64,000 nucleotides of DNA. It comes from Massospora cicadina (Eukaryota > Entomophthoromycota > Entomophthoromycetes > Entomophthorales > Entomophthoraceae). Positions within the stretch are counted from its first letter, which is position 1. Every line of letters begins with the position of its first letter. Made by a program: the position numbers and the translations under genes. The notes beneath the pieces are model-generated. The model saw only the letters and a program-made list of their open reading frames with translations. It had not been told where the DNA came from and did not search any database. The DNA lies in contig JAKSZP010008044.1 of assembly GCA_022478985.1 (NCBI GenBank), positions 1 through 64,000 on the forward strand, in the 5' to 3' direction. Of this stretch, positions 1-64,000 are shown in pieces.

Positions 1-730
1 ACTGCCAAATTTTGCGATGTCAATTCCCAAAGAATAAACCCCCCACTTCCATCCAATTCACCATTTAGGCTGAATTTGTGGATCCTGCCCACATCATTGT
101 CACTACCCAACTGACCACTATTTAATCAGTTGCATGGCACTGAGAAAATTGTTGGTCAATTTTCTTACTTTATTTCCCAAATAAAATTTTTTATTAAAAA
201 CCCCAAATTTATATCTCCTTCCTTTCAACCACATTCCATATGGCGTTTACCTGGTGGTCTGCTGCTCTGCACTCTGGGTGGGCCTTACCAATTCTCTTGG
301 TTACCATGATTCCCTCTATCACCAATTGGACTCAACAAGTCCAAAATTTTTGGCTCTACAACCTGGTTCTCATGACCTTCTGGCAGCAATATACAGGGAT
401 TTTAAGGTCCTATGTTTGCCAACTACAAGAAAAAATTTGTCTTTCCTCTACCCCCAACAAAATGGTTTCCACAACCAAGAATCTTGCAGAAACTATCCCA
501 GTAGTTTCCACCCCTGTTACCAGAACCCCTGGTTTTGAAGTCTATTCAGTGTGGTTTGCTGTTGATACTCCTAACCCTGACATTCCGCCACCATTTCGTA
601 GTATCCTATTTCCTGGCTCCATATCAAGTTGTACGGTCAGCAATGCCTCTGGCATTCTGGCTTGCTTTCTGGATGCTTACGCATCCTGACTGGCAGGCCA
701 GTCTAAACTTTTTCTGCTGTTTCCATGACA
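1..730 (+). repeat. Family F LTR, partial, plus orientation
   Basis: This stretch is homologous, in reverse complement, to the two LTRs of the chromodomain element at 50.9-56.9 kb. Shared landmarks are the 'ctatttaatcag' block near 119, the 'ctctggcattctggcttgc' block near 648 and the terminal 'ctgctgttt' followed by GACA at 727-730. The window start cuts it off, and the match is diverged, with gaps around 240-500. Open frames of 80-150 codons here exist because the LTR is pyrimidine-rich; the minus-strand F LTRs have comparable frames. I therefore do not call them genes. It is either a solo LTR or one end of another F-type element. Confidence 0.6.
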
Positions 731-1162
731 AATGGCAGGGTTTATTTTTCGCTCTGGTTTGCCTCTACTGCTGTATGTGAGCCCTCCGCCCACTCCACCA
801 CCTGTTTCACTGGGATCCATCACTTCCTATTTTTTCGCCCTTTGTCCTAGATTTTACGCCATCCTTACCAGCTCCAAGGGCCTCTTGTCCCTGATGGTTG
901 TGGCCAGTTTGGTATTATTTTGCTCCACCGATTTATTTGGAAACATAATGCTGAATGTTTAGGATGTCTTTTCATTTTGTTGGGTCACTTGGCCTTGTTG
1001 TCACACCTTTGGTCTGGGTCTTTCCCTCCAGCGACCTCCTGCACTCCAGTTTCCCTGACAGTCTTCATGTATTGCTCCTCTACCTTTGACTTCCTATATG
1101 GCTTTGATCAGATTGGGGTTGAACCTTCTACATCAATACTATGTGTCCAGTCTTTCATGTGA
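731..1162. other. G+C-richer unassigned segment
   Basis: Three plus-strand frames stay open here for 75-80 codons, and base composition is richer in C and G than the A+T-rich DNA beyond about 1165. No domain is recognisable. It may be internal sequence of the F-type element whose LTR ends at 730, or flank. The composition break near 1160 probably marks an insertion boundary into element G, but I found no target duplication to prove it. Confidence 0.3.
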
Positions 1163-2020
1163 AAATAATCACATCTCACGTGGAAAAAACATCTTAATAG
1201 TATTCAGGTAGTTGGCACACTTTATCAAGTTCCTCCTGATATAACTTAACAGATAGTTGTATTTGAGGGATAAAAAATTGAATAGTGGCGGGTAGGCCAA
1301 AAATAAGGTGAGTACAATAATATGTACCTTGTCAATTTCATCATTGGGAAGTAATTGAATTTTCCCATTTTTTTAATTTTTGTGACTAAAATATCTTAGT
1401 TAATTAGATTGCCAAGTAATAGCTTAATAGGTCACTGATAAGCTGGATCAAAGACTCCTGGTAAAACACTTATTTTAAACCTACTTACTTCATTGACACT
1501 GGTAATATGTAGCCAGCAATTTTGGGGTATACTCAGGGTTACGTTGATAAAAACCACTCTGTTCTCCTAGTTTAATTTTTATATCCTCAGTAGCATAAAA
1601 TGGTATGCTTTTTGCTGCATCTACTGTGTTTGTTAACTTTTTCATATTTCCTCAAAAGGTAGAATATCACATAGATAAAGCAGAAACAGGGTACTCAACC
1701 AGTTAAGAGTAATTTTTCTTGATGGAGTATTTATTATCCAACACAAGGGGAAATTCATAGTTGAAGAATGATAGAAATTCTTTTTTAAGATTGATGACCT
1801 TCATAATTGATCATAAATTGTATATAAATCAGTATTATACTGGCTAATGTCCAGGCAATATAAAAACCTGAGAAAACTAACTTGCCAACTCAAATTGGCA
1901 GGGATAAGTATGCACTTATTACTTGGTGTTGTTCAGGCTGGCGGTTCTATACTCTTGAGTTTATTTGAGGTCAGGGGCAATCTTAATCTTCTTAATAATT
2001 TGGGATAAGACAACATGATA

Positions 2021-2040
2021 GGTGATCCCATATCCAAAAT
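2021..2040 (-). pseudogene. Element G protease active-site remnant
   Basis: The minus strand reads I-L-D-M-G-S-P, aligning with I-I-D-S-G-T-P of element D and I-I-D-M-G-A-P of element A. It is therefore the retropepsin D-T/S-G motif with Thr changed to Met. ACG to ATG is a CpG-to-TpG change. The surrounding frame is broken in many places, so no working enzyme is expected. A linker segment with K-K-Y-P-E-I lies upstream, near 2.2 kb, as in element A. Confidence 0.5.
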
Positions 2041-2665
2041 AGACATAATTCAGACCTTTTAAATTACCACTTTCAATTTGTTAAAAGGTTCCTCAAAATT
2101 TTAGCAGGAGGATAGCTCCTCTTTAGGGCAGAACATTGCATTAAGCTATTGGGAGATCTCAGGATACTTCTTCTTTATCTCCAGTAGATTGTGAATGCTT
2201 GAGATGGGTTGGATCAACAGAGTAAGGTATTGGCTAGCGTTGCTAGCTGTATCAATTATTCTGGGGCTATCAATAACCTGAATGAGGTAAGTGCCTTCAG
2301 GAATTTGGGCGTCATCAATATTTATTGGCTTCAGGTGGTCCCAAATGGCTAGCTTGGTGGGTTAACCTAAAATATAATAGTCTGCGTCCTCTTAACCCTC
2401 TTTAAAGTTACCACCAGAATCGTTATCAATGAATGTGAGATAAGCAATTGGCAATGTTTCGCTTTCAGATTTTTTTAAGATCAGTCAAATTTAAAGGTAC
2501 CTGACCCTAAGATAACCTTCCTTTTCCATACCAGCAAGGGCAGGGCTCTTTTTGAAACACCTATCTTCAGTATGATTGTTCTTCTTAATTAATTACATCC
2601 TGGCTTCTCCTCCTTCCTAGGATTCACTTCCTCTACAGTATAAACTCTGGGTTATGTAAAGGCTT

Positions 2666-3010
2666 TCAGAAAGTCTCTGGTTTGTGTATATCAACCACAT
2701 CAAGCATGGTTTCTTTAATGTCTAAGGCAGAAATGAAACTTCCTTTGACAGACATGATGTGCATGTCTAGGTTGGTGTTCTTAAGTAAACCAGCAGCAAT
2801 GGTGGCTATGTCATCATCCAATGTGATCATTTTCAGGATAATCAGAATTTGGGCCTCAATATCAAAGCAATCTGCAAATTCAAACATGGTTTCATTTTGA
2901 TGTAGCATGATTCTCAGGAAGGCCTGTTTCTTCACACATAGGCTTTTTTTGGACACAAAATCTCTGTTGAGTGCTTCCTTCACTTTTCTCCAGTTATGCA
3001 GGTCATCCAT
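2666..3010 (-). pseudogene. gag: Element G gag fragment
   Basis: A 114-codon open minus-strand segment carries the gag block shared by this window's elements: a patch ending near H-Q-N-E-T-M-F-E-F-A-D, then E-A-Q-I-L. The matching block in element D reads W-N-E-S-I-Q-D-F-A-D with E-A-Q-V-L, and C, B and the 63-kb remnant have it too. In Ty3/gypsy elements this belongs to the capsid part of Gag. The annotated ATG is probably just an internal Met; the frame is a surviving piece of a longer, decayed gene that extends toward 4.5 kb. Confidence 0.6.
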
Positions 3011-4582
3011 ATAGATACCATAACCTCTTGAACCATATAGCTTAAATAAGATATAATATGCTTAACCTTTTGACGATAATTAGACCTTCCATTGAAAGTT
3101 TATAGACATAGAGGAAATAAGCAATACTCCCCCTCCAGGTATATAATTGCCCTTTAAGACAGGCTTAAAGGTATTAGCTTCCAATTCTGTAATGACGTGT
3201 ACTCCAGGAGCTTCAGATTCAGTATTTTGGTACAAGTGTCGCTCTGTTCAACTTGACGTGCAAGTCAACATATTTGATTCTTCATAGGATTATGATGTTT
3301 CTCCATTTCCTCCAGGGTAAGTCTTGGTGTAACATCTAGCAGATTAATTCTTCTTTTTTAGAATGACTTTGTCATTCTCAAAGCTCTTAATACAGATGTC
3401 TAGATTGTAAATCTGTTGGCAAGCGGATAAGTGGTAAGTTCACAAAAGCTTGTTCTCATTCTCTAATACTCCAATGCGTCAGTTCAAGTCCCCTTCATCT
3501 CTTTGCATTAAGTTCTCAGAGGCTTGTCAGTCTTGGTTTTCAGATTTATTATAAGTGTTACAGCATTTCTCAGCTTTGTTGAGGCAACAGTAGACTTGAT
3601 TAGGTTATTTTTGACTAGGTGATCAGCCTCCCATGTCACTCTCCAAATTGTTGAATCACTTAGTAATGGAAAGAGTAGATGCCTGAATTTCACGGGATGC
3701 CATATTTTGCTTGATATGGGCCACTTGGGAAATGTTATTTTGAGATACTATTGAAGTCTCAGAGGTTTAATAAGCCTTCAGCTCATCAATTTGGCAAAAG
3801 GATTTCTCTAGCCAGGACTTTAGTAGGATGATCTGATTTTTTTGATGATGGCTATAAAATCTTGGGCCGCCATTTTGACATGGGAATTGATATCTTGTTT
3901 TCATGCTCTTGAGCAAAGGCGTCAAGTAATATTTTCATTTTTTGTTTGACTCTGAAATGTCCTTTTAGAGAAGCTACATAGCCTCCTCAACATAGTTGAT
4001 AACATCAGAATCAATAGATTTTATTTGGTTATAGAGCTGTATAATGTAGGAATAGACAGTTTGATCAAATGGCAGACGTCCCATTCACTTTGTGATGCTA
4101 AATTATATACCTGTTAATAGGCCACCCACAAGGCACTTGGGTATTGATATGAAGGCGAAGTTTCTTTTTATGGACTCCTAGTAAATGCACAATATGATAG
4201 AGTGCATGGTGTATAAATTTCAGGATATAAAAATATAGATACACACTTGATCCATAGCTCTCCTTAAGATCACTGGATTAATATAAATTAATTATAAACT
4301 TTCCTTAACAGATGGTTTTTAGCAGCTGCTCTTTCCCAGGGATAATGACTCCATGAAGTAAGTCTCAAACTCCTTCATTGATAATCCATGTTAGATAACA
4401 GATTTGGGAATCTCCATAGGAATTTCCTTCAATTTTTTTTCAAGTGTGATGATAGGTGGGCTTCCCAATCAGTTTTATTCACTGTTTCCGTTTTGCACCC
4501 AGAGGATTACACTATCAATCTGGTTATCTCCCATGGATGATATATTAGGTGCAAGTATTTTTAAGCATGTGCTGAGCTCCCT

Positions 4583-4595
4583 GTAGTGAGCACCA
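4583..4595 (-). other. Primer-binding site of element G
   Basis: The minus strand reads TGGTGCTCACTAC, identical to the site next to the LTRs of elements A and B. A TG LTR start follows at 4599, three bases away, the expected spacing. The minus-strand 5' LTR therefore lies above this point. Confidence 0.7.
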
Positions 4596-4598
4596 GCC

Positions 4599-5002
4599 TG
4601 TTGGGCTTTTGTTTTTGAGCTCATAATGCTATGCTCAAGAAGAATGACAGTCAATACTTGAACCCATCTAAGGTGTATGATAAGCATATTATTTATTTTT
4701 AGGTGCTAAGTTTTGCTTAGGCCCCATAAGATAAAGTATCCATCTTATGTCAAGTATGACATAAAGACTTATCAAAGTCAAGTAATAAAACGAGATATAG
4801 AATTACCAACATGAAGTTATTGCAGTACAGAATAGGGGTCCTTATATTTTTACATTTAACAGTATAAACCAAAAATGGAAAATAATACAAAAATTAATAG
4901 AGGTTAAATATTGATGGGAGGCTCTTTATCAGGCAATGCATTCCATATTATATAATGCCCTTGCGGAATATCTTTAATAGTGCAAAAATATATATTGAAT
5001 GT
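4599..5002 (-). repeat. Element G 5' LTR, part below solo LTR H
   Basis: Begins with TG directly beside the primer site and runs into the solo LTR H insertion. No second copy of this LTR is in the window, so its far end is unknown. It probably continues beyond 5422, after H. Confidence 0.4.
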
Positions 5003-5417
5003 TGTCAGCGCTACAGTTCTTCAGACTGGTGCCAGGGTTCGCGGTGGCTCAAAGCTGGAAAAATTGGAAAGTGCGCCAAGGAGGAAATGGGAAAAATGGA
5101 TTAGAATACTGAATATTTTATTAAACTAAAAGGCTTCAATATTTATAGGGTGTGTTGGGACTCGGTGCCTTTGGGATCTTTGGGGCCTCATCCAATCAGG
5201 ATCTTTACTGATCTTCTGGAATGGCCTCCTCAAGGGCGTCCTTAATGGATAGCATCGCTCACCTGACTGAATGGGTGGAAAGGCCGCCCCACATGACTCA
5301 GGAATAGGTGAGGATGATCCTGAAATAGATTTAGCTCAGTTAGGTTTGACAACTGATTTGGCACGGCCTGATTAGGAAGATGGGAATTTGATATGATTTC
5401 TATCTCAGATCTCGACA
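5003..5417 (-). repeat. Solo LTR H with 5-bp target duplication
   Basis: A 415-bp block starts TGTCAGCG and ends CTCGACA, with the perfect direct repeat AATGT at 4998-5002 and 5418-5422. On the minus strand it contains a TATA-like TATAAAT (complement of 5141-5147), followed by AATAAA (complement of 5117-5122), the promoter-then-polyadenylation order of an LTR. It ends in GCTGACA. No internal region or second LTR follows, so this is what LTR-LTR recombination leaves. It belongs to a family not otherwise seen here and appears less decayed than its surroundings. Confidence 0.8.
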
Positions 5418-5422
5418 AATGT

Positions 5423-7791
5423 ACCAAGTTGGATGAGACTAGTTATCACTAGGTCAATTTCTGGAAAGGGGTATTTGATTATTACCCTTTTGCAGGTCTA
5501 TCCTTATTTACTGTATTGGGTGCCACCATAAAGGTTTTCTGACATTCCATTGACCCTTCATTCAGATAAGCATGATACATTTTAGGGTGTCTTAGGCTCA
5601 AATTGATCTGATAAATTTCTCCTAGTATTAATTTAAGCCTTACCAACTATCAATTTTTCCATATGGTTAATTGATGAAACTTCTTTAGCCTCCTTCTTGA
5701 GTCTAGGTGTCAATTCTATCACAGGAGTCAAATGTTCAATAGTCTTTAATCAAGTCTAATATCCTGATATCTAATACTGGCACCAATCACTTTTAGATTT
5801 AAGACTAACCAAATTTATTTAATAAATTATCAAATATAATAAAAATAATTATACTCTTATGGACAGACATAAATGTGATATATTATAAGTGAAGAAATAT
5901 TAACATGATATTTATAATATAATTGATTGGAAAACTTATATTAGCTAACTGTTGTGTGTGTTCAGTTGACCTTATACAGTTTTTAGTTTGCAAAGTAGTT
6001 CAGTATAATTTATTTGACTTGATTATAGATATATTAAAAATGGGACTTTTCTTTTCTGTATCATTTAATTTTAAAAACTTATAATTAATCAAACTGGTCA
6101 AATCATATTGAAAAAATATAATTAAATACTTATTATATTATGACTAACAGATATCTAGCATGGTATATTATAGATGCCTCACTTTTAATTTTTACAGAAA
6201 CTTTTTATCTAATGTGATAGTATTATATTTAAATCTATTTAAATATTAGTATAAAATGAAGTTGTGTTATCTAAAGGATACTAAAAAGAAGTGTCCTGAC
6301 TTGCTCATTATTGTAATGACTTTTAAATCTCTTTCTTTGTTAATTCTGCATATCATTTTAGCTAGTGTATGGCGTTTTCAGTTATTATGTTAAATTTATG
6401 GGTTTTCTATGCAGTTTGGTGTTTATTTATTTGACCAAATAGTCATAGATAAGAATTGTAGATCACAAAATATCTGAAGACTAGATATTTTCAGTCAAAA
6501 CTGCTTTTACTAGCTAGTATTCAGAAAAATGAATGGTGTTTAGCCTAGCAGAGTGGTTAATAATAAAATTCTGATGCTAATTTAAACACAATTCTGGATA
6601 AAACCCCCTATATGGTATATTTGTTCCAAGATCAAGATGACTTTTATACTTTACTATATTTTAAAGTATTTACTGAATATTATTTGGTGAAGTCAATTCA
6701 ATTGTAAAAACTTACCAGGTTTGGACCAAGTAGTGCAACATACCTTTTAATAAAATGCTATATTTTGTCTTAAACTCTTATTTCTTTCTCATGAATTAAA
6801 ACAAAAGCCTTTTTGTATATGAAGTAATTATGTAAAAATATTCTACAGATGAGGTTGTACTTATAGAAGCTTGTGAGTATAAAATTACTATCTTTACATA
6901 TATAAAATAGTTAAATATGTATTTAATCTGCATCATTCAAGCTAGCTTAATGTGATTAATCACTTTAAAAATTAGAAATATAGCTCAGTGTCATACTTAC
7001 TGCATAAACTAGCATCTATGTCAAAAACTAAATGATGGTGTTTGAGTTCTTTTCTTTGGTATGTCACAAGTTATAAATACAAGACTTGATGTACCACTAT
7101 TGAGTTTTGTTAATTAGTTTTTTAGAAACTATAACGCATGAAAAGTTCTCAGTTTCTAAGAGCCATAGTTGCATGTAGATTTGTCAATAAATGACACCGA
7201 CAAATATACCAACTCAAGGTTGGTTGCAAATTTAATAGTAGTTGTATAGCCCAACTATGTGAAAACTCACTTCAAGATGACCCCAAAAAAGATGAACAGA
7301 TAAGCGAGGTATGCAAAACCCAAAAACAACCTTTATTTTTACTCATAAAATAAAAAGAAACACCAGGTGGATTTTTCTGATGAGCAAAACCAACCTAATT
7401 CCTCAGAGAGGAGAAACTCAAGGATAAAATTCTGAAGTGGGCTTTGGAATTTATGGTGCAACCCTTTTATGGTTTCCCTTTGGGGACCTCACCTGAATTA
7501 TTATTTAGGTTTGTATGAGCCTAACTTATAATTCAGGTGAGGCATAACTCAGCGCCCAAACCCAACCAATACCAAAAATCTTTTTAAACAATTTAACTTG
7601 ATATTCAAAAACTCTGAACCCAAGTCAAAATGCAATAATTGAGAAAACCTTAATAATTACAAAACCATTCCAATGTGTTTTTAGATTAGTGCTCTTGCTT
7701 GCATATGTACTAGCCTAATTATTATAATTTTGCCTTTAATTTTTATGTGATTATAAACTAAATTATAGTTTAGTTACTATAAAAGGGTCCT
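5423..7791. other. A+T-rich DNA without recognisable genes
   Basis: No open frame with domain resemblance, no LTR pair and no primer site is visible. It may include the remainder of G's LTR. Composition is strongly A+T-rich with many short runs of A and T. Confidence 0.6.
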
Positions 7792-8569
7792 TGTGAAAGT
7801 AAGTTTGACCAACCATATGATATTGACTCTAATAATAATATTTATATGCCCTATAAACCTCACCTCCACCCCTCTCACATCCCCCAAGAATATTAGTACT
7901 ACTCAAGACTACCTCACCCTGCACCAGACATTCTACTAATAATTTCTGACCCAAAATCTAATAAAAAAATTAATTCACCATATGACCCTAATTTTTAGAT
8001 GATTTACTCCTATCAATTCATTACTGAACAATTTAATTACTCAAACCAATTATTTCCTGGCAATCAAAAAAATCAAAATTTTTTCAGCCAATTTTGCCAT
8101 AAATGATCCCACCAGCCAATCTCTGCCATGCCCTTAAGAAGATGTACCTTTAAATCAGCCTAATAATGACCAAACTTATGCAGCGGCATGAAGAACCTAT
8201 TATCAGGATAAAAAATGGGAAGCCCAATAAGGTTAGGCGCTGCAGAGAAGGCCAATACACAGATTACATATCAAATGTACCATTATAATTTTAGAGGGGT
8301 TTTATATTGGAAATGTTTGATGTGGCAATGTAATTTAATATACTATCAATAAGTCACTAGCCATCTTTAGAGGATCCAGGTAAAACCTTCACAACAACAC
8401 TAGAAGTACTAAATGTGAATTCAGCAGAACTGAAGGATATACTTTTAATAGTAAACTTTATTGCCTAACATACATGTTTATTTTGAGGTATACTATCTTC
8501 ATACGGACATACTATAAATGCAATTCTACCTGTGATAATGTCGTCCAGTTATAATTTCCAATGGCAACA
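7792..8569 (+). repeat. Element C 5' LTR
   Basis: Starts TGTGAAAG, a start homologous to the element I LTR start TGTTGCAA. It shares with 40420-43150 the 'ccatatgaccctaattttya' block near 7977 and the 'ttttgaggtatactrtcttc' block near 8482. It ends GGCAACA, three bases before the primer site. Confidence 0.7.
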
Positions 8570-8572
8570 TTC

Positions 8573-8585
8573 TGGTTCTCACTAC
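8573..8585 (+). other. Primer-binding site of element C
   Basis: TGGTTCTCACTAC lies just inside the 5' LTR. It is identical to the site of element I and differs by one base from TGGTGCTCACTAC of A, B and G. Confidence 0.7.
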
Positions 8586-8939
8586 GTTTAGAACTTTCAA
8601 TAAATCATATAATAAACCATTATTATAATGCAAGATTCTAGCTGCTTTTCCATTAGCTTTAGGGACAATTACCTCCAACATCCCATGGACATAGAATAAT
8701 CCAGCCAGGACTACTTTCACCTCAGAAGTTTATACAATGAGCAGAATGACGCTACCATTATGGAGCTTGTTCTCTGTAAGACTGCCAGCCTACCAATCTT
8801 TCAGGCCAGATGGCTAACATATCACTGAACATATCAAGAAGGTCATGTAATGAAACCTTTGCGGTGACTGTCTCTCTGCAGAGTCTATCTATGAATACTA
8901 CTAGAGACTATTTAGAAAGTTACAAAAATTAAGATATCC

Positions 8940-10588
8940 TAAATGAAAACTACCATTTATTTCAGGAATTGACAATGTCTGTCACAAATAAGAATATCAC
9001 TACCCAGTTACAAATAGTTGAGATGATTGTCCAAAACATGTCTCCAATATCCACCAGACCATGCAGACACTAGCCCAACAGCACAATGAAATAGCAATTT
9101 GGTCAAATTTGCATAGGCTCAATACAAAGACAACCATTTAATGTCAGACCAACTGGATGTTATCTTTTGGGAGGTACTTGTAGTCATTTTATAAAATCAA
9201 AGCCAGGCAGGCGGAGATGATTGTAAAGTTGATGAACTTGCCAACCAGCTAAATTGCAATATGCCCACATCATTGGCAAGATATTGGACCGCCACAAAAC
9301 ATTAACACAATGAGTAGCAGAATTAGCTCATTACTGCGCAAGGTCAAGGGATAATTAAGATAAGAAGCGGCTTGAAATACAATTTTGGAGGACGCTAACC
9401 AAGAGGACCACTCTCTTAATAGGTTGAACTATCAAAAATTTGGTATAAGAGTTGGACTGCCAGCTTAGTTGCCTCTTGTGCAGTGATTGATCACCATAAC
9501 CAAATTCAGGGTCTTGAGTATAAATGCTGAGGCTGGCCAGGACAGGCTCAGCACTTTCAAAAGAACCTTAATTTGGAGCCATCCAATTGTCTAACATCCT
9601 GTATTGGGGGTTTTCCTTGTTGAATGACCTACCACAGGCTAGAGTCTGAAGATTAGAAACCTCTATAAAGAAAATTTTCATTAGAGAGTATTTCAACTAA
9701 TAAAATAAAGCTTTCAGAGGTTAATAAATCTGTGGAGAATGAGTGCTGATACTTTTCTGACAAGCTGGATCAGTTCTGGGACGAAATTAGGGATGATATT
9801 TACAAATGTCAGCAGGGCTCACCTTTTAGAACGCAGGTGAGCCAAGAAAAGACTGGGATTTGGCATGAGATTAGAAACTCCTCTGGCAGCAGCTTCAGAC
9901 TACAGGGCGACACCTGGCCTTAATTTATTAGTTTGTGATGGGTGGGTTGGCTTTTTAGGATATTTGACTGAGTAAAGGAGGGGTTGGGGGTTGTGGTTTT
10001 TTGTAACATTGCTATTTTTGATGGCTTGGACAGACGTCACCACCATAGCCTTCTTTCCATATGTAAATAATTGATGGTCTTTTATCAGTGACATAATTCT
10101 TAACAGCATTGTTTATGTTTTTAACTTTAAATATAACAAAATAGTAGAAATCTAAAGAATATAATATCAGAGGTAACTAACTTATATTAAAAGTAACAAC
10201 CCAACACCCTAACCTTAGCAGGGTTGTGGTTTTAAGGTTATGCTAGGGATGGGAATTTACTAAGTTGAACTATGGAATCAGATGCAAATTTTTTAAATTG
10301 GTATAATATAGGTCACTGTCTAAATAGCCCCAGAATTGCGCTATCAGATATATTTCTGCGCCAAACTTAGGTTTCTTTAGCAAGCTCCAAGGGTCTGAAT
10401 TTGCATTGCCAATTTCAGGATTTGATGACGAGCTTTATCCCAGTTTCTGACCTTTTACCTTCAACTTTTACCCCAATTTTGTTTTGTTATCAACGTTAAT
10501 TTAGACTTGAAGTTACCACAGGTGTCATTTTTTTACAAAATGATGGCTCTTGATTGAGCTGTTGTTTGAGATGGGAGGTGAGGACATC
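8940..10588 (+). pseudogene. gag: Element C gag N-terminal region remnant
   Basis: This is the leader and amino-terminal gag region of C up to the insertion point of A. Short plus-strand open pieces near 8.97-9.2 kb are rich in Gln, Asn, Thr and Ile, but stops are frequent in all frames and no domain is identifiable. The assignment rests mainly on position between C's primer site and its better-preserved capsid block at 26.7 kb. Element D has an equally featureless amino-terminal region in the corresponding place. Confidence 0.35.
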
Positions 10589-11082
10589 TGTCATAAAATT
10601 GGCTGAATTGTCAAGATATGCCATAAAGGTTTTTGCACAGGGGTTCAGCCCACTTAGTAATAGAACCAATGATATGATAATTTTTGTCCTCAAAACAACA
10701 GAATAGACTATTTAATAAATATGGAGCACTTGCTCCCACCACACTCTTTTATTTGATTTAAAATATAGCGGATCCTCACTGTTCCGCTCACTCTAAACTA
10801 ATAACAACCTCCTCCCTCAATCATCTCATCTCACCTATATCATAGCAACTTTGGATGATACTGCTTCCTTGGCTTAGTAAGTGAATTCGCCATATCTCAT
10901 TGGTTCTGGCAATTCTTATTTGTTAATATCACAATTGCCTAATTTGAGGCAATTTCCCAACAACCCAATTTACCTCATCTTGAGGCGCTCAAATATCATA
11001 ATTCATATCAAACTTTGCGGATTCTATCCATTCCACCATAACAACTTAGGGCTTATTGTCCAGTCATATCAGAATTGTGATA
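10589..11082 (-). repeat. Element A 3' LTR
   Basis: 494 bp. The plus strand begins TGTCATAAAATTGG and ends GATA (a decayed GACA). It matches 16013-16148 plus 25701-26058 throughout, with roughly 10-15 % differences by eye. Confidence 0.85.
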
Positions 11083-11096
11083 TTACCCCCCTTGAC
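11083..11096 (-). other. Element A polypurine tract
   Basis: The minus strand reads GTCAAGGGGGGTAA directly before the LTR start. This is the expected plus-strand primer position. Confidence 0.7.
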
Positions 11097-11111
11097 TAGA
11101 CGATCAGGCTC

Positions 11112-12300
11112 CTATTGCTTATACACCTGGAGGAACTTGGCATGCACTCTGTTGATGATCCAACTGCTCATGGGGTCCTTAATAGTATATGCATCCATAT
11201 CTGTCTCCTCAATAAATTTGAACGACCCAATCCAGATACTTTCCAACTTTTTCTTCTGCCCAAAACTGTGTTGATCATGGAATAGAACCATGTCCCCATC
11301 TTTGAACTGTGCTAACCTGCTATGCCGTACCTGATCATCAGCTTGAATCTTAATCTTCTTGGCTAAACTGAATGAGTATGCCTCAGTTTGCAATTTGATT
11401 AGTGTTTCAGCTAAGGTCATCAAATAACGTTGAGGATCCATTCTTCCAGTATCTTCTACACAGGAGTATAGCAGCGCTGGAAGGGCAGGGTGTCATCCAT
11501 ATAATAATTGGAAGGGACTCTTCCCCGTGGCAGAAAGATAACTGATATTATCTGTGAAGATGGCGGTGGACAAAAGGGAACTAAAATCTGTGGGTCAATT
11601 TGCTACTAATTTATGGAGTATGTTCACTAAGGTCCCATTGACCATCTCAACCATTCCGTTAGACTTGGGGTGGTATGGGGATGTCAAAACCCCTCAGATG
11701 GCCATTAGCTCATTAAGCTTTGGGAGGATGTGTGAAGTGGAGTTAGTTCCGTTATTAGTAAGGAGGAGCTGAGGGCATCCATGCCACTGAATAATGCATT
11801 CCATTATGAATTTGGCCACTGTGACTGCCCCTAAATCTCGTATCACCCTTTCTTCAACCCACCAGGTTAAGTGGTCAATTGTCACCAAAATGTACTTAGA
11901 CCAGTTAGCTCCCATTGGCAGAGGGCCAATGACATCCATGGAAACTTTATGTGAAGCAAAGTGCGGCTTCACTAACTGGTATGAGGTCTTCTGTCAGAAC
12001 AGCTTTTCCACTTGACACTGGTGGCAGGAGGAGATAATATCAAGCACATTGAAATTAATGATTTCCCAGTAATACCAAGGCTACAATAATTTCAACGTCT
12101 TGTGCATGACACCATGCTCATCTGCCCTATGTGCACTCATGATAATGTTAGGCTGTGCCGAGGGTCACAGGAAGTTTACTGTTTGAGCCAATCTGCATGT
12201 ACAACTCACCATTCCACTGGAAAGTATTGGCTCGCATTTCATTCAATGCCTTGATGACTTGTGGCGGCTCACTATCGTAATTTTTACTGAGCATCCTGTC
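11112..12300 (-). pseudogene. Element A integrase remnant
   Basis: Two open segments remain. One, from the complement of 11694-11972, holds the catalytic core: M-D-V-I-G-P-L-P with the first Asp, then V-T-I-D-H-L-T, then L-T-N-N-G-T-N where the family has T-D-N-G, so the second catalytic Asp is Asn. The other, the complement of 11112-11441, is the carboxy-terminal domain: L-I-K-L-Q-T-E-A-Y, then a basic stretch, D-G-D-M-V-L-F and W-I-G-S-F-K-F. The joining region, with the catalytic Glu, is frameshifted. It would have inserted the cDNA into chromosomal DNA. Confidence 0.75.
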
Positions 12301-12399
12301 ATACATTAATATCGCTCAGATCCGCCTAACTGCAATAGTTGGTAGCCTAAATAAGCAATCAGAGTTCTGGTGTTTTAATTCTAGTCAGTGAAGGATCTT

Positions 12400-12880
12400 G
12401 AAGTTTTAAGCCTGTAGTTTAAGAGCCCATTGGGCTAGACGGCCCTCAGGCTCCTTAAGGTTCTGCAACCAGCGTAATGAGGCGTGATCCATTAAATCTT
12501 TAAACTTTACACCATGAAAATATACTCTGAATTGCTTGTAAGCATAGATTACCGCTAAGCACTCCCGCTCAGTCATGGTATAATTATGTTTTTAGCTATT
12601 CAGGATTTAACTGCAGTACGTCACTGGGTGCTATTCCCCTTCATCATCTTTTTGGGACAGAACTGCACCCACAGCGGAAAGCGATGCATCCATCTGTACA
12701 ATAAATTCCTTTTTGCAATTTGGGTAACATAGCACTGGCTCATTGATCAGCGCTGTTCACAGTGTATCAAAGGAGTGTTGACAGTGTTCCATCCATTCAA
12801 ACGTGGCATCCTAATTTAATAACTCAAACAGTGGACCTCCATTAAAACTAAAGATATGTATAAAGCGGCGATAGTCACCA
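12400..12880 (-). pseudogene. Element A RNase H remnant
   Basis: The minus strand contains the RNase H landmarks in order: V-G-A-V-L-x-Q (near 12665), Y-T-M-T-E-R-E-C-L-A-V-I-Y near 12560, K-Q-F-R-V-Y-F and S-L-R-W-L-Q-N-L-K-E-P near 12470. The frame is interrupted. The domain degrades the RNA of the RNA-DNA hybrid during reverse transcription. Confidence 0.65.
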
Positions 12881-12899
12881 ACCATTCCTAGTAATACTT

Positions 12900-13660
12900 G
12901 TATATCTCACTTACTGTTTGGTGTAGTCATCTTCCAGATGGCCTCCACCTTAGCTGGTTGGGGCCACAGCCCTGTTGCATCAACCACAAACCCGAGGTAC
13001 TTTAACTCATACTTGAAAAAAGTGACATTTCTAGGGCTTTATTTTGATGTTGGCCTCAGCCAAATGGCGGAATACCTCTTCCAAATGGTTAAGGTGCTTA
13101 GAAAACGTGTGGGAGAAAACATTGATATTGTCAAGGTATACAATAATGCATGATAGCTTCAAATTGCCAAGGATAGTGTCCATAGCCTGTTAGAATTTAG
13201 CTGGGGCGTTACACAGACCTTGTGGCATATGAATTAGTTGAAAAAGCCCCTTTGATGTGATAATAGCACATTTCTCCTGTTCCACCGCAGATAACTCGAT
13301 CTGCCAATGGCCAGATATCAAATCCATTGTGGAGAAGTAATGAAATCCTCCTAACTGGTCCAATGCATTGTCAATTTGTGGAAAGGGTTATATGTCCTTT
13401 TTCATAATGCTGTTAAGCTTGCAGTAGTATATTACTACCCAGTTAGTACCATCCTTATTTTTGACAATTAGAACAGGGGAAGCCCATGGGCTCTTCAACG
13501 GTTCAAGCATCCCATGCTTCAAAAGTTTATCAATTTCTACTGTGACAACTTCTTCCGCTGCTCTAGATTGGCGGATTGGCTGAGATCTGATGGGGGTTGA
13601 TCCCCAGTGTCCACTCGATGGATCACTCCTTGTGTGCACCCTAAATCATGATCATTGACA
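12900..13660 (-). pseudogene. Element A reverse transcriptase remnant
   Basis: The finger region in the complement of 13388-13639 is open: E-I-D-K-L-L-K-H-G-M-L, then S-P-W-A-S-P-V-L-I-V-K-N-K-D-G. Further along are F-S-T-M-D-L-I-S-G with the first catalytic Asp kept, P-Q-G-L-C-N-A-P, and at 13121-13138 Y-L-D-N-I-N where most retroelements have Y-x-D-D. Elements B and D carry the same Asn. Frameshifts separate the pieces. Confidence 0.8.
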
Positions 13661-14140
13661 GCAAAAATCTCTTTGTACTTATGAAATAAGGCTTCCACTT
13701 GATCTTTCTGGTCTTCTGTTAACCCCTTAAATTTTTATGCGGTACAATTGCCATTGCGCCAAGCTGTGGTTCAATGGGCAGACTAAATTTATACAGCGAA
13801 CTGAACTCATGAACTTGGAGGACCTTTTCAACTGGGATGAAATGTAAATACGCCACTATTTGGTGTCAGCAGATTTGCATCAGTTTACCCTGAAGATTTG
13901 CTACCAAGATCTTGATCTCCCCAATCCCCAGAAGTATAATGCCTGGGGCCACATGGGCCTCGAGATGTTATTGCTGATAGGTCCAATGACCTCCCCTTTT
14001 AGCCCAGCAGGCACTTCCATCTTTAACTCAGTGTTTATGATTACTTAGTGTCCATAGGGGAAAATAGGGACAGCAGCTCTAAGCGGTAGCCCTTGCTATT
14101 AATAAATTTGATGGGGAAGGGCCCTGGTCTTGCTCTTTAG

Positions 14141-14540
14141 TCAATTGTAGCGAACTGAAACCACCTCATCACCATATGCAAGGTCGATGTGTCCCATGTG
14201 TACCAAATTCTTTGGCATTCCGCTGGAAGTGAAGTAGATTGGGATCTGATACCCCAGAATTTCAAAGGTCTCTGTTGTCATATCAACAACAGCCCCAAAG
14301 TGGCGCATAAAAGAAGTTCTGATTAACAGGTCATGGTTATTGTTTGGTAGCACTATAGCTGGGGCTACAATGACAATCGACCCAAACTGCAAGGGTAGTG
14401 CACTGTACGCTCCTTCAGAGACTGTGCTTTCTGCTCCTGAAGTCCCATGCACCATATGATGCTCCACATCAGGCTTTATTTCAAACTTCGCCACCAACTT
14501 TGTGGACACCATGCTGATTGGGGCACCCATATCAATTATC
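14141..14540 (-). pseudogene. Element A protease
   Basis: A retropepsin-like domain of about 130 residues. The active site reads I-I-D-M-G-A-P (14521-14536), a D-T-G whose Thr codon ACG became ATG. It is followed by S-T-K-L-V, S-A-L-P-L-Q-F-G-S and A-P-A-I-V-L-P, then a hydrophobic L-L-I-R-T-S-F-M block corresponding to the fold's second half. The frame from the ATG is open, but the real start would be upstream, because the Asp codon precedes it. Confidence 0.75.
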
Positions 14541-14635
14541 TCATAAGATCAGGTTTTTGCTATGACAGTGTCGCAGTAAGTACACTCAGAGTAAGATGCT
14601 TTCTGATTATTTAAAGGATGGACATTTAATGGATC

Positions 14636-15960
14636 TTATTTCCCTAAAAGGCTCATAATACTCTCTCCAATTTTAGGGTACTTTTTAACAATAGTGTTTA
14701 CAGGGAAGGCCGCATTTACCCCTTTTAAGAGAAGCGCATCAGCTAATGGATCTGGTTCATCTATAGAAAGTAGATCAAACATTTGAGAATCATAAGGCTT
14801 TGGTTGCTCCTTGGGCCTGCTTCCACCATGTACATGAATTGCACTTGTGTCAGCACATTCACCCCTCCAATCAGTTCTGAAATAAAAAGGCGTCGCCATA
14901 CTGAGGAACTTCCACTGAATGTACATAGATAGGTTCAGGTGAGACGTTTTGAGTCATAATAGCGGAGGTAGAGAGTCCCATCTCTACTCCGCTCTGACTT
15001 TTCCCTTATTGTACTGCTTCTGCGGTAGGTAATGGACCTAACAATTGAGACAACCTTTTAGTCAGGTGCCCAGAGTGACTGCACGAAAAGCAATTGACCC
15101 CTAAGACCTGCGTCCTTGATTGTTGTAAAATGGGCCACCCCAAAAGTTGGACTGGGGTCGAGCAGTGTAAATAGGCCCCTCCCAATAAGTGAACTGCTGA
15201 TGGCAACTTAGTTGGAAATGAGGTATGCAATGATAATAAGGCTGGGGGTTACCAAATGGACGCTGAACAGGGAGGGATAATTCCTCTGAACAAGAAAGGC
15301 TGGCAGTGGAGGCAATAGGTTTCTGCTCCATATTTGGTGTAGGGAAGGTAGCAGTTAGATGGCGTAAAATTTGAGCAAGTTTAAGCAAGGGTACATAAAC
15401 CTCAAAATATGGAACTATGGCATTAAAAAGCTCACAGTATGGTTTCACAGTGGAGGTCAATGCTATGCTTATGTCAGATTTTGTTAAAGTCCCTTCCTCA
15501 ATTAACACATGGTCTTCCCTTTTAAATTATTCAGCAAATGCAGTGAGGGTCTCATTATGCTGAAGTCCAATGGTTAAGAACTCAGCCTTCCGCTGCGCCA
15601 TATTTGAAGTTTCTCCAAACAACACAGCACAGTATCCTTCACTTTTTGATAGGTAATAAACTGTTGGGAAGATAGCAAGTAACTTGGTCAGCACTTCCAA
15701 CATCCAGGGTGGACAATAATTTGGCTTTATGCCAATCTGAAGCTCCTTCTACTGCAAACTCAAATTGCTTAAGAATCCATGGATGTTCCCATCACAATCA
15801 AACAGAGGCAGCTTATCAATACAAACCTCCTGCAGAAACTCCTTCTTCCATTTAAGAACAGTGTCCAGAGCAAGCTTGAGTTCCACATATTCAACAGTTG
15901 CAGTGTCTTGGGAAGATTCCTTGTCAAAGCAAGCCTGATATGACATGGCCAGCGACTGAG
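14636..15960 (-). pseudogene. gag: Element A gag and gag-protease linker
   Basis: Open minus-strand pieces at 15749-15946, 15101-15508 and 14636-14926 are successive parts of one decayed gag. The first begins M-S-Y-Q-A close to the primer site and is rich in Lys/Glu/Leu. The second contains the capsid tail, with V-K-P-Y-C-E-L and V-P-L-L-K-L-A-Q-I-L-R. A zinc knuckle follows at 15051-15092: C-F-S-C-S-H-S-G-H is kept but the last Cys is Leu. The last piece is the linker with K-K-Y-P-K-I-G-E. Frameshifts separate the segments. Confidence 0.65.
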
Positions 15961-15998
15961 ATTTTTATTAGTTTTTGTGATTGATCAATGGGCCCCCA

Positions 15999-16011
15999 GT
16001 AGTGAGCACCA
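15999..16011 (-). other. Primer-binding site of element A
   Basis: The minus strand reads TGGTGCTCACTAC, one base from the LTR start at 16013. Confidence 0.8.
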
Positions 16012-16012
16012 C

Positions 16013-16148
16013 TGTTATAAAATTGGCAGAATTGTTAAGATAAGCAAAAAAGATTTATTCACAGGGTTCAGCCCACTGAGCAATAGGACCAACAATATGA
16101 TGATTGCTGTCCTCAAAACAACAAAAAACTATTTAATAAATATGGAGC
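16013..16148 (-). repeat. Element A 5' LTR, first part
   Basis: 136 bp beginning TGTTATAAAATTGG, matching the start of the 3' LTR at 10589. It is broken at 16148 by element B. Confidence 0.9.
16144..16148. repeat. Target duplication of element B, left copy
   Basis: GGAGC immediately before B's TGTAAAA. The second copy is at 25696-25700, after B's GACA end. The uninterrupted A LTR has GGAGC once, at 10725-10729, followed by ACTTGCTC exactly as at 25701. Confidence 0.9.
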
Positions 16149-17274
16149 TGTAAAATTTACTGTTTTGGACTATAATAAGCAAACAACCTTAGTAATAAGT
16201 TTACTGCACACCTTCAGTTTCTTGTGAACTTTGTCCACGTTGTATTATATTAGATTATTATTGATAATAGTATGATGACTATTATCTGTAGTTGAGTATG
16301 AATTCTTATATCTCGGCCCAGTGCTTGGCCAGTATTCCCAATTAAATACTTGAGATATCATTATATAGGGATTCGTTCCCTCTCTCTGTCCAACCTGATC
16401 TTCTCTGAGATTCCCTGGTGACAGTCTCTTCAAACCAACACACAGTTGGTAGCAATCCCCAATTGTGTCTCCTTCTTATCTAAATCCACGCTCAGATCTT
16501 TACTTTTTTCTCTAAGAGTCTCCCAATTATCACACACAGCAATAATATCCTTGAGAAGAATTTCAAAATTTAAAGCTTATGATAGTTTACTACTTAAACT
16601 ATATACTCTATGAACATCTTAGAACTATATATCTGTTTTTTATTATAAGTGAATCTAGGGAATTTATAGTAGGGATTTGGTATCCTAACCCTTGGTTGAC
16701 ACCTCTTCAATGAAACTGCTGCTGTTGCTGTTGAATCACCCATCCTCATCTCAGAAGTAATGGTCTTCCCCATCCTGGCTAAGATTCTGTCATTGGACAT
16801 CCTCAAGACCTAAATGGAAAGAGTTGGAAAATGTGTCCCTAACATTTTCCTCTCAATCTAAGCAAACCAACCATATTTGGCTAGCGACCTGCCTAGGTAA
16901 TGGGACTTATTACCCATTAATGCAGGTCATGCACCAACTAACTGATTCACTAGTTGTAGGTGGCATCACTCGCCTCACAACTTGGTATTCAATCCTAATC
17001 AGTTGGTTTTGAAACCTGACCAATCCCAATTGGTCACCTGATAGTTAATCACTATCAGATGCCCCTATTTCGTTGACAACTCCGCCCAATGTGATCTTAA
17101 GTATTCATCCTGATCAATCCCCAATGGATAAGACTAGGCAAATATCCTAAGTCCTCCAAACATAGTTACTCTGAAACTCAGGCCAACCAGATTCCAATTC
17201 AGTTCGCCTTAGGAATTATCCCCTAGCGTTTCCTGGTAATCTAGCAGTCTGGGAATATGGGCAAAATCCCAACA
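16149..17274 (-). repeat. Element B 3' LTR
   Basis: 1126 bp from TGTAAAAT to CCCAACA. It aligns over its whole length with 24566-25695, differing at roughly one base in eight in the part I compared. A TA-rich stretch with 'ttataagtgaatc' lies near 16,645. Confidence 0.9.
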
Positions 17275-17290
17275 CATCCCCCTTCTTGTC
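17275..17290 (-). other. Element B polypurine tract
   Basis: The minus strand reads GACAAGAAGGGGGATG immediately before the LTR start TGTTGGG. Confidence 0.75.
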
Positions 17291-17356
17291 TAAATTTACA
17301 GCGAGAAAAGGACTGGGAAATGAGACACTGCTTCAGATACTTGGTCAAATACTTCA

Positions 17357-18989
17357 TTGGATCAAATGGAGTACATTCATCAATACTCAACGCTGCTTAG
17401 GATGACCTTCAGCATGCGGCGCTCTTCCTCTTCCTCCTTGCTACCGCCTTCTCAGAGTGTGGTCCCCACGATCTACTGTTGTGCTATTGATCAATTTACT
17501 TGTAATAATATTAGTCCCAGGATCCAGTTCACCCCCCATCAGGGCATATGACCTGCTGTCATATTCAGGATTCTTGGTCCAGCATCCTTGATTTCCCAAT
17601 TTTCTCCTCATCCTAGACAGGAGACTCTTGCCATCAATGTTTGTTTTGTGGCTCAATTAAGTATATTTATTTTTATTCGCCCTTGTTATTTCTCTCATAA
17701 CCTCTTGGCTCAGGTCATTTCTAATTCTTTTCTTGGAGAGCTTATCCCATTATTTTTGAGATAATATCTCTGAAATTTGAGCTGATGGTTTGTAGAGTGC
17801 ATAATGTCGACTTCCATATAAGTCTGACATCCCCTCTCATCTTCTTATATTTCAAATTCCAAGTCACAATACCAGCAGCTTCTGAATAGTTTGTCTGATC
17901 AAGACCTCTGACTCTTCCAGCAGATGAGTCAGGATGCATGGAGAAACCTCTTCTATGGTCCTTCCAGGACTCACACACCTAGTCTGGCGCCAGTGGAAAG
18001 TCCTTCCATTGAATTACTGGAGAACGGTAACTAATCCCTCCAAAACCAGGCTTGTGATCATTTCAAACAACTCTTAGTTGATTCTTCCTCTGTCATCAAT
18101 TCCTGAGTTGGATTTTGAAACTCCTGGAATTGGCTACTTTTTCTGATGCACCAACCATAGTCGTGGATGCTCAATAAATTATGCCATTTGCTCTTGATTT
18201 CTCATTTCTTGCTGGGTCAGACCTGCTTCCTGAGTTCCTCTTCCGACTCAGACAATATTACAAACCCGCTAACCTGGCTACTAATCTCACCATTGGTAAC
18301 AGTATTCATTTTAAGCTCCCCTACACTGAACTTCAGGCCCAAGTCACTGAGGCTTTGTCCCTAGTGCTGAATCCCTCTGATCTTGATAACATCCTGGGTT
18401 GGGATGCCACTGCTTATGCTCTCTCTTTGCTGGCCAAGTTCTTCAAAGTTGGTCCACAAAGCTTCCAGCCTCACCTGGGTTTCACCTTTCCTTCAGCTTC
18501 AGCTTCCAAGAAGCCCATAGTTGTCACTTGTAGGATGCCATTTGTTCCCTGCATGACTATCTATTCACTGGCACTTCCCATTGGTATCTTCCATTGATAG
18601 CGTTGAAAGGGGGCATGATTTGGCAACCCCTGTCAAGCTTCCCTTGTTCGCTGCCAGCCCAAATGTCCACTGTTCTTAATGAAGCCCATCGTCAGGCGCT
18701 CAAGGCTAATCTTCCAGCTCTGGTACCATATTGGGATTACTCCTGGTTACTTGCTGACTGCCTCTTCTTATACTGTTGCTTTCCTCCCCACTCCAGGGTT
18801 TTGCAATTGGCTTCTTCTGACGCTTCAATTTTCTTTCCCCTAGTCACTTTCTCTCAGGGCTCTGCGTCCACTCAAAGAACGTGGTTTTGGGTAGGTCTAA
18901 CCCTCGCTAGCATCCAATCTCACATCAATTTCAATGGGCTGTTTATTCCTACTGCAATACATACCTCTCCCAATAGGCGACATAGGTGA
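17357..18989 (+). pseudogene. Antisense open region inside element B, unknown protein
   Basis: Between B's integrase and its polypurine tract the plus strand, antisense to B, is G+C-richer. It holds successive open frames: 17357-17551, 18181-18597 (138 codons, from M-P-F-A-L-D-F) and 18594-18989 (131 codons). The 18.18-kb frame continues upstream past one TAA as A-T-F-S-D-A-P-T-I-V-V-D, which suggests a longer decayed gene. I recognise no domain. Codon-like composition, little decay and absence from elements A and D argue against chance. It could be an additional antisense ORF of the element, as known for some plant Ty3/gypsy families, or a captured host fragment. Confidence 0.45.
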
Positions 18990-19203
18990 AATCATCCCCA
19001 TATTGAGAACAATTTATAAAAATTAAAATTATATTGGTTTTTTCTCTGCAGTTTATAATCCTTTTTTTCCATTAACTTTTATCAATTTTTTACTTTTATT
19101 ATTCTTTTTTCCATGGGACTTAACATTGTTTCAGTTCAGCAGTCCATCTTTTTATTTTTTCCTCAAACTGGGTCCTGGGTACTTAAACCTGCCAGTTTTC
19201 TAT

Positions 19204-19314
19204 GGTTCAGAGGTCCTTTTTTGGACTAACCATCTAGATTGGTTCAAAGATCCTTTTTTGGACTTAACCATCTAGATTGGTTCAGAGGTCCTTTTTTTGG
19301 ACTTGACCTAATCA
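19204..19314. repeat. Three tandem copies of a 37-38-bp repeat
   Basis: Units start at 19204, 19241 and 19279, each opening GGTTCA and containing a TCCTTTTTTGGAC core and CCATCTAGATT or a variant. They lie in B just beyond the end of its integrase, before the antisense open region. On B's coding strand each reads as a purine-rich segment, with AAAAAAGGA. Confidence 0.85.
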
Positions 19315-19379
19315 TCAGGACATGACCAACTTAATGGATCATTGGTCCTTCAGAAACTCTTTTATTCATTTTGTCGATC

Positions 19380-20440
19380 CATCACTTCAGATACTTATCA
19401 TGGACTCAATTCACAACTCTTCCATCCAAGAGATTCTTGATGGAGTAGGCATCAGTCACCGTCTTGGTGATAACTTCAAATGGACCCAACCACAATGCAT
19501 CTACTTTGTTTCTTCTTCTATAACCATGCATATTGCAATAGGATACTCTTTCACCTATTTGAGATTCTTCTAAGGCTAGTCAGTTCTTATCATCCGTTAA
19601 TTTTGCTTATATCCTTTTATTTAACATAGCATCAAATGCTTGCAATTGCATATTGCTCAGGATATTCGTCAGTCAGTTCAAGTACTGTTTGGAACTCATC
19701 CCTAACGTTGTTTCCACCACCAAGTATAAAATTGGTGGCAACGCGGCCTTCCTCCCATATAACAACTCAAACGGCATCTTTCCCGTCGCCATATGATGAC
19801 TGATATTGTAGGCAAACATCACTGAGCTCAGGTACGTTCCCCATACAGAAGTTCTTCCTGCAACTAGCTTCCTCAGCTTCATGACTAGTTTCATTCAACC
19901 GTTTTACCAGTCCATTTGTCTCCATCCAGTAGGGTACTGACATAACTCCTCTGATCCCCATTATCTCATTTTAATCTTGGGATCACATGAGATATGAAGT
20001 TGGTCCCATTATTGCTAAGTAGGACCTGCGGACATCTGTGTCAATATACTACTTGATCCAGGATGAACCTTGCAGTACTGTAAGCGTCTACTTTCATTAG
20101 GGCCTTCATCTCGACCCATCTTGTCAGATGGTCAATGGCAACTATAATGTACTTGACTCCCCCTGTGCTCATCATCAGCGGTCCCATCACATTGATGGAC
20201 ACCGTATGCCAGGCAAAACCAGGGCGGACCAGTCAGTATCCAGTTGTATTCTTATGTGGTTTGTGCAGCTGGCACTCCACGCAACAAGCTAGATAATCTG
20301 CGACATTGTAGTTGATGGATTCCCAGTAGTAGCACTAGCGAATATGTTTGGTTGTTTACCTCAAGCCTTCATGCCTGAAAACCTTATGAGCTGCTTTTAT
20401 GATAGCTGCTCTTTCCGATGGCTTCAGGAATAGTAATTGC
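19380..20440 (-). pseudogene. Element B integrase remnant
   Basis: The minus strand shows H2C2-like spacing near 20.27-20.4 kb, then M-D-V and the T-x-x-V-A-I-D-H-L-T core near 20.14 kb. S-N-N-G-T-N-F follows at about 20.0 kb, where the second catalytic Asp is Asn (AGC-AAT, a likely CpG loss). The open piece at 19673-19894 contains M-F-A-Y-N-I-S and L-L-Y-G-R-K-A-A-L-P. A carboxy-terminal W-L-G-P-F-E-V block lies near 19.49 kb. Several frameshifts and stops interrupt it. Confidence 0.75.
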
Positions 20441-20649
20441 TTCCCGTTAATCACCTTAAACACTTGTCCATCCATATATCAGTGTTTTCCATCACTTTCC
20501 AAAGTGCACCTTTGATTTCTCAGGGCTTGTTCCCAATTTTTCCGTCGACCATTCTCTGTAATAGCTCATCCGCCTGCAGGTATACCATCTGGACCATTGG
20601 TAACCACGATAAGCCATCCACATTCTGGTGAGAAGCCCCCGCTTGATGG

Positions 20650-21160
20650 GCAATCTCATAATTATAAGCCTTTAGCTTAAGTGCCCATCAGGCCAGTCAT
20701 CATTCTGGCTCTCTCAAATTATGAAGCCAACGCAATGAAGAGTGGCACATCACCACTTTAAAGTGTGTTCCATTGATGTACACCCAAAATTGCTTACATT
20801 CATAAATGACCACAAGGCATATATGCTCAGTTACGGTGTAGTTCCTCTCAGCAGCTGAGAGTGTATAGCTCACATATGCCATTGGATGTTCGTTCCCAAG
20901 TTCGTCTACTTGGCTTAGTATAGCGCCAATTGCCATCAATGAAGCATTGGTTTGTATAATAAACTACCAATCAAAATTCAGATATTTCAGAATCAGAGAA
21001 TCTATTAAATACTGGCGTAGCTCATTGAAGGATTCCTGGGCCTCTTCATTCCATACAAATCCTTTTTTTGGATCCTTCAATAGATGAAATAAGGGCTCAG
21101 TGATTTGGGCGGAGTCCCAAATAAATCTTCTGTAGTATCTGACCATCCTAAGGAACACTT
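20650..21160 (-). pseudogene. Element B RNase H and RT connection
   Basis: The complement of 20964-21158 holds the RT thumb/connection: R-Y-Y-R-R-F-I, then E-P-L-F-H-L-L-K, then E-S-F-N-E-L. The complement of 20700-20939 holds RNase H: I-G-A-I-L-S-Q, N-Y-T-V-T-E-H, C-K-Q-F-W-V-Y-I, and S-S-L-R-W-L-H-N-L. The two open segments are close together and differ from the matching D sequence by scattered substitutions. Confidence 0.8.
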
Positions 21161-21169
21161 GGATGTCTC

Positions 21170-21960
21170 AGACACTCTTCAGCACAGCCATCCGTTCTAT
21201 GGCTTCTATCTTCTGGGCTTGCAGCTGCAATCCACTGGAGTTGATTGTCAATCCCAGATATTCCAACTCTCTTTTAAAGAAGTGGCACTTCCTCGGCTTA
21301 ATCTTCAAGTTAGCTGTGAACAGTCACTTGAATACTTCTTCCAAGTGGTGTAGGTGATCAGTAAACGTTCTACTGAACACGTTTATATTGTCCAGGTATA
21401 CCAGGACGCGTGACAACTTCAAGTCGCTAAGTATGGCGTCCATGACCCTCTGGAACGTTGCAGGCACATTACATAGAGCCTGGGGCATCCTTGACAGTTA
21501 GTATAGCTTCTGCATGGCAACAATCGTGCATTTTCCCTGGTCTTCTTTTGGCAAGTCGATTTGTCAATATCCTGAGATCAGATCTATTGTGGAGAAATAC
21601 TTCGCTTCTCCCACTCAATCTAGTGCATCGTCTTTCCTCAGTAGGGGATATGAATCCTTCTTCATAATTATATTCAGTTTTTGGTAGTCAATCACCACCT
21701 GGTTGGAGCCATCCTTTTTCTTCATGATTAGAATCAGACTCGCCCAGGGACTTGATGATGGAACTAGCCGCCCATGCTTCACTAGTTTGCTGATTTCATC
21801 CTCCACTACCGCTTCAGCAGCTTTTATCATTATATCTTTCTCATCCTGATTGGCAAAATTTCCTTAGTGTCAACCTCGTGGATCACATCTCTTGCGCATC
21901 TCAAATTGTGGTCGTCCTGAGTGAACACTTCCCAATATTTTTTAATAGTTCAAGAACCTC
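21170..21960 (-). pseudogene. Element B reverse transcriptase remnant
   Basis: The complement of 21615-21830 is the finger region: D-E-I-S-K-L-V-K-H-G-R-L, S-S-P-W-A-S-L, K-K-K-D-G-S. It continues as F-S-T-I-D-L-I-S-G-Y with the first catalytic Asp intact but Trp after Gly-Tyr turned into a stop. At 21381-21398 it reads Y-L-D-N-I-N. That is the same Asp-to-Asn change as in A and D. Confidence 0.8.
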
Positions 21961-22461
21961 CTCTTGCTGGCCTTCTGACAGATCAGCGAGTTGCTCTTGA
22001 TCAACTAATAGGTTGATGCTCTTGGTTACCCTGGCCAGTAATCCCATATCATAGAGAGTCCCAAAAATTATGGAATCTCCTCAATTCAGCCATCAGTATC
22101 AGATGAAAAAATGCGATGATTTGATTCTTCCTAATCTTCACTGGGTTTTCACTTAAATTTTCCAGAACTCGAATTTTTCCATGGCCCAGAATTATTGTCC
22201 CAGGAGCCACTCAAGGCTCCACTCTGGACTTCTTCCAGGGGCTTCCAACCTCCCCATACAACCGCTCAGGTATCTCCAATGTCAACCCATGTCAACTATC
22301 ATCTGCAATCCTGGCGGTATGGTCTTCTCATTCTTGATTCTCAGTGGAATTCCACGGTTCTCTAGGATTTCCGCCGGCATTTCTCGTTGCTTCCTACCAA
22401 CTAATTGGTACCAAATTGGAACAATGCCATAATTGTATAATAGATTGATGAAGTTGTTTCT

Positions 22462-22805
22462 CTAATTCAGCGGAGTTTCACTATCCTTCTGATATACCAA
22501 TGATGACGTCTGACACAATATGGTCAACGTATTATCCTTGAAGTTATATCTAATTCCATATTTGCATAGAAACTCCATTCTGATCAGAATGTCATAGTTT
22601 TGGTTGGCCAAAACTATTGCTGGCGCAGATACCACCAACGACCTGAATTGTAGTGGCAAAGCACTGTATGCTCCACAGGAGACAGTGGTGTTCAGCCCAG
22701 CTGTCCCAAATTACTTCTTATGTTCCAAGTCCGGCGAGATCTTCATCCTCTTTACCAGCTTTGTTGAGAAAATATTGATGGGCGCTCCGCTGTCAACAAT
22801 CGCCC
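22462..22805 (-). pseudogene. Element B protease
   Basis: The active site V-D-S-G-A-P-I-N-I is intact (D-S-G-A at 22783-22794). It is followed by S-T-K-L-V-K-R and, in an open frame down to 22462, S-A-L-P-L-Q-F-R-S, A-P-A-I-V-L-A and I-L-I-R-M-E-F-L. A frameshift near 22.7 kb separates the active site from the second half. It would have cut the Gag-Pol polyprotein. Confidence 0.75.
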
Positions 22806-23330
22806 TCACCTGCACTCAATTCACTTGTATGTCTATATATGTACACTCAAAGTATTGCAATATAGTGTATACTAAGTGAATAGCGGTTTTATTAGCTTAT
22901 TTGAGTGTGTGAATAATTCTGCGCTGATAAATCAGGAAATGATTCCTTTATCACGCTAAGGGGGATTAACAGATTAGCCTCATCTAATTGGACTTCAGAT
23001 AATTCTTCAGTATTCTCAGCAGTTTGCATCTTGTCCGCCAGTTGTCAAGCATCCGGCTGGGCAACTTCCTTGATTATCTTGGGGTCAATTCTCTTTACCC
23101 GGCTCTGGTCACTGCATTTACATCCAAATTGACCACTTGATACAGCTGATCCTGTTCATCGTCCATGAACAGATCACTAATATCAATTTCCTTGGTCATG
23201 ATGTTGGGAGGAACAGGCTTCTCCGCAGCTCTAGACTGTTCCCCATCTAGGCCGCAGGCCCTTTTACTGATTCCTTGGTGGCAGCTGACTCTTTCTCCTG
23301 GACCAAGTTGATCTGATCCTTCAGCAACTT

Positions 23331-24424
23331 ACAGTGCACGGCGAAATGTCCTTTCCCACCACCTTGGTAGCAGACCTTTTCCTTCTTATTCAAACATCTG
23401 AATTATTTGGGCTTATTCCCCAGCACAGTTTGGTTGGTTGTCTCTTTGGCTCCTTCATGTCCCTTGATGGGATTAAGATTATGCACTGGATTGGATTTGA
23501 AGCTTCTATTTGGGCATCAAATGTCACTCCCAAAATCTTCAAATTATCTACCATTTGTGAGGTAGTTATTTCTGTCACGAACATGGAAGACATCATGCAA
23601 TGCAAATTGTAATAGGGCTGAAGGGCCACTTGCAAGGCAATTATGGCATCAAAGCCATCCAGTACTTTTTTTCTCCAACCAGGATCTACAACTCCTGGTA
23701 AAACTGATCCGTGAAGCTTGCTAGAGACTCATCTTTATGGAACTGGATCCTTATAAATTACTGTTTGCGCTTTAACATGCGTATCAGACTCTCAAACTCT
23801 TTCATGATGGCCACCTTTGCGTCAGCATAAGACCAGCTGTCCCCCTCCAGGTGAGGTAACATCAAGTTCTGACAGTCAGTGTCTAGGCAATTCATGACCG
23901 TCAACACCTTTTGATGATCCCCATAGCCATACATGGTCATATTGAACAGTTGGAAAAAATGCTGGGGTGTTATTCCAATGGAATGTTGGCAATTTTGGCA
24001 TTGCCTTAAATTCTTCAAAGTTTTCTCTGGCTGATTCTCTTTGTTTGGCCACTCAGCTAACTTCAGGTGTGACTTTGGGTGCCATCTCCAAAATGGCAGC
24101 AAAGTGGGTGGCATGTTCCTTAGGGGTATTCAACTTCCCAAGTATCATGCAAGGACTTCTTTCTTAGGCATCGCTTGCCATATCTGGCTCACAACCACAT
24201 TTGTGAATTTTAAGTTCCTCCACCTGTTTAATTAGTTGCTCTATATCCGCGCTGAAATTTCTCAAATGAACGCGATCCACTTCATACTCCATTTTCAAAT
24301 ATAAGACCTCTAAAACAAGGTTCCCTTCTTTCTTCTTCAAAGAAGTTACTTTCACAAGTAACTTGTTCCCAAAACTTGAAACATTATCTATTTCTTCCTC
24401 TACCTTGGCGACTCGTTCTTCCAA
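23331..24424 (-). pseudogene. gag: Element B gag
   Basis: From amino to carboxy end: a 86-codon Lys/Glu/Leu-rich piece (complement of 24164-24424) with heptad-like spacing that predicts a coiled coil; a 118-codon capsid piece (complement of 23758-24114) with P-H-L-E-G-D-S-W-S-Y-A-D-A-K, matching D's P-Y-L-G-D-N-W-S-Y-L-D-A-K; and a zinc knuckle at 23331-23372, C-Y-Q-G-G-G-K-G-H-F-A-V-H-C, whose second Cys is Gly. Frameshifts lie between the pieces. Confidence 0.75.
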
Positions 24425-24549
24425 GGCTGTAATTCCTGGTGATCCTCTGAGTTTAGGGCATTCTGATTCACAGTGGCTAACTCAGTTTAAAGTTTGCATA
24501 ACTCATTATTGTACAACATTATTATAAATTCTTCAACTCAAATATCCCT

Positions 24550-24562
24550 GTAGTGAGCACCA
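24550..24562 (-). other. Primer-binding site of element B
   Basis: The minus strand reads TGGTGCTCACTAC, three bases from B's 5' LTR. Confidence 0.85.
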
Positions 24563-24565
24563 ACT

Positions 24566-25695
24566 TGTAAAAGTTTACTGTTTTGGGTTATTATTGGCAA
24601 ACAACTCTAGTAATCTTTTTACTGTACAGGTTTGGTTTCTTGTGCACTTTTGTTCGCGTTGTATAGTATATTAGATTATCAGTTGATAATAGTATGGCGA
24701 CTATTATCTGTAGTTGAGTATGAATTCTTATATCTCAGCTAACGCTCGTCCAGTATTCCCACTTAAATACTCAAGACGTCATAATCTAGGGATTTGTTCC
24801 ATCACTTTGTCCAACCCAATCTTCACTGAGATTCCCTGGTGACATTTTTTTGGTCCAACACACAGTCTGCAGCAATCCCTGATTGTGTCTCCTTCTTCTT
24901 TAGATCCTCACTCAGATCTTTACTTTTTTCTCTAAGAGTCTCCCAATTATCACACACAGCAATAATATCCTTGAGAAGAATTTCAAATTGAAAGCTTTGA
25001 TAGTTTACTACTTAAACTATATACTGGATGAACAACTTAGAATTATATATCTGTTTTTTATTATAAGTGAATCCTAGGGAATTTATAGTGGGGATTTGGT
25101 CTCCTAACCCTCAGTTGACACCTCTTTGATGAAACTGCAGCCGTTGATGTTGAATCACCCATCCTCATCTCAGCAGCAATGGTCTTCCCCATCCTGGCTA
25201 GGATTCTATCTTTGAACATTTCTGAGACCTAAACGGAAAGAGTCAGAAAACGTGTCCCTAACGTTTTCCTCTCATTCCAAGCGAACCAAACATATTTGGC
25301 TAGTGACCTGTTTAGTTAATGGGACTTATTACCCATTAAGGCAGGTCATGCACCAACTGATTGATTCACTATTTGCAGGTGGCATCACTCATCTCACAAC
25401 TTGCTATTCATTCCCAATCAGTCAGTGATGAAACCTGACCAAACCCAATTGGTACACCTAGTTAATTACTATCAGATACCCCTATTTCGTCAGCAACTCC
25501 GCCCTATGTGATCTTAAGTATTCATCCTGATTGATCCCCAATGGATACGACCAGGTGAATATCCCAAAATCCCCAAAACATAGTTACTCTGAAACTCAGG
25601 CAAACTGATTTTTCAATTCACTTTGCCTTAGGGTTTTATCCCCTAGTGATTCCTGGTAATCTAGCAGGCTGGGAATATGGGCAAAAATCCTGACA
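24566..25695 (-). repeat. Element B 5' LTR
   Basis: 1130 bp from TGTAAAAG to CCTGACA, paired with 16149-17274. It is followed by the right target copy GGAGC. Confidence 0.9.
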
Positions 25696-25700
25696 GGAGC

Positions 25701-26058
25701 ACTTGCTCTCACCACACTCTTTTATTTAATTTACTAAATAAAGCGGATCCTCACTATTCCGCTTACTATAATCTAATAACAACCTCCTCTCCTCAATCAT
25801 TTCATCTCGCCTATATCATAGTGACTTCAGATGATACTGCTTCCTTGGCTTAATAATTAAATTAGCCATATCTCATTGGCAAAGAAATTCTTAATTGTTA
25901 ATATCACTATTGCCTAATTTGAGGCGATTTCCCAACAACCCAATATCACTTTTCTTGAGGCGCTCAAATAATCATAACTCATATCAAACTCGGTGGATTC
26001 TATCCATTATGCCATAACAACTTAGGGCTTATCATCCAGTCATATCAGAATTTTGACA
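25701..26058 (-). repeat. Element A 5' LTR, second part
   Basis: 358 bp continuing the A LTR exactly where 16148 stops, beginning ACTTGCTC and ending TTTGACA. It is homologous to 10730-11082. Confidence 0.9.
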
Positions 26059-26063
26059 ACTTC

Positions 26064-27336
26064 AGTGCATGATTTCCTAGATTTTACTAAGTCTGTACAG
26101 ATTTGTCTGATTTTTACAATGTAAAATTCTGAAGATTCAAAAAGTATGGTGGGTTTAGGCTTTAAAATGGGTTAGGAAATGGCATAAGGCAAGCGAGGAG
26201 GAGCGGCAGCCGCCCATCTCTCATCTAGGATATGTCCTAGGTCAGATATTTGGGTGAGAATAAAACCTTGGGGTTAGAGCCTTTTTTACCTAAAAAGGGT
26301 GAATGTCCCTGTTCAACTTAATGGAAGTAGCTACTGGCTTTACACCTCCTTCCAAAAACCAAAAAATCTTCACTGACACATGTGAGTCTAGCCTGATGGC
26401 CCTGTAATTTAAAAAACATTAAGCTTTTGTTGGGCGAAGTAATTTAGCAGTTCTGACTTTGCTGCTCACTCCTGAGAGATTATATTAAACTGCTATACTG
26501 GAAACCCCTAGCCTGCAAATTCAACTGCTTCTGGCCAACCACAATGACACACCAGATCTTCCTGTACCAACTGCAAACCTATCAGCTTTAACTCAAATTA
26601 AACTTTGGCTAAATATTAACAAAAATGACATCCCACCTGCGCCATGAGGCCTTAGTTAAGCAATAGAGGATTCCAGCAGTTACTGGATAAACCCATCACC
26701 TTGTCAAAGATTGACAATAAAGGGAACATGAAAACCTTCTTCTCAATATTTGAGATTAACATTGATATCATGAGCAACAAGGCTAAGCTAGTCCATTTAA
26801 TGAACTTGTTGGACCTAGAAAGGAAATAATTAATGATGTCCAAAATTAGCAAGACTGGGCTGTCTTACCAGAATGCAAAGGCCATCGTTATACAGGAGTT
26901 CAGAGGAGCAGAGGTGATGACACCATGAAGACCACCTTTCTCAAAATTTACTTTAAAAAGTGTAAACAAATACCAGAGTTTGCCGATTTGCTTCTACCTT
27001 GAGGCTCAGGCATTATATGGCGTAAAAGGTTTAACAACTACAAAGAATAGATTGCCTTATGGAACACTTACAAGTCTTATAAAGAGTTATACTGGGTTAT
27101 GCTGCCATGTTAAATGATAATTATGATGTATTACAGATAGTGATTTAACTCCATTATTGCGCTGATAACTTTGAAGCACCCAATGAGGGGTATTGCAATA
27201 AATGAGACTTACAAAGCAAGCCGCTCTAGAAGGATACTTGAACAAACTGTATGTTAACCACCAGACACATAAAATGAACCTCTGCAACATTATGTGCCAT
27301 CTATGTGGCATGAAAGGGCACTAAACTAGACAGTAC
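26064..27336 (+). pseudogene. gag: Element C gag with zinc knuckle
   Basis: Resumes C after A. From about 26.69 kb the plus strand reads L-S-K-I-D-N-K-G-N-M-K-T-F-F, matching D's L-P-K-F-D-K-E-G-N-V-H-S-F-I and the 63-kb remnant. The capsid then runs through several stops to E-A-Q-A-L-Y near 27.0 kb. At 27295-27336 a knuckle reads C-H-L-C-G-M-K-G-H-stop-T-R-Q-Y: the last Cys is Tyr (TGC to TAC) and one codon is a stop. The segment 26.06-26.6 kb has no readable coding content. Confidence 0.65.
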
Positions 27337-27759
27337 AATGCCAAGGGACCCAAAACCAAGGCTCACCATGTGGGTGCATCAGATACCAAAGACTAGGGAT
27401 AATAGCGGGCAGAGTAAAAGAAAGATACTATAATTCCGCTTTAGCCTAACATATACCTGGAAACACTGAACCAAAAACACTTGACTCCAAAATATGTACT
27501 TGGTGATAATGTATTAGTGGTTACCACCCATTTAAACTGAGAGAAAAATAGAACATGCTACAGAGCTGGTATCATAACCCTACTTATGAAGCTGGAGCAG
27601 TAAAAATTACCAGTCACTTCTGAAAATATTTTAAGACTAGAAGGGGTTAATGTGGCCATCACCATCAGAGAATTAAAGAAATCTAGCCCTCAACTCTATG
27701 AGGAGCTATATTCCTACCTGAGCAGGCCAACAAACTTTTTGTCCACCTAATAAACACTA

Positions 27760-28160
27760 CTAATAATTACTATTTTGAGTGTATGTAGATTGATATTAGC
27801 ATATGCAAGTTCCAAGTCAAGGCTATAGTAAATAGCAGGGCGCACATCAATATTGTATTGACTAAGATAGTCAAGGAACTTTTAATATTGTCAGATATCA
27901 ACCGCCGCAAAGAATACAGAATTGTGGGTCCCAAATCAAATACTTTGCTATGGCCTACAGAACACTGTCGCTAAGGTTTAGTTCCATAGTTGTATAAGCT
28001 CCCATAATTTTCTTACTGAACAACCATTATAATATTCGCATTAAAACTTTCTTCATGAGAACTTATGAAGCCAAAACAAATTTCAAGGTAAATAACCTAG
28101 TGACACTTGGCCAGATATTCCTGATGTACTACATAAGTGAAGGTTGAAAGACCAAGAGCC
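27760..28160 (+). pseudogene. Element C protease remnant
   Basis: C-K-F-Q-V-K-A-I-V-N-S-R-A-H-I-N-I-V aligns with the protease active site of D and B. D-S-G is now N-S-R (27831-27839), two G-to-A changes. No catalysis is possible. Confidence 0.6.
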
Positions 28161-28649
28161 AATATCTATTATTTATATCCTAGCCTTTAAGGATGAGATC
28201 ATATCTATTGGGTATTGAAAGGGGCATAGTTGAACCAGATATTTACTGCATAAGATATTTGAGGTGGAAGGCATTTCGCTGAGGGCTGTCTGCCACCTGA
28301 CTATTCTGCACAGCTACCAGGTCATAGAAAATATGGATATCAAGCTGAAAATACCACTAAGTCTATACAGAAAAGTGTTTACACCTTTTAATTGGTAAAA
28401 TAAAGAACTTGTTATAGTGCCTGGGCTCATCCTCCTGGATCATAGGGAGATTATCGTGTTACTAGCTAACCTTTTCCATACCTGATGAAGATGAAATGGC
28501 ATCAAATTAACGTCTTCCTCCTATCCTATAATAGAATTGTGCAAGGTTACATGAGTTTGGGACACTGTAGGAGTTTAGACTAGAGGAGAGGCATAAAGGC
28601 ATCCATTAAGTGATACCTTGAGAATCCTTAGCTGACTTAAACGATGAAA

Positions 28650-29573
28650 AGGATCAGGCACAGGACTTATTTAACAAATACAAGGAAATGTTTGCAACAG
28701 ATGACTTCAATTTGAGGTGTGCCTATGACGTTCTCCATCATATTGACACATGAAACCAACTGTCAATTTGCCTTCATCTTATCTGTTAGTCCAACATGGC
28801 AGATGAAGTTATCAACAAAAATTGATCAGCTGATCAATAAAGGGAATTCTTTTACCATTCAAGAGCTCATAGGCATCACACAAATTATATGTAATAAAGA
28901 AAGATGGGTCTAATAGCATGCTAATCAACTACTGGAGGCTTACCAACATAAAAAAGAATAATTCTTATCTCCTCCCAAGATTCTAAAGCAATCACCTGAC
29001 TAGGTGAGGCAAAACTTCTCCACCATAAATCTAAACTTCAGCTACTGGAAAATAGAGTTACCCTTAGAAAGGCATAAAAATGCACCATATAAAGACCCAA
29101 GGGCTGTTCCAACACACACAAATGCTGCAGGGGCTATGTAATGCCCATGCTACTTCCCAATGGGCCATGGACAGCATAATGGGAGATTTAGTTTTTTTGA
29201 ATCTTAGTATAATTGGGCAGCATAGTTTTTTACTGAATATTTGGCAAGAGATTACAACACCTGGAGGAAGTCTTAAACTGGGTTTCTGCCGCCAAACTAA
29301 AATTAAGCCTAAGAAATGCAACTTCTTCCAGAAACAACTTCAACAACTAGGCTTTATTATCTACAAGATGGGTCTATGGACTTAGCTGAACAAAATGGAG
29401 GCCTCAAAAAGATTAAGACGATGACCAGCAAGCAAAAGCTTCATATCTTCCTAGGGATGATTAGCTATTACAAGAGTTTCATAAAGATTTTGAGAAAGAT
29501 AGTGGAATGACTATTTCATCCTTTTTTAGACAGGGCCTAATTCAAGTGGATGACAAACTGTCAGCTGCCTTTT
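28650..29573 (+). pseudogene. Element C reverse transcriptase remnant
   Basis: Pieces of RT survive in alternating frames. F-S-T-I-N-L-N-F-S-Y-W near 29.02 kb is the first catalytic motif with Asp changed to Asn. G-L-C-N-A-H-A-T lies near 29.13 kb, and K-C-N-F-F-Q-K-Q-L-Q-Q-L-G-F-I at 29.31 kb. G-M-I-S-Y-Y-K-S-F-I at 29.45 kb is the RT connection. The YxDD region near 29.19 kb is no longer readable. The gene is cut at 29573-29578 by element D and resumes at 38661. Confidence 0.65.
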
Positions 29574-29578
29574 GACCT
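29574..29578. repeat. Target duplication of element D, left copy
   Basis: GACCT directly precedes D's TGTTAG. The perfect second copy is at 38661-38665, after ACTCACA. Element C's RNase H reading resumes there. Confidence 0.9.
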
Positions 29579-29902
29579 TGTTAGATTTTGATGGTTGACT
29601 CAAAAATAAACCCTTCAAGAAAACCATAAAAGCTGATATATTGCTCCCATTGATGGATCCTTTGATCCTTCCTGATTTATCTGCATAACTAGATTTATCC
29701 CAAAACCACCTCAAATGTACTTAAATCATCCCATTTATTGTAGCTAATAATAGCTATGATATAATTACTTTATGGCCAATTATGGGAACCACTTGGGTGA
29801 ACCAAATGAATATATGGCACAAACTTTATTGCAATTATGAATTTAATGCAAATATGATAAATTAATAATAATTTTATGTATGCCAATCACTGTAATTGGC
29901 AT

Positions 29903-30197
29903 GATAGTACTTACATATGGACTTCCCAATTAGGGTGTACCAAGTACTATCAAGAGGGCTACCAAAGTCCCATTTAAGGGTGCGTCTTTATTTGAATCCA
30001 TATATTCTTTTCCATCAATTGTTGTATTTTGTCAGCTGTATGATGAAATGATAGTACTTGCACATGGACGGCCCAAATAGGGAGTACCTAGTACTATTGA
30101 GAGGCCTACCAACGTCCCAATTAGGGGTGCATCATTATTCAAATTCATATATTCTTTTCCCCCACTTATTGTATTTCGTCAGCTGTATGATGAAATG
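29903..30197 (+). repeat. 147-bp tandem duplication in the D LTR
   Basis: Two diverged units, 29903-30049 and 30050 to about 30197, each open with GATAGTACTT and close with a TCAGCTGTATGATGAAATG block. Unit 1 carries a perfect 10-bp inverted repeat, GATAGTACTT/AAGTACTATC (29903-29912 and 29942-29951). Unit 2 has a shorter version (30050-30059 and 30089-30097). Both units recur in the 3' LTR at 37778 and 37925 with the same 147-bp offset. Being upstream of the TATA box, they are probably U3 regulatory elements. Confidence 0.85.
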
Positions 30198-30437
30198 TAA
30201 TCAGGCTGAATGAAAGGCAAATATACACCGCTGAGGTGCTAATATTATGCCTAAAATCTTCCTAATTATGAGAGTAGTAGTGCCTCCAATCAGGCTGAAA
30301 CAGTTGTGATTAAGTTAAACTAAGGGCTGAATTAACTTGGGGATATTTTAATAACCACTTTTATAATCCATAGCGGATTGGCATGGTTTTAATTAACTTA
30401 TCTAATAGATGAGTATGGCCAGGAGATGTCCTAGAGG

Positions 30438-30445
30438 TATAAAAT
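30438..30445 (+). promoter_or_regulatory. TATA box of element D LTR
   Basis: TATAAAAT inside the palindrome GGTATAAAATACC, followed about 20 bp later by AATAAA (30464-30469). Transcription probably starts around 30.46-30.48 kb, defining the U3/R border. Confidence 0.6.
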
Positions 30446-30788
30446 ACCGGCGCCTGGCCCTAAAATAAAAGCATCATCTTTCCATATCTTCATATTTTTG
30501 TCTTATATCTTCTTATCTTAATTTGATCTTCATATTAAGAGTGTAGACAAGAATTCAGGGGAGTTTGTCATAATTACCTGTGTATGGAGAGTTCCCAATT
30601 AGAGAGGAAAATTACCCTAGAAGAGACCAAGAGTATCAGATACTGTAATTTATCTTTGTGAGCTTCCAAACGGTTAGGAAATACCATAAGACACATAGCA
30701 TATTTGAGGATTTATTGGCCAAAACTCTTCCCAACTAGTGAAACAGGAATACATTTAATAAGCGAGATAATCCTCAAAAACTCACAAG

Positions 30789-30800
30789 TGGTGCTCACTT
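30789..30800 (+). other. Primer-binding site of element D
   Basis: TGGTGCTCACTT, two bases after the 5' LTR. It shares its first 11 bases with the site in A, B and G. Confidence 0.85.
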
Positions 30801-30806
30801 AAAACC

Positions 30807-31268
30807 ATGTTACACTTTGATATGAATAATTCATCTGAATACCAGGCAGGAGCTGCCAGAAGTTACTACGAAAATGACATGGAAACCAGTGATAGAGAAA
30901 TCACTGAGTACTTCAACACTGCACGCCAGAATACTGAGGAGAGAACTTCATACTCCTTGGATCTAATAACAGCGGGAGGAGGGCATGTGGACACAACTGG
31001 CCCTATTGAGTTTACCTCCAATAGTGTAAAAGAGATGATGGAGACCCTATTTCATGGGTATAAAATTGGTACATTAAAAATGGACCCATCTTTTGGGCTG
31101 TTTTACTACTTGAAGGATCAGGCCTTCAATATGGAGATGTATATGTGGTACCAAGAGGCGACCATGGCAACCTTGGCCAAATGCCTCAACTGTACACAAG
31201 CAACCAACGAGTTTTTGGTTAGCTTTGTACAGCCCTCAATCAAGCACACCCAAAAGATTCTGGCTTGA
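30807..31268 (+). pseudogene. gag: Element D gag N-terminal ORF
   Basis: A 153-codon open frame starting M-L-H-F-D-M, six bases after the primer site. It is rich in acidic, Thr and Met residues with no recognised domain. It is probably the amino-terminal part of Gag before the first disabling stop (TGA after K-I-L-A), because the following sequence continues as further gag-like segments. There is no hydrophobic signal or membrane segment. Confidence 0.6.
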
Positions 31269-32340
31269 CAGAATCTAGAGCTTGCGGAAATTTACATAAT
31301 ACAAGAGGAGGAGCGATCTTACCAATCAGGCTTACTGGATAAGCTGGTTCCAGTTCTAATGAAGTTAGAAAGGCTATCATGAATAATACAGAACAGGTGA
31401 ATGATTACCACAGAAGAGTGAACACCTTGAAAGATAACTCAATGAAAAAGTTCCAAAAATTGCAGCTGAGGTCCTCTCTTTACATGGACTGACCAGTGGG
31501 TGGGTCAATAATATCTCTAAATGCTGCCAGAAATTGGAGAATTACTCCAAATTCTTGTCATCTTGGACCAAATGTTTAACTAAAGATTCCACATTTGCTC
31601 GGAAAAGCCACTTGAAATTGAAAAACATGCATGTTCAACTTGATGAATATGTCCAAACTGAGTCGGGAATAATGCAAAAGAGCATCAAAGATCTGGCTGC
31701 CATGCCAGTAGGGCCAAATAACAGGGAAGAATTTGAGCAAATTCAGGAAGAACCTATGAAACTTCGGTCAACAATATCATCCATGCAAGCAAAAAAATCA
31801 AACTTACTAAAGAAAAACAAGATCTTCAAACACACCATCTAGTACTAAAAAAAATCTTCAAACACAGTTATCAGTAACTAATGACCGCGTTGCCAATCTG
31901 ACTGAAGATGTGAAGCATATACTGGCTTCTCAAATTATCTTTTGAAAAGAACGTGAAGAACTTAAAAAGGAAGTCAACGACCTAAAGGAGAGAAGTTGCA
32001 ACTGTTCAACTAGTCCTCAAGGGGGGGAGAGCAGTAAAACCTCTAAGTATTCGGACAGAACACAGCTGACTAAATTACACAAGACCTGAATTCAGGAGTC
32101 TGAATTGAGCAGTTTGGAGCAATTTCATGAAGCAGAATCCTCCAGAGTTGAGACGGATAACAAAACAGATATTTTGGACGTTTGCTCAATGCCAAAAAAT
32201 CTTGCTTCCATCCCAACTCTGGAGGACACTCATCACAAATGAACTTCAATTATGACTGAAGATTCCCCCAGACTTTTGAACTCTAGATGAAGCATAACTC
32301 CTCTGGCCAATTCTTGGCGCGATGACTTCAAACCCTTAAA
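31269..32340 (+). pseudogene. gag: Element D gag coiled-coil region
   Basis: A Lys/Glu/Leu-rich stretch whose best piece, 31534-31842, has 102 open codons with heptad-like Leu/Met spacing. It is comparable to the coiled-coil part of B's gag. The frame ends because of a 32-bp addition at 31835-31866 (a 19-bp insert plus target copy). Beyond it, T-S-P-Q-G-G-E-S-S-K and later segments continue with stops. Confidence 0.5.
31822..31866 (+). mobile_element. 19-bp micro-insertion with 13-bp target duplication
   Basis: ATCTTCAAACACA occurs at 31822-31834 and 31854-31866. Between them, 31835-31853 reads CCATCTAGTACTAAAAAAA. Removing the insert and one target copy restores a single uninterrupted target. 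The 3' end is the same as that of the 1.9-kb insertion ending at 42816. Confidence 0.85.
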
Positions 32341-33060
32341 TTTGCCAAAATTTGACAAAGAAGGAAATGTCCATTCATTCATAAAATTGTTTGAAAAGGC
32401 TATGCGAGGAGGATAAGATCATGCAAAGTCTACAGCTCTCAAAAATTGTCTGGACTCACATAGTGTCGATCTTGTTATGCCCTATTTGGGTGACAATTGG
32501 TCCTATTTGGATGCAAAAAAGGCCATCATAAGACAATTTGGAGGCCCTGATAAACTATCAGCCAGGAAGACAGACTTACTCAATAATGAATTTCATTGGA
32601 ATGAGTCTATCCAAGACTTTGCGGATAGATTTTTCCATGAGGCTCAGGTCTTACTCAGTTCAGGTGCCATAGACAAATTCGATGCAAAGGTTGAAATGCA
32701 GCATGCCATTAAGCCATACCAAGACTTGCAGCGTGTCATAATACCAGCCTTAAATTGGCTCAGGGGAGCGTTAGAACTTATGGAGTATCTAAGAAAATGT
32801 GCAAGTGGCTTTGACGCCCCTAATTGGCCTAAAGAAATCAAAATTTCAATTTTTAGGCCCAAAAAATACAAATTTGAATGAACATGGAAAAAACAATTGG
32901 TCCATAAATCCAAAAATGATCAGCAAACAGGGCTGATTACCTGTTGTAATTGTGGCTGAAAAGGACATTATTCTAGCCAATGCTACAGATGGCCTGATCT
33001 GAAACCTGGGGTTAATGTGGCCTTAAAGGTTAACGATGAAAAGCAGGTGGGAAAAGAACA
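32341..33060 (+). pseudogene. gag: Element D gag capsid and zinc knuckle
   Basis: The plus strand begins L-P-K-F-D-K-E-G-N-V-H-S-F-I (32.34 kb), then after one TAA has a 134-codon open piece at 32477-32881. This contains P-Y-L-G-D-N-W-S-Y-L-D-A-K, then F-H-W-N-E-S-I-Q-D-F-A-D and H-E-A-Q-V-L-L. At 32942-32983 is a CCHC knuckle, C-C-N-C-G-stop-K-G-H-Y-S-S-Q-C. All four ligands are kept, but there is a TGA (probably from CGA) in the middle. The protein would form the particle and bind RNA. Confidence 0.8.
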
Positions 33061-33133
33061 AGTGGAGTAGAAGCGGAATGCTCTACCTCCACCAATTCTT
33101 AACGCACATTCCACCTGACCCTGGCAAGCTTTT

Positions 33134-33850
33134 TTGGCTGACGAAGTGGCCAAAGATAGCTTACACCACATTGTGGCTGATAACATCTATATGGTTACCA
33201 CCCGGGCCAAAGCAAAAGAATTTAAGCAATCAGAGGGCACTGAAGAAGCTTGGACCGAAATAGCAAAGCCCTACACCAAGCATGTCATTGACCAAGGGCT
33301 GAGTAACCATCCTAAATGCTCAGCCAATATACCCACACTACAGGATGTGCAAGTGGCCATACCTATGAAGACTTTAGTAGAGAGTTTTCCAGAGATCTGC
33401 TCAAGTCTTTAGTCCCACTTGGAACCAAACACTTACTCCAATATTCATCTAATAAACGATTCTGATACCTACTCTGAATGTACTTATGTGGATATTGCAG
33501 CAAATAAAGTTTGAGTTTGGGCCATCATTGATAGTGGGACACCTATCAACATTGTCAGCACCAAATTGGTAAAGAATCTGAAAATTGCACCCAACGTTGC
33601 ACATTGTCAAGAATATGGTACAGCAGGAGCCCATAATACTAAGTCGCTTGGGGTTTATAGCACGTTACCATTATGGTTTGGATCCATTGCAGTGATGGCA
33701 CCAGACATAGTCTTGCTGAATACCAGCTACAATATTCTTGTTGGGACTGATTTCCTGAGAAGATTTGGTGTTGTCACGAATCATAAGGAGGATACGCTGA
33801 CTATTTTTGGGGCAAAGCATCCCAATCTATTATAACAATAATGGAAAGGC
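33134..33850 (+). pseudogene. Element D protease and linker
   Basis: A 92-codon linker piece (33134-33412) contains A-I-P-M-K-T-L-V-E-S-F-P-E-I. After a stop comes the protease: A-I-I-D-S-G-T-P-I-N-I-V with D-S-G at 33530-33538. Then S-T-K-L-V-K and the open frame 33566-33835 with S-T-L-P-L-W-F-G-S, A-P-D-I-V-L-L and L-V-G-T-D-F-L-R-R-F. The catalytic triad is intact; one TGA precedes it. Confidence 0.8.
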
Positions 33851-34327
33851 TGAAAAGAAACAGCTGAAGTTATTTTTTAACCTGGCTATAAGGATGGGAT
33901 ATTCCCAATTGAGTACACAAAATCCCATTCAAAGGTTAAGGCCCTTACGATGCAGATTTGAGAATCAAAGGGAATTCCATTATGATCAAATCATCAGACT
34001 ACCGTGCTACCTGGAACTCAAGTAGTTATTCTTACTGGACTGACTATTAAAATTCCAGAAGGACTATATGGGGAAATATATCAGCCAGGGTGTAGATCTT
34101 GATTGGAGCCAAATATCGCACTGGGGATAGTCATTCCAGGTCATGAGAAAATTCAAATCTTATGTGCAAACCTTTAGAATTGGCCCATCAAGATATGGAG
34201 ACATCAGGTTATTGCCTACCTACATCTATTTCCAAACACCAAAATTCAGACATTTCACAAGTTTGGAACCTTAAATGAGATAGGACTTCCTGATGATGAA
34301 ATCGTAATTATCAATAACGTTGTCCCT

Positions 34328-35480
34328 ATGGCTGAATTAAGGAACTTAACTGACATGGAAAAGTCTCAAGTCCAGAATTTATTTCAAAAATACCAGGAAA
34401 TATTTGAAAAAGATGATTTTGACTTAGGTTGTGCAAAAATTTTAATACACACAATTGACACAAATGACCATGACCCCATCTGGCTACGGCCAATTAGACA
34501 TTTGAAAGCAGCAGAAGAATTCGTTTTCAAAGAGATAAAAGAACTTCTAGCTCGTGGTTGGGACCATCTAGTACTAAAAAAAGAACTTCTAGCTCGTGGA
34601 ATGCTGGTCCCATCAAAGAGCCCTTGGGCTGCCCCAATTTTAATAGTAAAAAAGAAGGATGGGAGCATTTAGGTCATCATTGATTATCAAAAATTAAACA
34701 ACATCACCAAAAAGGATACTTATCCCCTCCCACGTATTGACAACGCCTTAGATCAACTTGGAAGCGCAAAGTTCTTTTCAGCTATAAACCTAATAAGCGG
34801 ATATTGGCATATCAATATGCCCAAAGAGGAGCGCGAAAAATGCGCCAACATAACTCAAGAGGGCCTATTCCATCCAACAAGGATGCCACAAGGACTTTGC
34901 AATGCCCCAGCTACGTTTCAAAGAGCGGTGGACATGATCCTTGAGAATTTAAAATTATCTTGTGTGTTGGTTTATTTGGACAATATAAATGTCTTTACCC
35001 GCACCTTCGCCAACCACCTGGAACATCTAGAAGCAGTTTTTAAGAGACTAGCGGCTGAAAATCTGAAAATCAAACCCTGGAAGTGCCAATTCTTCAAAGA
35101 CCAATTGGAATATCTTGGGTTTGTTATTAATAAGGAAGAACTCTAACCCCAGCCATCCATACTGGATGCAATATCAAAGATAAAATGCCCAAATCTAAGT
35201 GCAATATACAGGTTTTCCTGGGAATAATTGGTTATCATTGCCAATTCATTGCCAATTTTGCACAAATTGGAGAGCCATTGTTTCATCTGCTTAAGGACAA
35301 GGTCATATTTAACTGGAATCAGGCCTGTCAAGAGGCATTCAATCAGCTCCAATCATCCCTAATAACAGCCCCAGTCCTCCAATATCCTGATTTTGAGTGT
35401 GACTTTATCATCCAAACTGATGCATTGCTTACAGCAGTTGGAGCCGTTTTGTCTCAAAATAGGGGAGAATGGTGAGGAAC
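34328..35480 (+). pseudogene. Element D reverse transcriptase
   Basis: Open pieces 34328-34672, 34817-35146 and 35185-35475 cover RT from fingers to thumb: S-P-W-A-A-P-I-L-I-V-K-K-K-D-G-S, a TAG, V-I-I-D-Y-Q-K-L-N, F-S-A-I-N-L-I-S-G-Y-W (first catalytic Asp now Asn), T-R-M-P-Q-G-L-C-N-A-P-A-T-F-Q, and Y-L-D-N-I-N-V-F at 34973-34990 in place of Y-x-D-D. The thumb has F-K-D-Q-L-E-Y-L-G-F-V-I. A 42-bp in-frame addition in the fingers (34541-34582) duplicates K-E-L-L-A-R-G. The enzyme would be inactive. Confidence 0.9.
34541..34599 (+). mobile_element. 25-bp micro-insertion with 17-bp target duplication, in D's RT
   Basis: GAACTTCTAGCTCGTGG occurs at 34541-34557 and 34583-34599. The 25-bp insert between them (34558-34582) ends GACCATCTAGTACTAAAAAA. 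Insert plus one target copy is 42 bp, so the RT frame stays open with 14 extra codons. Elements A and B lack the addition at this position of the fingers. Confidence 0.9.
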
Positions 35481-35800
35481 ACCCAGTTGCCTTTGCTAGT
35501 CAGACCTTAAACGTCCACAAATGGAACTAAATGGTGACATAACAGGAATGTTTGGCGGTCATATATGCCTGCAAGCAATTTTGGGTTTATCTTCATGACA
35601 CTCACTTTACAGTTGTTACAGACCATTCATCCCTAAGATGGATGAACAATTTGAAGGAACCTAAGGGCTGATTAGCGCGGTGGGCGCTAAAAACTTCAAG
35701 CCTATAATTACACAATTAAACATTGTGCAGGAGTGAAGCACTAAAATGCCAACTGCCTAACCCGTTTATCTACAATCGCCATTGTCAGTTTGGCCACTGA
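35380..35800 (+). pseudogene. Element D RNase H remnant
   Basis: F-I-I-Q-T-D-A-L-L-T-A-V-G-A-V-L-S-Q carries the first RNase H Asp. After a frameshift and stops come E-H-P-V-A-F-A-S-Q-T-L, C-K-Q-F-W-V-Y-L, V-V-T-D-H-S-S-L-R-W and L-A-R-W-A-L. The landmarks run through 35.7 kb in mixed frames. Confidence 0.75.
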
Positions 35801-35949
35801 TGAGCTATTTCAAAAGATGGTCAGTGGAGAATTCCAGGATGAGCCTGAATCCATTCAAAAATTACTCATGGATCTATAGAAAAACACTTCGATTGAAAAT
35901 GGGGTACTGTAAAAATTAATTGAGGGAAAAAAGGTTATTTTTTCATGAC

Positions 35950-37010
35950 CCTCAGCCTGAAAAGACCTAATAATGGCAGCGCATAAGACCATAGGTCATG
36001 GTGGATTTAAGATGACAAAGGAACATCTTAAATTGTACTACTACTGGGAGTCAATGCACTTTGATATCCAGGAAACACTGGAGTGTTGTGCTGAATGCCA
36101 AGGCAAAAAACCGTTCCAAAAAAGCACATGTTACCAGCTTGTTTGGCCCAAGTTTGCTTGGCATACCATATCAATAGATGTTGTCAGACCACTTCCCACT
36201 AGCAACTATAAGGCCAAATACATCATTGTGGCTATTGACCACTTAACTAAGTGAGTTGAAGTCAAGGCGATTTGGGAAGTAGGTGCAACAACCACGGCTA
36301 AGTTTATCCTTGAGAATGTTATCCACAAGCATGGTTGCCCGCAGGTTACTCTGAATGATAAAGGAACTAATTTTATAGCCAACGTAATTACAAAGCTTAA
36401 CCAGCTGATGGGAGTAAAAGGTGTACTCTCTGTTTCCTACCATCCTGAGACAGATGGAACATTTGAGCGCGTAAATGGGACACTTGTGAATATTGTATGG
36501 AAGTTAACCTCAAACAAACCATCTGAATGGAGTACATTCCTAAGCTCGTCCATGTTTGCTTACAACATTTCGTATCACTTGGTCACAAAGTTGTCAACTT
36601 TCCAGGTCTTTTATGGAAGACATCCGGCCCTACCATCACTGCTTTATTCAGTCCTAGAAGATCCTGGTGAAAGCAGTCATCCTCAATACGTCAAGAAGCT
36701 TGCCAAAACCTTAATTAAGTTGCAAGCTCAAGCCTTAGACAACAGTTTTGCTGTTAAAGAGGCCCAACACGAAAAGGATTTAAAAGGTCAATAGAATTGG
36801 CCAAATTCAAAGTTGGTGAAGAGGTACTATTCTGTAACACACATGGATTAGGCAATTACAGAAGTTAAGTCGCATTTGGGTTGGCCAATTTATGATTATT
36901 GAGAAAATGTTGAGGTTTGTTTATACCATCAAAGAGGTTAAAAAAGGCCATATTTATAATTGAGTCCATGCAAAATTCCTAATGAAGTTTAGGAAAAGGG
37001 CAAAAATATG
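35950..37010 (+). pseudogene. Element D integrase, catalytic residues intact
   Basis: Amino end: H-x4-H in A-H-K-T-I-G-H-G-G and C-x2-C in C-C-A-E-C give the zinc-binding HHCC. Core: S-I-D-V-V (first Asp), then one TGA, L-N-D-K-G-T-N-F (second Asp), and exactly 35 residues later the Glu of F-E-R-V-N, a D,D-35-E triad. The frame 36408-36794 continues through F-A-Y-N-I-S and Y-G-R-H-P-A-L-P to a Lys/Gln-rich region. It then shifts into a carboxy-terminal domain ending near 36.98 kb. It is the least damaged catalytic domain in the window, though stops still break it. Confidence 0.88.
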
Positions 37011-37018
37011 ATTAAATA

Positions 37019-37050
37019 CATATATATATACATATGTATATATATACATA
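37019..37050. repeat. TA-rich microsatellite
   Basis: A TATATA/CATATG alternating run just after the integrase of D. No coding content is apparent from here to the polypurine tract at 37440. Confidence 0.8.
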
Positions 37051-37439
37051 GTTAAAAAGAGAAAAATAATATATATTACAAAAAATAAATGAATTGGTAA
37101 AATTAAGTGCTTAATTGAGGTTTTTATTCTTCCGCTTCAAGGGGGAGGTGCCTCAGTACCAGATTCCTCATTCCCATGTGCCAATTTGGCCCAATGTAGC
37201 TTCTGAATGAAAAAAACAGGGCCAAATAGATGTCATTAAAGTTGATAAAAAAATAAGATACTCCAACGGAGACTCTTAAAGTATTATTAAATACATACCC
37301 ATACAAAATGTTTGGCTCAACTAATTGAAATGAGACTTTATTTGGGATAAAGAGCAGCGATAAAATTACAATATGAAGAAGAGGCGTTGTTACCAAATAT
37401 TGAGGAGAAAATTGGGAAACTCAGGGTTTATATTACAAT

Positions 37440-37453
37440 CAATTGGGGGGAAA
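37440..37453 (+). other. Element D polypurine tract
   Basis: CAATTGGGGGGAAA ends one base before the 3' LTR start. Confidence 0.8.
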
Positions 37454-38660
37454 TATTAGATTTTAATGGTTTACTCAAAAATAAACCCTTCAAGAAAACC
37501 ATAAAAGCTGATATATTGCTCCCATTGATGGATCCTTTGATCCTTCCTGATTTATCTGCATAACTAGATTTATCCCAAAACCGCCTCAAATGTACTTAAA
37601 TCATCCCATTTATTGTAGCTAATAATAGCTATGATATAATTACTTTATGGCCAATTATGGGAACCACTTGGGTGAACCAAATGAATCTATGGCACAAACT
37701 TTATTGCAATTATGAATTTAATGCAAATATGATAAATTAATAATAATTTTATGTATGCCAATCACTGTAATTGGCATGATAGTACTTACATATGGACTTC
37801 CCAATTAGGGTGTACCAAGTACTATCAAGAGGGCTACCAACGTCCCATTTAAGGGTGCGTCTTTATTTGAATCCATATATTCTTTTCCATCAATTGTTGT
37901 ATTTTGTCAGCTGTATGATGAAATGATAGTACTTGCACATGGACGGCCCAAATAGGGAGTACCTAGTACTATTGAGAGGCCTACCAACGTCCCAATTAGG
38001 GGTGCATCATTATTCAAATTCATATATTCTTTTCCCCCACATATTGTATTTCGTCAGCTGTATGATGAAATGTAATCAAGCTGAATGAAAGGCAAATATA
38101 CACCGCTGAGGTGCTAATATTATGCCTAAAATCTTCCTAATTATGAGAGTAGTAGTGCCTCCAATTAGGCTGAAACAATTGTGATTAAGTTAAACTAAGG
38201 GCTGAATTAACTTGGGGATATTTTAATAACCACTTCCATAATCCATAGCGGATTGGCACGGTTTTAATTAACTTATCTAATAGATGAGTATGGCCAGGAG
38301 ATGTCCTAGAGGTATAAAATACTGGCGCCTGGCCCTAAAATAAAAGCATCATCTTTCCATATCTTCATATTTTTGTCTTATATCTTCTTATCTTAATTTG
38401 ATCTTCATATTAAGAGTATAGACAAGAATTCAGGGGAGTTTGTCATAATTACCTGTGTATGGAGAGTTCCCAATTAGAGAGGAAAATTACCCTAGAAGAG
38501 ACCAAGAGAATCAGATATTATTGTTTATCTTTGTGAGCTTCCAAACGGTTAGGAAATACCATAAGACACATAGCATATTCGAGGATTTATTGGCCAAAAC
38601 TCTTCCTAACTAGCAAAACAGGATACATTTAATAAGCGAGCTAATCCTCAAAGACTCACA
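37454..38660 (+). repeat. Element D 3' LTR
   Basis: 1207 bp. The terminal TG is mutated to TA, and it ends ACTCACA, followed by GACCT. It matches the 5' LTR with about 25 differences, several clustered near the 'cagatact/cagatatt' site at 38.51 kb. Confidence 0.95.
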
Positions 38661-39130
38661 GACCTACTTCGCACTTGCCTCACCTTAGTGCTGATACTCA
38701 TGTATTTGAATTTTGATAACACATTTTTTAATTCCAATAGACGTTTTACCCTTCTATAGGGGACATGAAATACCAGCTCACCAAGAAAGAAGTAGAGAAT
38801 CCCATAGCCTAATTCAGCCAGAATTTAGATGTGCACAAGCATAATTACACCGTGCCCAAGAGAGAATGTTTATCATTGATCTACGCATGCAATTAGTTTA
38901 GAGTCTAATTTCCTGGAGTGAATTTCAAGGTGGTAACTGTTCACTTATTCCTCAGATGGCTACAGAACCTTAAGGAGCTAGAAGGATGACTAGCCCATTG
39001 AGCGCTGAGGTTACAGGCGTACATCTTTGAGATTAAGCACCAGACCAGTGCAAACACCAGAACGCTGATAAGATGCCTTGGACCCCACCATTATGTTGAA
39101 TTACAGTATAGCAGATAACCTTTACAGCAA
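38661..39130 (+). pseudogene. Element C RNase H remnant
   Basis: C resumes after D. Y-F-S-Q-N-L-style wording (A-stop-F-S-Q-N-L-D-V-H-K-H-N-Y-T-V), K-R-E-C-L-S-L-I-Y-A-C, F-L-R-W-L-Q-N-L-K-E-L-E and A-L-R-L-Q-A-Y-I-F-E-I-K-H define the domain between 38.77 and 39.05 kb. Many Trp and Gln codons are now stops. Confidence 0.7.
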
Positions 39131-39239
39131 AATGATTATCCAAAAATACAATAACAAAATTGAAGAGGTATAATGCTTTCTGGATTGACTTATGAAAAAC
39201 ACCATTGTTAATAACGAAAAACTTTTAAGAACTATAGAA

Positions 39240-40340
39240 GGTTGCATATAACTTATACCACAACCAATCAAGCGTGAAGATCTGATCCTCAGGGCCACAA
39301 AGCCAGGAGACATAGGTAATTTAAAAAACGAGCAAACAACTGAAACAGCACTACCATTGGGATTTAATGCACTTTATTATCCATGAGGCTATTAGCTACT
39401 GCAAGGAGTTCCAAGCAGAAGTAAAGTACCACAAAAGCACTTCCTATCAATTGGTTAATCAAAACTTCACCTTATATATTATGTCAATTGACATTGTGGG
39501 ACTGTTAACCGCCAGTTGATAACATTTTCAAATACATTGTAGTGGCCATTGACCACTTAAAATTGATTTAGAGCAAAACAATCAGAGATCTGGGGGCTGT
39601 AACAACTGCCAAATCCAATTTAATGAATCTCATTTGTAAACACAGGTACTTCCAATTCTTTCTAACGAACAAAGGTACTAACTTCACATCCCAGTTGATT
39701 GCCAAGCTTAAAAAATTGTTGGGGGTTCACGGGGTCCTATTGATGCCCTATCACCCAAACTTAATGGTTTGGTGGAGCGGCCAACACTATTTTGGAATCC
39801 TACAAAAATTGACGTTGGGAAGACTGTCCAGTTGGAACCTCTTTCAACCTTCCACATATTTGCATATTATAGGAATTTCACTTGTCCATGAGAAGATTTT
39901 TTCAACTCCTGTATGGGAGACAGCCCACAAAGTCTACAATCCTATACTCCTGCATTTGTGGAGAGGGAATGACTCTAAGTTAATAATTACATATCCTCAA
40001 CAATGGGGACCACTTAGTGCTAAAAATATCCTCACCCATATGCTGGTCCAGCTCCAAACCAAGGCTTACTTTAAAGTGATGGACCAGAAGATGAGATGTA
40101 GGAGTGCAAATATTTGATTTCCACCATTTTCAATGCCTCAGCATAGGGGGTGGGTGATTTAACTACAATAACCATGGGTTTGACAAAACAAGTAAGCTTA
40201 AACACATCTGGAAGGTCCATTTGAGATTGTAGAGAAGGTTTCAACCAGTACATACACGCTCAAGGACACCATCAAAGGGCACGTCATCATTAGAGTATAC
40301 ACTAAATCCTTAAAGCAATTCCAGCAGGGCGCCAAATCGC
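39240..40340 (+). pseudogene. Element C integrase remnant
   Basis: The core begins M-S-I-D-I-V-G-L-L-T near 39.48 kb. The second motif F-L-T-N-K-G-T-N-F-T (39.66 kb) has Asn in place of Asp. In a shifted frame, L-N-G-L-V-E-R keeps the Glu near 39.77 kb. Carboxy-terminal wording V-Q-L-Q-T-K-A-Y lies at 40.05 kb. A 164-codon open frame at 39623-40117 covers much of it, but the catalytic site is lost. Confidence 0.7.
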
Positions 40341-40994
40341 CAATCACCACCAACCAATAGCGAAGCTGCCAGCTGTAGGCAATTAGTTAGTCCCCCTATG
40401 TTTGGGAAAGTAAGAGAAGTGTATTAAGTTTTGGGTTAAATCATACAACATTGGCTCCAGTAATAATACCCCAAATGACCTATATACCTCACAGCTACTC
40501 AGACCACCTTGACCCACTATCTGTGTCCATCAGAAGATTATTTTTATTGATCTGCCATCATATAATTCCGTTATTATTTTCTGGCCTAGAAACTTAGTAC
40601 CACAAACTAATTCTCCATATGACCCTAATTTTCATTAGACCATTTTACCATCAATTTGTTGAAAAAATCCAATGACTTAGACCAGATGCATTACCATCAG
40701 TCAAAAGATTGCCAGAACTACCCAGAAAAATTTTCCATAAACTTCCCAGCTGATTAATGTCCACAATACCCTAAAGAAGATGTACCTGATCTTTTTATCT
40801 TAATGACCACTATACCACTGTGAAGGCATCAAGGGCCTACTATTGGTTCAAAAATGGGAAACATAAAAGTTTTGTGGACCTAATAGAAGGCTGACACAAC
40901 ACTATCTATATTTCACTTTGATACTCAAATTGAAGCAAAATTCATATTTTTAAAAATTACAAAAACAACCAATCAATTGAGCCAAAACTTACCG

Positions 40995-41832
40995 ATGTCA
41001 ATGCAATCAATGCCTGCTGCCCCAGCTTGGGGTGGTGGTGCGCCATCATCTGACATCTTTTGGCCGCCGCTGAAGCGCGCCTGGGCTGGCTCTGATAGCC
41101 CTCCCAACGATACCAAGCGTTATGTCCCCCTCAGGACTTGGCCCACCACCTTGCAAGCTCTCAGGTGGTGCTCCAGAGCCCTTTGGTGCTCCCACGGAGC
41201 AATTTGCATTTTGGCCTCTGGGTTGAACATGGGAATCTTTTCCCATATGCAAGTGCGGCCATAATCAAGATGGCCATGGTGGTTTTCAAACCTGCCAGCT
41301 TTATCGACTTCCACCCCTATAAGGGGTGCTTCAACCTCAGCTTCCACTCAGAAGCCAATGCAGCAGCAGCAGTCAAGCTGCAATTGATTTACAAAAAAAT
41401 TCTGCTCCCCACCATTCACACCTGGCTCCTGGATGAGGCCACTTTGGCGGTCCAGTTCGCCAGGTTGCCCTCTTTTCTTTCCCCCAAACGCCTATGCCAT
41501 GAGCTTATGGAGGGTTTGGCCATTTATGGTGCAGACCTCATGTTGCAGTTTGTGGTTCCCAATGAGGCAGATCAGTTGGTAGGGCCTCACACCTTTACAA
41601 CAATCTGTCCATTTCATCGCAACTCTCACCTCATGATTCCCCCCTGCACTGTGATCAGATCCACCCCTGATCATCCATTCTGGGCGTGCATCAAAAATGA
41701 TGCACCATTTGCCCCTTGTGCTTCAAGCTTGACCACTCAAAGTGCAAGTGCCCTGCAGTTGCTGCTTCTGCTGCGTCTGCCACTCAGGGCTTGGGCGCCA
41801 CCCCAGCGGCTGCCTCACCCCAATTTTATTAA
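40995..41832 (+). pseudogene. Retroposon ORF1: RRM-like plus CCHC protein, two frameshifts
   Basis: Starts at ATG 40995 (M-S-M-Q-S-M-P-A-A-P) with a Pro/Ala/Ser-rich lead, shifts frame near 41.13 kb, and continues through a 200-residue middle region. This contains F-K-P-A-S-F-I-D-F-H-P-Y-K-G-C-F and A-V-Q-F-A-R-L-P-S-F-L-S-P-K-R-L, a pattern like the nucleic-acid-binding ORF1 domain of LINE elements. After a second shift near 41.70 kb, C-P-L-C-F-K-L-D-H-S-K-C-K-C (41710-41751) is a perfect CX2CX4HX4C knuckle, followed by an Ala-rich tail and TAA at 41830. It would coat the element RNA. A decayed homologue lies at 45.6-46.3 kb. Confidence 0.7.
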
Positions 41833-41959
41833 ATGGGGCTCAATCCTCCTGCCCCCAACATCAGGGAATTCTGGCGCTGCTTCAAAAGCAGCAGCCAATC
41901 AAAATTTAAATTTTTTTTAAAATTTTTGAAAATTCAATTGGATTATGGAATCCTAATTG

Positions 41960-42691
41960 ATGGCTGAACCAGATTCTGCTGAGCTGCCATGGTTGACAGC
42001 ACATGGACAATCAGCTCTGGCCACAGCCCCAATTCCTGTGGCTGGCCCAGTGCTGGCCAAATCCAATCCATTTGAGGCTCTTAAATGGATTGAGGAGGAT
42101 GGATGGCCGTGCCACGTGAAACCTGATTTTGCTTTGGAGGAGTTCTTTGTTGACCCTCCCAAATCACATTCACGCCATTTTCATCCAAAAAACAGGTTTC
42201 CCATTTATAAAAATATCAGCAATATGGCAGTTGTGGCTGCAGCTGCCCCGGCCAATACCCTCCTCCGCCAGCAACTCCATGGGGCAATGGAGCCCCTTAT
42301 CAAGGGTATTCCTATCCCCAATTTTCCTCATGATTTTGAGGAAGATGTGAAGTATAAAATTGAGGAGCTTGTTTTCAGTGCGAGCCATGCTTGCATTGAT
42401 GCAGCAAAAACTTCTCTTTTCAACCCCAATTATCCCAAGACCTGCTGGCGCATCAAGTCATTTACTTGTGTGCCAGCTCTTATCATTTTTGATGAGCATC
42501 AACTTTCTCAATACATTGAGGTGATAGACACCTCTGGCCTCATTAATGATGAAAACCCCCAACTATACCTCCTTATGCCCCATGTCGCTGATGCTCCCAC
42601 CCCAATGCTGTCCGCCATAGTCCGCCAGCTAAAGTGGGCGCCAGACAAAAGTTTCCCCAAAGCCTCCTCACCATCTGATATGGTTTCCTAG
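41960..42691 (+). CDS. Retroposon second ORF, unknown function
   Basis: An uninterrupted frame of 243 codons from ATG 41960 (M-A-E-P-D-S-A-E-L-P) to TAG at 42689. It begins 127 bp after ORF1. Features are an Ala/Pro-rich start, a W-I-E-E-D-G-W-P-C-H stretch, a central N-M-A-V-V-A-A-A-A-P segment and a carboxy half of mixed composition. I recognise no domain; there is no YxDD, no endonuclease motif and no Cys/His cluster. It could be the carboxy-terminal part of an ancestral ORF1, or a separate protein. Being fully open next to a frameshifted ORF1 is notable. Confidence 0.55.
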   Translation: MAEPDSAELPWLTAHGQSALATAPIPVAGPVLAKSNPFEALKWIEEDGWPCHVKPDFALEEFFVDPPKSHSRHFHPKNRFPIYKNISNMAVVAAAAPANTLLRQQLHGAMEPLIKGIPIPNFPHDFEEDVKYKIEELVFSASHACIDAAKTSLFNPNYPKTCWRIKSFTCVPALIIFDEHQLSQYIEVIDTSGLINDENPQLYLLMPHVADAPTPMLSAIVRQLKWAPDKSFPKASSPSDMVS

Positions 42692-43150
42692 GCTGATAAC
42701 CTAGGGGCTATATTAGAATTTTTTTAATTTATGATAATCCCTTTGTTTGGCCCATTTGTAAATAAAGATGCGTGGCAGCTCCCCCTTTTGGGTTGGCACC
42801 ACTAGTACTAAAAAAGAGAAGGCTGACACATGTTATTCGTTTCCAAAAACCCAGCTTATATATTGGAGAGGCCAAATTTTAGAAAGAAGAACACAACAAC
42901 AAATTTTTGGATACACTATTAATCAACCCATGACATCTTCAGAGGAACTCAGAGCTATAGTTCATGACAGATTTTTAACGCTAGAAATATCAAATAAGAT
43001 AAAAACAGAAACAAAAAATATACTCTCAATAAATCCTAACTTTAACCAACCTACATATAATTTTGAGGTATACTGTCTTCATAAAGCTATACCCAATTGA
43101 GTTTATATTTACCTGTGACAATTTTTTAAAGTTGTATTTCTGATTGCAAC

Positions 43151-45639
43151 ACTGAGTAAAAAACTGATGCAATTATTTCCTCCCATTTATCCCAGCGTCA
43201 AATTAGATATCTGGTATCATAGATAGCTATTGTTGTTTAGTTAATTGGACCTAATTGTTGAGTAATTTGAGAGGGACATTATAATATTAGTGTATGCCTT
43301 ATTTATTGTGGATTTTATCAAAGATATCAGTGATTATGGAGCAGGATTATCTAAGTATATGCAAAGCTTGGGATCCGCGGCCTAGCAATTCCACTTAATA
43401 ATTTTTAACTAGATAACATGGGCCTGGGGCTTTGTTGGTTAAGTTGGATATAATAATAATTGACTTAATGACCTAGACTCATGGGTTTTGTTGGTCTAAG
43501 TCATAATTAGTTTATAATGTTGATCAAGTATTTGATTAAATTAATTGCTAATTAGTAGTATGAATTTCCCTTGGTATGTGCTACCATTGCTTGAGAGAAA
43601 TGATGGTTTAGCTATTTTCAGACGCATCAGAAGAAACGCTGTTTTGAAACAATGGTCAGTTAAACAATGACAACAAGGCTGAGCTGAGTTACTGCAGAGC
43701 CTCATAGTTTGTAGACCCTTGGAAGCCTTCATTGGATCCACTTTCTAAATGCCAAAGAGGAACAAGGTGTCATGGGTGAGGTATGGATAACATCAAACCC
43801 TATAAATTATCCCTAATTTGGTACAAATAAAAACACTCTTTTAGCATAAAAATTTGATAGTTTTGTATACAAGCGTTTTGTATTTAATATTTTTCCAAAG
43901 TACAAAATTGAGAAATTACTTGATATCAGGAAGATCAGGGCAGTGAGCCATTATACAAGTAAACAACAGAAGAATACAGCCTTGAAGTGTCATTTTCAAG
44001 GATCTTATATCTTAAATACTGTCACTGTCTGGTCCATTGTCTCCATACAATAGGCGCTCAAAAATTCAATTTATTTCTGAAGAAAAACCAGCCCATCTGA
44101 AGTAGGCCAAAACTTTAACAGCTATGATGAGACAGAAAACAGCTGGATATCATCAAGGGATTGTGACACTGCTTTTGAACAATAGAATGTATAATTAGTT
44201 ATTAAAAATGTTTTATTGTCAAATATCTCCAAAAATATTAGTATTTCCCCTAACTCTCAACAGAATAAGTCAGACTAGAGTAATAATAAAACTACTAGAT
44301 TTCAGCTAAATAGCTTGATGTTAGTTTTATGGTTAATCCAATACCAGCAGAATAAGAAAGCTGACGTGGAAGTCAACCCACTCACAAACTTGAATTTAGT
44401 GTTACTTTAAAGGGAAAAAAATCCCTTTATAGACTAGAAGGAGGTTCCCAACAATTTAGTACTAAAAAAAAGGAGGTTCCCAACAGATAAAATATTTTAT
44501 CCACCAATTATCAACTAGGACATCCAGTAATCGTCCAAATTAAAAATCATTTAAAATGCCTGATTGGGTCAAATATTAAATCATTAACACATGGATTTGT
44601 CATACCTGCTGTTGAACCAACACCCAAAAAATAAAGCCCTATTGAGGTGAAATTTTTTGAGAATTATGATACACTAACTTTTATTTATCCAAATTGAGCT
44701 ACCCTCCACCTATCCAAATTCTCTAACTCCTATTGTTTTAGCTTTGGAGTACCATAACTACTGCAAGCATTATTTTAAAAAGATCTTTTATTCTCCACAA
44801 CTTGTACTAATAAAACTATTGAAATTTAGTTTATTTGTGGTCTATAGTTTCCATAAAATCTTACAAAGCTATCAAGGGTTTAGATACTCTTAAATATGTG
44901 AAATTGTTAAGATCCTGGTCCTAAGCACCTGTGAGAAACATATCATAAAGATACCAAAAAAGCCTCAAAGTTGATTTTTAAGCTTTATGAAAAGTTCCCT
45001 GATGGAGTAGACTAATTTACTTAACTCTTACCTTGCTGCCATAGGATTATGAATCCCCATAAGATTTTTTATTGGCTTTTGCACCTTCTGGTGGTGTAAA
45101 TACCTGTTCATTAGTGGAGGGTGATGTTACAGATAATGACATAACTTCAGGAATTACATCTTAAACCTAGTTTAAGAAGTATAAGGCAAAAGACCTAATA
45201 GAGAGAATTTGAAAACTAATGAGGATCTCTCCATGGCCATAGATAGGAAGTGGTTTGTGGCCCTAACCATTAAAAATACCAATAGTGTTCAATAAAATGG
45301 CCATAACAAGGATCCCCCTGATATGTTAAAAATAATAAAATATTATGTAATTAAGCTTGGCCAAATTTGTAAGGTTTATTTCATTGAAAATGCTATTTGT
45401 TAAATTTACATGGAGTTTAATAAATACTTCTGATTAAATTCACTTATATAGCTTAGATTTTAACAAAAAATGTTCACTATGTTATTCTATCTTATACATT
45501 TATAGGTCAACTTAGGTAAGATGATTTTATCTTTGTAAGAATTTGCCACTTTGAAATACTATTCTCTCTGAAAACCCACTTTTGAGAGACTTTTAAGCTC
45601 AAAAGTTTTAAAACTAAAATAAGCCAAAAAACATCTTTC
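43151..45639. other. A+T-rich DNA, no genes, one micro-insertion
   Basis: No coding domain or LTR pair was found. The only clear structure is the micro-insertion at 44439-44485. Long stop-rich A+T-rich stretches suggest very old repeat remains. Confidence 0.55.
44439..44485 (+). mobile_element. 17-bp micro-insertion with 15-bp target duplication
   Basis: AGGAGGTTCCCAACA occurs at 44439-44453 and 44471-44485, separated by ATTTAGTACTAAAAAAA (44454-44470). It has the same terminal motif as the inserts at 31.8 and 34.6 kb and as the 1.9-kb retroposon. Confidence 0.85.
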
Positions 45640-46330
45640 ATGACAATGACACTAACTCTACCGCCTGCTGTTCCAGTATGGGTCAGCATTTCACCACACC
45701 ATCATTTCCCGCCATATGGGAAAACGCGTTCAGAAAATTTACCTATTTTTAAAAATTTAGTCAGCCATTATGTACCTATAGGGACTTCTAAACTTTACTT
45801 CAAGCACGCCATCCCATTTTGCTCTCACCCTCTCTCCATCACTTGTTCTAACATCTGATTTTGTCTCCAAGTTGACTACAGAATAATATCTTATATGCTA
45901 ACAAAGTAATTAATGAGCTAATCACTGCTGCTTTTGTGCCAGCTGGCTTCATTAACTTCTTCACTTTTAGGGGCCAATTTGTCGTTATTTCCCATCTGGG
46001 ATCACAATGCTACAGCGTGGAAACCATTTTTTATATAAAACTACTTCAATCTTAATGGCCCATACTTGCCTCAAACCAACACAAAATGGTGGTGAGTTTT
46101 ACCAACGTCCCAACTCACTTCCCACCTCAGGTGTTGTATGAGGAATTTAATGTCAAGGTTCTCAGCTTATGACTCATTTATGATTGTCCACTTCACAGTT
46201 CTACCGTTACCAAGCGCCTCAAAGCTCACCATGATACCATTACTATCACTTCTTTCCACTTATATATAGCCAAAAAAATCCCCCATGTTCACATGTTGAA
46301 TATACAAACACTATTTCTTCTGTGCGTACA
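45640..46330 (+). pseudogene. Decayed second copy of the retroposon ORF1
   Basis: Plus-strand segments in changing frames align with ORF1 at 41.0-41.8 kb. P-A-G-F-I-N-F-F-T-F-R-G-Q-F at 45939-45980 matches P-A-S-F-I-D-F-H-P-Y-K-G-C-F at 41291-41332. About the same distance on, V-V-S-F-T-N-V-P-T-H-F-P-P-Q-V-L (about 46.09-46.14 kb) matches A-V-Q-F-A-R-L-P-S-F-L-S-P-K-R-L. The order and spacing agree. The knuckle region near 46.35 kb has lost its Cys and His. Element I interrupts the copy at 46545, and the sequence beyond 50390 may be its continuation. Confidence 0.55.
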
Positions 46331-46544
46331 TTGACAATAGGTGCAAACTTTCCCCGTTATTTTTAGTTTAAATCAAATTAAAAAGACTTATCAGTGTGCC
46401 ACAGCAATTGCTGCTCCACTGACTCTAACAACAAAGCCACTCTGCAAAAATATATTTGGGGTGCCTTACTACAAATTCTCCCCACCTGTCAATTGTTATG
46501 CAGTGCCATAAAACCATTCCTTTAATATTCCAACCAAGCCTCTG

Positions 46545-47243
46545 TGTTGTAATTTTGTCTGATCACCTATTCTGTTTATATTATCTTTTGTTTTATCCTT
46601 ATTTTTAAACTAAGATTTTGATTCCTTGGGCTTTAAAGCTGAGGTACATCTGTTGATTTAGTTTACATTGGATTACCTTAACGCTGATATCAATCTTCTG
46701 GATTAGGTTACAATTGATCACCTTGCCTACGCGTCCAAGTTTTTTATATAACTACTAAATTTTAAAATCAAAAACACTATCATTTTTCACTGGGCCACAC
46801 CGATGGTACTACTTAAGTTCAATTCCTTCCCACCCGTTGGGAATATCCCCTAAATCAATTATTTATCAATTTATGAGGCTTTACAGCGTAATAGTTTGAA
46901 TCCCATTTTTATTTATTTTATAATCTCTCCTTTGACTGCAAGCTGGCGTAAAAACAATAATAAGGGTTTTGTCCCCAAAGTTCTGAGCCATTGAACTTAC
47001 CAATTTCTGATAATTATGCATTAATTAGTACTAAACAGTGTCGTTTATTATGATGGGAGTGGTATATTGAACAGGATCTTTTCTTCACCTAGCTTGTAGA
47101 AAGTTAATAATAATAAAAAACCTTGGCAATAAAAACTTTTTCAGCTTATTTGAGGGTTATTGTTTTCATACAATTCCATATGTTTATAGTAAAAGTTCTC
47201 ACAAGTGCAATTTTATATAAACGCCTAAGCGCCAATTACAATA
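46545..47243 (+). repeat. Element I 5' LTR
   Basis: Starts TGTTGTAATTTTG. It shares 'tttatattatcttttg', 'tttgagggttaytgt' and 'ccaattaca' with 49703-50389. Confidence 0.8.
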
Positions 47244-47245
47244 TT

Positions 47246-47258
47246 TGGTTCTCACTAC
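47246..47258 (+). other. Primer-binding site of element I
   Basis: TGGTTCTCACTAC, identical to element C's, two bases after the LTR. Confidence 0.8.
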
Positions 47259-47299
47259 AGGAGCACTTTTGGTACCCTGTCATCTGTTACATAAATCTA

Positions 47300-48360
47300 A
47301 AATGTCATAATTAGATGACAAATGACAGGGAGACCCGCCATGTGTTTTGTAAGATAAACCTGATTATGAAAGGGCCCATAAAGTTCTAGTATATTGGATG
47401 AACTTTTGGATGGCTCCATTTTTGATGAGGATACCCCTAAGACCCCGCGCCACCTTAGTGACTTTGCTTTATTAATAGATGAGGAAGTTACTATGACAGA
47501 TATCTGACAGATGTTGAATACTTTATGAAGCCTGATTCGTTCTCAAGGGCAAGGTATCTGGAATTTTCATTCTTGTTTAAATAAGTCTATCCAGATGCAG
47601 GAAAAGATAAACTTTTATCATGGCGGAATGGCATAACTTTGCTAGCATAGTAAAACAACTCCACTAAGACCTTAAACTTACATCTTGTAAATCTAGACAA
47701 GAACATAGCCAAGCCAATTCCTCAGAGTCTAATTCTGATGCTTCTATGGAGGCAGTTGTGGGCCACTTGACCAACGTATTGACCAACATACCCTCATTAG
47801 CTGCTACTACTGGCCCTGCCACAGCAGCCGCCACTTCTGCTAGTTTCCGTCTTGAGACGCCAATATTGACACTACATTCATTCCTTCCAAGTAACCATAT
47901 GATTTTTAATTATTTGATTGCCATGAAGTTATCCATATCTTCATATGCATATTCAAGTTCCACAATGGGTAAACCCAATAACCAAACCAAACTGGCCACG
48001 CTGATAAATATATTGGATTCTTATAGTCAGAAGAAAAAAATGCCAAAGATAACATAAGCTGTATGTTTTACCCTAACGCCAGAACATAATTATTGATGAG
48101 TTTCGCTGGGAATAACTGATTATAGTCGGAAAACCCTATTTACTGTTTATTAACTTTTTACCCAGCGTAGATGTTGTAGCCTTCACTGGTTGGTTTTGAT
48201 ATGAGGCTTGAGTACTGTATGTTTCCAAGGTTCTGAGTCATTATGACTCTCATATTGCTTTCCACCACGCCTGTGAGCCTCACTCATAAAATATAGCAAG
48301 CCATGCTACTCATTTTAAAATTCAATACTACCATTACCAAAACGGTAAATTACCTTTTTC
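47300..48360 (+). pseudogene. gag: Element I gag remnant
   Basis: Stop-riddled sequence with one open 104-codon piece (47746-48057). It starts M-E-A-V-V-G-H-L-T-N-V and is Thr/Ala/Ser-rich, resembling a linker more than a capsid. The assignment is by position between primer site and protease; no capsid wording or zinc knuckle was found. Confidence 0.4.
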
Positions 48361-48649
48361 ACAGCGCCCTTACTTTTGGCGCTCATAATAACAAGCTTTC
48401 TAAGAAAGAGTTAAGTATTTCATTATTGACTTTGACCATAGAGAAAGATCTGGGAAAAGTTTCACCGGCATAGAAAAGGGGTATTCTACCTCCACCAAAA
48501 GTTTGAAAAATCTCTGTTAACAACATAGCCATAATGGAGTATTGCCTCATTGGCAGAACATCCCCTATGAACTTAGCAAATGAGTCTGCTACGCCTTGGC
48601 CACAGGCAAACAACAATTTATTTAATTACTTGAGTCAAGCAGACTCTCT

Positions 48650-48960
48650 TAACATATACACACTCACTGGCCCAAATAATCACACTTTGTGTACTTACAT
48701 CAATATTAGCATGTACAAAGTACTAGTTTGAGCCATCAGGGGCAGCGGAGAACCCATGAACATAGTTTCTTCAACGCTAATGAAAAAAGCTAAGACTGTA
48801 CCTGAAATTGACCATTGCAAAACATAGGGAACCAATGGATTTAACGTCACTACCTCACTAAGAGAACATAGCTACTTGCTTCTTGGAGTTGGTATCATAG
48901 TGTTGTCTTATACATCCATCAATTTACCAACTGATAACTTTGAGCTACTTATTACTACTA
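48650..48960 (+). pseudogene. Element I protease remnant
   Basis: A-I-R-G-S-G-E-P-M-N-I-V-S-S-T-L-M (around 48741-48749 for G-S-G) aligns with A-I-I-D-S-G-T-P-I-N-I-V-S-T-K-L of D. The catalytic Asp is Gly. Downstream wording E-I-D-H-C and the final D-N-F-E-L-L-I follow the protease fold. Confidence 0.65.
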
Positions 48961-49702
48961 TTTCATGAGAAAATATAGGCTTAAAGCCAACTTTGAGAAT
49001 GATACTTTGGGTTTAGGGGGACACCAGGTTCCACTGTGCAAATACTAAGGAATCTCCAGATGTTGAATGTGGCCTGGTTGGCGCAGTTACTGAGAGTTTT
49101 GTTGACACAACTGAATTTGCTTTTCTGATACCAAATGTTGCTATGAATTTATTGTCAGGACTGTACCATATACTTTGTGCCAAAGTGTATAATGTGCCCC
49201 CACAGCTTCTAGTGCCACTGGAGGTTGAATATATCTCCCAGCTTTAGTTCCATCTCAACCTCCCTTGATTGTGAACGTTGAGTCTAGTGAAGGCATTTTG
49301 CCCTTTGGCTATCATAAAGGTTACCAACGCACTTTAAGTTTACCTTAACATACCTTAATATTGACATAATCCTCTCTGCTCAGGACAAAAATGTACCATT
49401 GAACTAAGCCACCAAGCCCTCATTGGAATAATTTTACTTTGCAATTACCTGACGGTTGGTATGGTAGGATCCTTCCACCAATCAACTGGTCAAAATGGAT
49501 TCCATTGCCTCTGCTGGTGTATCTATCCTCACCAAGGAGAAATTAAGGTGTCTATAGAAAAAAACTACTCTTACCTGTCGCACACCAAAAAAGTATAAAA
49601 TACTTAATTTGTTTATGTGTTGCCTGGCCTAATAGCCTCGTTGTCTTAGTTGTTATACAGCCTCACAGATTTTGTGACTGAATGTTTGGCCATTAGAGTA
49701 AA

Positions 49703-50389
49703 TGTTGCAATTTGGTCTGACAACCATTCAGTTTATATTATCTTTTGATTATTATTAAAATTTAGTTTAAGGTTTTTAATCCTAGGGCCTTGACGCTGAT
49801 GTCCAACTGTTGAATTAGTTTTTGATGAATTACCTTGATGCTAATATTAATATGCTAGTTTTTTAGTGTATCACCTTACTCCGCGCCCAAGTTTTTATAT
49901 ATAACTATTAATCAAAAGGATCCTATTACTATAGCTTTGCCCTGGGCCACGCCAAAGTTATCCACTAAGGTTCACTTTCTTCCCACCCCACCAATTAATC
50001 CCCAAATAACATATTTTTGATTTACAAGACTTTACAGTGTTTTTACTTCAAATTTCATTTTATTACTAATATATTCTATTTTTGCCCCAAGCCAGTGTAA
50101 AAACAATCATTTATGGTTTTTGTGTTAAAACTTCCAATCTATGATTTCTATCATTTTCTATATGATTATGCACTTTTTGGTACTCTACAGTGTAGTTTAT
50201 TATGATTAAGTGGTAAATTGAAAGTTATTTTTTCTTTACCTAACCTGTAGAAGGCTTATAAAACCCATGACAATAAAATACTTTAACATTTTATTTGAGG
50301 GTTACTGTCTTCATACAATTCCCTTTGCTTTATTGTTAAAGTTTCTGACCTGTACAGTTATATATGACACCTAAATACCAATTACAGCA
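49703..50389 (+). repeat. Element I 3' LTR
   Basis: Starts TGTTGCAATTTGG and ends ATTACAGCA. It pairs with the 5' LTR at 46545. Confidence 0.75.
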
Positions 50390-50885
50390 TCTAGCAATTA
50401 AAGATTTTCTAATGAGAGGAGGCTTAGACCTACATCTCTACAAAGAACCTTCCCATTTGACCAATCGCATCTATCTATATGAAATGCCCAATCCAGCTTA
50501 AATAAATCTCTGGGCTTATCAGCTGATGCTCTTAATTGAGTGAGCCCAATAAACTATATGATCTTCACGTAAACAGTTTACAAATTCTGATTTTGATGCT
50601 CAATACCTCCTCGTTTTTATGCACCCAAATGAACTCCACTTTATTCCAAAGTGATCATCCGCTCACTGTTGAAGCAGCTGCTTTGCCTAAATGTTGTCCC
50701 ATTACAAATCTGTAGTTTAGTCTTCTGCAATGCATGTTGTGAGACTATCTCTCCCCACTATACCAGTACCACTAGCACTTTAGTAAGTGCAATCTTCATG
50801 TAATTTATCAAAGATCCAATGCCTCCTTTCAATTGTATGTGCAGTAAAAATTAACACAAAAAATGAAATTACATGCACCAAAATT
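50390..50885. other. Short segment between elements I and F
   Basis: No clear gene. One plus-strand stretch near 50.6 kb (D-A-Q-Y-L-L-V-F-M-H-P) is faintly like the retroposon's second ORF (N-P-Q-L-Y-L-L-M-P-H). This would fit the copy interrupted by I, but it is weak. Confidence 0.3.
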
Positions 50886-50890
50886 GATTG
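50886..50890. repeat. Target duplication of element F, left copy
   Basis: GATTG; the second copy is at 56950-56954, directly after F's CTTACA end. Confidence 0.75.
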
Positions 50891-52046
50891 TTTCAGGCAA
50901 ACAGCAAGTAAGAATTAGACCAGCCTGCCAGCCTAGGTGCCAGAGCACCTGACTGGCAAACCAGAATGCCAAAGGCACTGCCGCTGGTATGACAAATATG
51001 AAACTGGAAAGGATTTTCACCAATAACTGCTGGTGAGCCAAAATCTCATACAAGCACATGATATAATACCAGATAAACACGGCTGTTAACCCTGAGGGAT
51101 GTGTGAGTCTCAGCGGAAAAGGCAGTTTATCTTTCAGCATAAAAAAACTAAATTTTGGGGAAGGTTTTTTTACTGGAAAATTTAAATAAGGAAAATCAAA
51201 CAACAATATTTTCAGTGCAATATGACTGATTAAATAGTTGTCAATTGAAGAGGAAACAAGCTGAGATTTGGTCCCTCTAGTTTGACCTGACCAGCAAATT
51301 ATTTGGAAATGGGAACAGATAAGTTCACTGGGAACTAACATCAAAGGATTCAGCAGCAGGCTGAGTCACTGTCAGTTCAACCTCGAATGCCCAAACTGAG
51401 ACTTGACTACATTTATGATGGTTGGCGTGATGGCGTTTAGCCTGATGGGCAGTGGGAATCCCCCAAGGCCACCCCACATAGGGGCGGTCCCAATTGGTTG
51501 GGAATGAGTTTGGGATACCCAACCCACCCATGCCTGGTCACTGGGCCATTTGTTCAGTTAAAAGTGTTGCATCAGCCACAATGCCCAATTGGCTTGAAGG
51601 GAGCTTCAAACTTATCGATGGTGTCTAATGCTGCTACCTGCACATCAGGGATCATCACCAATAATTTTTGGAGGGGGTTAATTTTGATGATCGAGGTGTT
51701 GACCAAATTTAAACTGTCAGCGTTTCCAGCCAATGAGTCAATCTTCATTCCCTTCCAACTATGTGGAACCTGATCATTGGGCTCATTTCCACTCATTTTT
51801 GGACTGGTTTTTTTCATTTCAGTAATTTCGTGCAAATTTCCCTGATCAGGCATACAAGTTTGGGAGAGGTGAATGTGGGCACCGGGGGAGGGATCCAAAG
51901 AGGGAGGGCTGTTATTTGCGCTTGTCTACCACGTGGGCAAGATCGCCCTGGGTGACTAGGGGTACAGCCACCCTCTTTGGAGCCTTTTTGCTTGGAAATG
52001 GGAAGAGGGCCAATTGACACACATGGGACGTTCCCCTGGACTTACA
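50891..52046 (-). repeat. Element F 3' LTR
   Basis: 1156 bp, plus-strand start TTTCAGGCAAACAG (TG decayed to TT) and end CTGGACTTACA. It matches 55791-56949. Long frames inside it (171 codons at 50829-51344) are LTR, not genes. Confidence 0.9.
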
Positions 52047-52064
52047 TTACCATTTCCTTTTTCC
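52047..52064 (-). other. Element F polypurine tract
   Basis: The minus strand is purine-rich (AAAAAGGAAATGGTAA) directly before the 3' LTR. Confidence 0.6.
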
Positions 52065-52099
52065 AAAGGAAGGGCACCACCGCCAGGAAACTGCATGAA

Positions 52100-52330
52100 G
52101 GCCACATTATTGTGCTCCTTTGGTAGTTTGATCGCCATTACTATTGCGACCTTTAGGGGGGCGGGGTCATTAGGGCGGGATTTGTGAAATGCATTGACCA
52201 GCTTCATGCAGTTAGCGCAATCACGAGCCTTAACCCAACTGTTCTTGTAAGGCGGATACCCTTTCCAGGCCATGAGATACTGGACTGACTGCTGGGATTT
52301 GTGGGATGCTAATATGTTTTCCACTCAGCT
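52100..52330 (-). pseudogene. Element F chromodomain
   Basis: The minus-strand frame from the complement of 52324 reads I-L-A-S-H-K-S-Q-Q, then Y-L-M-A-W-K-G-Y-P, then N-S-W-V-K-A and L-V-N-A-F-H-K-S. This is the chromodomain pattern (Y-L-V-K-W-K-G-Y, then T-W-E). It is located after integrase, as in chromoviruses, where it is thought to direct insertion to heterochromatin. A stop or frameshift separates it from the integrase. Confidence 0.8.
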
Positions 52331-52749
52331 TCATCTGCATCCTCTATCACAATAGGTTCAGGATCGGCGGGGAAGATCACATTGAATGGAGACAATAGGG
52401 ACACATGGAAGACGGGATGCTGTTTTTCAATGAGCTGGCAGTTTCAACCAAAAAGCACTATTACCCAAGTATTCCTCCACCAGGTGGGGACCCAAACGTT
52501 TGCTTGCAAACTTTCAGGAAGGTACCAGCATTCACAGGTGGCGAGTGTCCAACATGATGTGAAAACCCACTGCAATATTGTGACCAGGAAGCTGTTTGCA
52601 ATCTGCGAATGGTTTATAATCATCAATAGCTTTTGTGAGGTGTTCCTGTACTAAGGACTGGGTTGACTGGATATGCTCAACGTGATCTGTGGCCGCAGGA
52701 ACCTCTTGACGCATACAAGAACTTACCAAAAAAGAGGGTTATAACCTAA

Positions 52750-53320
52750 AGTTGCTTCATAAGGAGAAAACCCATAGAGGCATGAATACCATTGTTATAA
52801 GTGAATTGTGCGAGAGGGAGGTCATAGGCCCAAGTATCCTGGGCGGCCAAAGTGTAACAGCACAAATACTGTTCCAAAATTTGGTTAACCCGCTCAGTTT
52901 GTCCATCAGACTGGGGGTGGTAAGCGGTGGAATGACAGGGGGTGATTTTTAGGATGGATAAAAGCTTATTCCAAAATCACGCTGTAAATTGGGGTCCACA
53001 TTCACTAATGATCTCCTGTGGGAGACCAAACGTCAAGAAAACATGGCGTACAAAGAGCTGGGCGGTCTCTTCAGACAAAATTGATGAAGTACATGGAATA
53101 AAAAGGGAAAATTTGGTGAAGCGATCAACCACCACCATCACTGCTGTAAACCCCTTGGAACAGGAAAGTTTGACAATAAAGTCCACAGACACCGATGTCC
53201 ATGAACCCTTACCTGTTGTAATGGGTGCAGAAGTCCCTTCCTTCCTGAGCGATCTGATTTTGCCTGAGCACAGATAACACAATCGGCGATCCAACCTGGA
53301 ACTTCCTTAGTTAAGCCTGC
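52750..53320 (-). pseudogene. Element F integrase
   Basis: The frame in the complement of 52977-53294 has S-V-D-F-I-V-K-L (first Asp), V-V-D-R-F-T-K, and I-I-S-E-C-G-P-Q-F-T, where the second Asp is Glu. Beyond a stop, D-G-Q-T-E-R-V-N keeps the catalytic Glu near 52.88 kb, followed by Y-D-L-P-L-A-Q-F-T-Y-N-N. H2C2 wording is expected around 53.3-53.5 kb but is broken. Confidence 0.8.
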
Positions 53321-53699
53321 CCAGTTATAGGTTTGCTTTTACAATTTGATGCATTTTTTGTTGCCCAGATGGCCAATCGTGGGAGGGTCATGATGTGCAC
53401 AAAATACCATGGCTCAGAAAAGAGGGGGAACCCAGACTTGCAATTTAAAATAGATGAGTCCCTCCACCAAGGAGTACAGAGAGTGTTTAAGATTTTTATG
53501 GGTCAAATGTTTAACTAACTCCACCCCTTCAGGGCAGGCCATTTGACCGGCTAAGACCTGAGACACAAGTGGGGCATCAGGGGCAAGGGCGGTGGAAGAA
53601 ATGACGGGGGGAAAATTGTCAAAATTTGGGCAGCAGGAATACTGGTAATAAGATCCACTTCTTCCAAATCCATGGGACAGTGGGCGGGGTTTCAGCTGA

Positions 53700-54150
53700 G
53701 GAAATTGAAAATATGTTAAGCGCTCCTTTTACAAACTCATATTTGAAATTGAAACTTCACAAGTCCCAATAGGTTTGTGCTTGCTTGTGTGCCAATTTAT
53801 GGGGTTTACAAATTTACAAGAGAGCCTGGTGATCCATGCGGACCATTAACTTATGTTGAGAACCCTGTAACAGGCACCTCCAATGAGTTAATGCTCATGC
53901 TACGACTGCCAACTCCTTGTCATAGATAACCCAAGACTGCTCCATAGAGGTAAACTTTTGGGAAAAATAGGTGACTGGATGTTCTAAGCCATCGTGCTCT
54001 TGGAGCAGCACTTCTCCCACTGCTACCAAGGAGGCATCACATGCAATGATATATGGCTTGGCAGGATCCACGTGTTTCAAAATGGGGTAGATACAAAAAC
54101 TTCTTTGTTTGATTTGAACGCCTGTTGGCATTTGGGCGTCCAGCAAAATG
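53700..54150 (-). pseudogene. Element F RNase H
   Basis: P-Y-I-I-A-C-D-A-S (first Asp), V-G-E-V-L-L-Q, H-P-V-T-Y-F-S-Q-K-F, Y-D-K-E-L-A-V-V-A (Glu) in the complement of 53895-54146. Then H-W-R-C-L-L-Q-G-S-Q and R-M-D-H-Q-A-L with later stops. Confidence 0.8.
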
Positions 54151-54159
54151 GTACATTAT

Positions 54160-54960
54160 TTCCTGTAAGGGGATGGAGCGGGGCAGCAATCTGGGAAAGT
54201 GCCAGGAAAATTTAAAAAAAATGATGGTTCCCAAGAAACTCCATAGTTGTTTTTGAGTAGTCAGGGTTGGCCATTCCCAGATAGCATCCAACTTATTAGG
54301 AGAGATTGCGTAACCATCTTTAAGGATGAAGTTCCTGATAAAGGTAACTTCCTTCTTATAGAACTCACATTTGGAAGGCTTAACAAACAAGCCTGCCTTA
54401 TGCAAGGCGGCCATGACTGCTTCCAAGTCAATAGCATGTTGTCTGGGAGTTGAGGAGTGAACCAGAATGTCATCAATATATGCAACTGTGAAAGGAAACT
54501 GGTGGTCACCCAGTACATTATCAATCATACGTTGAAATTTAGTGGGAGCATTTTTCAGCCCAAAGGGCATCACACGGAATTGGAAAATGCCTCGCTTCAC
54601 CCAGATTGCTGTTAACCATTCTAGCCCTTTAATTAACTAAATCTGATTGAATGCATTGATGAGATCCAGCTTAGAAAACACCCGAGATTTGGCGATTGCC
54701 TGGCTTATCATCTGCTCCAAAGGCAGGGGGTAGGGATCAGAAACCGTAACTTTATTTTAGTGTCCATAGTCCATGCAGGGGTGGAGGTGCCTTTGGCTTT
54801 TTAGCAAAGACAGTGGGAGACACAACTGGCGATTTCTCCTTATACAACCACCCTATTTTCAACATATCATCCAACTAAGTGTTGAGAGCAGCCTTCTCCT
54901 CTGCTGTGTGGGGATACAACGGGCAGTTAATATTCACCAACTCCACCATTGTACGAAATC
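54160..54960 (-). pseudogene. Element F reverse transcriptase
   Basis: V-F-S-K-L-D-L-I-N-A-F-N-Q-I (first Asp intact) near 54.68 kb, then G-I-F-Q-F-R-V-M-P-F-G-L-K-N-A-P and A-Y-I-D-D-I-L-V-H-S with Y-I-D-D at 54469-54480. The main open frame is the complement of 54037-54600. Upstream fingers contain stops. The catalytic residues are present, the least damaged RT here at its active site. Confidence 0.85.
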
Positions 54961-55017
54961 CACAGTCAAATCTTTTTGAGGAGACAGAAAATCCACCTTT
55001 TCAGAATTGAAAATGCT

Positions 55018-55460
55018 TTAATAGCGCATTAAACTTATTGGAAAATTGGACGGTATGCCTGCAGGAGAGACAAGGAAAGTGATAGAACTAAAATCTTGAG
55101 TTTTCTTAAGAGTGTCAATCAGGGGAAATTCACCCTTCAGTTGATCATTAATGAACGACAGCATGTTAGACTCCAGGTGGATCTTGACATGTTGCCGGAG
55201 CCACCATCCCACTCCTAAGATCACCAGAAACACCAAGTTTGGCATAGCGGAAAAATGATTGCAGAAGCTGAACTGTTGTATTGAAAATGTGGGTGGTCAG
55301 AGAACCAGGTATGAGGTTTGGGAGGCTGACGACACAACCATCACCAAAGGGCCTGCATCCAGGTCAAGTTCCAATTGCTGGGCCAGTCCAACACTCATAA
55401 AATCGCCCGCGGCTCCAGTGTCCACTAGGGCCTCAAAGGAGAAGTGATGGGACCCAACAC
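55018..55460 (-). pseudogene. Element F protease
   Basis: A-L-V-D-T-G-A-A-G-D-F (D-T-G-A at 55411-55422), followed by G-L-A-Q-Q-L-E-L. After a frameshift comes the open piece in the complement of 55018-55245, with N-L-V-F-L-V-I-L-G-V-G-W-W-L corresponding to the hydrophobic glycine motif of the fold. The active site is intact. Confidence 0.75.
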
Positions 55461-55790
55461 TAATCTTCATGGGTAATAAGAATTAAGCGGAGTTCTCTTT
55501 ATGGGTAGTTGTGGATGATTCCAGTGATACCAAAGAGATGGTAGTGGGGTCTGGGGAAACCACTAGGCTCATAGGGGGTAACTCGTTGCAAGTCAGAATG
55601 TCAGATCCTACTGAAATAGCCAAAATAGCCGCAACAGCTATGGGGTGTGGTTTGAAGCTTTGAGTGGAACTGGGCTATTATGGACAAAAAAATCTTCTTC
55701 ACAACCCAGTTCAGTTGAAAAGGAGGGAAATTGCTGTGCCAAAATCTATGAGAAAAGCGGAAATGGTTGAAAATAATGGTTGGTCAATTA

Positions 55791-56949
55791 TGTCAGGCAA
55801 ACAGCAAGTAAGTATTAGATTGGCCTGCCAGTCTAGGTGCCAAAGCACCCAAACAGCAAACCAGAATGCCAAAAGCACTGCTGCTGGTATTACAGATATG
55901 GAACTGGAAAAGAGTTTCACCATTAACTGTCAGTGAGCCAGAATCTCATACAGGCACATAATAGAATACCAGATGAACACGGATATTACCCCTGAGGTGT
56001 GTGTGAGTGACGGCAGAAAAGAAAGTTTATTTTTCAACATAAAAAACTAAATTTTGGGGAAGGTTTTTTAGTGGAAAATTTAAAGAAGGAAAATTGACCA
56101 GCAATTTTCTCAGTGCGATGCAACTGATTAAATAGTGGTTGATTGGAGAGGAAACAAGCCAGGATCAGGTCCCTCAGGTTCAACCAATCAGCGAATTATT
56201 CAGGAATGGGAACAGATAAGTTCATTGGGAACTGACATCAAAGGATTTGGCAGCAGGCCGAGTCACTGTTGATTCAACCTTAAATGCCCAAACTGAGACC
56301 TGACTATGTTTATTATGGTTAATGTGGTGGCGTTTAGCCTGATGAGCAGTGGGAATCCCCCAAGGCCACCCCACATAGGGGAGGTCCCAATTGGCTGGGA
56401 ATGGGTTTGGGATACCCAACCCACCCATGCCCGGTTGCTGGGCCATTCATTCAGTTAAAAGCGTTGCATTGGCCACAACACCCAATTGGCCAGAAGGGAG
56501 CTTCGAACTGTTGTCAATGGTGTCTGATGCTGCTACCTGCATGTTGGGGATCATCCCTGATGATTTTGGGCAGGGGTTAATTTTGATGATTGAGGTGTTG
56601 AATGAATTGAAACCTTCAGCAATTCTGGCTGATGAGTCAATATTTATTCCCTTCCAACTATGTGGATCCTAATCATTGGGCTCATTTCCACTCGTTTTTG
56701 GACTGGTTAACTTCATTTCAGCAATTTTTGGTGAAAATTTCCATGATCAGGAATAAAAGCTCAGGAGAGGTGAATGTGGGCACCAGGGGAGGGATCCAAA
56801 GAGGGAGGGCTATTACCCAGTGCTCATCTACCATGTGGGAGAGATCACCCTGAGTGACGAGGGGTACAGCCACCCTCTTTGGAGCCTTTTTTCTTGGAAA
56901 CAGGAAGAGGGCCCAATTGACACACAGGAGACGTTCCCCTGGACTTACA
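55791..56949 (-). repeat. Element F 5' LTR
   Basis: 1159 bp, plus-strand start TGTCAGGCAAACAG and end CTGGACTTACA. A primer site matching the other elements is not present below 55791. Confidence 0.9.
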
Positions 56950-56954
56950 GATTG

Positions 56955-59900
56955 TTTTTTTAAACTCCCCAATTCCCATTTTAAGCCAAACGCAATTTTG
57001 CAATATAGCATCCTTAATTCCATGCTCATATTTTTTAGTAATCATCCCTTAGATGATTTTGAACCCCATATATTTGTGCCCCATGACCTTGCTCCAGATC
57101 TTCCCTCACGATACTCTGGGAAGAGACAACACATCCAAGGAGCACCCAAGTTGATCCCTACTCCCCATCTGCCACAGTCAGTTTGTGGTTTACTGCTTTC
57201 ACATCTGGGTTGATTTTGGTTTATTCTAGCTTTGGCCCTATTTTGCTCACTTGAGCATTTTAGTTAAATTTAGTTACTTTACTTTTCTGTTGGTAATAGG
57301 CATTCCTTGGTCAGCTTACCACAACAAAATAGATTTTGTTAAAATTAGTGTCAATAAAACTCTGTTGCAATGTCTTTGATGCAGCAAAAATAAAAAGTGA
57401 CGATGTAACCTGAATTAACTGATTCAGAAGTGCAAGCATCAACTTGTCTTTTATGATACAATAAAGCTTTGTAACTTTAAGAGTTAATTCTAACCTCTTT
57501 TGTATCACTTTGGTATGCGGTCTGGAACAAAAATTTTAGAGATAAGTTTAATGATTGCCTTAGAAGTTGCTTTATATTTTTCATTGTTCTCCTTTTTGGC
57601 TTATTCATGAAGTTTTATTGACTGAATAGCCCTGCAATCACAATTTCTTTCTGTTTCATATATGAGCCCAATAAAATATGTTACCACACTTGATCTTATT
57701 CATACTTAGGTGATTCTAAATATAAAATAATAGCTTTAATGCAACTTCATAAAATTCAAACAGAAATAAACTTTTATGGGATCTAATTACTGATTAGATA
57801 GTCTGCCAATGAGTTTGGTAATCAGCTGTAACTGTCTGCGCAAACCTTAATAATATGTGCCCATCTTGAGTTTTATGACGTCATCACAGCTGTAATGTTA
57901 GTTTTGATTAACTTTCTAAGATTCAACTCTATTTTGACTATATAACAAATTTTAATAACTTGATACCTATAAAAAACTTATTGGATATACCACCTGAGTC
58001 TGTCAGTATTATTTTCTTATTAGTCCTGTACCATTACAAGCCTCCTTTTTACAATTATGAGTTCTTAATGAGTCTTTTTACAAAAGATAATAGAAAAACT
58101 GGATCTATTGAAATGTAACAGCCACAATGTTGCTAGTTGTACTTTATAAATCAATAACTTAATAGAAAACCATCTGCATAAAGAGTACAAAAATCTCTAT
58201 GTTGACACAAAAGGTATGTCTCTTAATGTTTATGTAGATAACTCTACTGATGATGGTTATCTTGTTGTTTATAATTATTTCTATAATGATATTGATGTTC
58301 TTACAAAGGTGAATAAAAATACAAGCTAAATTTTGTCTTATTCTATTTTTATCAATTTCTTTTTAGCATATCAAAGTTGACAAATTAGTGAATATAATAA
58401 CGTTGTAAAATATACAGTTACATGAATTAAATCTACACTTTACTATCCATAAAATAACTATTTATATCTTTAATTATAAGTACTTATAATATTTTGCAAT
58501 AGACTCACCAATTGAGACTTTAGTACCTCGTGTTGAGGTGTTGTTCATAGCTTTAAAGCTTTTTAATCTTTGTCTTTAATTCCCAATTGTATGTAAGCTC
58601 TCTTAATAGATTCCTGATAAATCAAACGTCCATTATTTAACACAAAAATATTATAGAATTATTAATAAATAAAAGTTTCAAGTTAATATAGATTACTTCA
58701 CTTTACCCATAGGGGCTGGTAAGCTCATCATCATGGCGCCTTATGCACCCATAGAAAGATTTAATCATGAGCTTATATGGTGCAGAGTTCATAAAGATCT
58801 ATTATATAATAAAATAAAAATATTTTTCCTAACTTGTTTTAAGCATACCCTTAATTTTTAATAATTAAGGATTTAAAAAGCTCTATTTAAGAGTCAAACT
58901 TGCCTTATGAAACAATTCTATGCCGGAGATCACATTGTATCAAGTAATTATATATAAGACTAGACTACCTCTAGAGGCGTGGAATGCTGAAGCTAGAATC
59001 CCTTATACTCCTTCTATTTAACCAATAACCTTATAAATCTGAAGTCATTGTAGATTTTTTCTGTGTTAATTTGCAAAATTTTTTGGAGGTATATCACATA
59101 TAAATTTTTAATTTTTAGGAATAAGTTATCTTAGAAATTATCAAACTAGCTTATGACTTAAATATCTCCTCTCTCTATGATTCTTAATTTGAGGAAAATA
59201 ATATATCCATCGAGGAAGCCCCATCAATTACCTAAAGCTATTACTTTTGATAAATAGTAACAATATACTATGGACTTTATAAAGTTAACAAAAGATATAA
59301 CTTAAAATAGACATTATAGAGTGTAAGATAGTTCCTCAACTTTATGGCAGAATTAATTAGTAAAGCCCTATAAATCACGCATTAGAATATAAGAAGATTT
59401 TTCAAGGAAATAAAAAATATATATAAAGAACTATTAAATGTGATACGCCTATTATAACCACCACCTATCACAAAGCTAAAGCTTAATAAGCTTAAGATAA
59501 AACGATATTGAGCTTACTTAAATGATTTACTAAAATTCTTCATTATAAACAAATAAATTCTAAAATTTGACAGCTAATTTCAGATAGTTATAGAAAGTAA
59601 AATATCATGAACAACTGATGGATGATTGATGATTTTTCATTCATATACCATTAACTAGGGTCTGGTCAAAGCATTGACATCATTATAAAAAAACCACACA
59701 TTGGCAAAAAATTAGGGTAATCTAAATTTACATGTGTTTTAACAGCATATTTTAGAACATGTTGTTGGGATCTTATATTACCACATTATCCTGCTGTTAC
59801 AGATAACAATGATTCAACTCTTTTTAATACTATTTTTGTTGGCTTGATATTAAGTAACCACAGTGGATGTTAAATTATTTGATTAATTAAATGATCAAAT

Positions 59901-62759
59901 AAATATTGATTGGAGATGTTTCCATATGATAATTTTGTTAAGTATCATTATTGGGTTCAATTCTGATCTTAATGCTGATCAATTGCTTGTTGGGTGCAGT
60001 TGTCAAAAGATTTTATAAGGAAATTAGTTGTTGGCTGAATTCCAAACAATTAAATTCCCTATGTGGATTGATTATGCTGGGTCACCAATCCATAAGGGTG
60101 AAGATTTTATGAAGCGTTGATAATGCTTTTCATGGCAGTAACTTTTTAATTATCCTGAGCCATACGGACTCCCATGAATGGGCAAACTGTTTCATTACCT
60201 AGTAATGGCCACTAGCTTATAAACCAAAATTACAGGGGCTGTCTAAAGGCTTTGGAACACGTTATTTTGGAAGCCAGTACAGAAGGATCATAAACTATTC
60301 AGGAGTGACGCCTACTAGGTGTATGGATAAACAAAAGAATTATTAATTACTGGTATGATTATTAGAGTTAAATTCATTTGCAGGTAATGTTACTTAGCGA
60401 GGTGCTAAATAAATAGTTGAAAAAATTCTCTATTTAAGTCCTCTTACTATTTGAAAGTACATACTATAGAATTAAAAGATTTTATGATTTAGTTTCTTTG
60501 GAAGGTTTAAGGAATTACTTTATCATGTCTATTTCCCAATTTACTCAGTAAGAGGATACCTGAGTGAGTTGAGATCACTTGTAAAGTAGACTTGACACGC
60601 TAGTTTTATATATAAGACTAGCAATCTTTTTTATCATTACAATTAAGGCATGCCTGTGCAGTATATTTAAAGATTTCATAGGTTTGACTTGTCCATCCAG
60701 CAAAATGAACAACCATGACATTACCCTATTGTTCTCATTGGTCCTTGCCAGAATGAAATATGTGGTTATAAAATGACCTCAGGTGCACAGCCCCACAAAA
60801 GAAATACATCAAGGAGGCCTCTATTATGTGAAACTGACAATTTATGGGCTAAGGTTACCCTGACCCCTTGACCAACCCCTTGCTATCTCAAACTGACCAA
60901 CGTCAATTGTGGAATCTGCCATTTAGCGTGACTTGACCTTGAACATTTACTTTTTCTAAAGCTTGATGAAACTCCATTAAGTACATATTGTCAAAAATTT
61001 TTTCATTGCGCCTGATAATCTATTGGATCAATTTGTTTTGATCTGATGGCGCAGTAAGAAATTCCACCGACCTTTAGGTGTTCTATCACCATCAAGAATC
61101 AGTTTACTCATACTGGTGGTATTTAAATTTCCTTGATAAAAGGAACCCCATCTATAATCAATATAGTTTTTTAAGTTGCATTTTGCAGAACCATTTTACT
61201 TAATATAAATTTTTCATCAATCCAAAAACAGTTTGACTTTTTTCAGCGTTGCCAAGCCCTTTCAGCTTTAGGTCAATGTAAAAATTTTGGTTTGTTACGC
61301 TTGTTGCCAGAAAAGATGTCAAGGGCAATAAGGGAATTGGGCTGTTTAGATCATGTTGACAACTTAAGATGTAAATTGCTAGTATCTATATTATACATTA
61401 ACTAATTGATTTAAGTTAATGCTCTTGATTGATATCTCGCTGCAGTGTTAGTGTCAACTTAATTATTAATTCAAACCAATTAACCTTGACCCTGCACTAT
61501 CATATAATTGTACCATTAATTAATTACTATCTACATCTTTTCTGAAATAAAGTAAACTTGTCATATATTTTGTCTCTAAACAACTGATCATTATCTGCCT
61601 TTATCTCATTTGTTACCAGCTAAATACAAGTTTAAATGTATGTCAAATGCACCTAATATAAAACATATTTTACTTTTTAATTTAATATGAAAAAGATAAG
61701 AATCCAAGGCATTTTCACCAATAGTGCTAAAAAATAATCCAAGACGCTGCTATTTGCCATGCACTTGCACCATTGAACTATAAAACCCAGAGCGTATTTA
61801 TGAAAAAAAATAAACGATTGAATTATTAATTATCTTTTGTAGTTTTTACAAGACAAATAGGATAGCAAAAACCATAGACGCTGCTAGTACAGATATTATA
61901 GTGTTTTAAAGACTATTACCTATATTAAGGCACTTAAAAACCAAGTTTGTATCTCACCTGTTTAAAGAAATATCTTATCTTCCTAAATTATACTGAAGCT
62001 TGGTGCACTAGAAATGTGAAATATTAGCATTTTTATTCACCTAGCGCCGTTTGCAACATTTGATATATACTAAAGGGTTGCTTTTCAACCAAGTAATATT
62101 CTAAATCATAAAGTCTAAAGAAGATCGCCGCTCAACTAGCAAACCAATTTTTAATTTGAGAGTCATCAGATTGTCACCTTGTCCAGATTGCATATGTTCT
62201 GGTAGAAAATAAATGATGAATATAAAGGCTAGCACAAGAGTTAGAAACCAGCCCATTGAGGCTCAATGATCTAAAAGAGATATGGACAAAACTTTGATTC
62301 AATAGAGAACTATATGGAGACTAAAGCTTTTTATAGAAATAATTAGTTTTAAGGTCAAAAGATAGAAGATTTGACAAAAGAAATACATGATTTGAAGTTT
62401 TACCTTTTTAAGTTAACTACAAGCTTATGGAGATTAGTAACTGTTTAAGGAGGTAGACCATTTTTTTCTTCCTGATTGATCATTTTTCCAAATTAGAACC
62501 TAATCATGACAAAGCGCTGACCCATAGGATGCCTGTTATTTTTTATCATTATTCACTTCAGATTATTCAGCCCATACAAGCTGTTAAGCGGCTCTATACA
62601 GCGCTAGAGACCTAAAATTTTACTGCCCTGGTGACTTCAACTCATTCTGATTCCACAAAAAAACTTTAATTTAAAAAACCAAAAAGTGTCGCATAGCTCC
62701 AACTAAGAAAGTGAGATTAACATTCACTATTATGTCAATACAACTAACCTGCCTAAATT
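56955..62759. other. A+T-rich DNA without recognised genes
   Basis: No LTR pair, domain or RNA gene was recognised. Two short open stretches, a 54-codon one near 58.16-58.33 kb and a Cys-rich one near 60.73-60.93 kb, have no homology I can name. A possible micro-insertion lies at 61701-61743. Confidence 0.6.
61701..61743 (+). mobile_element. Possible micro-insertion
   Basis: AATCCAAG at 61701-61708 and 61736-61743 flanks about 27 bp ending CACCAATAGTGCTAAAAAAT. The end resembles the CTAGTACTAAAAA terminus with two changes, and the duplication is only 8 bp, so this is weaker than the three clear cases. Confidence 0.5.
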
Positions 62760-63170
62760 TTGAAAAGAGGGGGAACAATCACACCTTTATGAAGCTGTTT
62801 GAGATACTCTGGGGATGCAAATAGAGCCAAGCTGATCATGCTGATGAAAATTTTGGACAGATAAAGCCAAGATCTTGTGATTCCCAAGAAATTGAATAAT
62901 GAATGAACTACAAAATGCTAAGGACATCTTTATTAAGTATTTTGAGGACAGAGTTAATTTTTGGAAACTGACTTCTTTGAGGATTTATATGAAAGATGAA
63001 CACATTTTAGACTTTGCATAACGCTTCAACATTGAAGCCTAAATGTTGTATAAGTCCAAGATTATGGGTATCATGTTGCTCAGATTACTTATTACCAAGA
63101 CTTCATGCCATATAAGGTTTTACATCAAGCAATGATACCAGTTATAAATAGAAAAAATCACCATAACACA
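62760..63170 (+). pseudogene. gag: Gag remnant of another Ty3/gypsy element
   Basis: K-R-G-N-N-H-T-F-M-K-L-F-E near 62.77 kb parallels K-E-G-N-V-H-S-F-I-K-L-F-E of D. Later come A-K-D-I-F-I-K-Y-F, K-D-E-H-I-L-D-F-A, stop, R-F-N-I-E-A matching the capsid block, and T-K-T-S-C-H-I-R-F. Several frameshifts. No LTR or primer site for it was found before the window end. Confidence 0.65.
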
Positions 63171-64000
63171 AATATAAATTTATCTTTGCTGATGCGCCTT
63201 CATTTTTTTGTTGTGCCAAAGTAGGGTTGCAATGAGTATTGTGATTTCAGAATAGGCTTAAATATCTTAAGAAGGAATTCAATAGGATGATTGGGAAGGG
63301 AGTTTAGCTGATCGGGTAAAACTGCTTCCACCCCTAGTGCAGGTTTTGAGTTCAAAATCTGTACTGGCTAGAAAACATTCTCAGTGTGGTATATCTGTCC
63401 CAAGGTTGACCCACCTCAAATAATTAATAGGATGACTTGGACTTTATGATAAAACTGACGCTCATTATATCATATGTCCTTAATTGGATTAAAGAGGTAA
63501 AATCTTCTAGGTATTTTTAGTTTAGACAAGTTAATTGTCCACTTCGTGAATCCAATCAATTAAAATTACATGGCAAAAATATTAACAAAGTTTAAAGAAT
63601 CCTACTTCTATCACAAGAAATACTCCCAATAAAACCAAAATAAAACTCTCTCCACTCCATCATCTTGTTCATCAGAGACTAGGACGCTCCATCATCAGAT
63701 TTTCGTCAAACCTTTCAGCTTGATAAAGGAAGATTATTATTCTTCATCATTGATATTGTACTTCTTATTTGATATCATATGTGGTCTGTTCCCCTACGCC
63801 AACAGAATAGAAGAAACTAAAACATCAAAAACTGCCCTATGACTCAACTTTCTTTATTGTTTACTTATATTCAAGAGTGGTGTCAGAAATTATAATGTAA
63901 ATGAAATAAACACTCTTTTGAGGGTCAAAATGGCAAGAATTGACTGCTCATCTTTTGAATCAGATCTTGATGTAAATATTGATCTGCCACTAATGATTCA
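63171..64000. other. Unassigned right end
   Basis: A+T-rich sequence downstream of the gag remnant. By position it could hold the zinc knuckle and protease of that element, but nothing readable is seen. The window ends here. Confidence 0.4.

What the first reader, a model, noticed from the sequence alone, without database searches (positions are those of the whole stretch)
31822..44485. A family of 17-25-bp micro-insertions with long target duplications and one shared 3' end
Three sites (31835-31853, 34558-34582, 44454-44470) each contain a tiny insert flanked by perfect direct repeats of 13, 17 and 15 bp. All three end in YTAGTACTAAAAA(AA), and TAGTACTA is itself a perfect palindrome. A 1.9-kb insertion at 40899-42816 has the same end and a 14-bp duplication. 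Variable-length target duplications, constant 3' end and A-tail are the signature of target-primed reverse transcription, but products of about 20 nt are extraordinarily short. All are in the same orientation. It looks like a non-LTR machinery that starts reverse transcription on a fixed 3' terminus and usually aborts, scattering tags through the genome.
Basis: partly seen in the sequence, partly recalled or inferred. Interest (0 to 1): 0.92.

Follow-up and report, generated by a model that had tools for sequence, protein, structure and literature searches.

The report
Twenty-base scars of stalled LINE insertion
A giant 1.47-billion-base genome, probably that of the cicada fungus Massospora, carries about 40,000 copies of one mobile-element end, most of those examined being scars of only about 20 bases between duplicated target sites, which are likely the remains of LINE insertions whose copying into DNA stopped almost as soon as it began.

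Summary
The 1.47-Gb genome holds 41,342 exact TAGTACTAAAAA, the reversed control 1,002. Of 61 distinct hits read with flanks, 45 are inserts of 11-49 nt between duplications of 13-25 nt (as scored); controls: 4 of 109 shuffled-motif hits (three of them one site) and 0 of 305 swapped flanks. Nineteen of the 45 have a gap-free empty paralogue, one 99.7% identical. A resident LINE with endonuclease and reverse transcriptase has the same 3' end; 41 of 45 duplications begin AA. Tag 5' ends lie 1-22 or 29-35 nt upstream of TAGTACTA. Genome-wide, 61% of copies that reach the 5' foot of a predicted 3' hairpin lack the next three LINE bases, whereas of 40 listed copies that have them 25 also have LINE sequence some 180-300 nt further up. 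Best reading: target-primed reverse transcription that mostly aborts within the terminal ~45 nt, with a sharp stop at the hairpin foot. That the hairpin causes the stop is inferred, and a discrete small template RNA is a live rival. New variant of a known kind; no report of it was seen in the paper searches made.

The parts
31822..31834 (+). left target-site duplication of tag 1 (ATCTTCAAACACA)
31835..31853 (+). tag 1: 19-nt insert CCATCTAGTACTAAAAAAA, inside a Ty3 LTR element
31854..31866 (+). right target-site duplication of tag 1
34537..34557 (+). left target-site duplication of tag 2 (21 nt including A's shared with the tail)
34558..34578 (+). tag 2: TTGGGACCATCTAGTACTAAA plus A's shared with the duplication; net addition 42 bp, in frame, just upstream of the reverse-transcriptase frame of the Ty3 element
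   Evidence: empty paralogues in L069, L052 and L054 at 62-64% identity, three counted gap-free
34579..34599 (+). right target-site duplication of tag 2
44438..44453 (+). left target-site duplication of tag 3 (AAGGAGGTTCCCAACA)
44454..44469 (+). tag 3: ATTTAGTACTAAAAAA
44470..44485 (+). right target-site duplication of tag 3
39991..40034 (+). probable older tag: ATATCCTCA / insert ending GGGACCACTTAGTGCTAAAA / ATATCCTCA
   Evidence: score 9; 15 of 1,071 A-run sites reach that
61698..61743 (+). possible older tag: AAGAATCCAAG / insert ending CACCAATAGTGCTAAAA / AATAATCCAAG
   Evidence: score 8, weak; 44 of 1,071 A-run sites reach that
40885..40898 (+). left target-site duplication of the 1.9-kb element (AGAAGGCTGACACA)
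40899..42816 (+). 1.9-kb element of another family without a recognisable reverse transcriptase, with a CCHC-type stretch (read by eye) and a 244-aa frame, sharing the 3' end GGGTTGGCACCACTAGTACTAAAAAA
   Evidence: relatives in L031 and L063
42817..42830 (+). right target-site duplication of the 1.9-kb element
29581..38660 (+). Ty3/gypsy LTR element (LTRs 29581-30786 and 37456-38660, 97.8% identical) that is the target of tags 1 and 2

Best explanation
The tags are 11-49-nt copies of the 3' end of a LINE retrotransposon flanked by 13-25-nt target-site duplications, likely made when the LINE's enzyme nicks an A-rich site, starts target-primed reverse transcription at the fixed terminus UAGUACUAAAAA and stops within the terminal ~45 nt. 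Shown here: the duplications, the shared end, empty sites, the AA-start target bias, a LINE with the same end plus endonuclease and RT domains, and the two zones of stopping. Inferred: that the products are resolved abortive reactions; that a 3'-terminal RNA hairpin (GAUG...CAUC stem next to UAGUACUA) holds the enzyme, giving stops inside its 3' arm and loop and a sharp one at its 5' foot; and that an enzyme which gets past this point becomes processive, much as RNA polymerase leaves abortive initiation.
For: Genome count 41,342 against 1,002 control. 45 of 61 hits are short inserts with duplications; controls 4 of 109 and 0 of 305. Motif-free scan of the window and 20 stretches: 18 of 19 structures carry TAGTACTA and the 19th is TACTAAAAAAA, 11 nt; five rounds of order-3 Markov resampling gave 1 structure in all, and a T-tail version of the scan gave 1. 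Empty sites for 19 of 45 tags, best 99.7% identity. Duplications begin AA in 41 of 45. A LINE copy at C1, read from L042 and L072, has a CCHC ORF1, Exo_endo_phos (3.9e-9), RVT_1 (5.7e-29) and the same 3' end. Exact-string counts by distance upstream of TAGTACTA: 0 nt 41,342; 9 nt 18,943; 14 nt 10,168; ~33 nt 6,799; ~36 nt 2,654; ~44 nt 1,989; ~297 nt 2,784; the last four strings do not include TAGTACTA itself. Of 99 listed hairpin-length copies, the 59 that lack the next AAA have no interior LINE string within 450 nt upstream (0 of 59), while 25 of the 40 that have it do.
Against: The hairpin's predicted energy is no better than that of shuffles (-8.9 kcal/mol, z -0.04). The exchange of GAUG/CAUC for GUGG/CCAC between families was seen by eye in few sequences, and MAFFT did not align the arms. 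The sharp 5' boundary would also fit a discrete short template RNA. No tag among the 45 clearly shows the other family's end (CACCAC), which a purely enzyme-driven stop would not predict, though only three or four copies of that family were seen. Of the 61 hits 16 did not pass the repeat test; one of them (L055) has an A/T-rich 10-nt repeat 123 nt upstream that could be a mid-length insert. Microhomology at the 5' junction is no more common than chance: 11 of 45, against 23% expected.
Confidence: 0.72

Rival explanations
1. The template is a separate small RNA of about 45-50 nt (a processed 3' fragment of the LINE RNA, or a minimal SINE-like transcript) that the LINE enzyme copies in trans. 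The 29-35-nt class would be its full-length copy and the shorter tags its truncations.
For: The 5' boundary at ACATCG is sharp: 6,799 copies fall to 2,654 over 3 nt and then stay roughly level (1,989 at ~44 nt, 2,784 at ~297 nt). An AATAAA lies immediately upstream.
Against: No such RNA was looked for in expression data (none was on hand). Most tags stop earlier, inside the hairpin, which still requires early termination (33 of 45 at 16 nt or less).
Confidence: 0.3
2. Ordinary 5' truncation: these are simply the shortest members of a continuous LINE length distribution.
For: 5'-truncated copies are the rule for LINEs; human L1 insertions have medians of 394 bp (somatic) and 1,240 bp (germline) (passages of PMC12016303). 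One sampled hit has a weak mid-length candidate (L055, 123 nt).
Against: No convincing insert between 36 nt and several hundred nt was found in the 61 hits, and genome counts stay roughly level from ~36 to ~297 nt after a fifteen-fold fall over the first 36 nt.
Confidence: 0.12
3. Assembly or sequencing artefact, such as an adapter or a consensus error of a nanopore assembly.
For: The probable source assembly is nanopore-based with short-read polishing (PMC9584336).
Against: The tag sequence continues into LINE copies with coding regions. Target sites show a base preference. One tag is shared by two copies of a duplicated segment while a neighbouring tag is absent from one of them (L022, L023 and L024).
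Confidence: 0.03
4. Repair-templated filler at breaks without reverse transcription in place.
For: 11 of 45 junctions show 1-4 nt of microhomology and others hold extra or diverged bases, but the microhomology is at the chance level.
Against: Constant 3' end, A tail, 13-25-nt duplications and A-rich site choice are not expected of filler DNA; 0 of 305 swapped flanks mimic them at the threshold used.
Confidence: 0.03

Closest known systems
Human LINE-1 5'-truncated insertions and abortive retrotransposition
   Same: Target-site duplications, A tail, A-rich endonuclease site, truncation at the 5' side
   Different: L1 insertions are hundreds of nt long (medians 394 and 1,240 bp, passages of PMC12016303); here the median insert is 21 nt and there is a step at a fixed place in the template
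Stringent-type LINEs with a 3' stem-loop recognised by their RT (recalled; the abstract start of PMC5135761 in the listing mentions them)
   Same: Conserved 3' terminus shared between an autonomous and another element, and a possible terminal hairpin
   Different: In those, as far as recalled, the hairpin promotes full retrotransposition; here most products end inside it or at its foot
L1/Tx1-type LINEs of early-diverging fungi (nearest named proteins include Zancudomyces TX1, Rhizopus, Mucor, Lichtheimia)
   Same: Endonuclease and reverse transcriptase, zf-RVT-like region; ORF1 with CCHC knuckle here
   Different: About 28-42% identity in the RT among those named hits; whether they make micro-insertions was not examined
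L1 LINE expansion of Massospora cicadina (PMC11105155, passages)
   Same: Probably the same genome; L1 LINEs make up 6.3% of it and expanded after the Ty3 elements
   Different: The passages seen describe repeat fractions and ages, not 20-nt tags

Membership tests
LINE (non-LTR) insertions made by target-primed reverse transcription | Target-site duplications of variable length | tested here: met
   45 of 61 hits; 13-25 nt as scored; controls 4 of 109 and 0 of 305
LINE (non-LTR) insertions made by target-primed reverse transcription | Constant 3' end with A tail, variable 5' end | tested here: met
LINE (non-LTR) insertions made by target-primed reverse transcription | Empty target site with one copy of the duplication | tested here: met
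   19 of 45 sites have a gap-free empty paralogue in the sample; L022 against L024 at 99.7%
LINE (non-LTR) insertions made by target-primed reverse transcription | A-rich endonuclease site at the first nick | tested here: met
   Duplications begin AA in 41 of 45; tail and target A's overlap, which inflates this
LINE (non-LTR) insertions made by target-primed reverse transcription | Resident element with endonuclease and reverse transcriptase and the same 3' end | tested here: met
   L042 + L072, frames broken in the copy read
L1/Tx1 clade | Apurinic-type endonuclease plus RT | tested here: met
   PF03372 3.9e-9, PF00078 5.7e-29
L1/Tx1 clade | zf-RVT zinc region after the RT | tested here: inconclusive
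   PF13966 E 2.5e-5, 25.3 bits, below the curated cut-off of 27.5
L1/Tx1 clade | Position in an RT tree | not tested
   Only a homologue list was made
Stringent-type LINE with functional 3' hairpin | Stable, conserved terminal stem-loop | tested here: inconclusive
   A stem is predicted but z is -0.04; no covariation count was made because MAFFT did not align the arms
SINE | Own RNA polymerase III promoter or small-RNA head | tested here: not met
   The 45 inserts of 11-49 nt hold LINE 3' end, tail and at most a few extra bases

The most novel reading that the evidence does not exclude
Target-primed reverse transcription has an abortive-initiation phase and an escape step, set by a structure at the 3' end of the template. 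In this genome the failed starts are sealed into the chromosome instead of being erased, leaving tens of thousands of 20-nt records that outnumber long insertions several-fold, perhaps more than tenfold.
Probability: 0.5. Interest if true: 0.92.

Novelty: new variant of a known kind. Interest (0 to 1): 0.82.

Why it matters
How often LINE insertion starts and fails is normally invisible, because failed starts leave nothing or very short products that repeat finders would pass over. Here one can read where the enzyme stopped, copy by copy, at what is likely tens of thousands of sites, which makes the early steps of target-primed reverse transcription (site choice, start, escape, second-strand joining) measurable from sequence. 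It also shows a mutation class, a 27-67-bp net addition that can be in frame, and raises the question whether other LINE-rich genomes hide the same scars.

Tried and rejected
Motif hits in viral contigs: 20 loci at exact motif sites, no flanking duplications seen by eye (not scored by script); chance hits, a loose negative only. Protein homologues of the 1.9-kb element's 244-aa frame: none at E 0.001 (that search reaches only relatives sharing short exact words). Rfam at gathering threshold: nothing in the window. Mitochondrial COX1 for naming the organism gave one 56-position match and was not pursued; an Hsp70 search did not complete. The organism is inferred from the length of contig 1 (1,107,499; longest scaffold 1,107 kb in PMC9584336) and the genome size (1.47 against 1.488 Gb); the contig number differs (16,968 against 19,694), and GC is 38-39% in window and sample against 41.13% published. 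A branch-point reading (TACTAA) and a tRNA CCA-end reading of CCATC were thought of and dropped: nothing beyond the letters supports them, and neither was tested. A count at about 1.3 kb upstream did not complete, nor one for the CACCAC end.

Papers: PMC9584336, part 1 of 3 of the text, which holds the announcement and its table; PMC11105155, PMC12016303, PMC2912911 and PMC13295347 as passages only; all others as search listings with abstract beginnings. Ten paper searches were answered. Of these, 58 and 75 were about the organism, 28 returned no paper, 81 was too broad to be useful (106,584 papers), and for the longer ones only the top of the list was seen.
Full report
What was checked. In the window all six exact TAGTRCTAAAAA sites lie on the + strand; four have clear duplications, and two (40015 and 61722, with G in place of A) have weaker ones of 9 nt and 10 of 11 nt. 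Against 1,071 A-run sites of the same window, 15 reach a repeat score of 9 or more and 44 reach 8.

Genome scale. The window lies in a 1.47-Gb assembly of 16,968 contigs. TAGTACTAAAAA occurs 20,620 + 20,722 times; the reversed pattern 477 + 525 times. I read flanks for 61 distinct hits: 30 search loci, 20 stretches of 10 kb chosen because they hold a hit, and the window. The sample is therefore not random and comes mostly from contigs 1-3, but contig 1 (1.1 Mb) was covered for all 28 of its hits: 19 distinct tags pass the script, one hit is a duplicated copy of one of them, five are long LINE copies, one is the other family, one is a tag with a mutated duplication by eye (L039) and one is unresolved (L025). 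By script, 45 of all 61 have an insert ending at the motif between direct repeats with a score of 11 or more. The 16 others are five long LINE copies, three or four copies of the other family, three that look like tags by eye with a mutated or gapped duplication (L039, L056, L060), and four or five unresolved or chance hits. Controls: 4 of 109 hits of 419 shuffled motifs (7 at a score of 9), three of those four being one site, and 0 of 305 swapped flanks (3 at a score of 9). One-letter variants of TAGTACTA before AAAA gave 11 hits in the same sequence, one of them with a repeat, which suggests a young family, though the sample was picked by the exact motif.

Without the motif. A scan that asks only for a duplication of 12 nt or more, an A run and an insert of 8-80 nt or so found 19 structures in the window and the 20 stretches. 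Eighteen carry TAGTACTA; the nineteenth is TACTAAAAAAA, 11 nt, with a 16-nt duplication, that is, the same end cut inside the palindrome. The stretches were chosen for the motif, so 18 of 19 overstates its share; the three window cases are free of that choice. Five rounds of resampled sequence gave 1 structure in all, and asking for a T run in place of the A run gave 1.

Empty sites. With the insert and one duplication left out, 19 of 45 sites match a paralogue in the sample without a gap at the junction (at 60% identity or more). The best, L022 against L024, is 99.7% identical over 316 nt, so that insertion looks recent. In the window, tag 2 adds 42 bp in frame to a Ty3 reading frame, and relatives at 62-64% identity lack it.

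Source. Long copies with the same end encode a LINE: ORF1 with a CX2CX4HX4C knuckle (read by eye), endonuclease (PF03372, 3.9e-9), reverse transcriptase (PF00078, 5.7e-29) and a zf-RVT-like region just under its cut-off. Its frames are broken in the copy read. Named proteins near it are from Zancudomyces (named TX1), Rhizopus, Mucor and Lichtheimia. The 1.9-kb element of the window has a CCHC-type stretch by eye, no RT found, and the related end GGGTTGGCACCACTAGTACTAAAAAA; L031 and L063 hold relatives.

Target site. The first base of the duplication is A in 44 of 45, the second in 42, both in 41; the base before it is almost never A (1 of 45) and the one before that is A or T in 41. Part of this follows from how the boundary is drawn, since tail A's and target A's cannot be told apart.

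Where copying stops. Upstream of TAGTACTA the 45 tags hold 16 nt or less in 33, 20-22 nt in 3 and 29-35 nt in 9; the median insert is 21 nt. Some of these lengths include a few extra bases that do not match the LINE, and microhomology at the 5' junction (11 of 45) is at the chance level of 23%. Exact-string counts give the same picture: 41,342 at 0 nt, 18,943 at 9, 10,168 at 14, 6,799 at about 33, 2,654 at about 36, 1,989 at about 44 and 2,784 at about 297. Longer strings lose diverged copies, so the counts are lower bounds: two of the five long copies on contig 1 lack the exact hairpin string. Such loss can hardly make the step from 6,799 to 2,654 over three bases: of 99 listed hairpin-length copies, 40 have the next AAA; 25 of these 40 have the interior LINE string within 450 nt upstream, and 0 of the other 59 do.

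Mechanism. I take these as resolved, abortive target-primed reverse transcription. The end of the template can fold as GAUG-AA-UCCC ... GGGA-C-CAUC directly before UAGUACUA; tags stop inside its 3' arm or loop, or just past its 5' foot. In the other family a stem GUGG...CCAC can form at the same place, a two-pair exchange seen by eye. Against the hairpin: its energy equals that of shuffles, and the arms did not align. A discrete 45-50-nt template RNA remains a real rival for the class at the foot.

Organism. Contig 1 is 1,107,499 nt long, which fits the longest scaffold (1,107 kb) of the Massospora cicadina MCPNR19 assembly of 1.488 Gb (PMC9584336); contig number and GC differ somewhat. A passage of PMC11105155 says that this species is unusual among its relatives in carrying 6.3% L1 LINEs, expanded after the Ty3 elements. 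This naming is an inference.

Novelty. Truncated and abortive LINE insertion is known (for example PMC2912911, passages). A class of ~20-nt products that dominates a family, with a fixed stop, I did not see in the listings of the searches that bore on it; for the longer ones only the top of the list was seen, and the library lacks most subscription papers.

Noticed in passing
window 29581-38660: A Ty3/gypsy LTR element (LTRs 97.8% identical) whose LTRs hold an internal 147-bp tandem duplication of about 75% identity.
   Followed up: partly
window 41957-42691: An open 244-aa frame in the 1.9-kb element with no Pfam family above its cut-off and no homologue found at E 0.001.
   Followed up: partly
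window 19203-19302: A 37-38-bp tandem repeat that contains ACCATCTAGA, a partial look-alike of the tag end; probably chance.
   Followed up: no
window 45233-45305: A 9-nt repeat ATGGCCATA flanks a stretch ending ACCAATAGTGTTCAATAAA, possibly an old relative of the tags.
   Followed up: no
L066 and L022: Related repeats carry several tags at different places (L066 two, L022 two), so tags could help to date copies of the host repeats.
   Followed up: no
LINE 3' end, e.g. L032 upstream of its motif: An AATAAA lies directly upstream of the sharp stop (AATAAA|CATCG), and one also precedes the hairpin in the 1.9-kb family; whether it is a processing signal is unknown.
   Followed up: no
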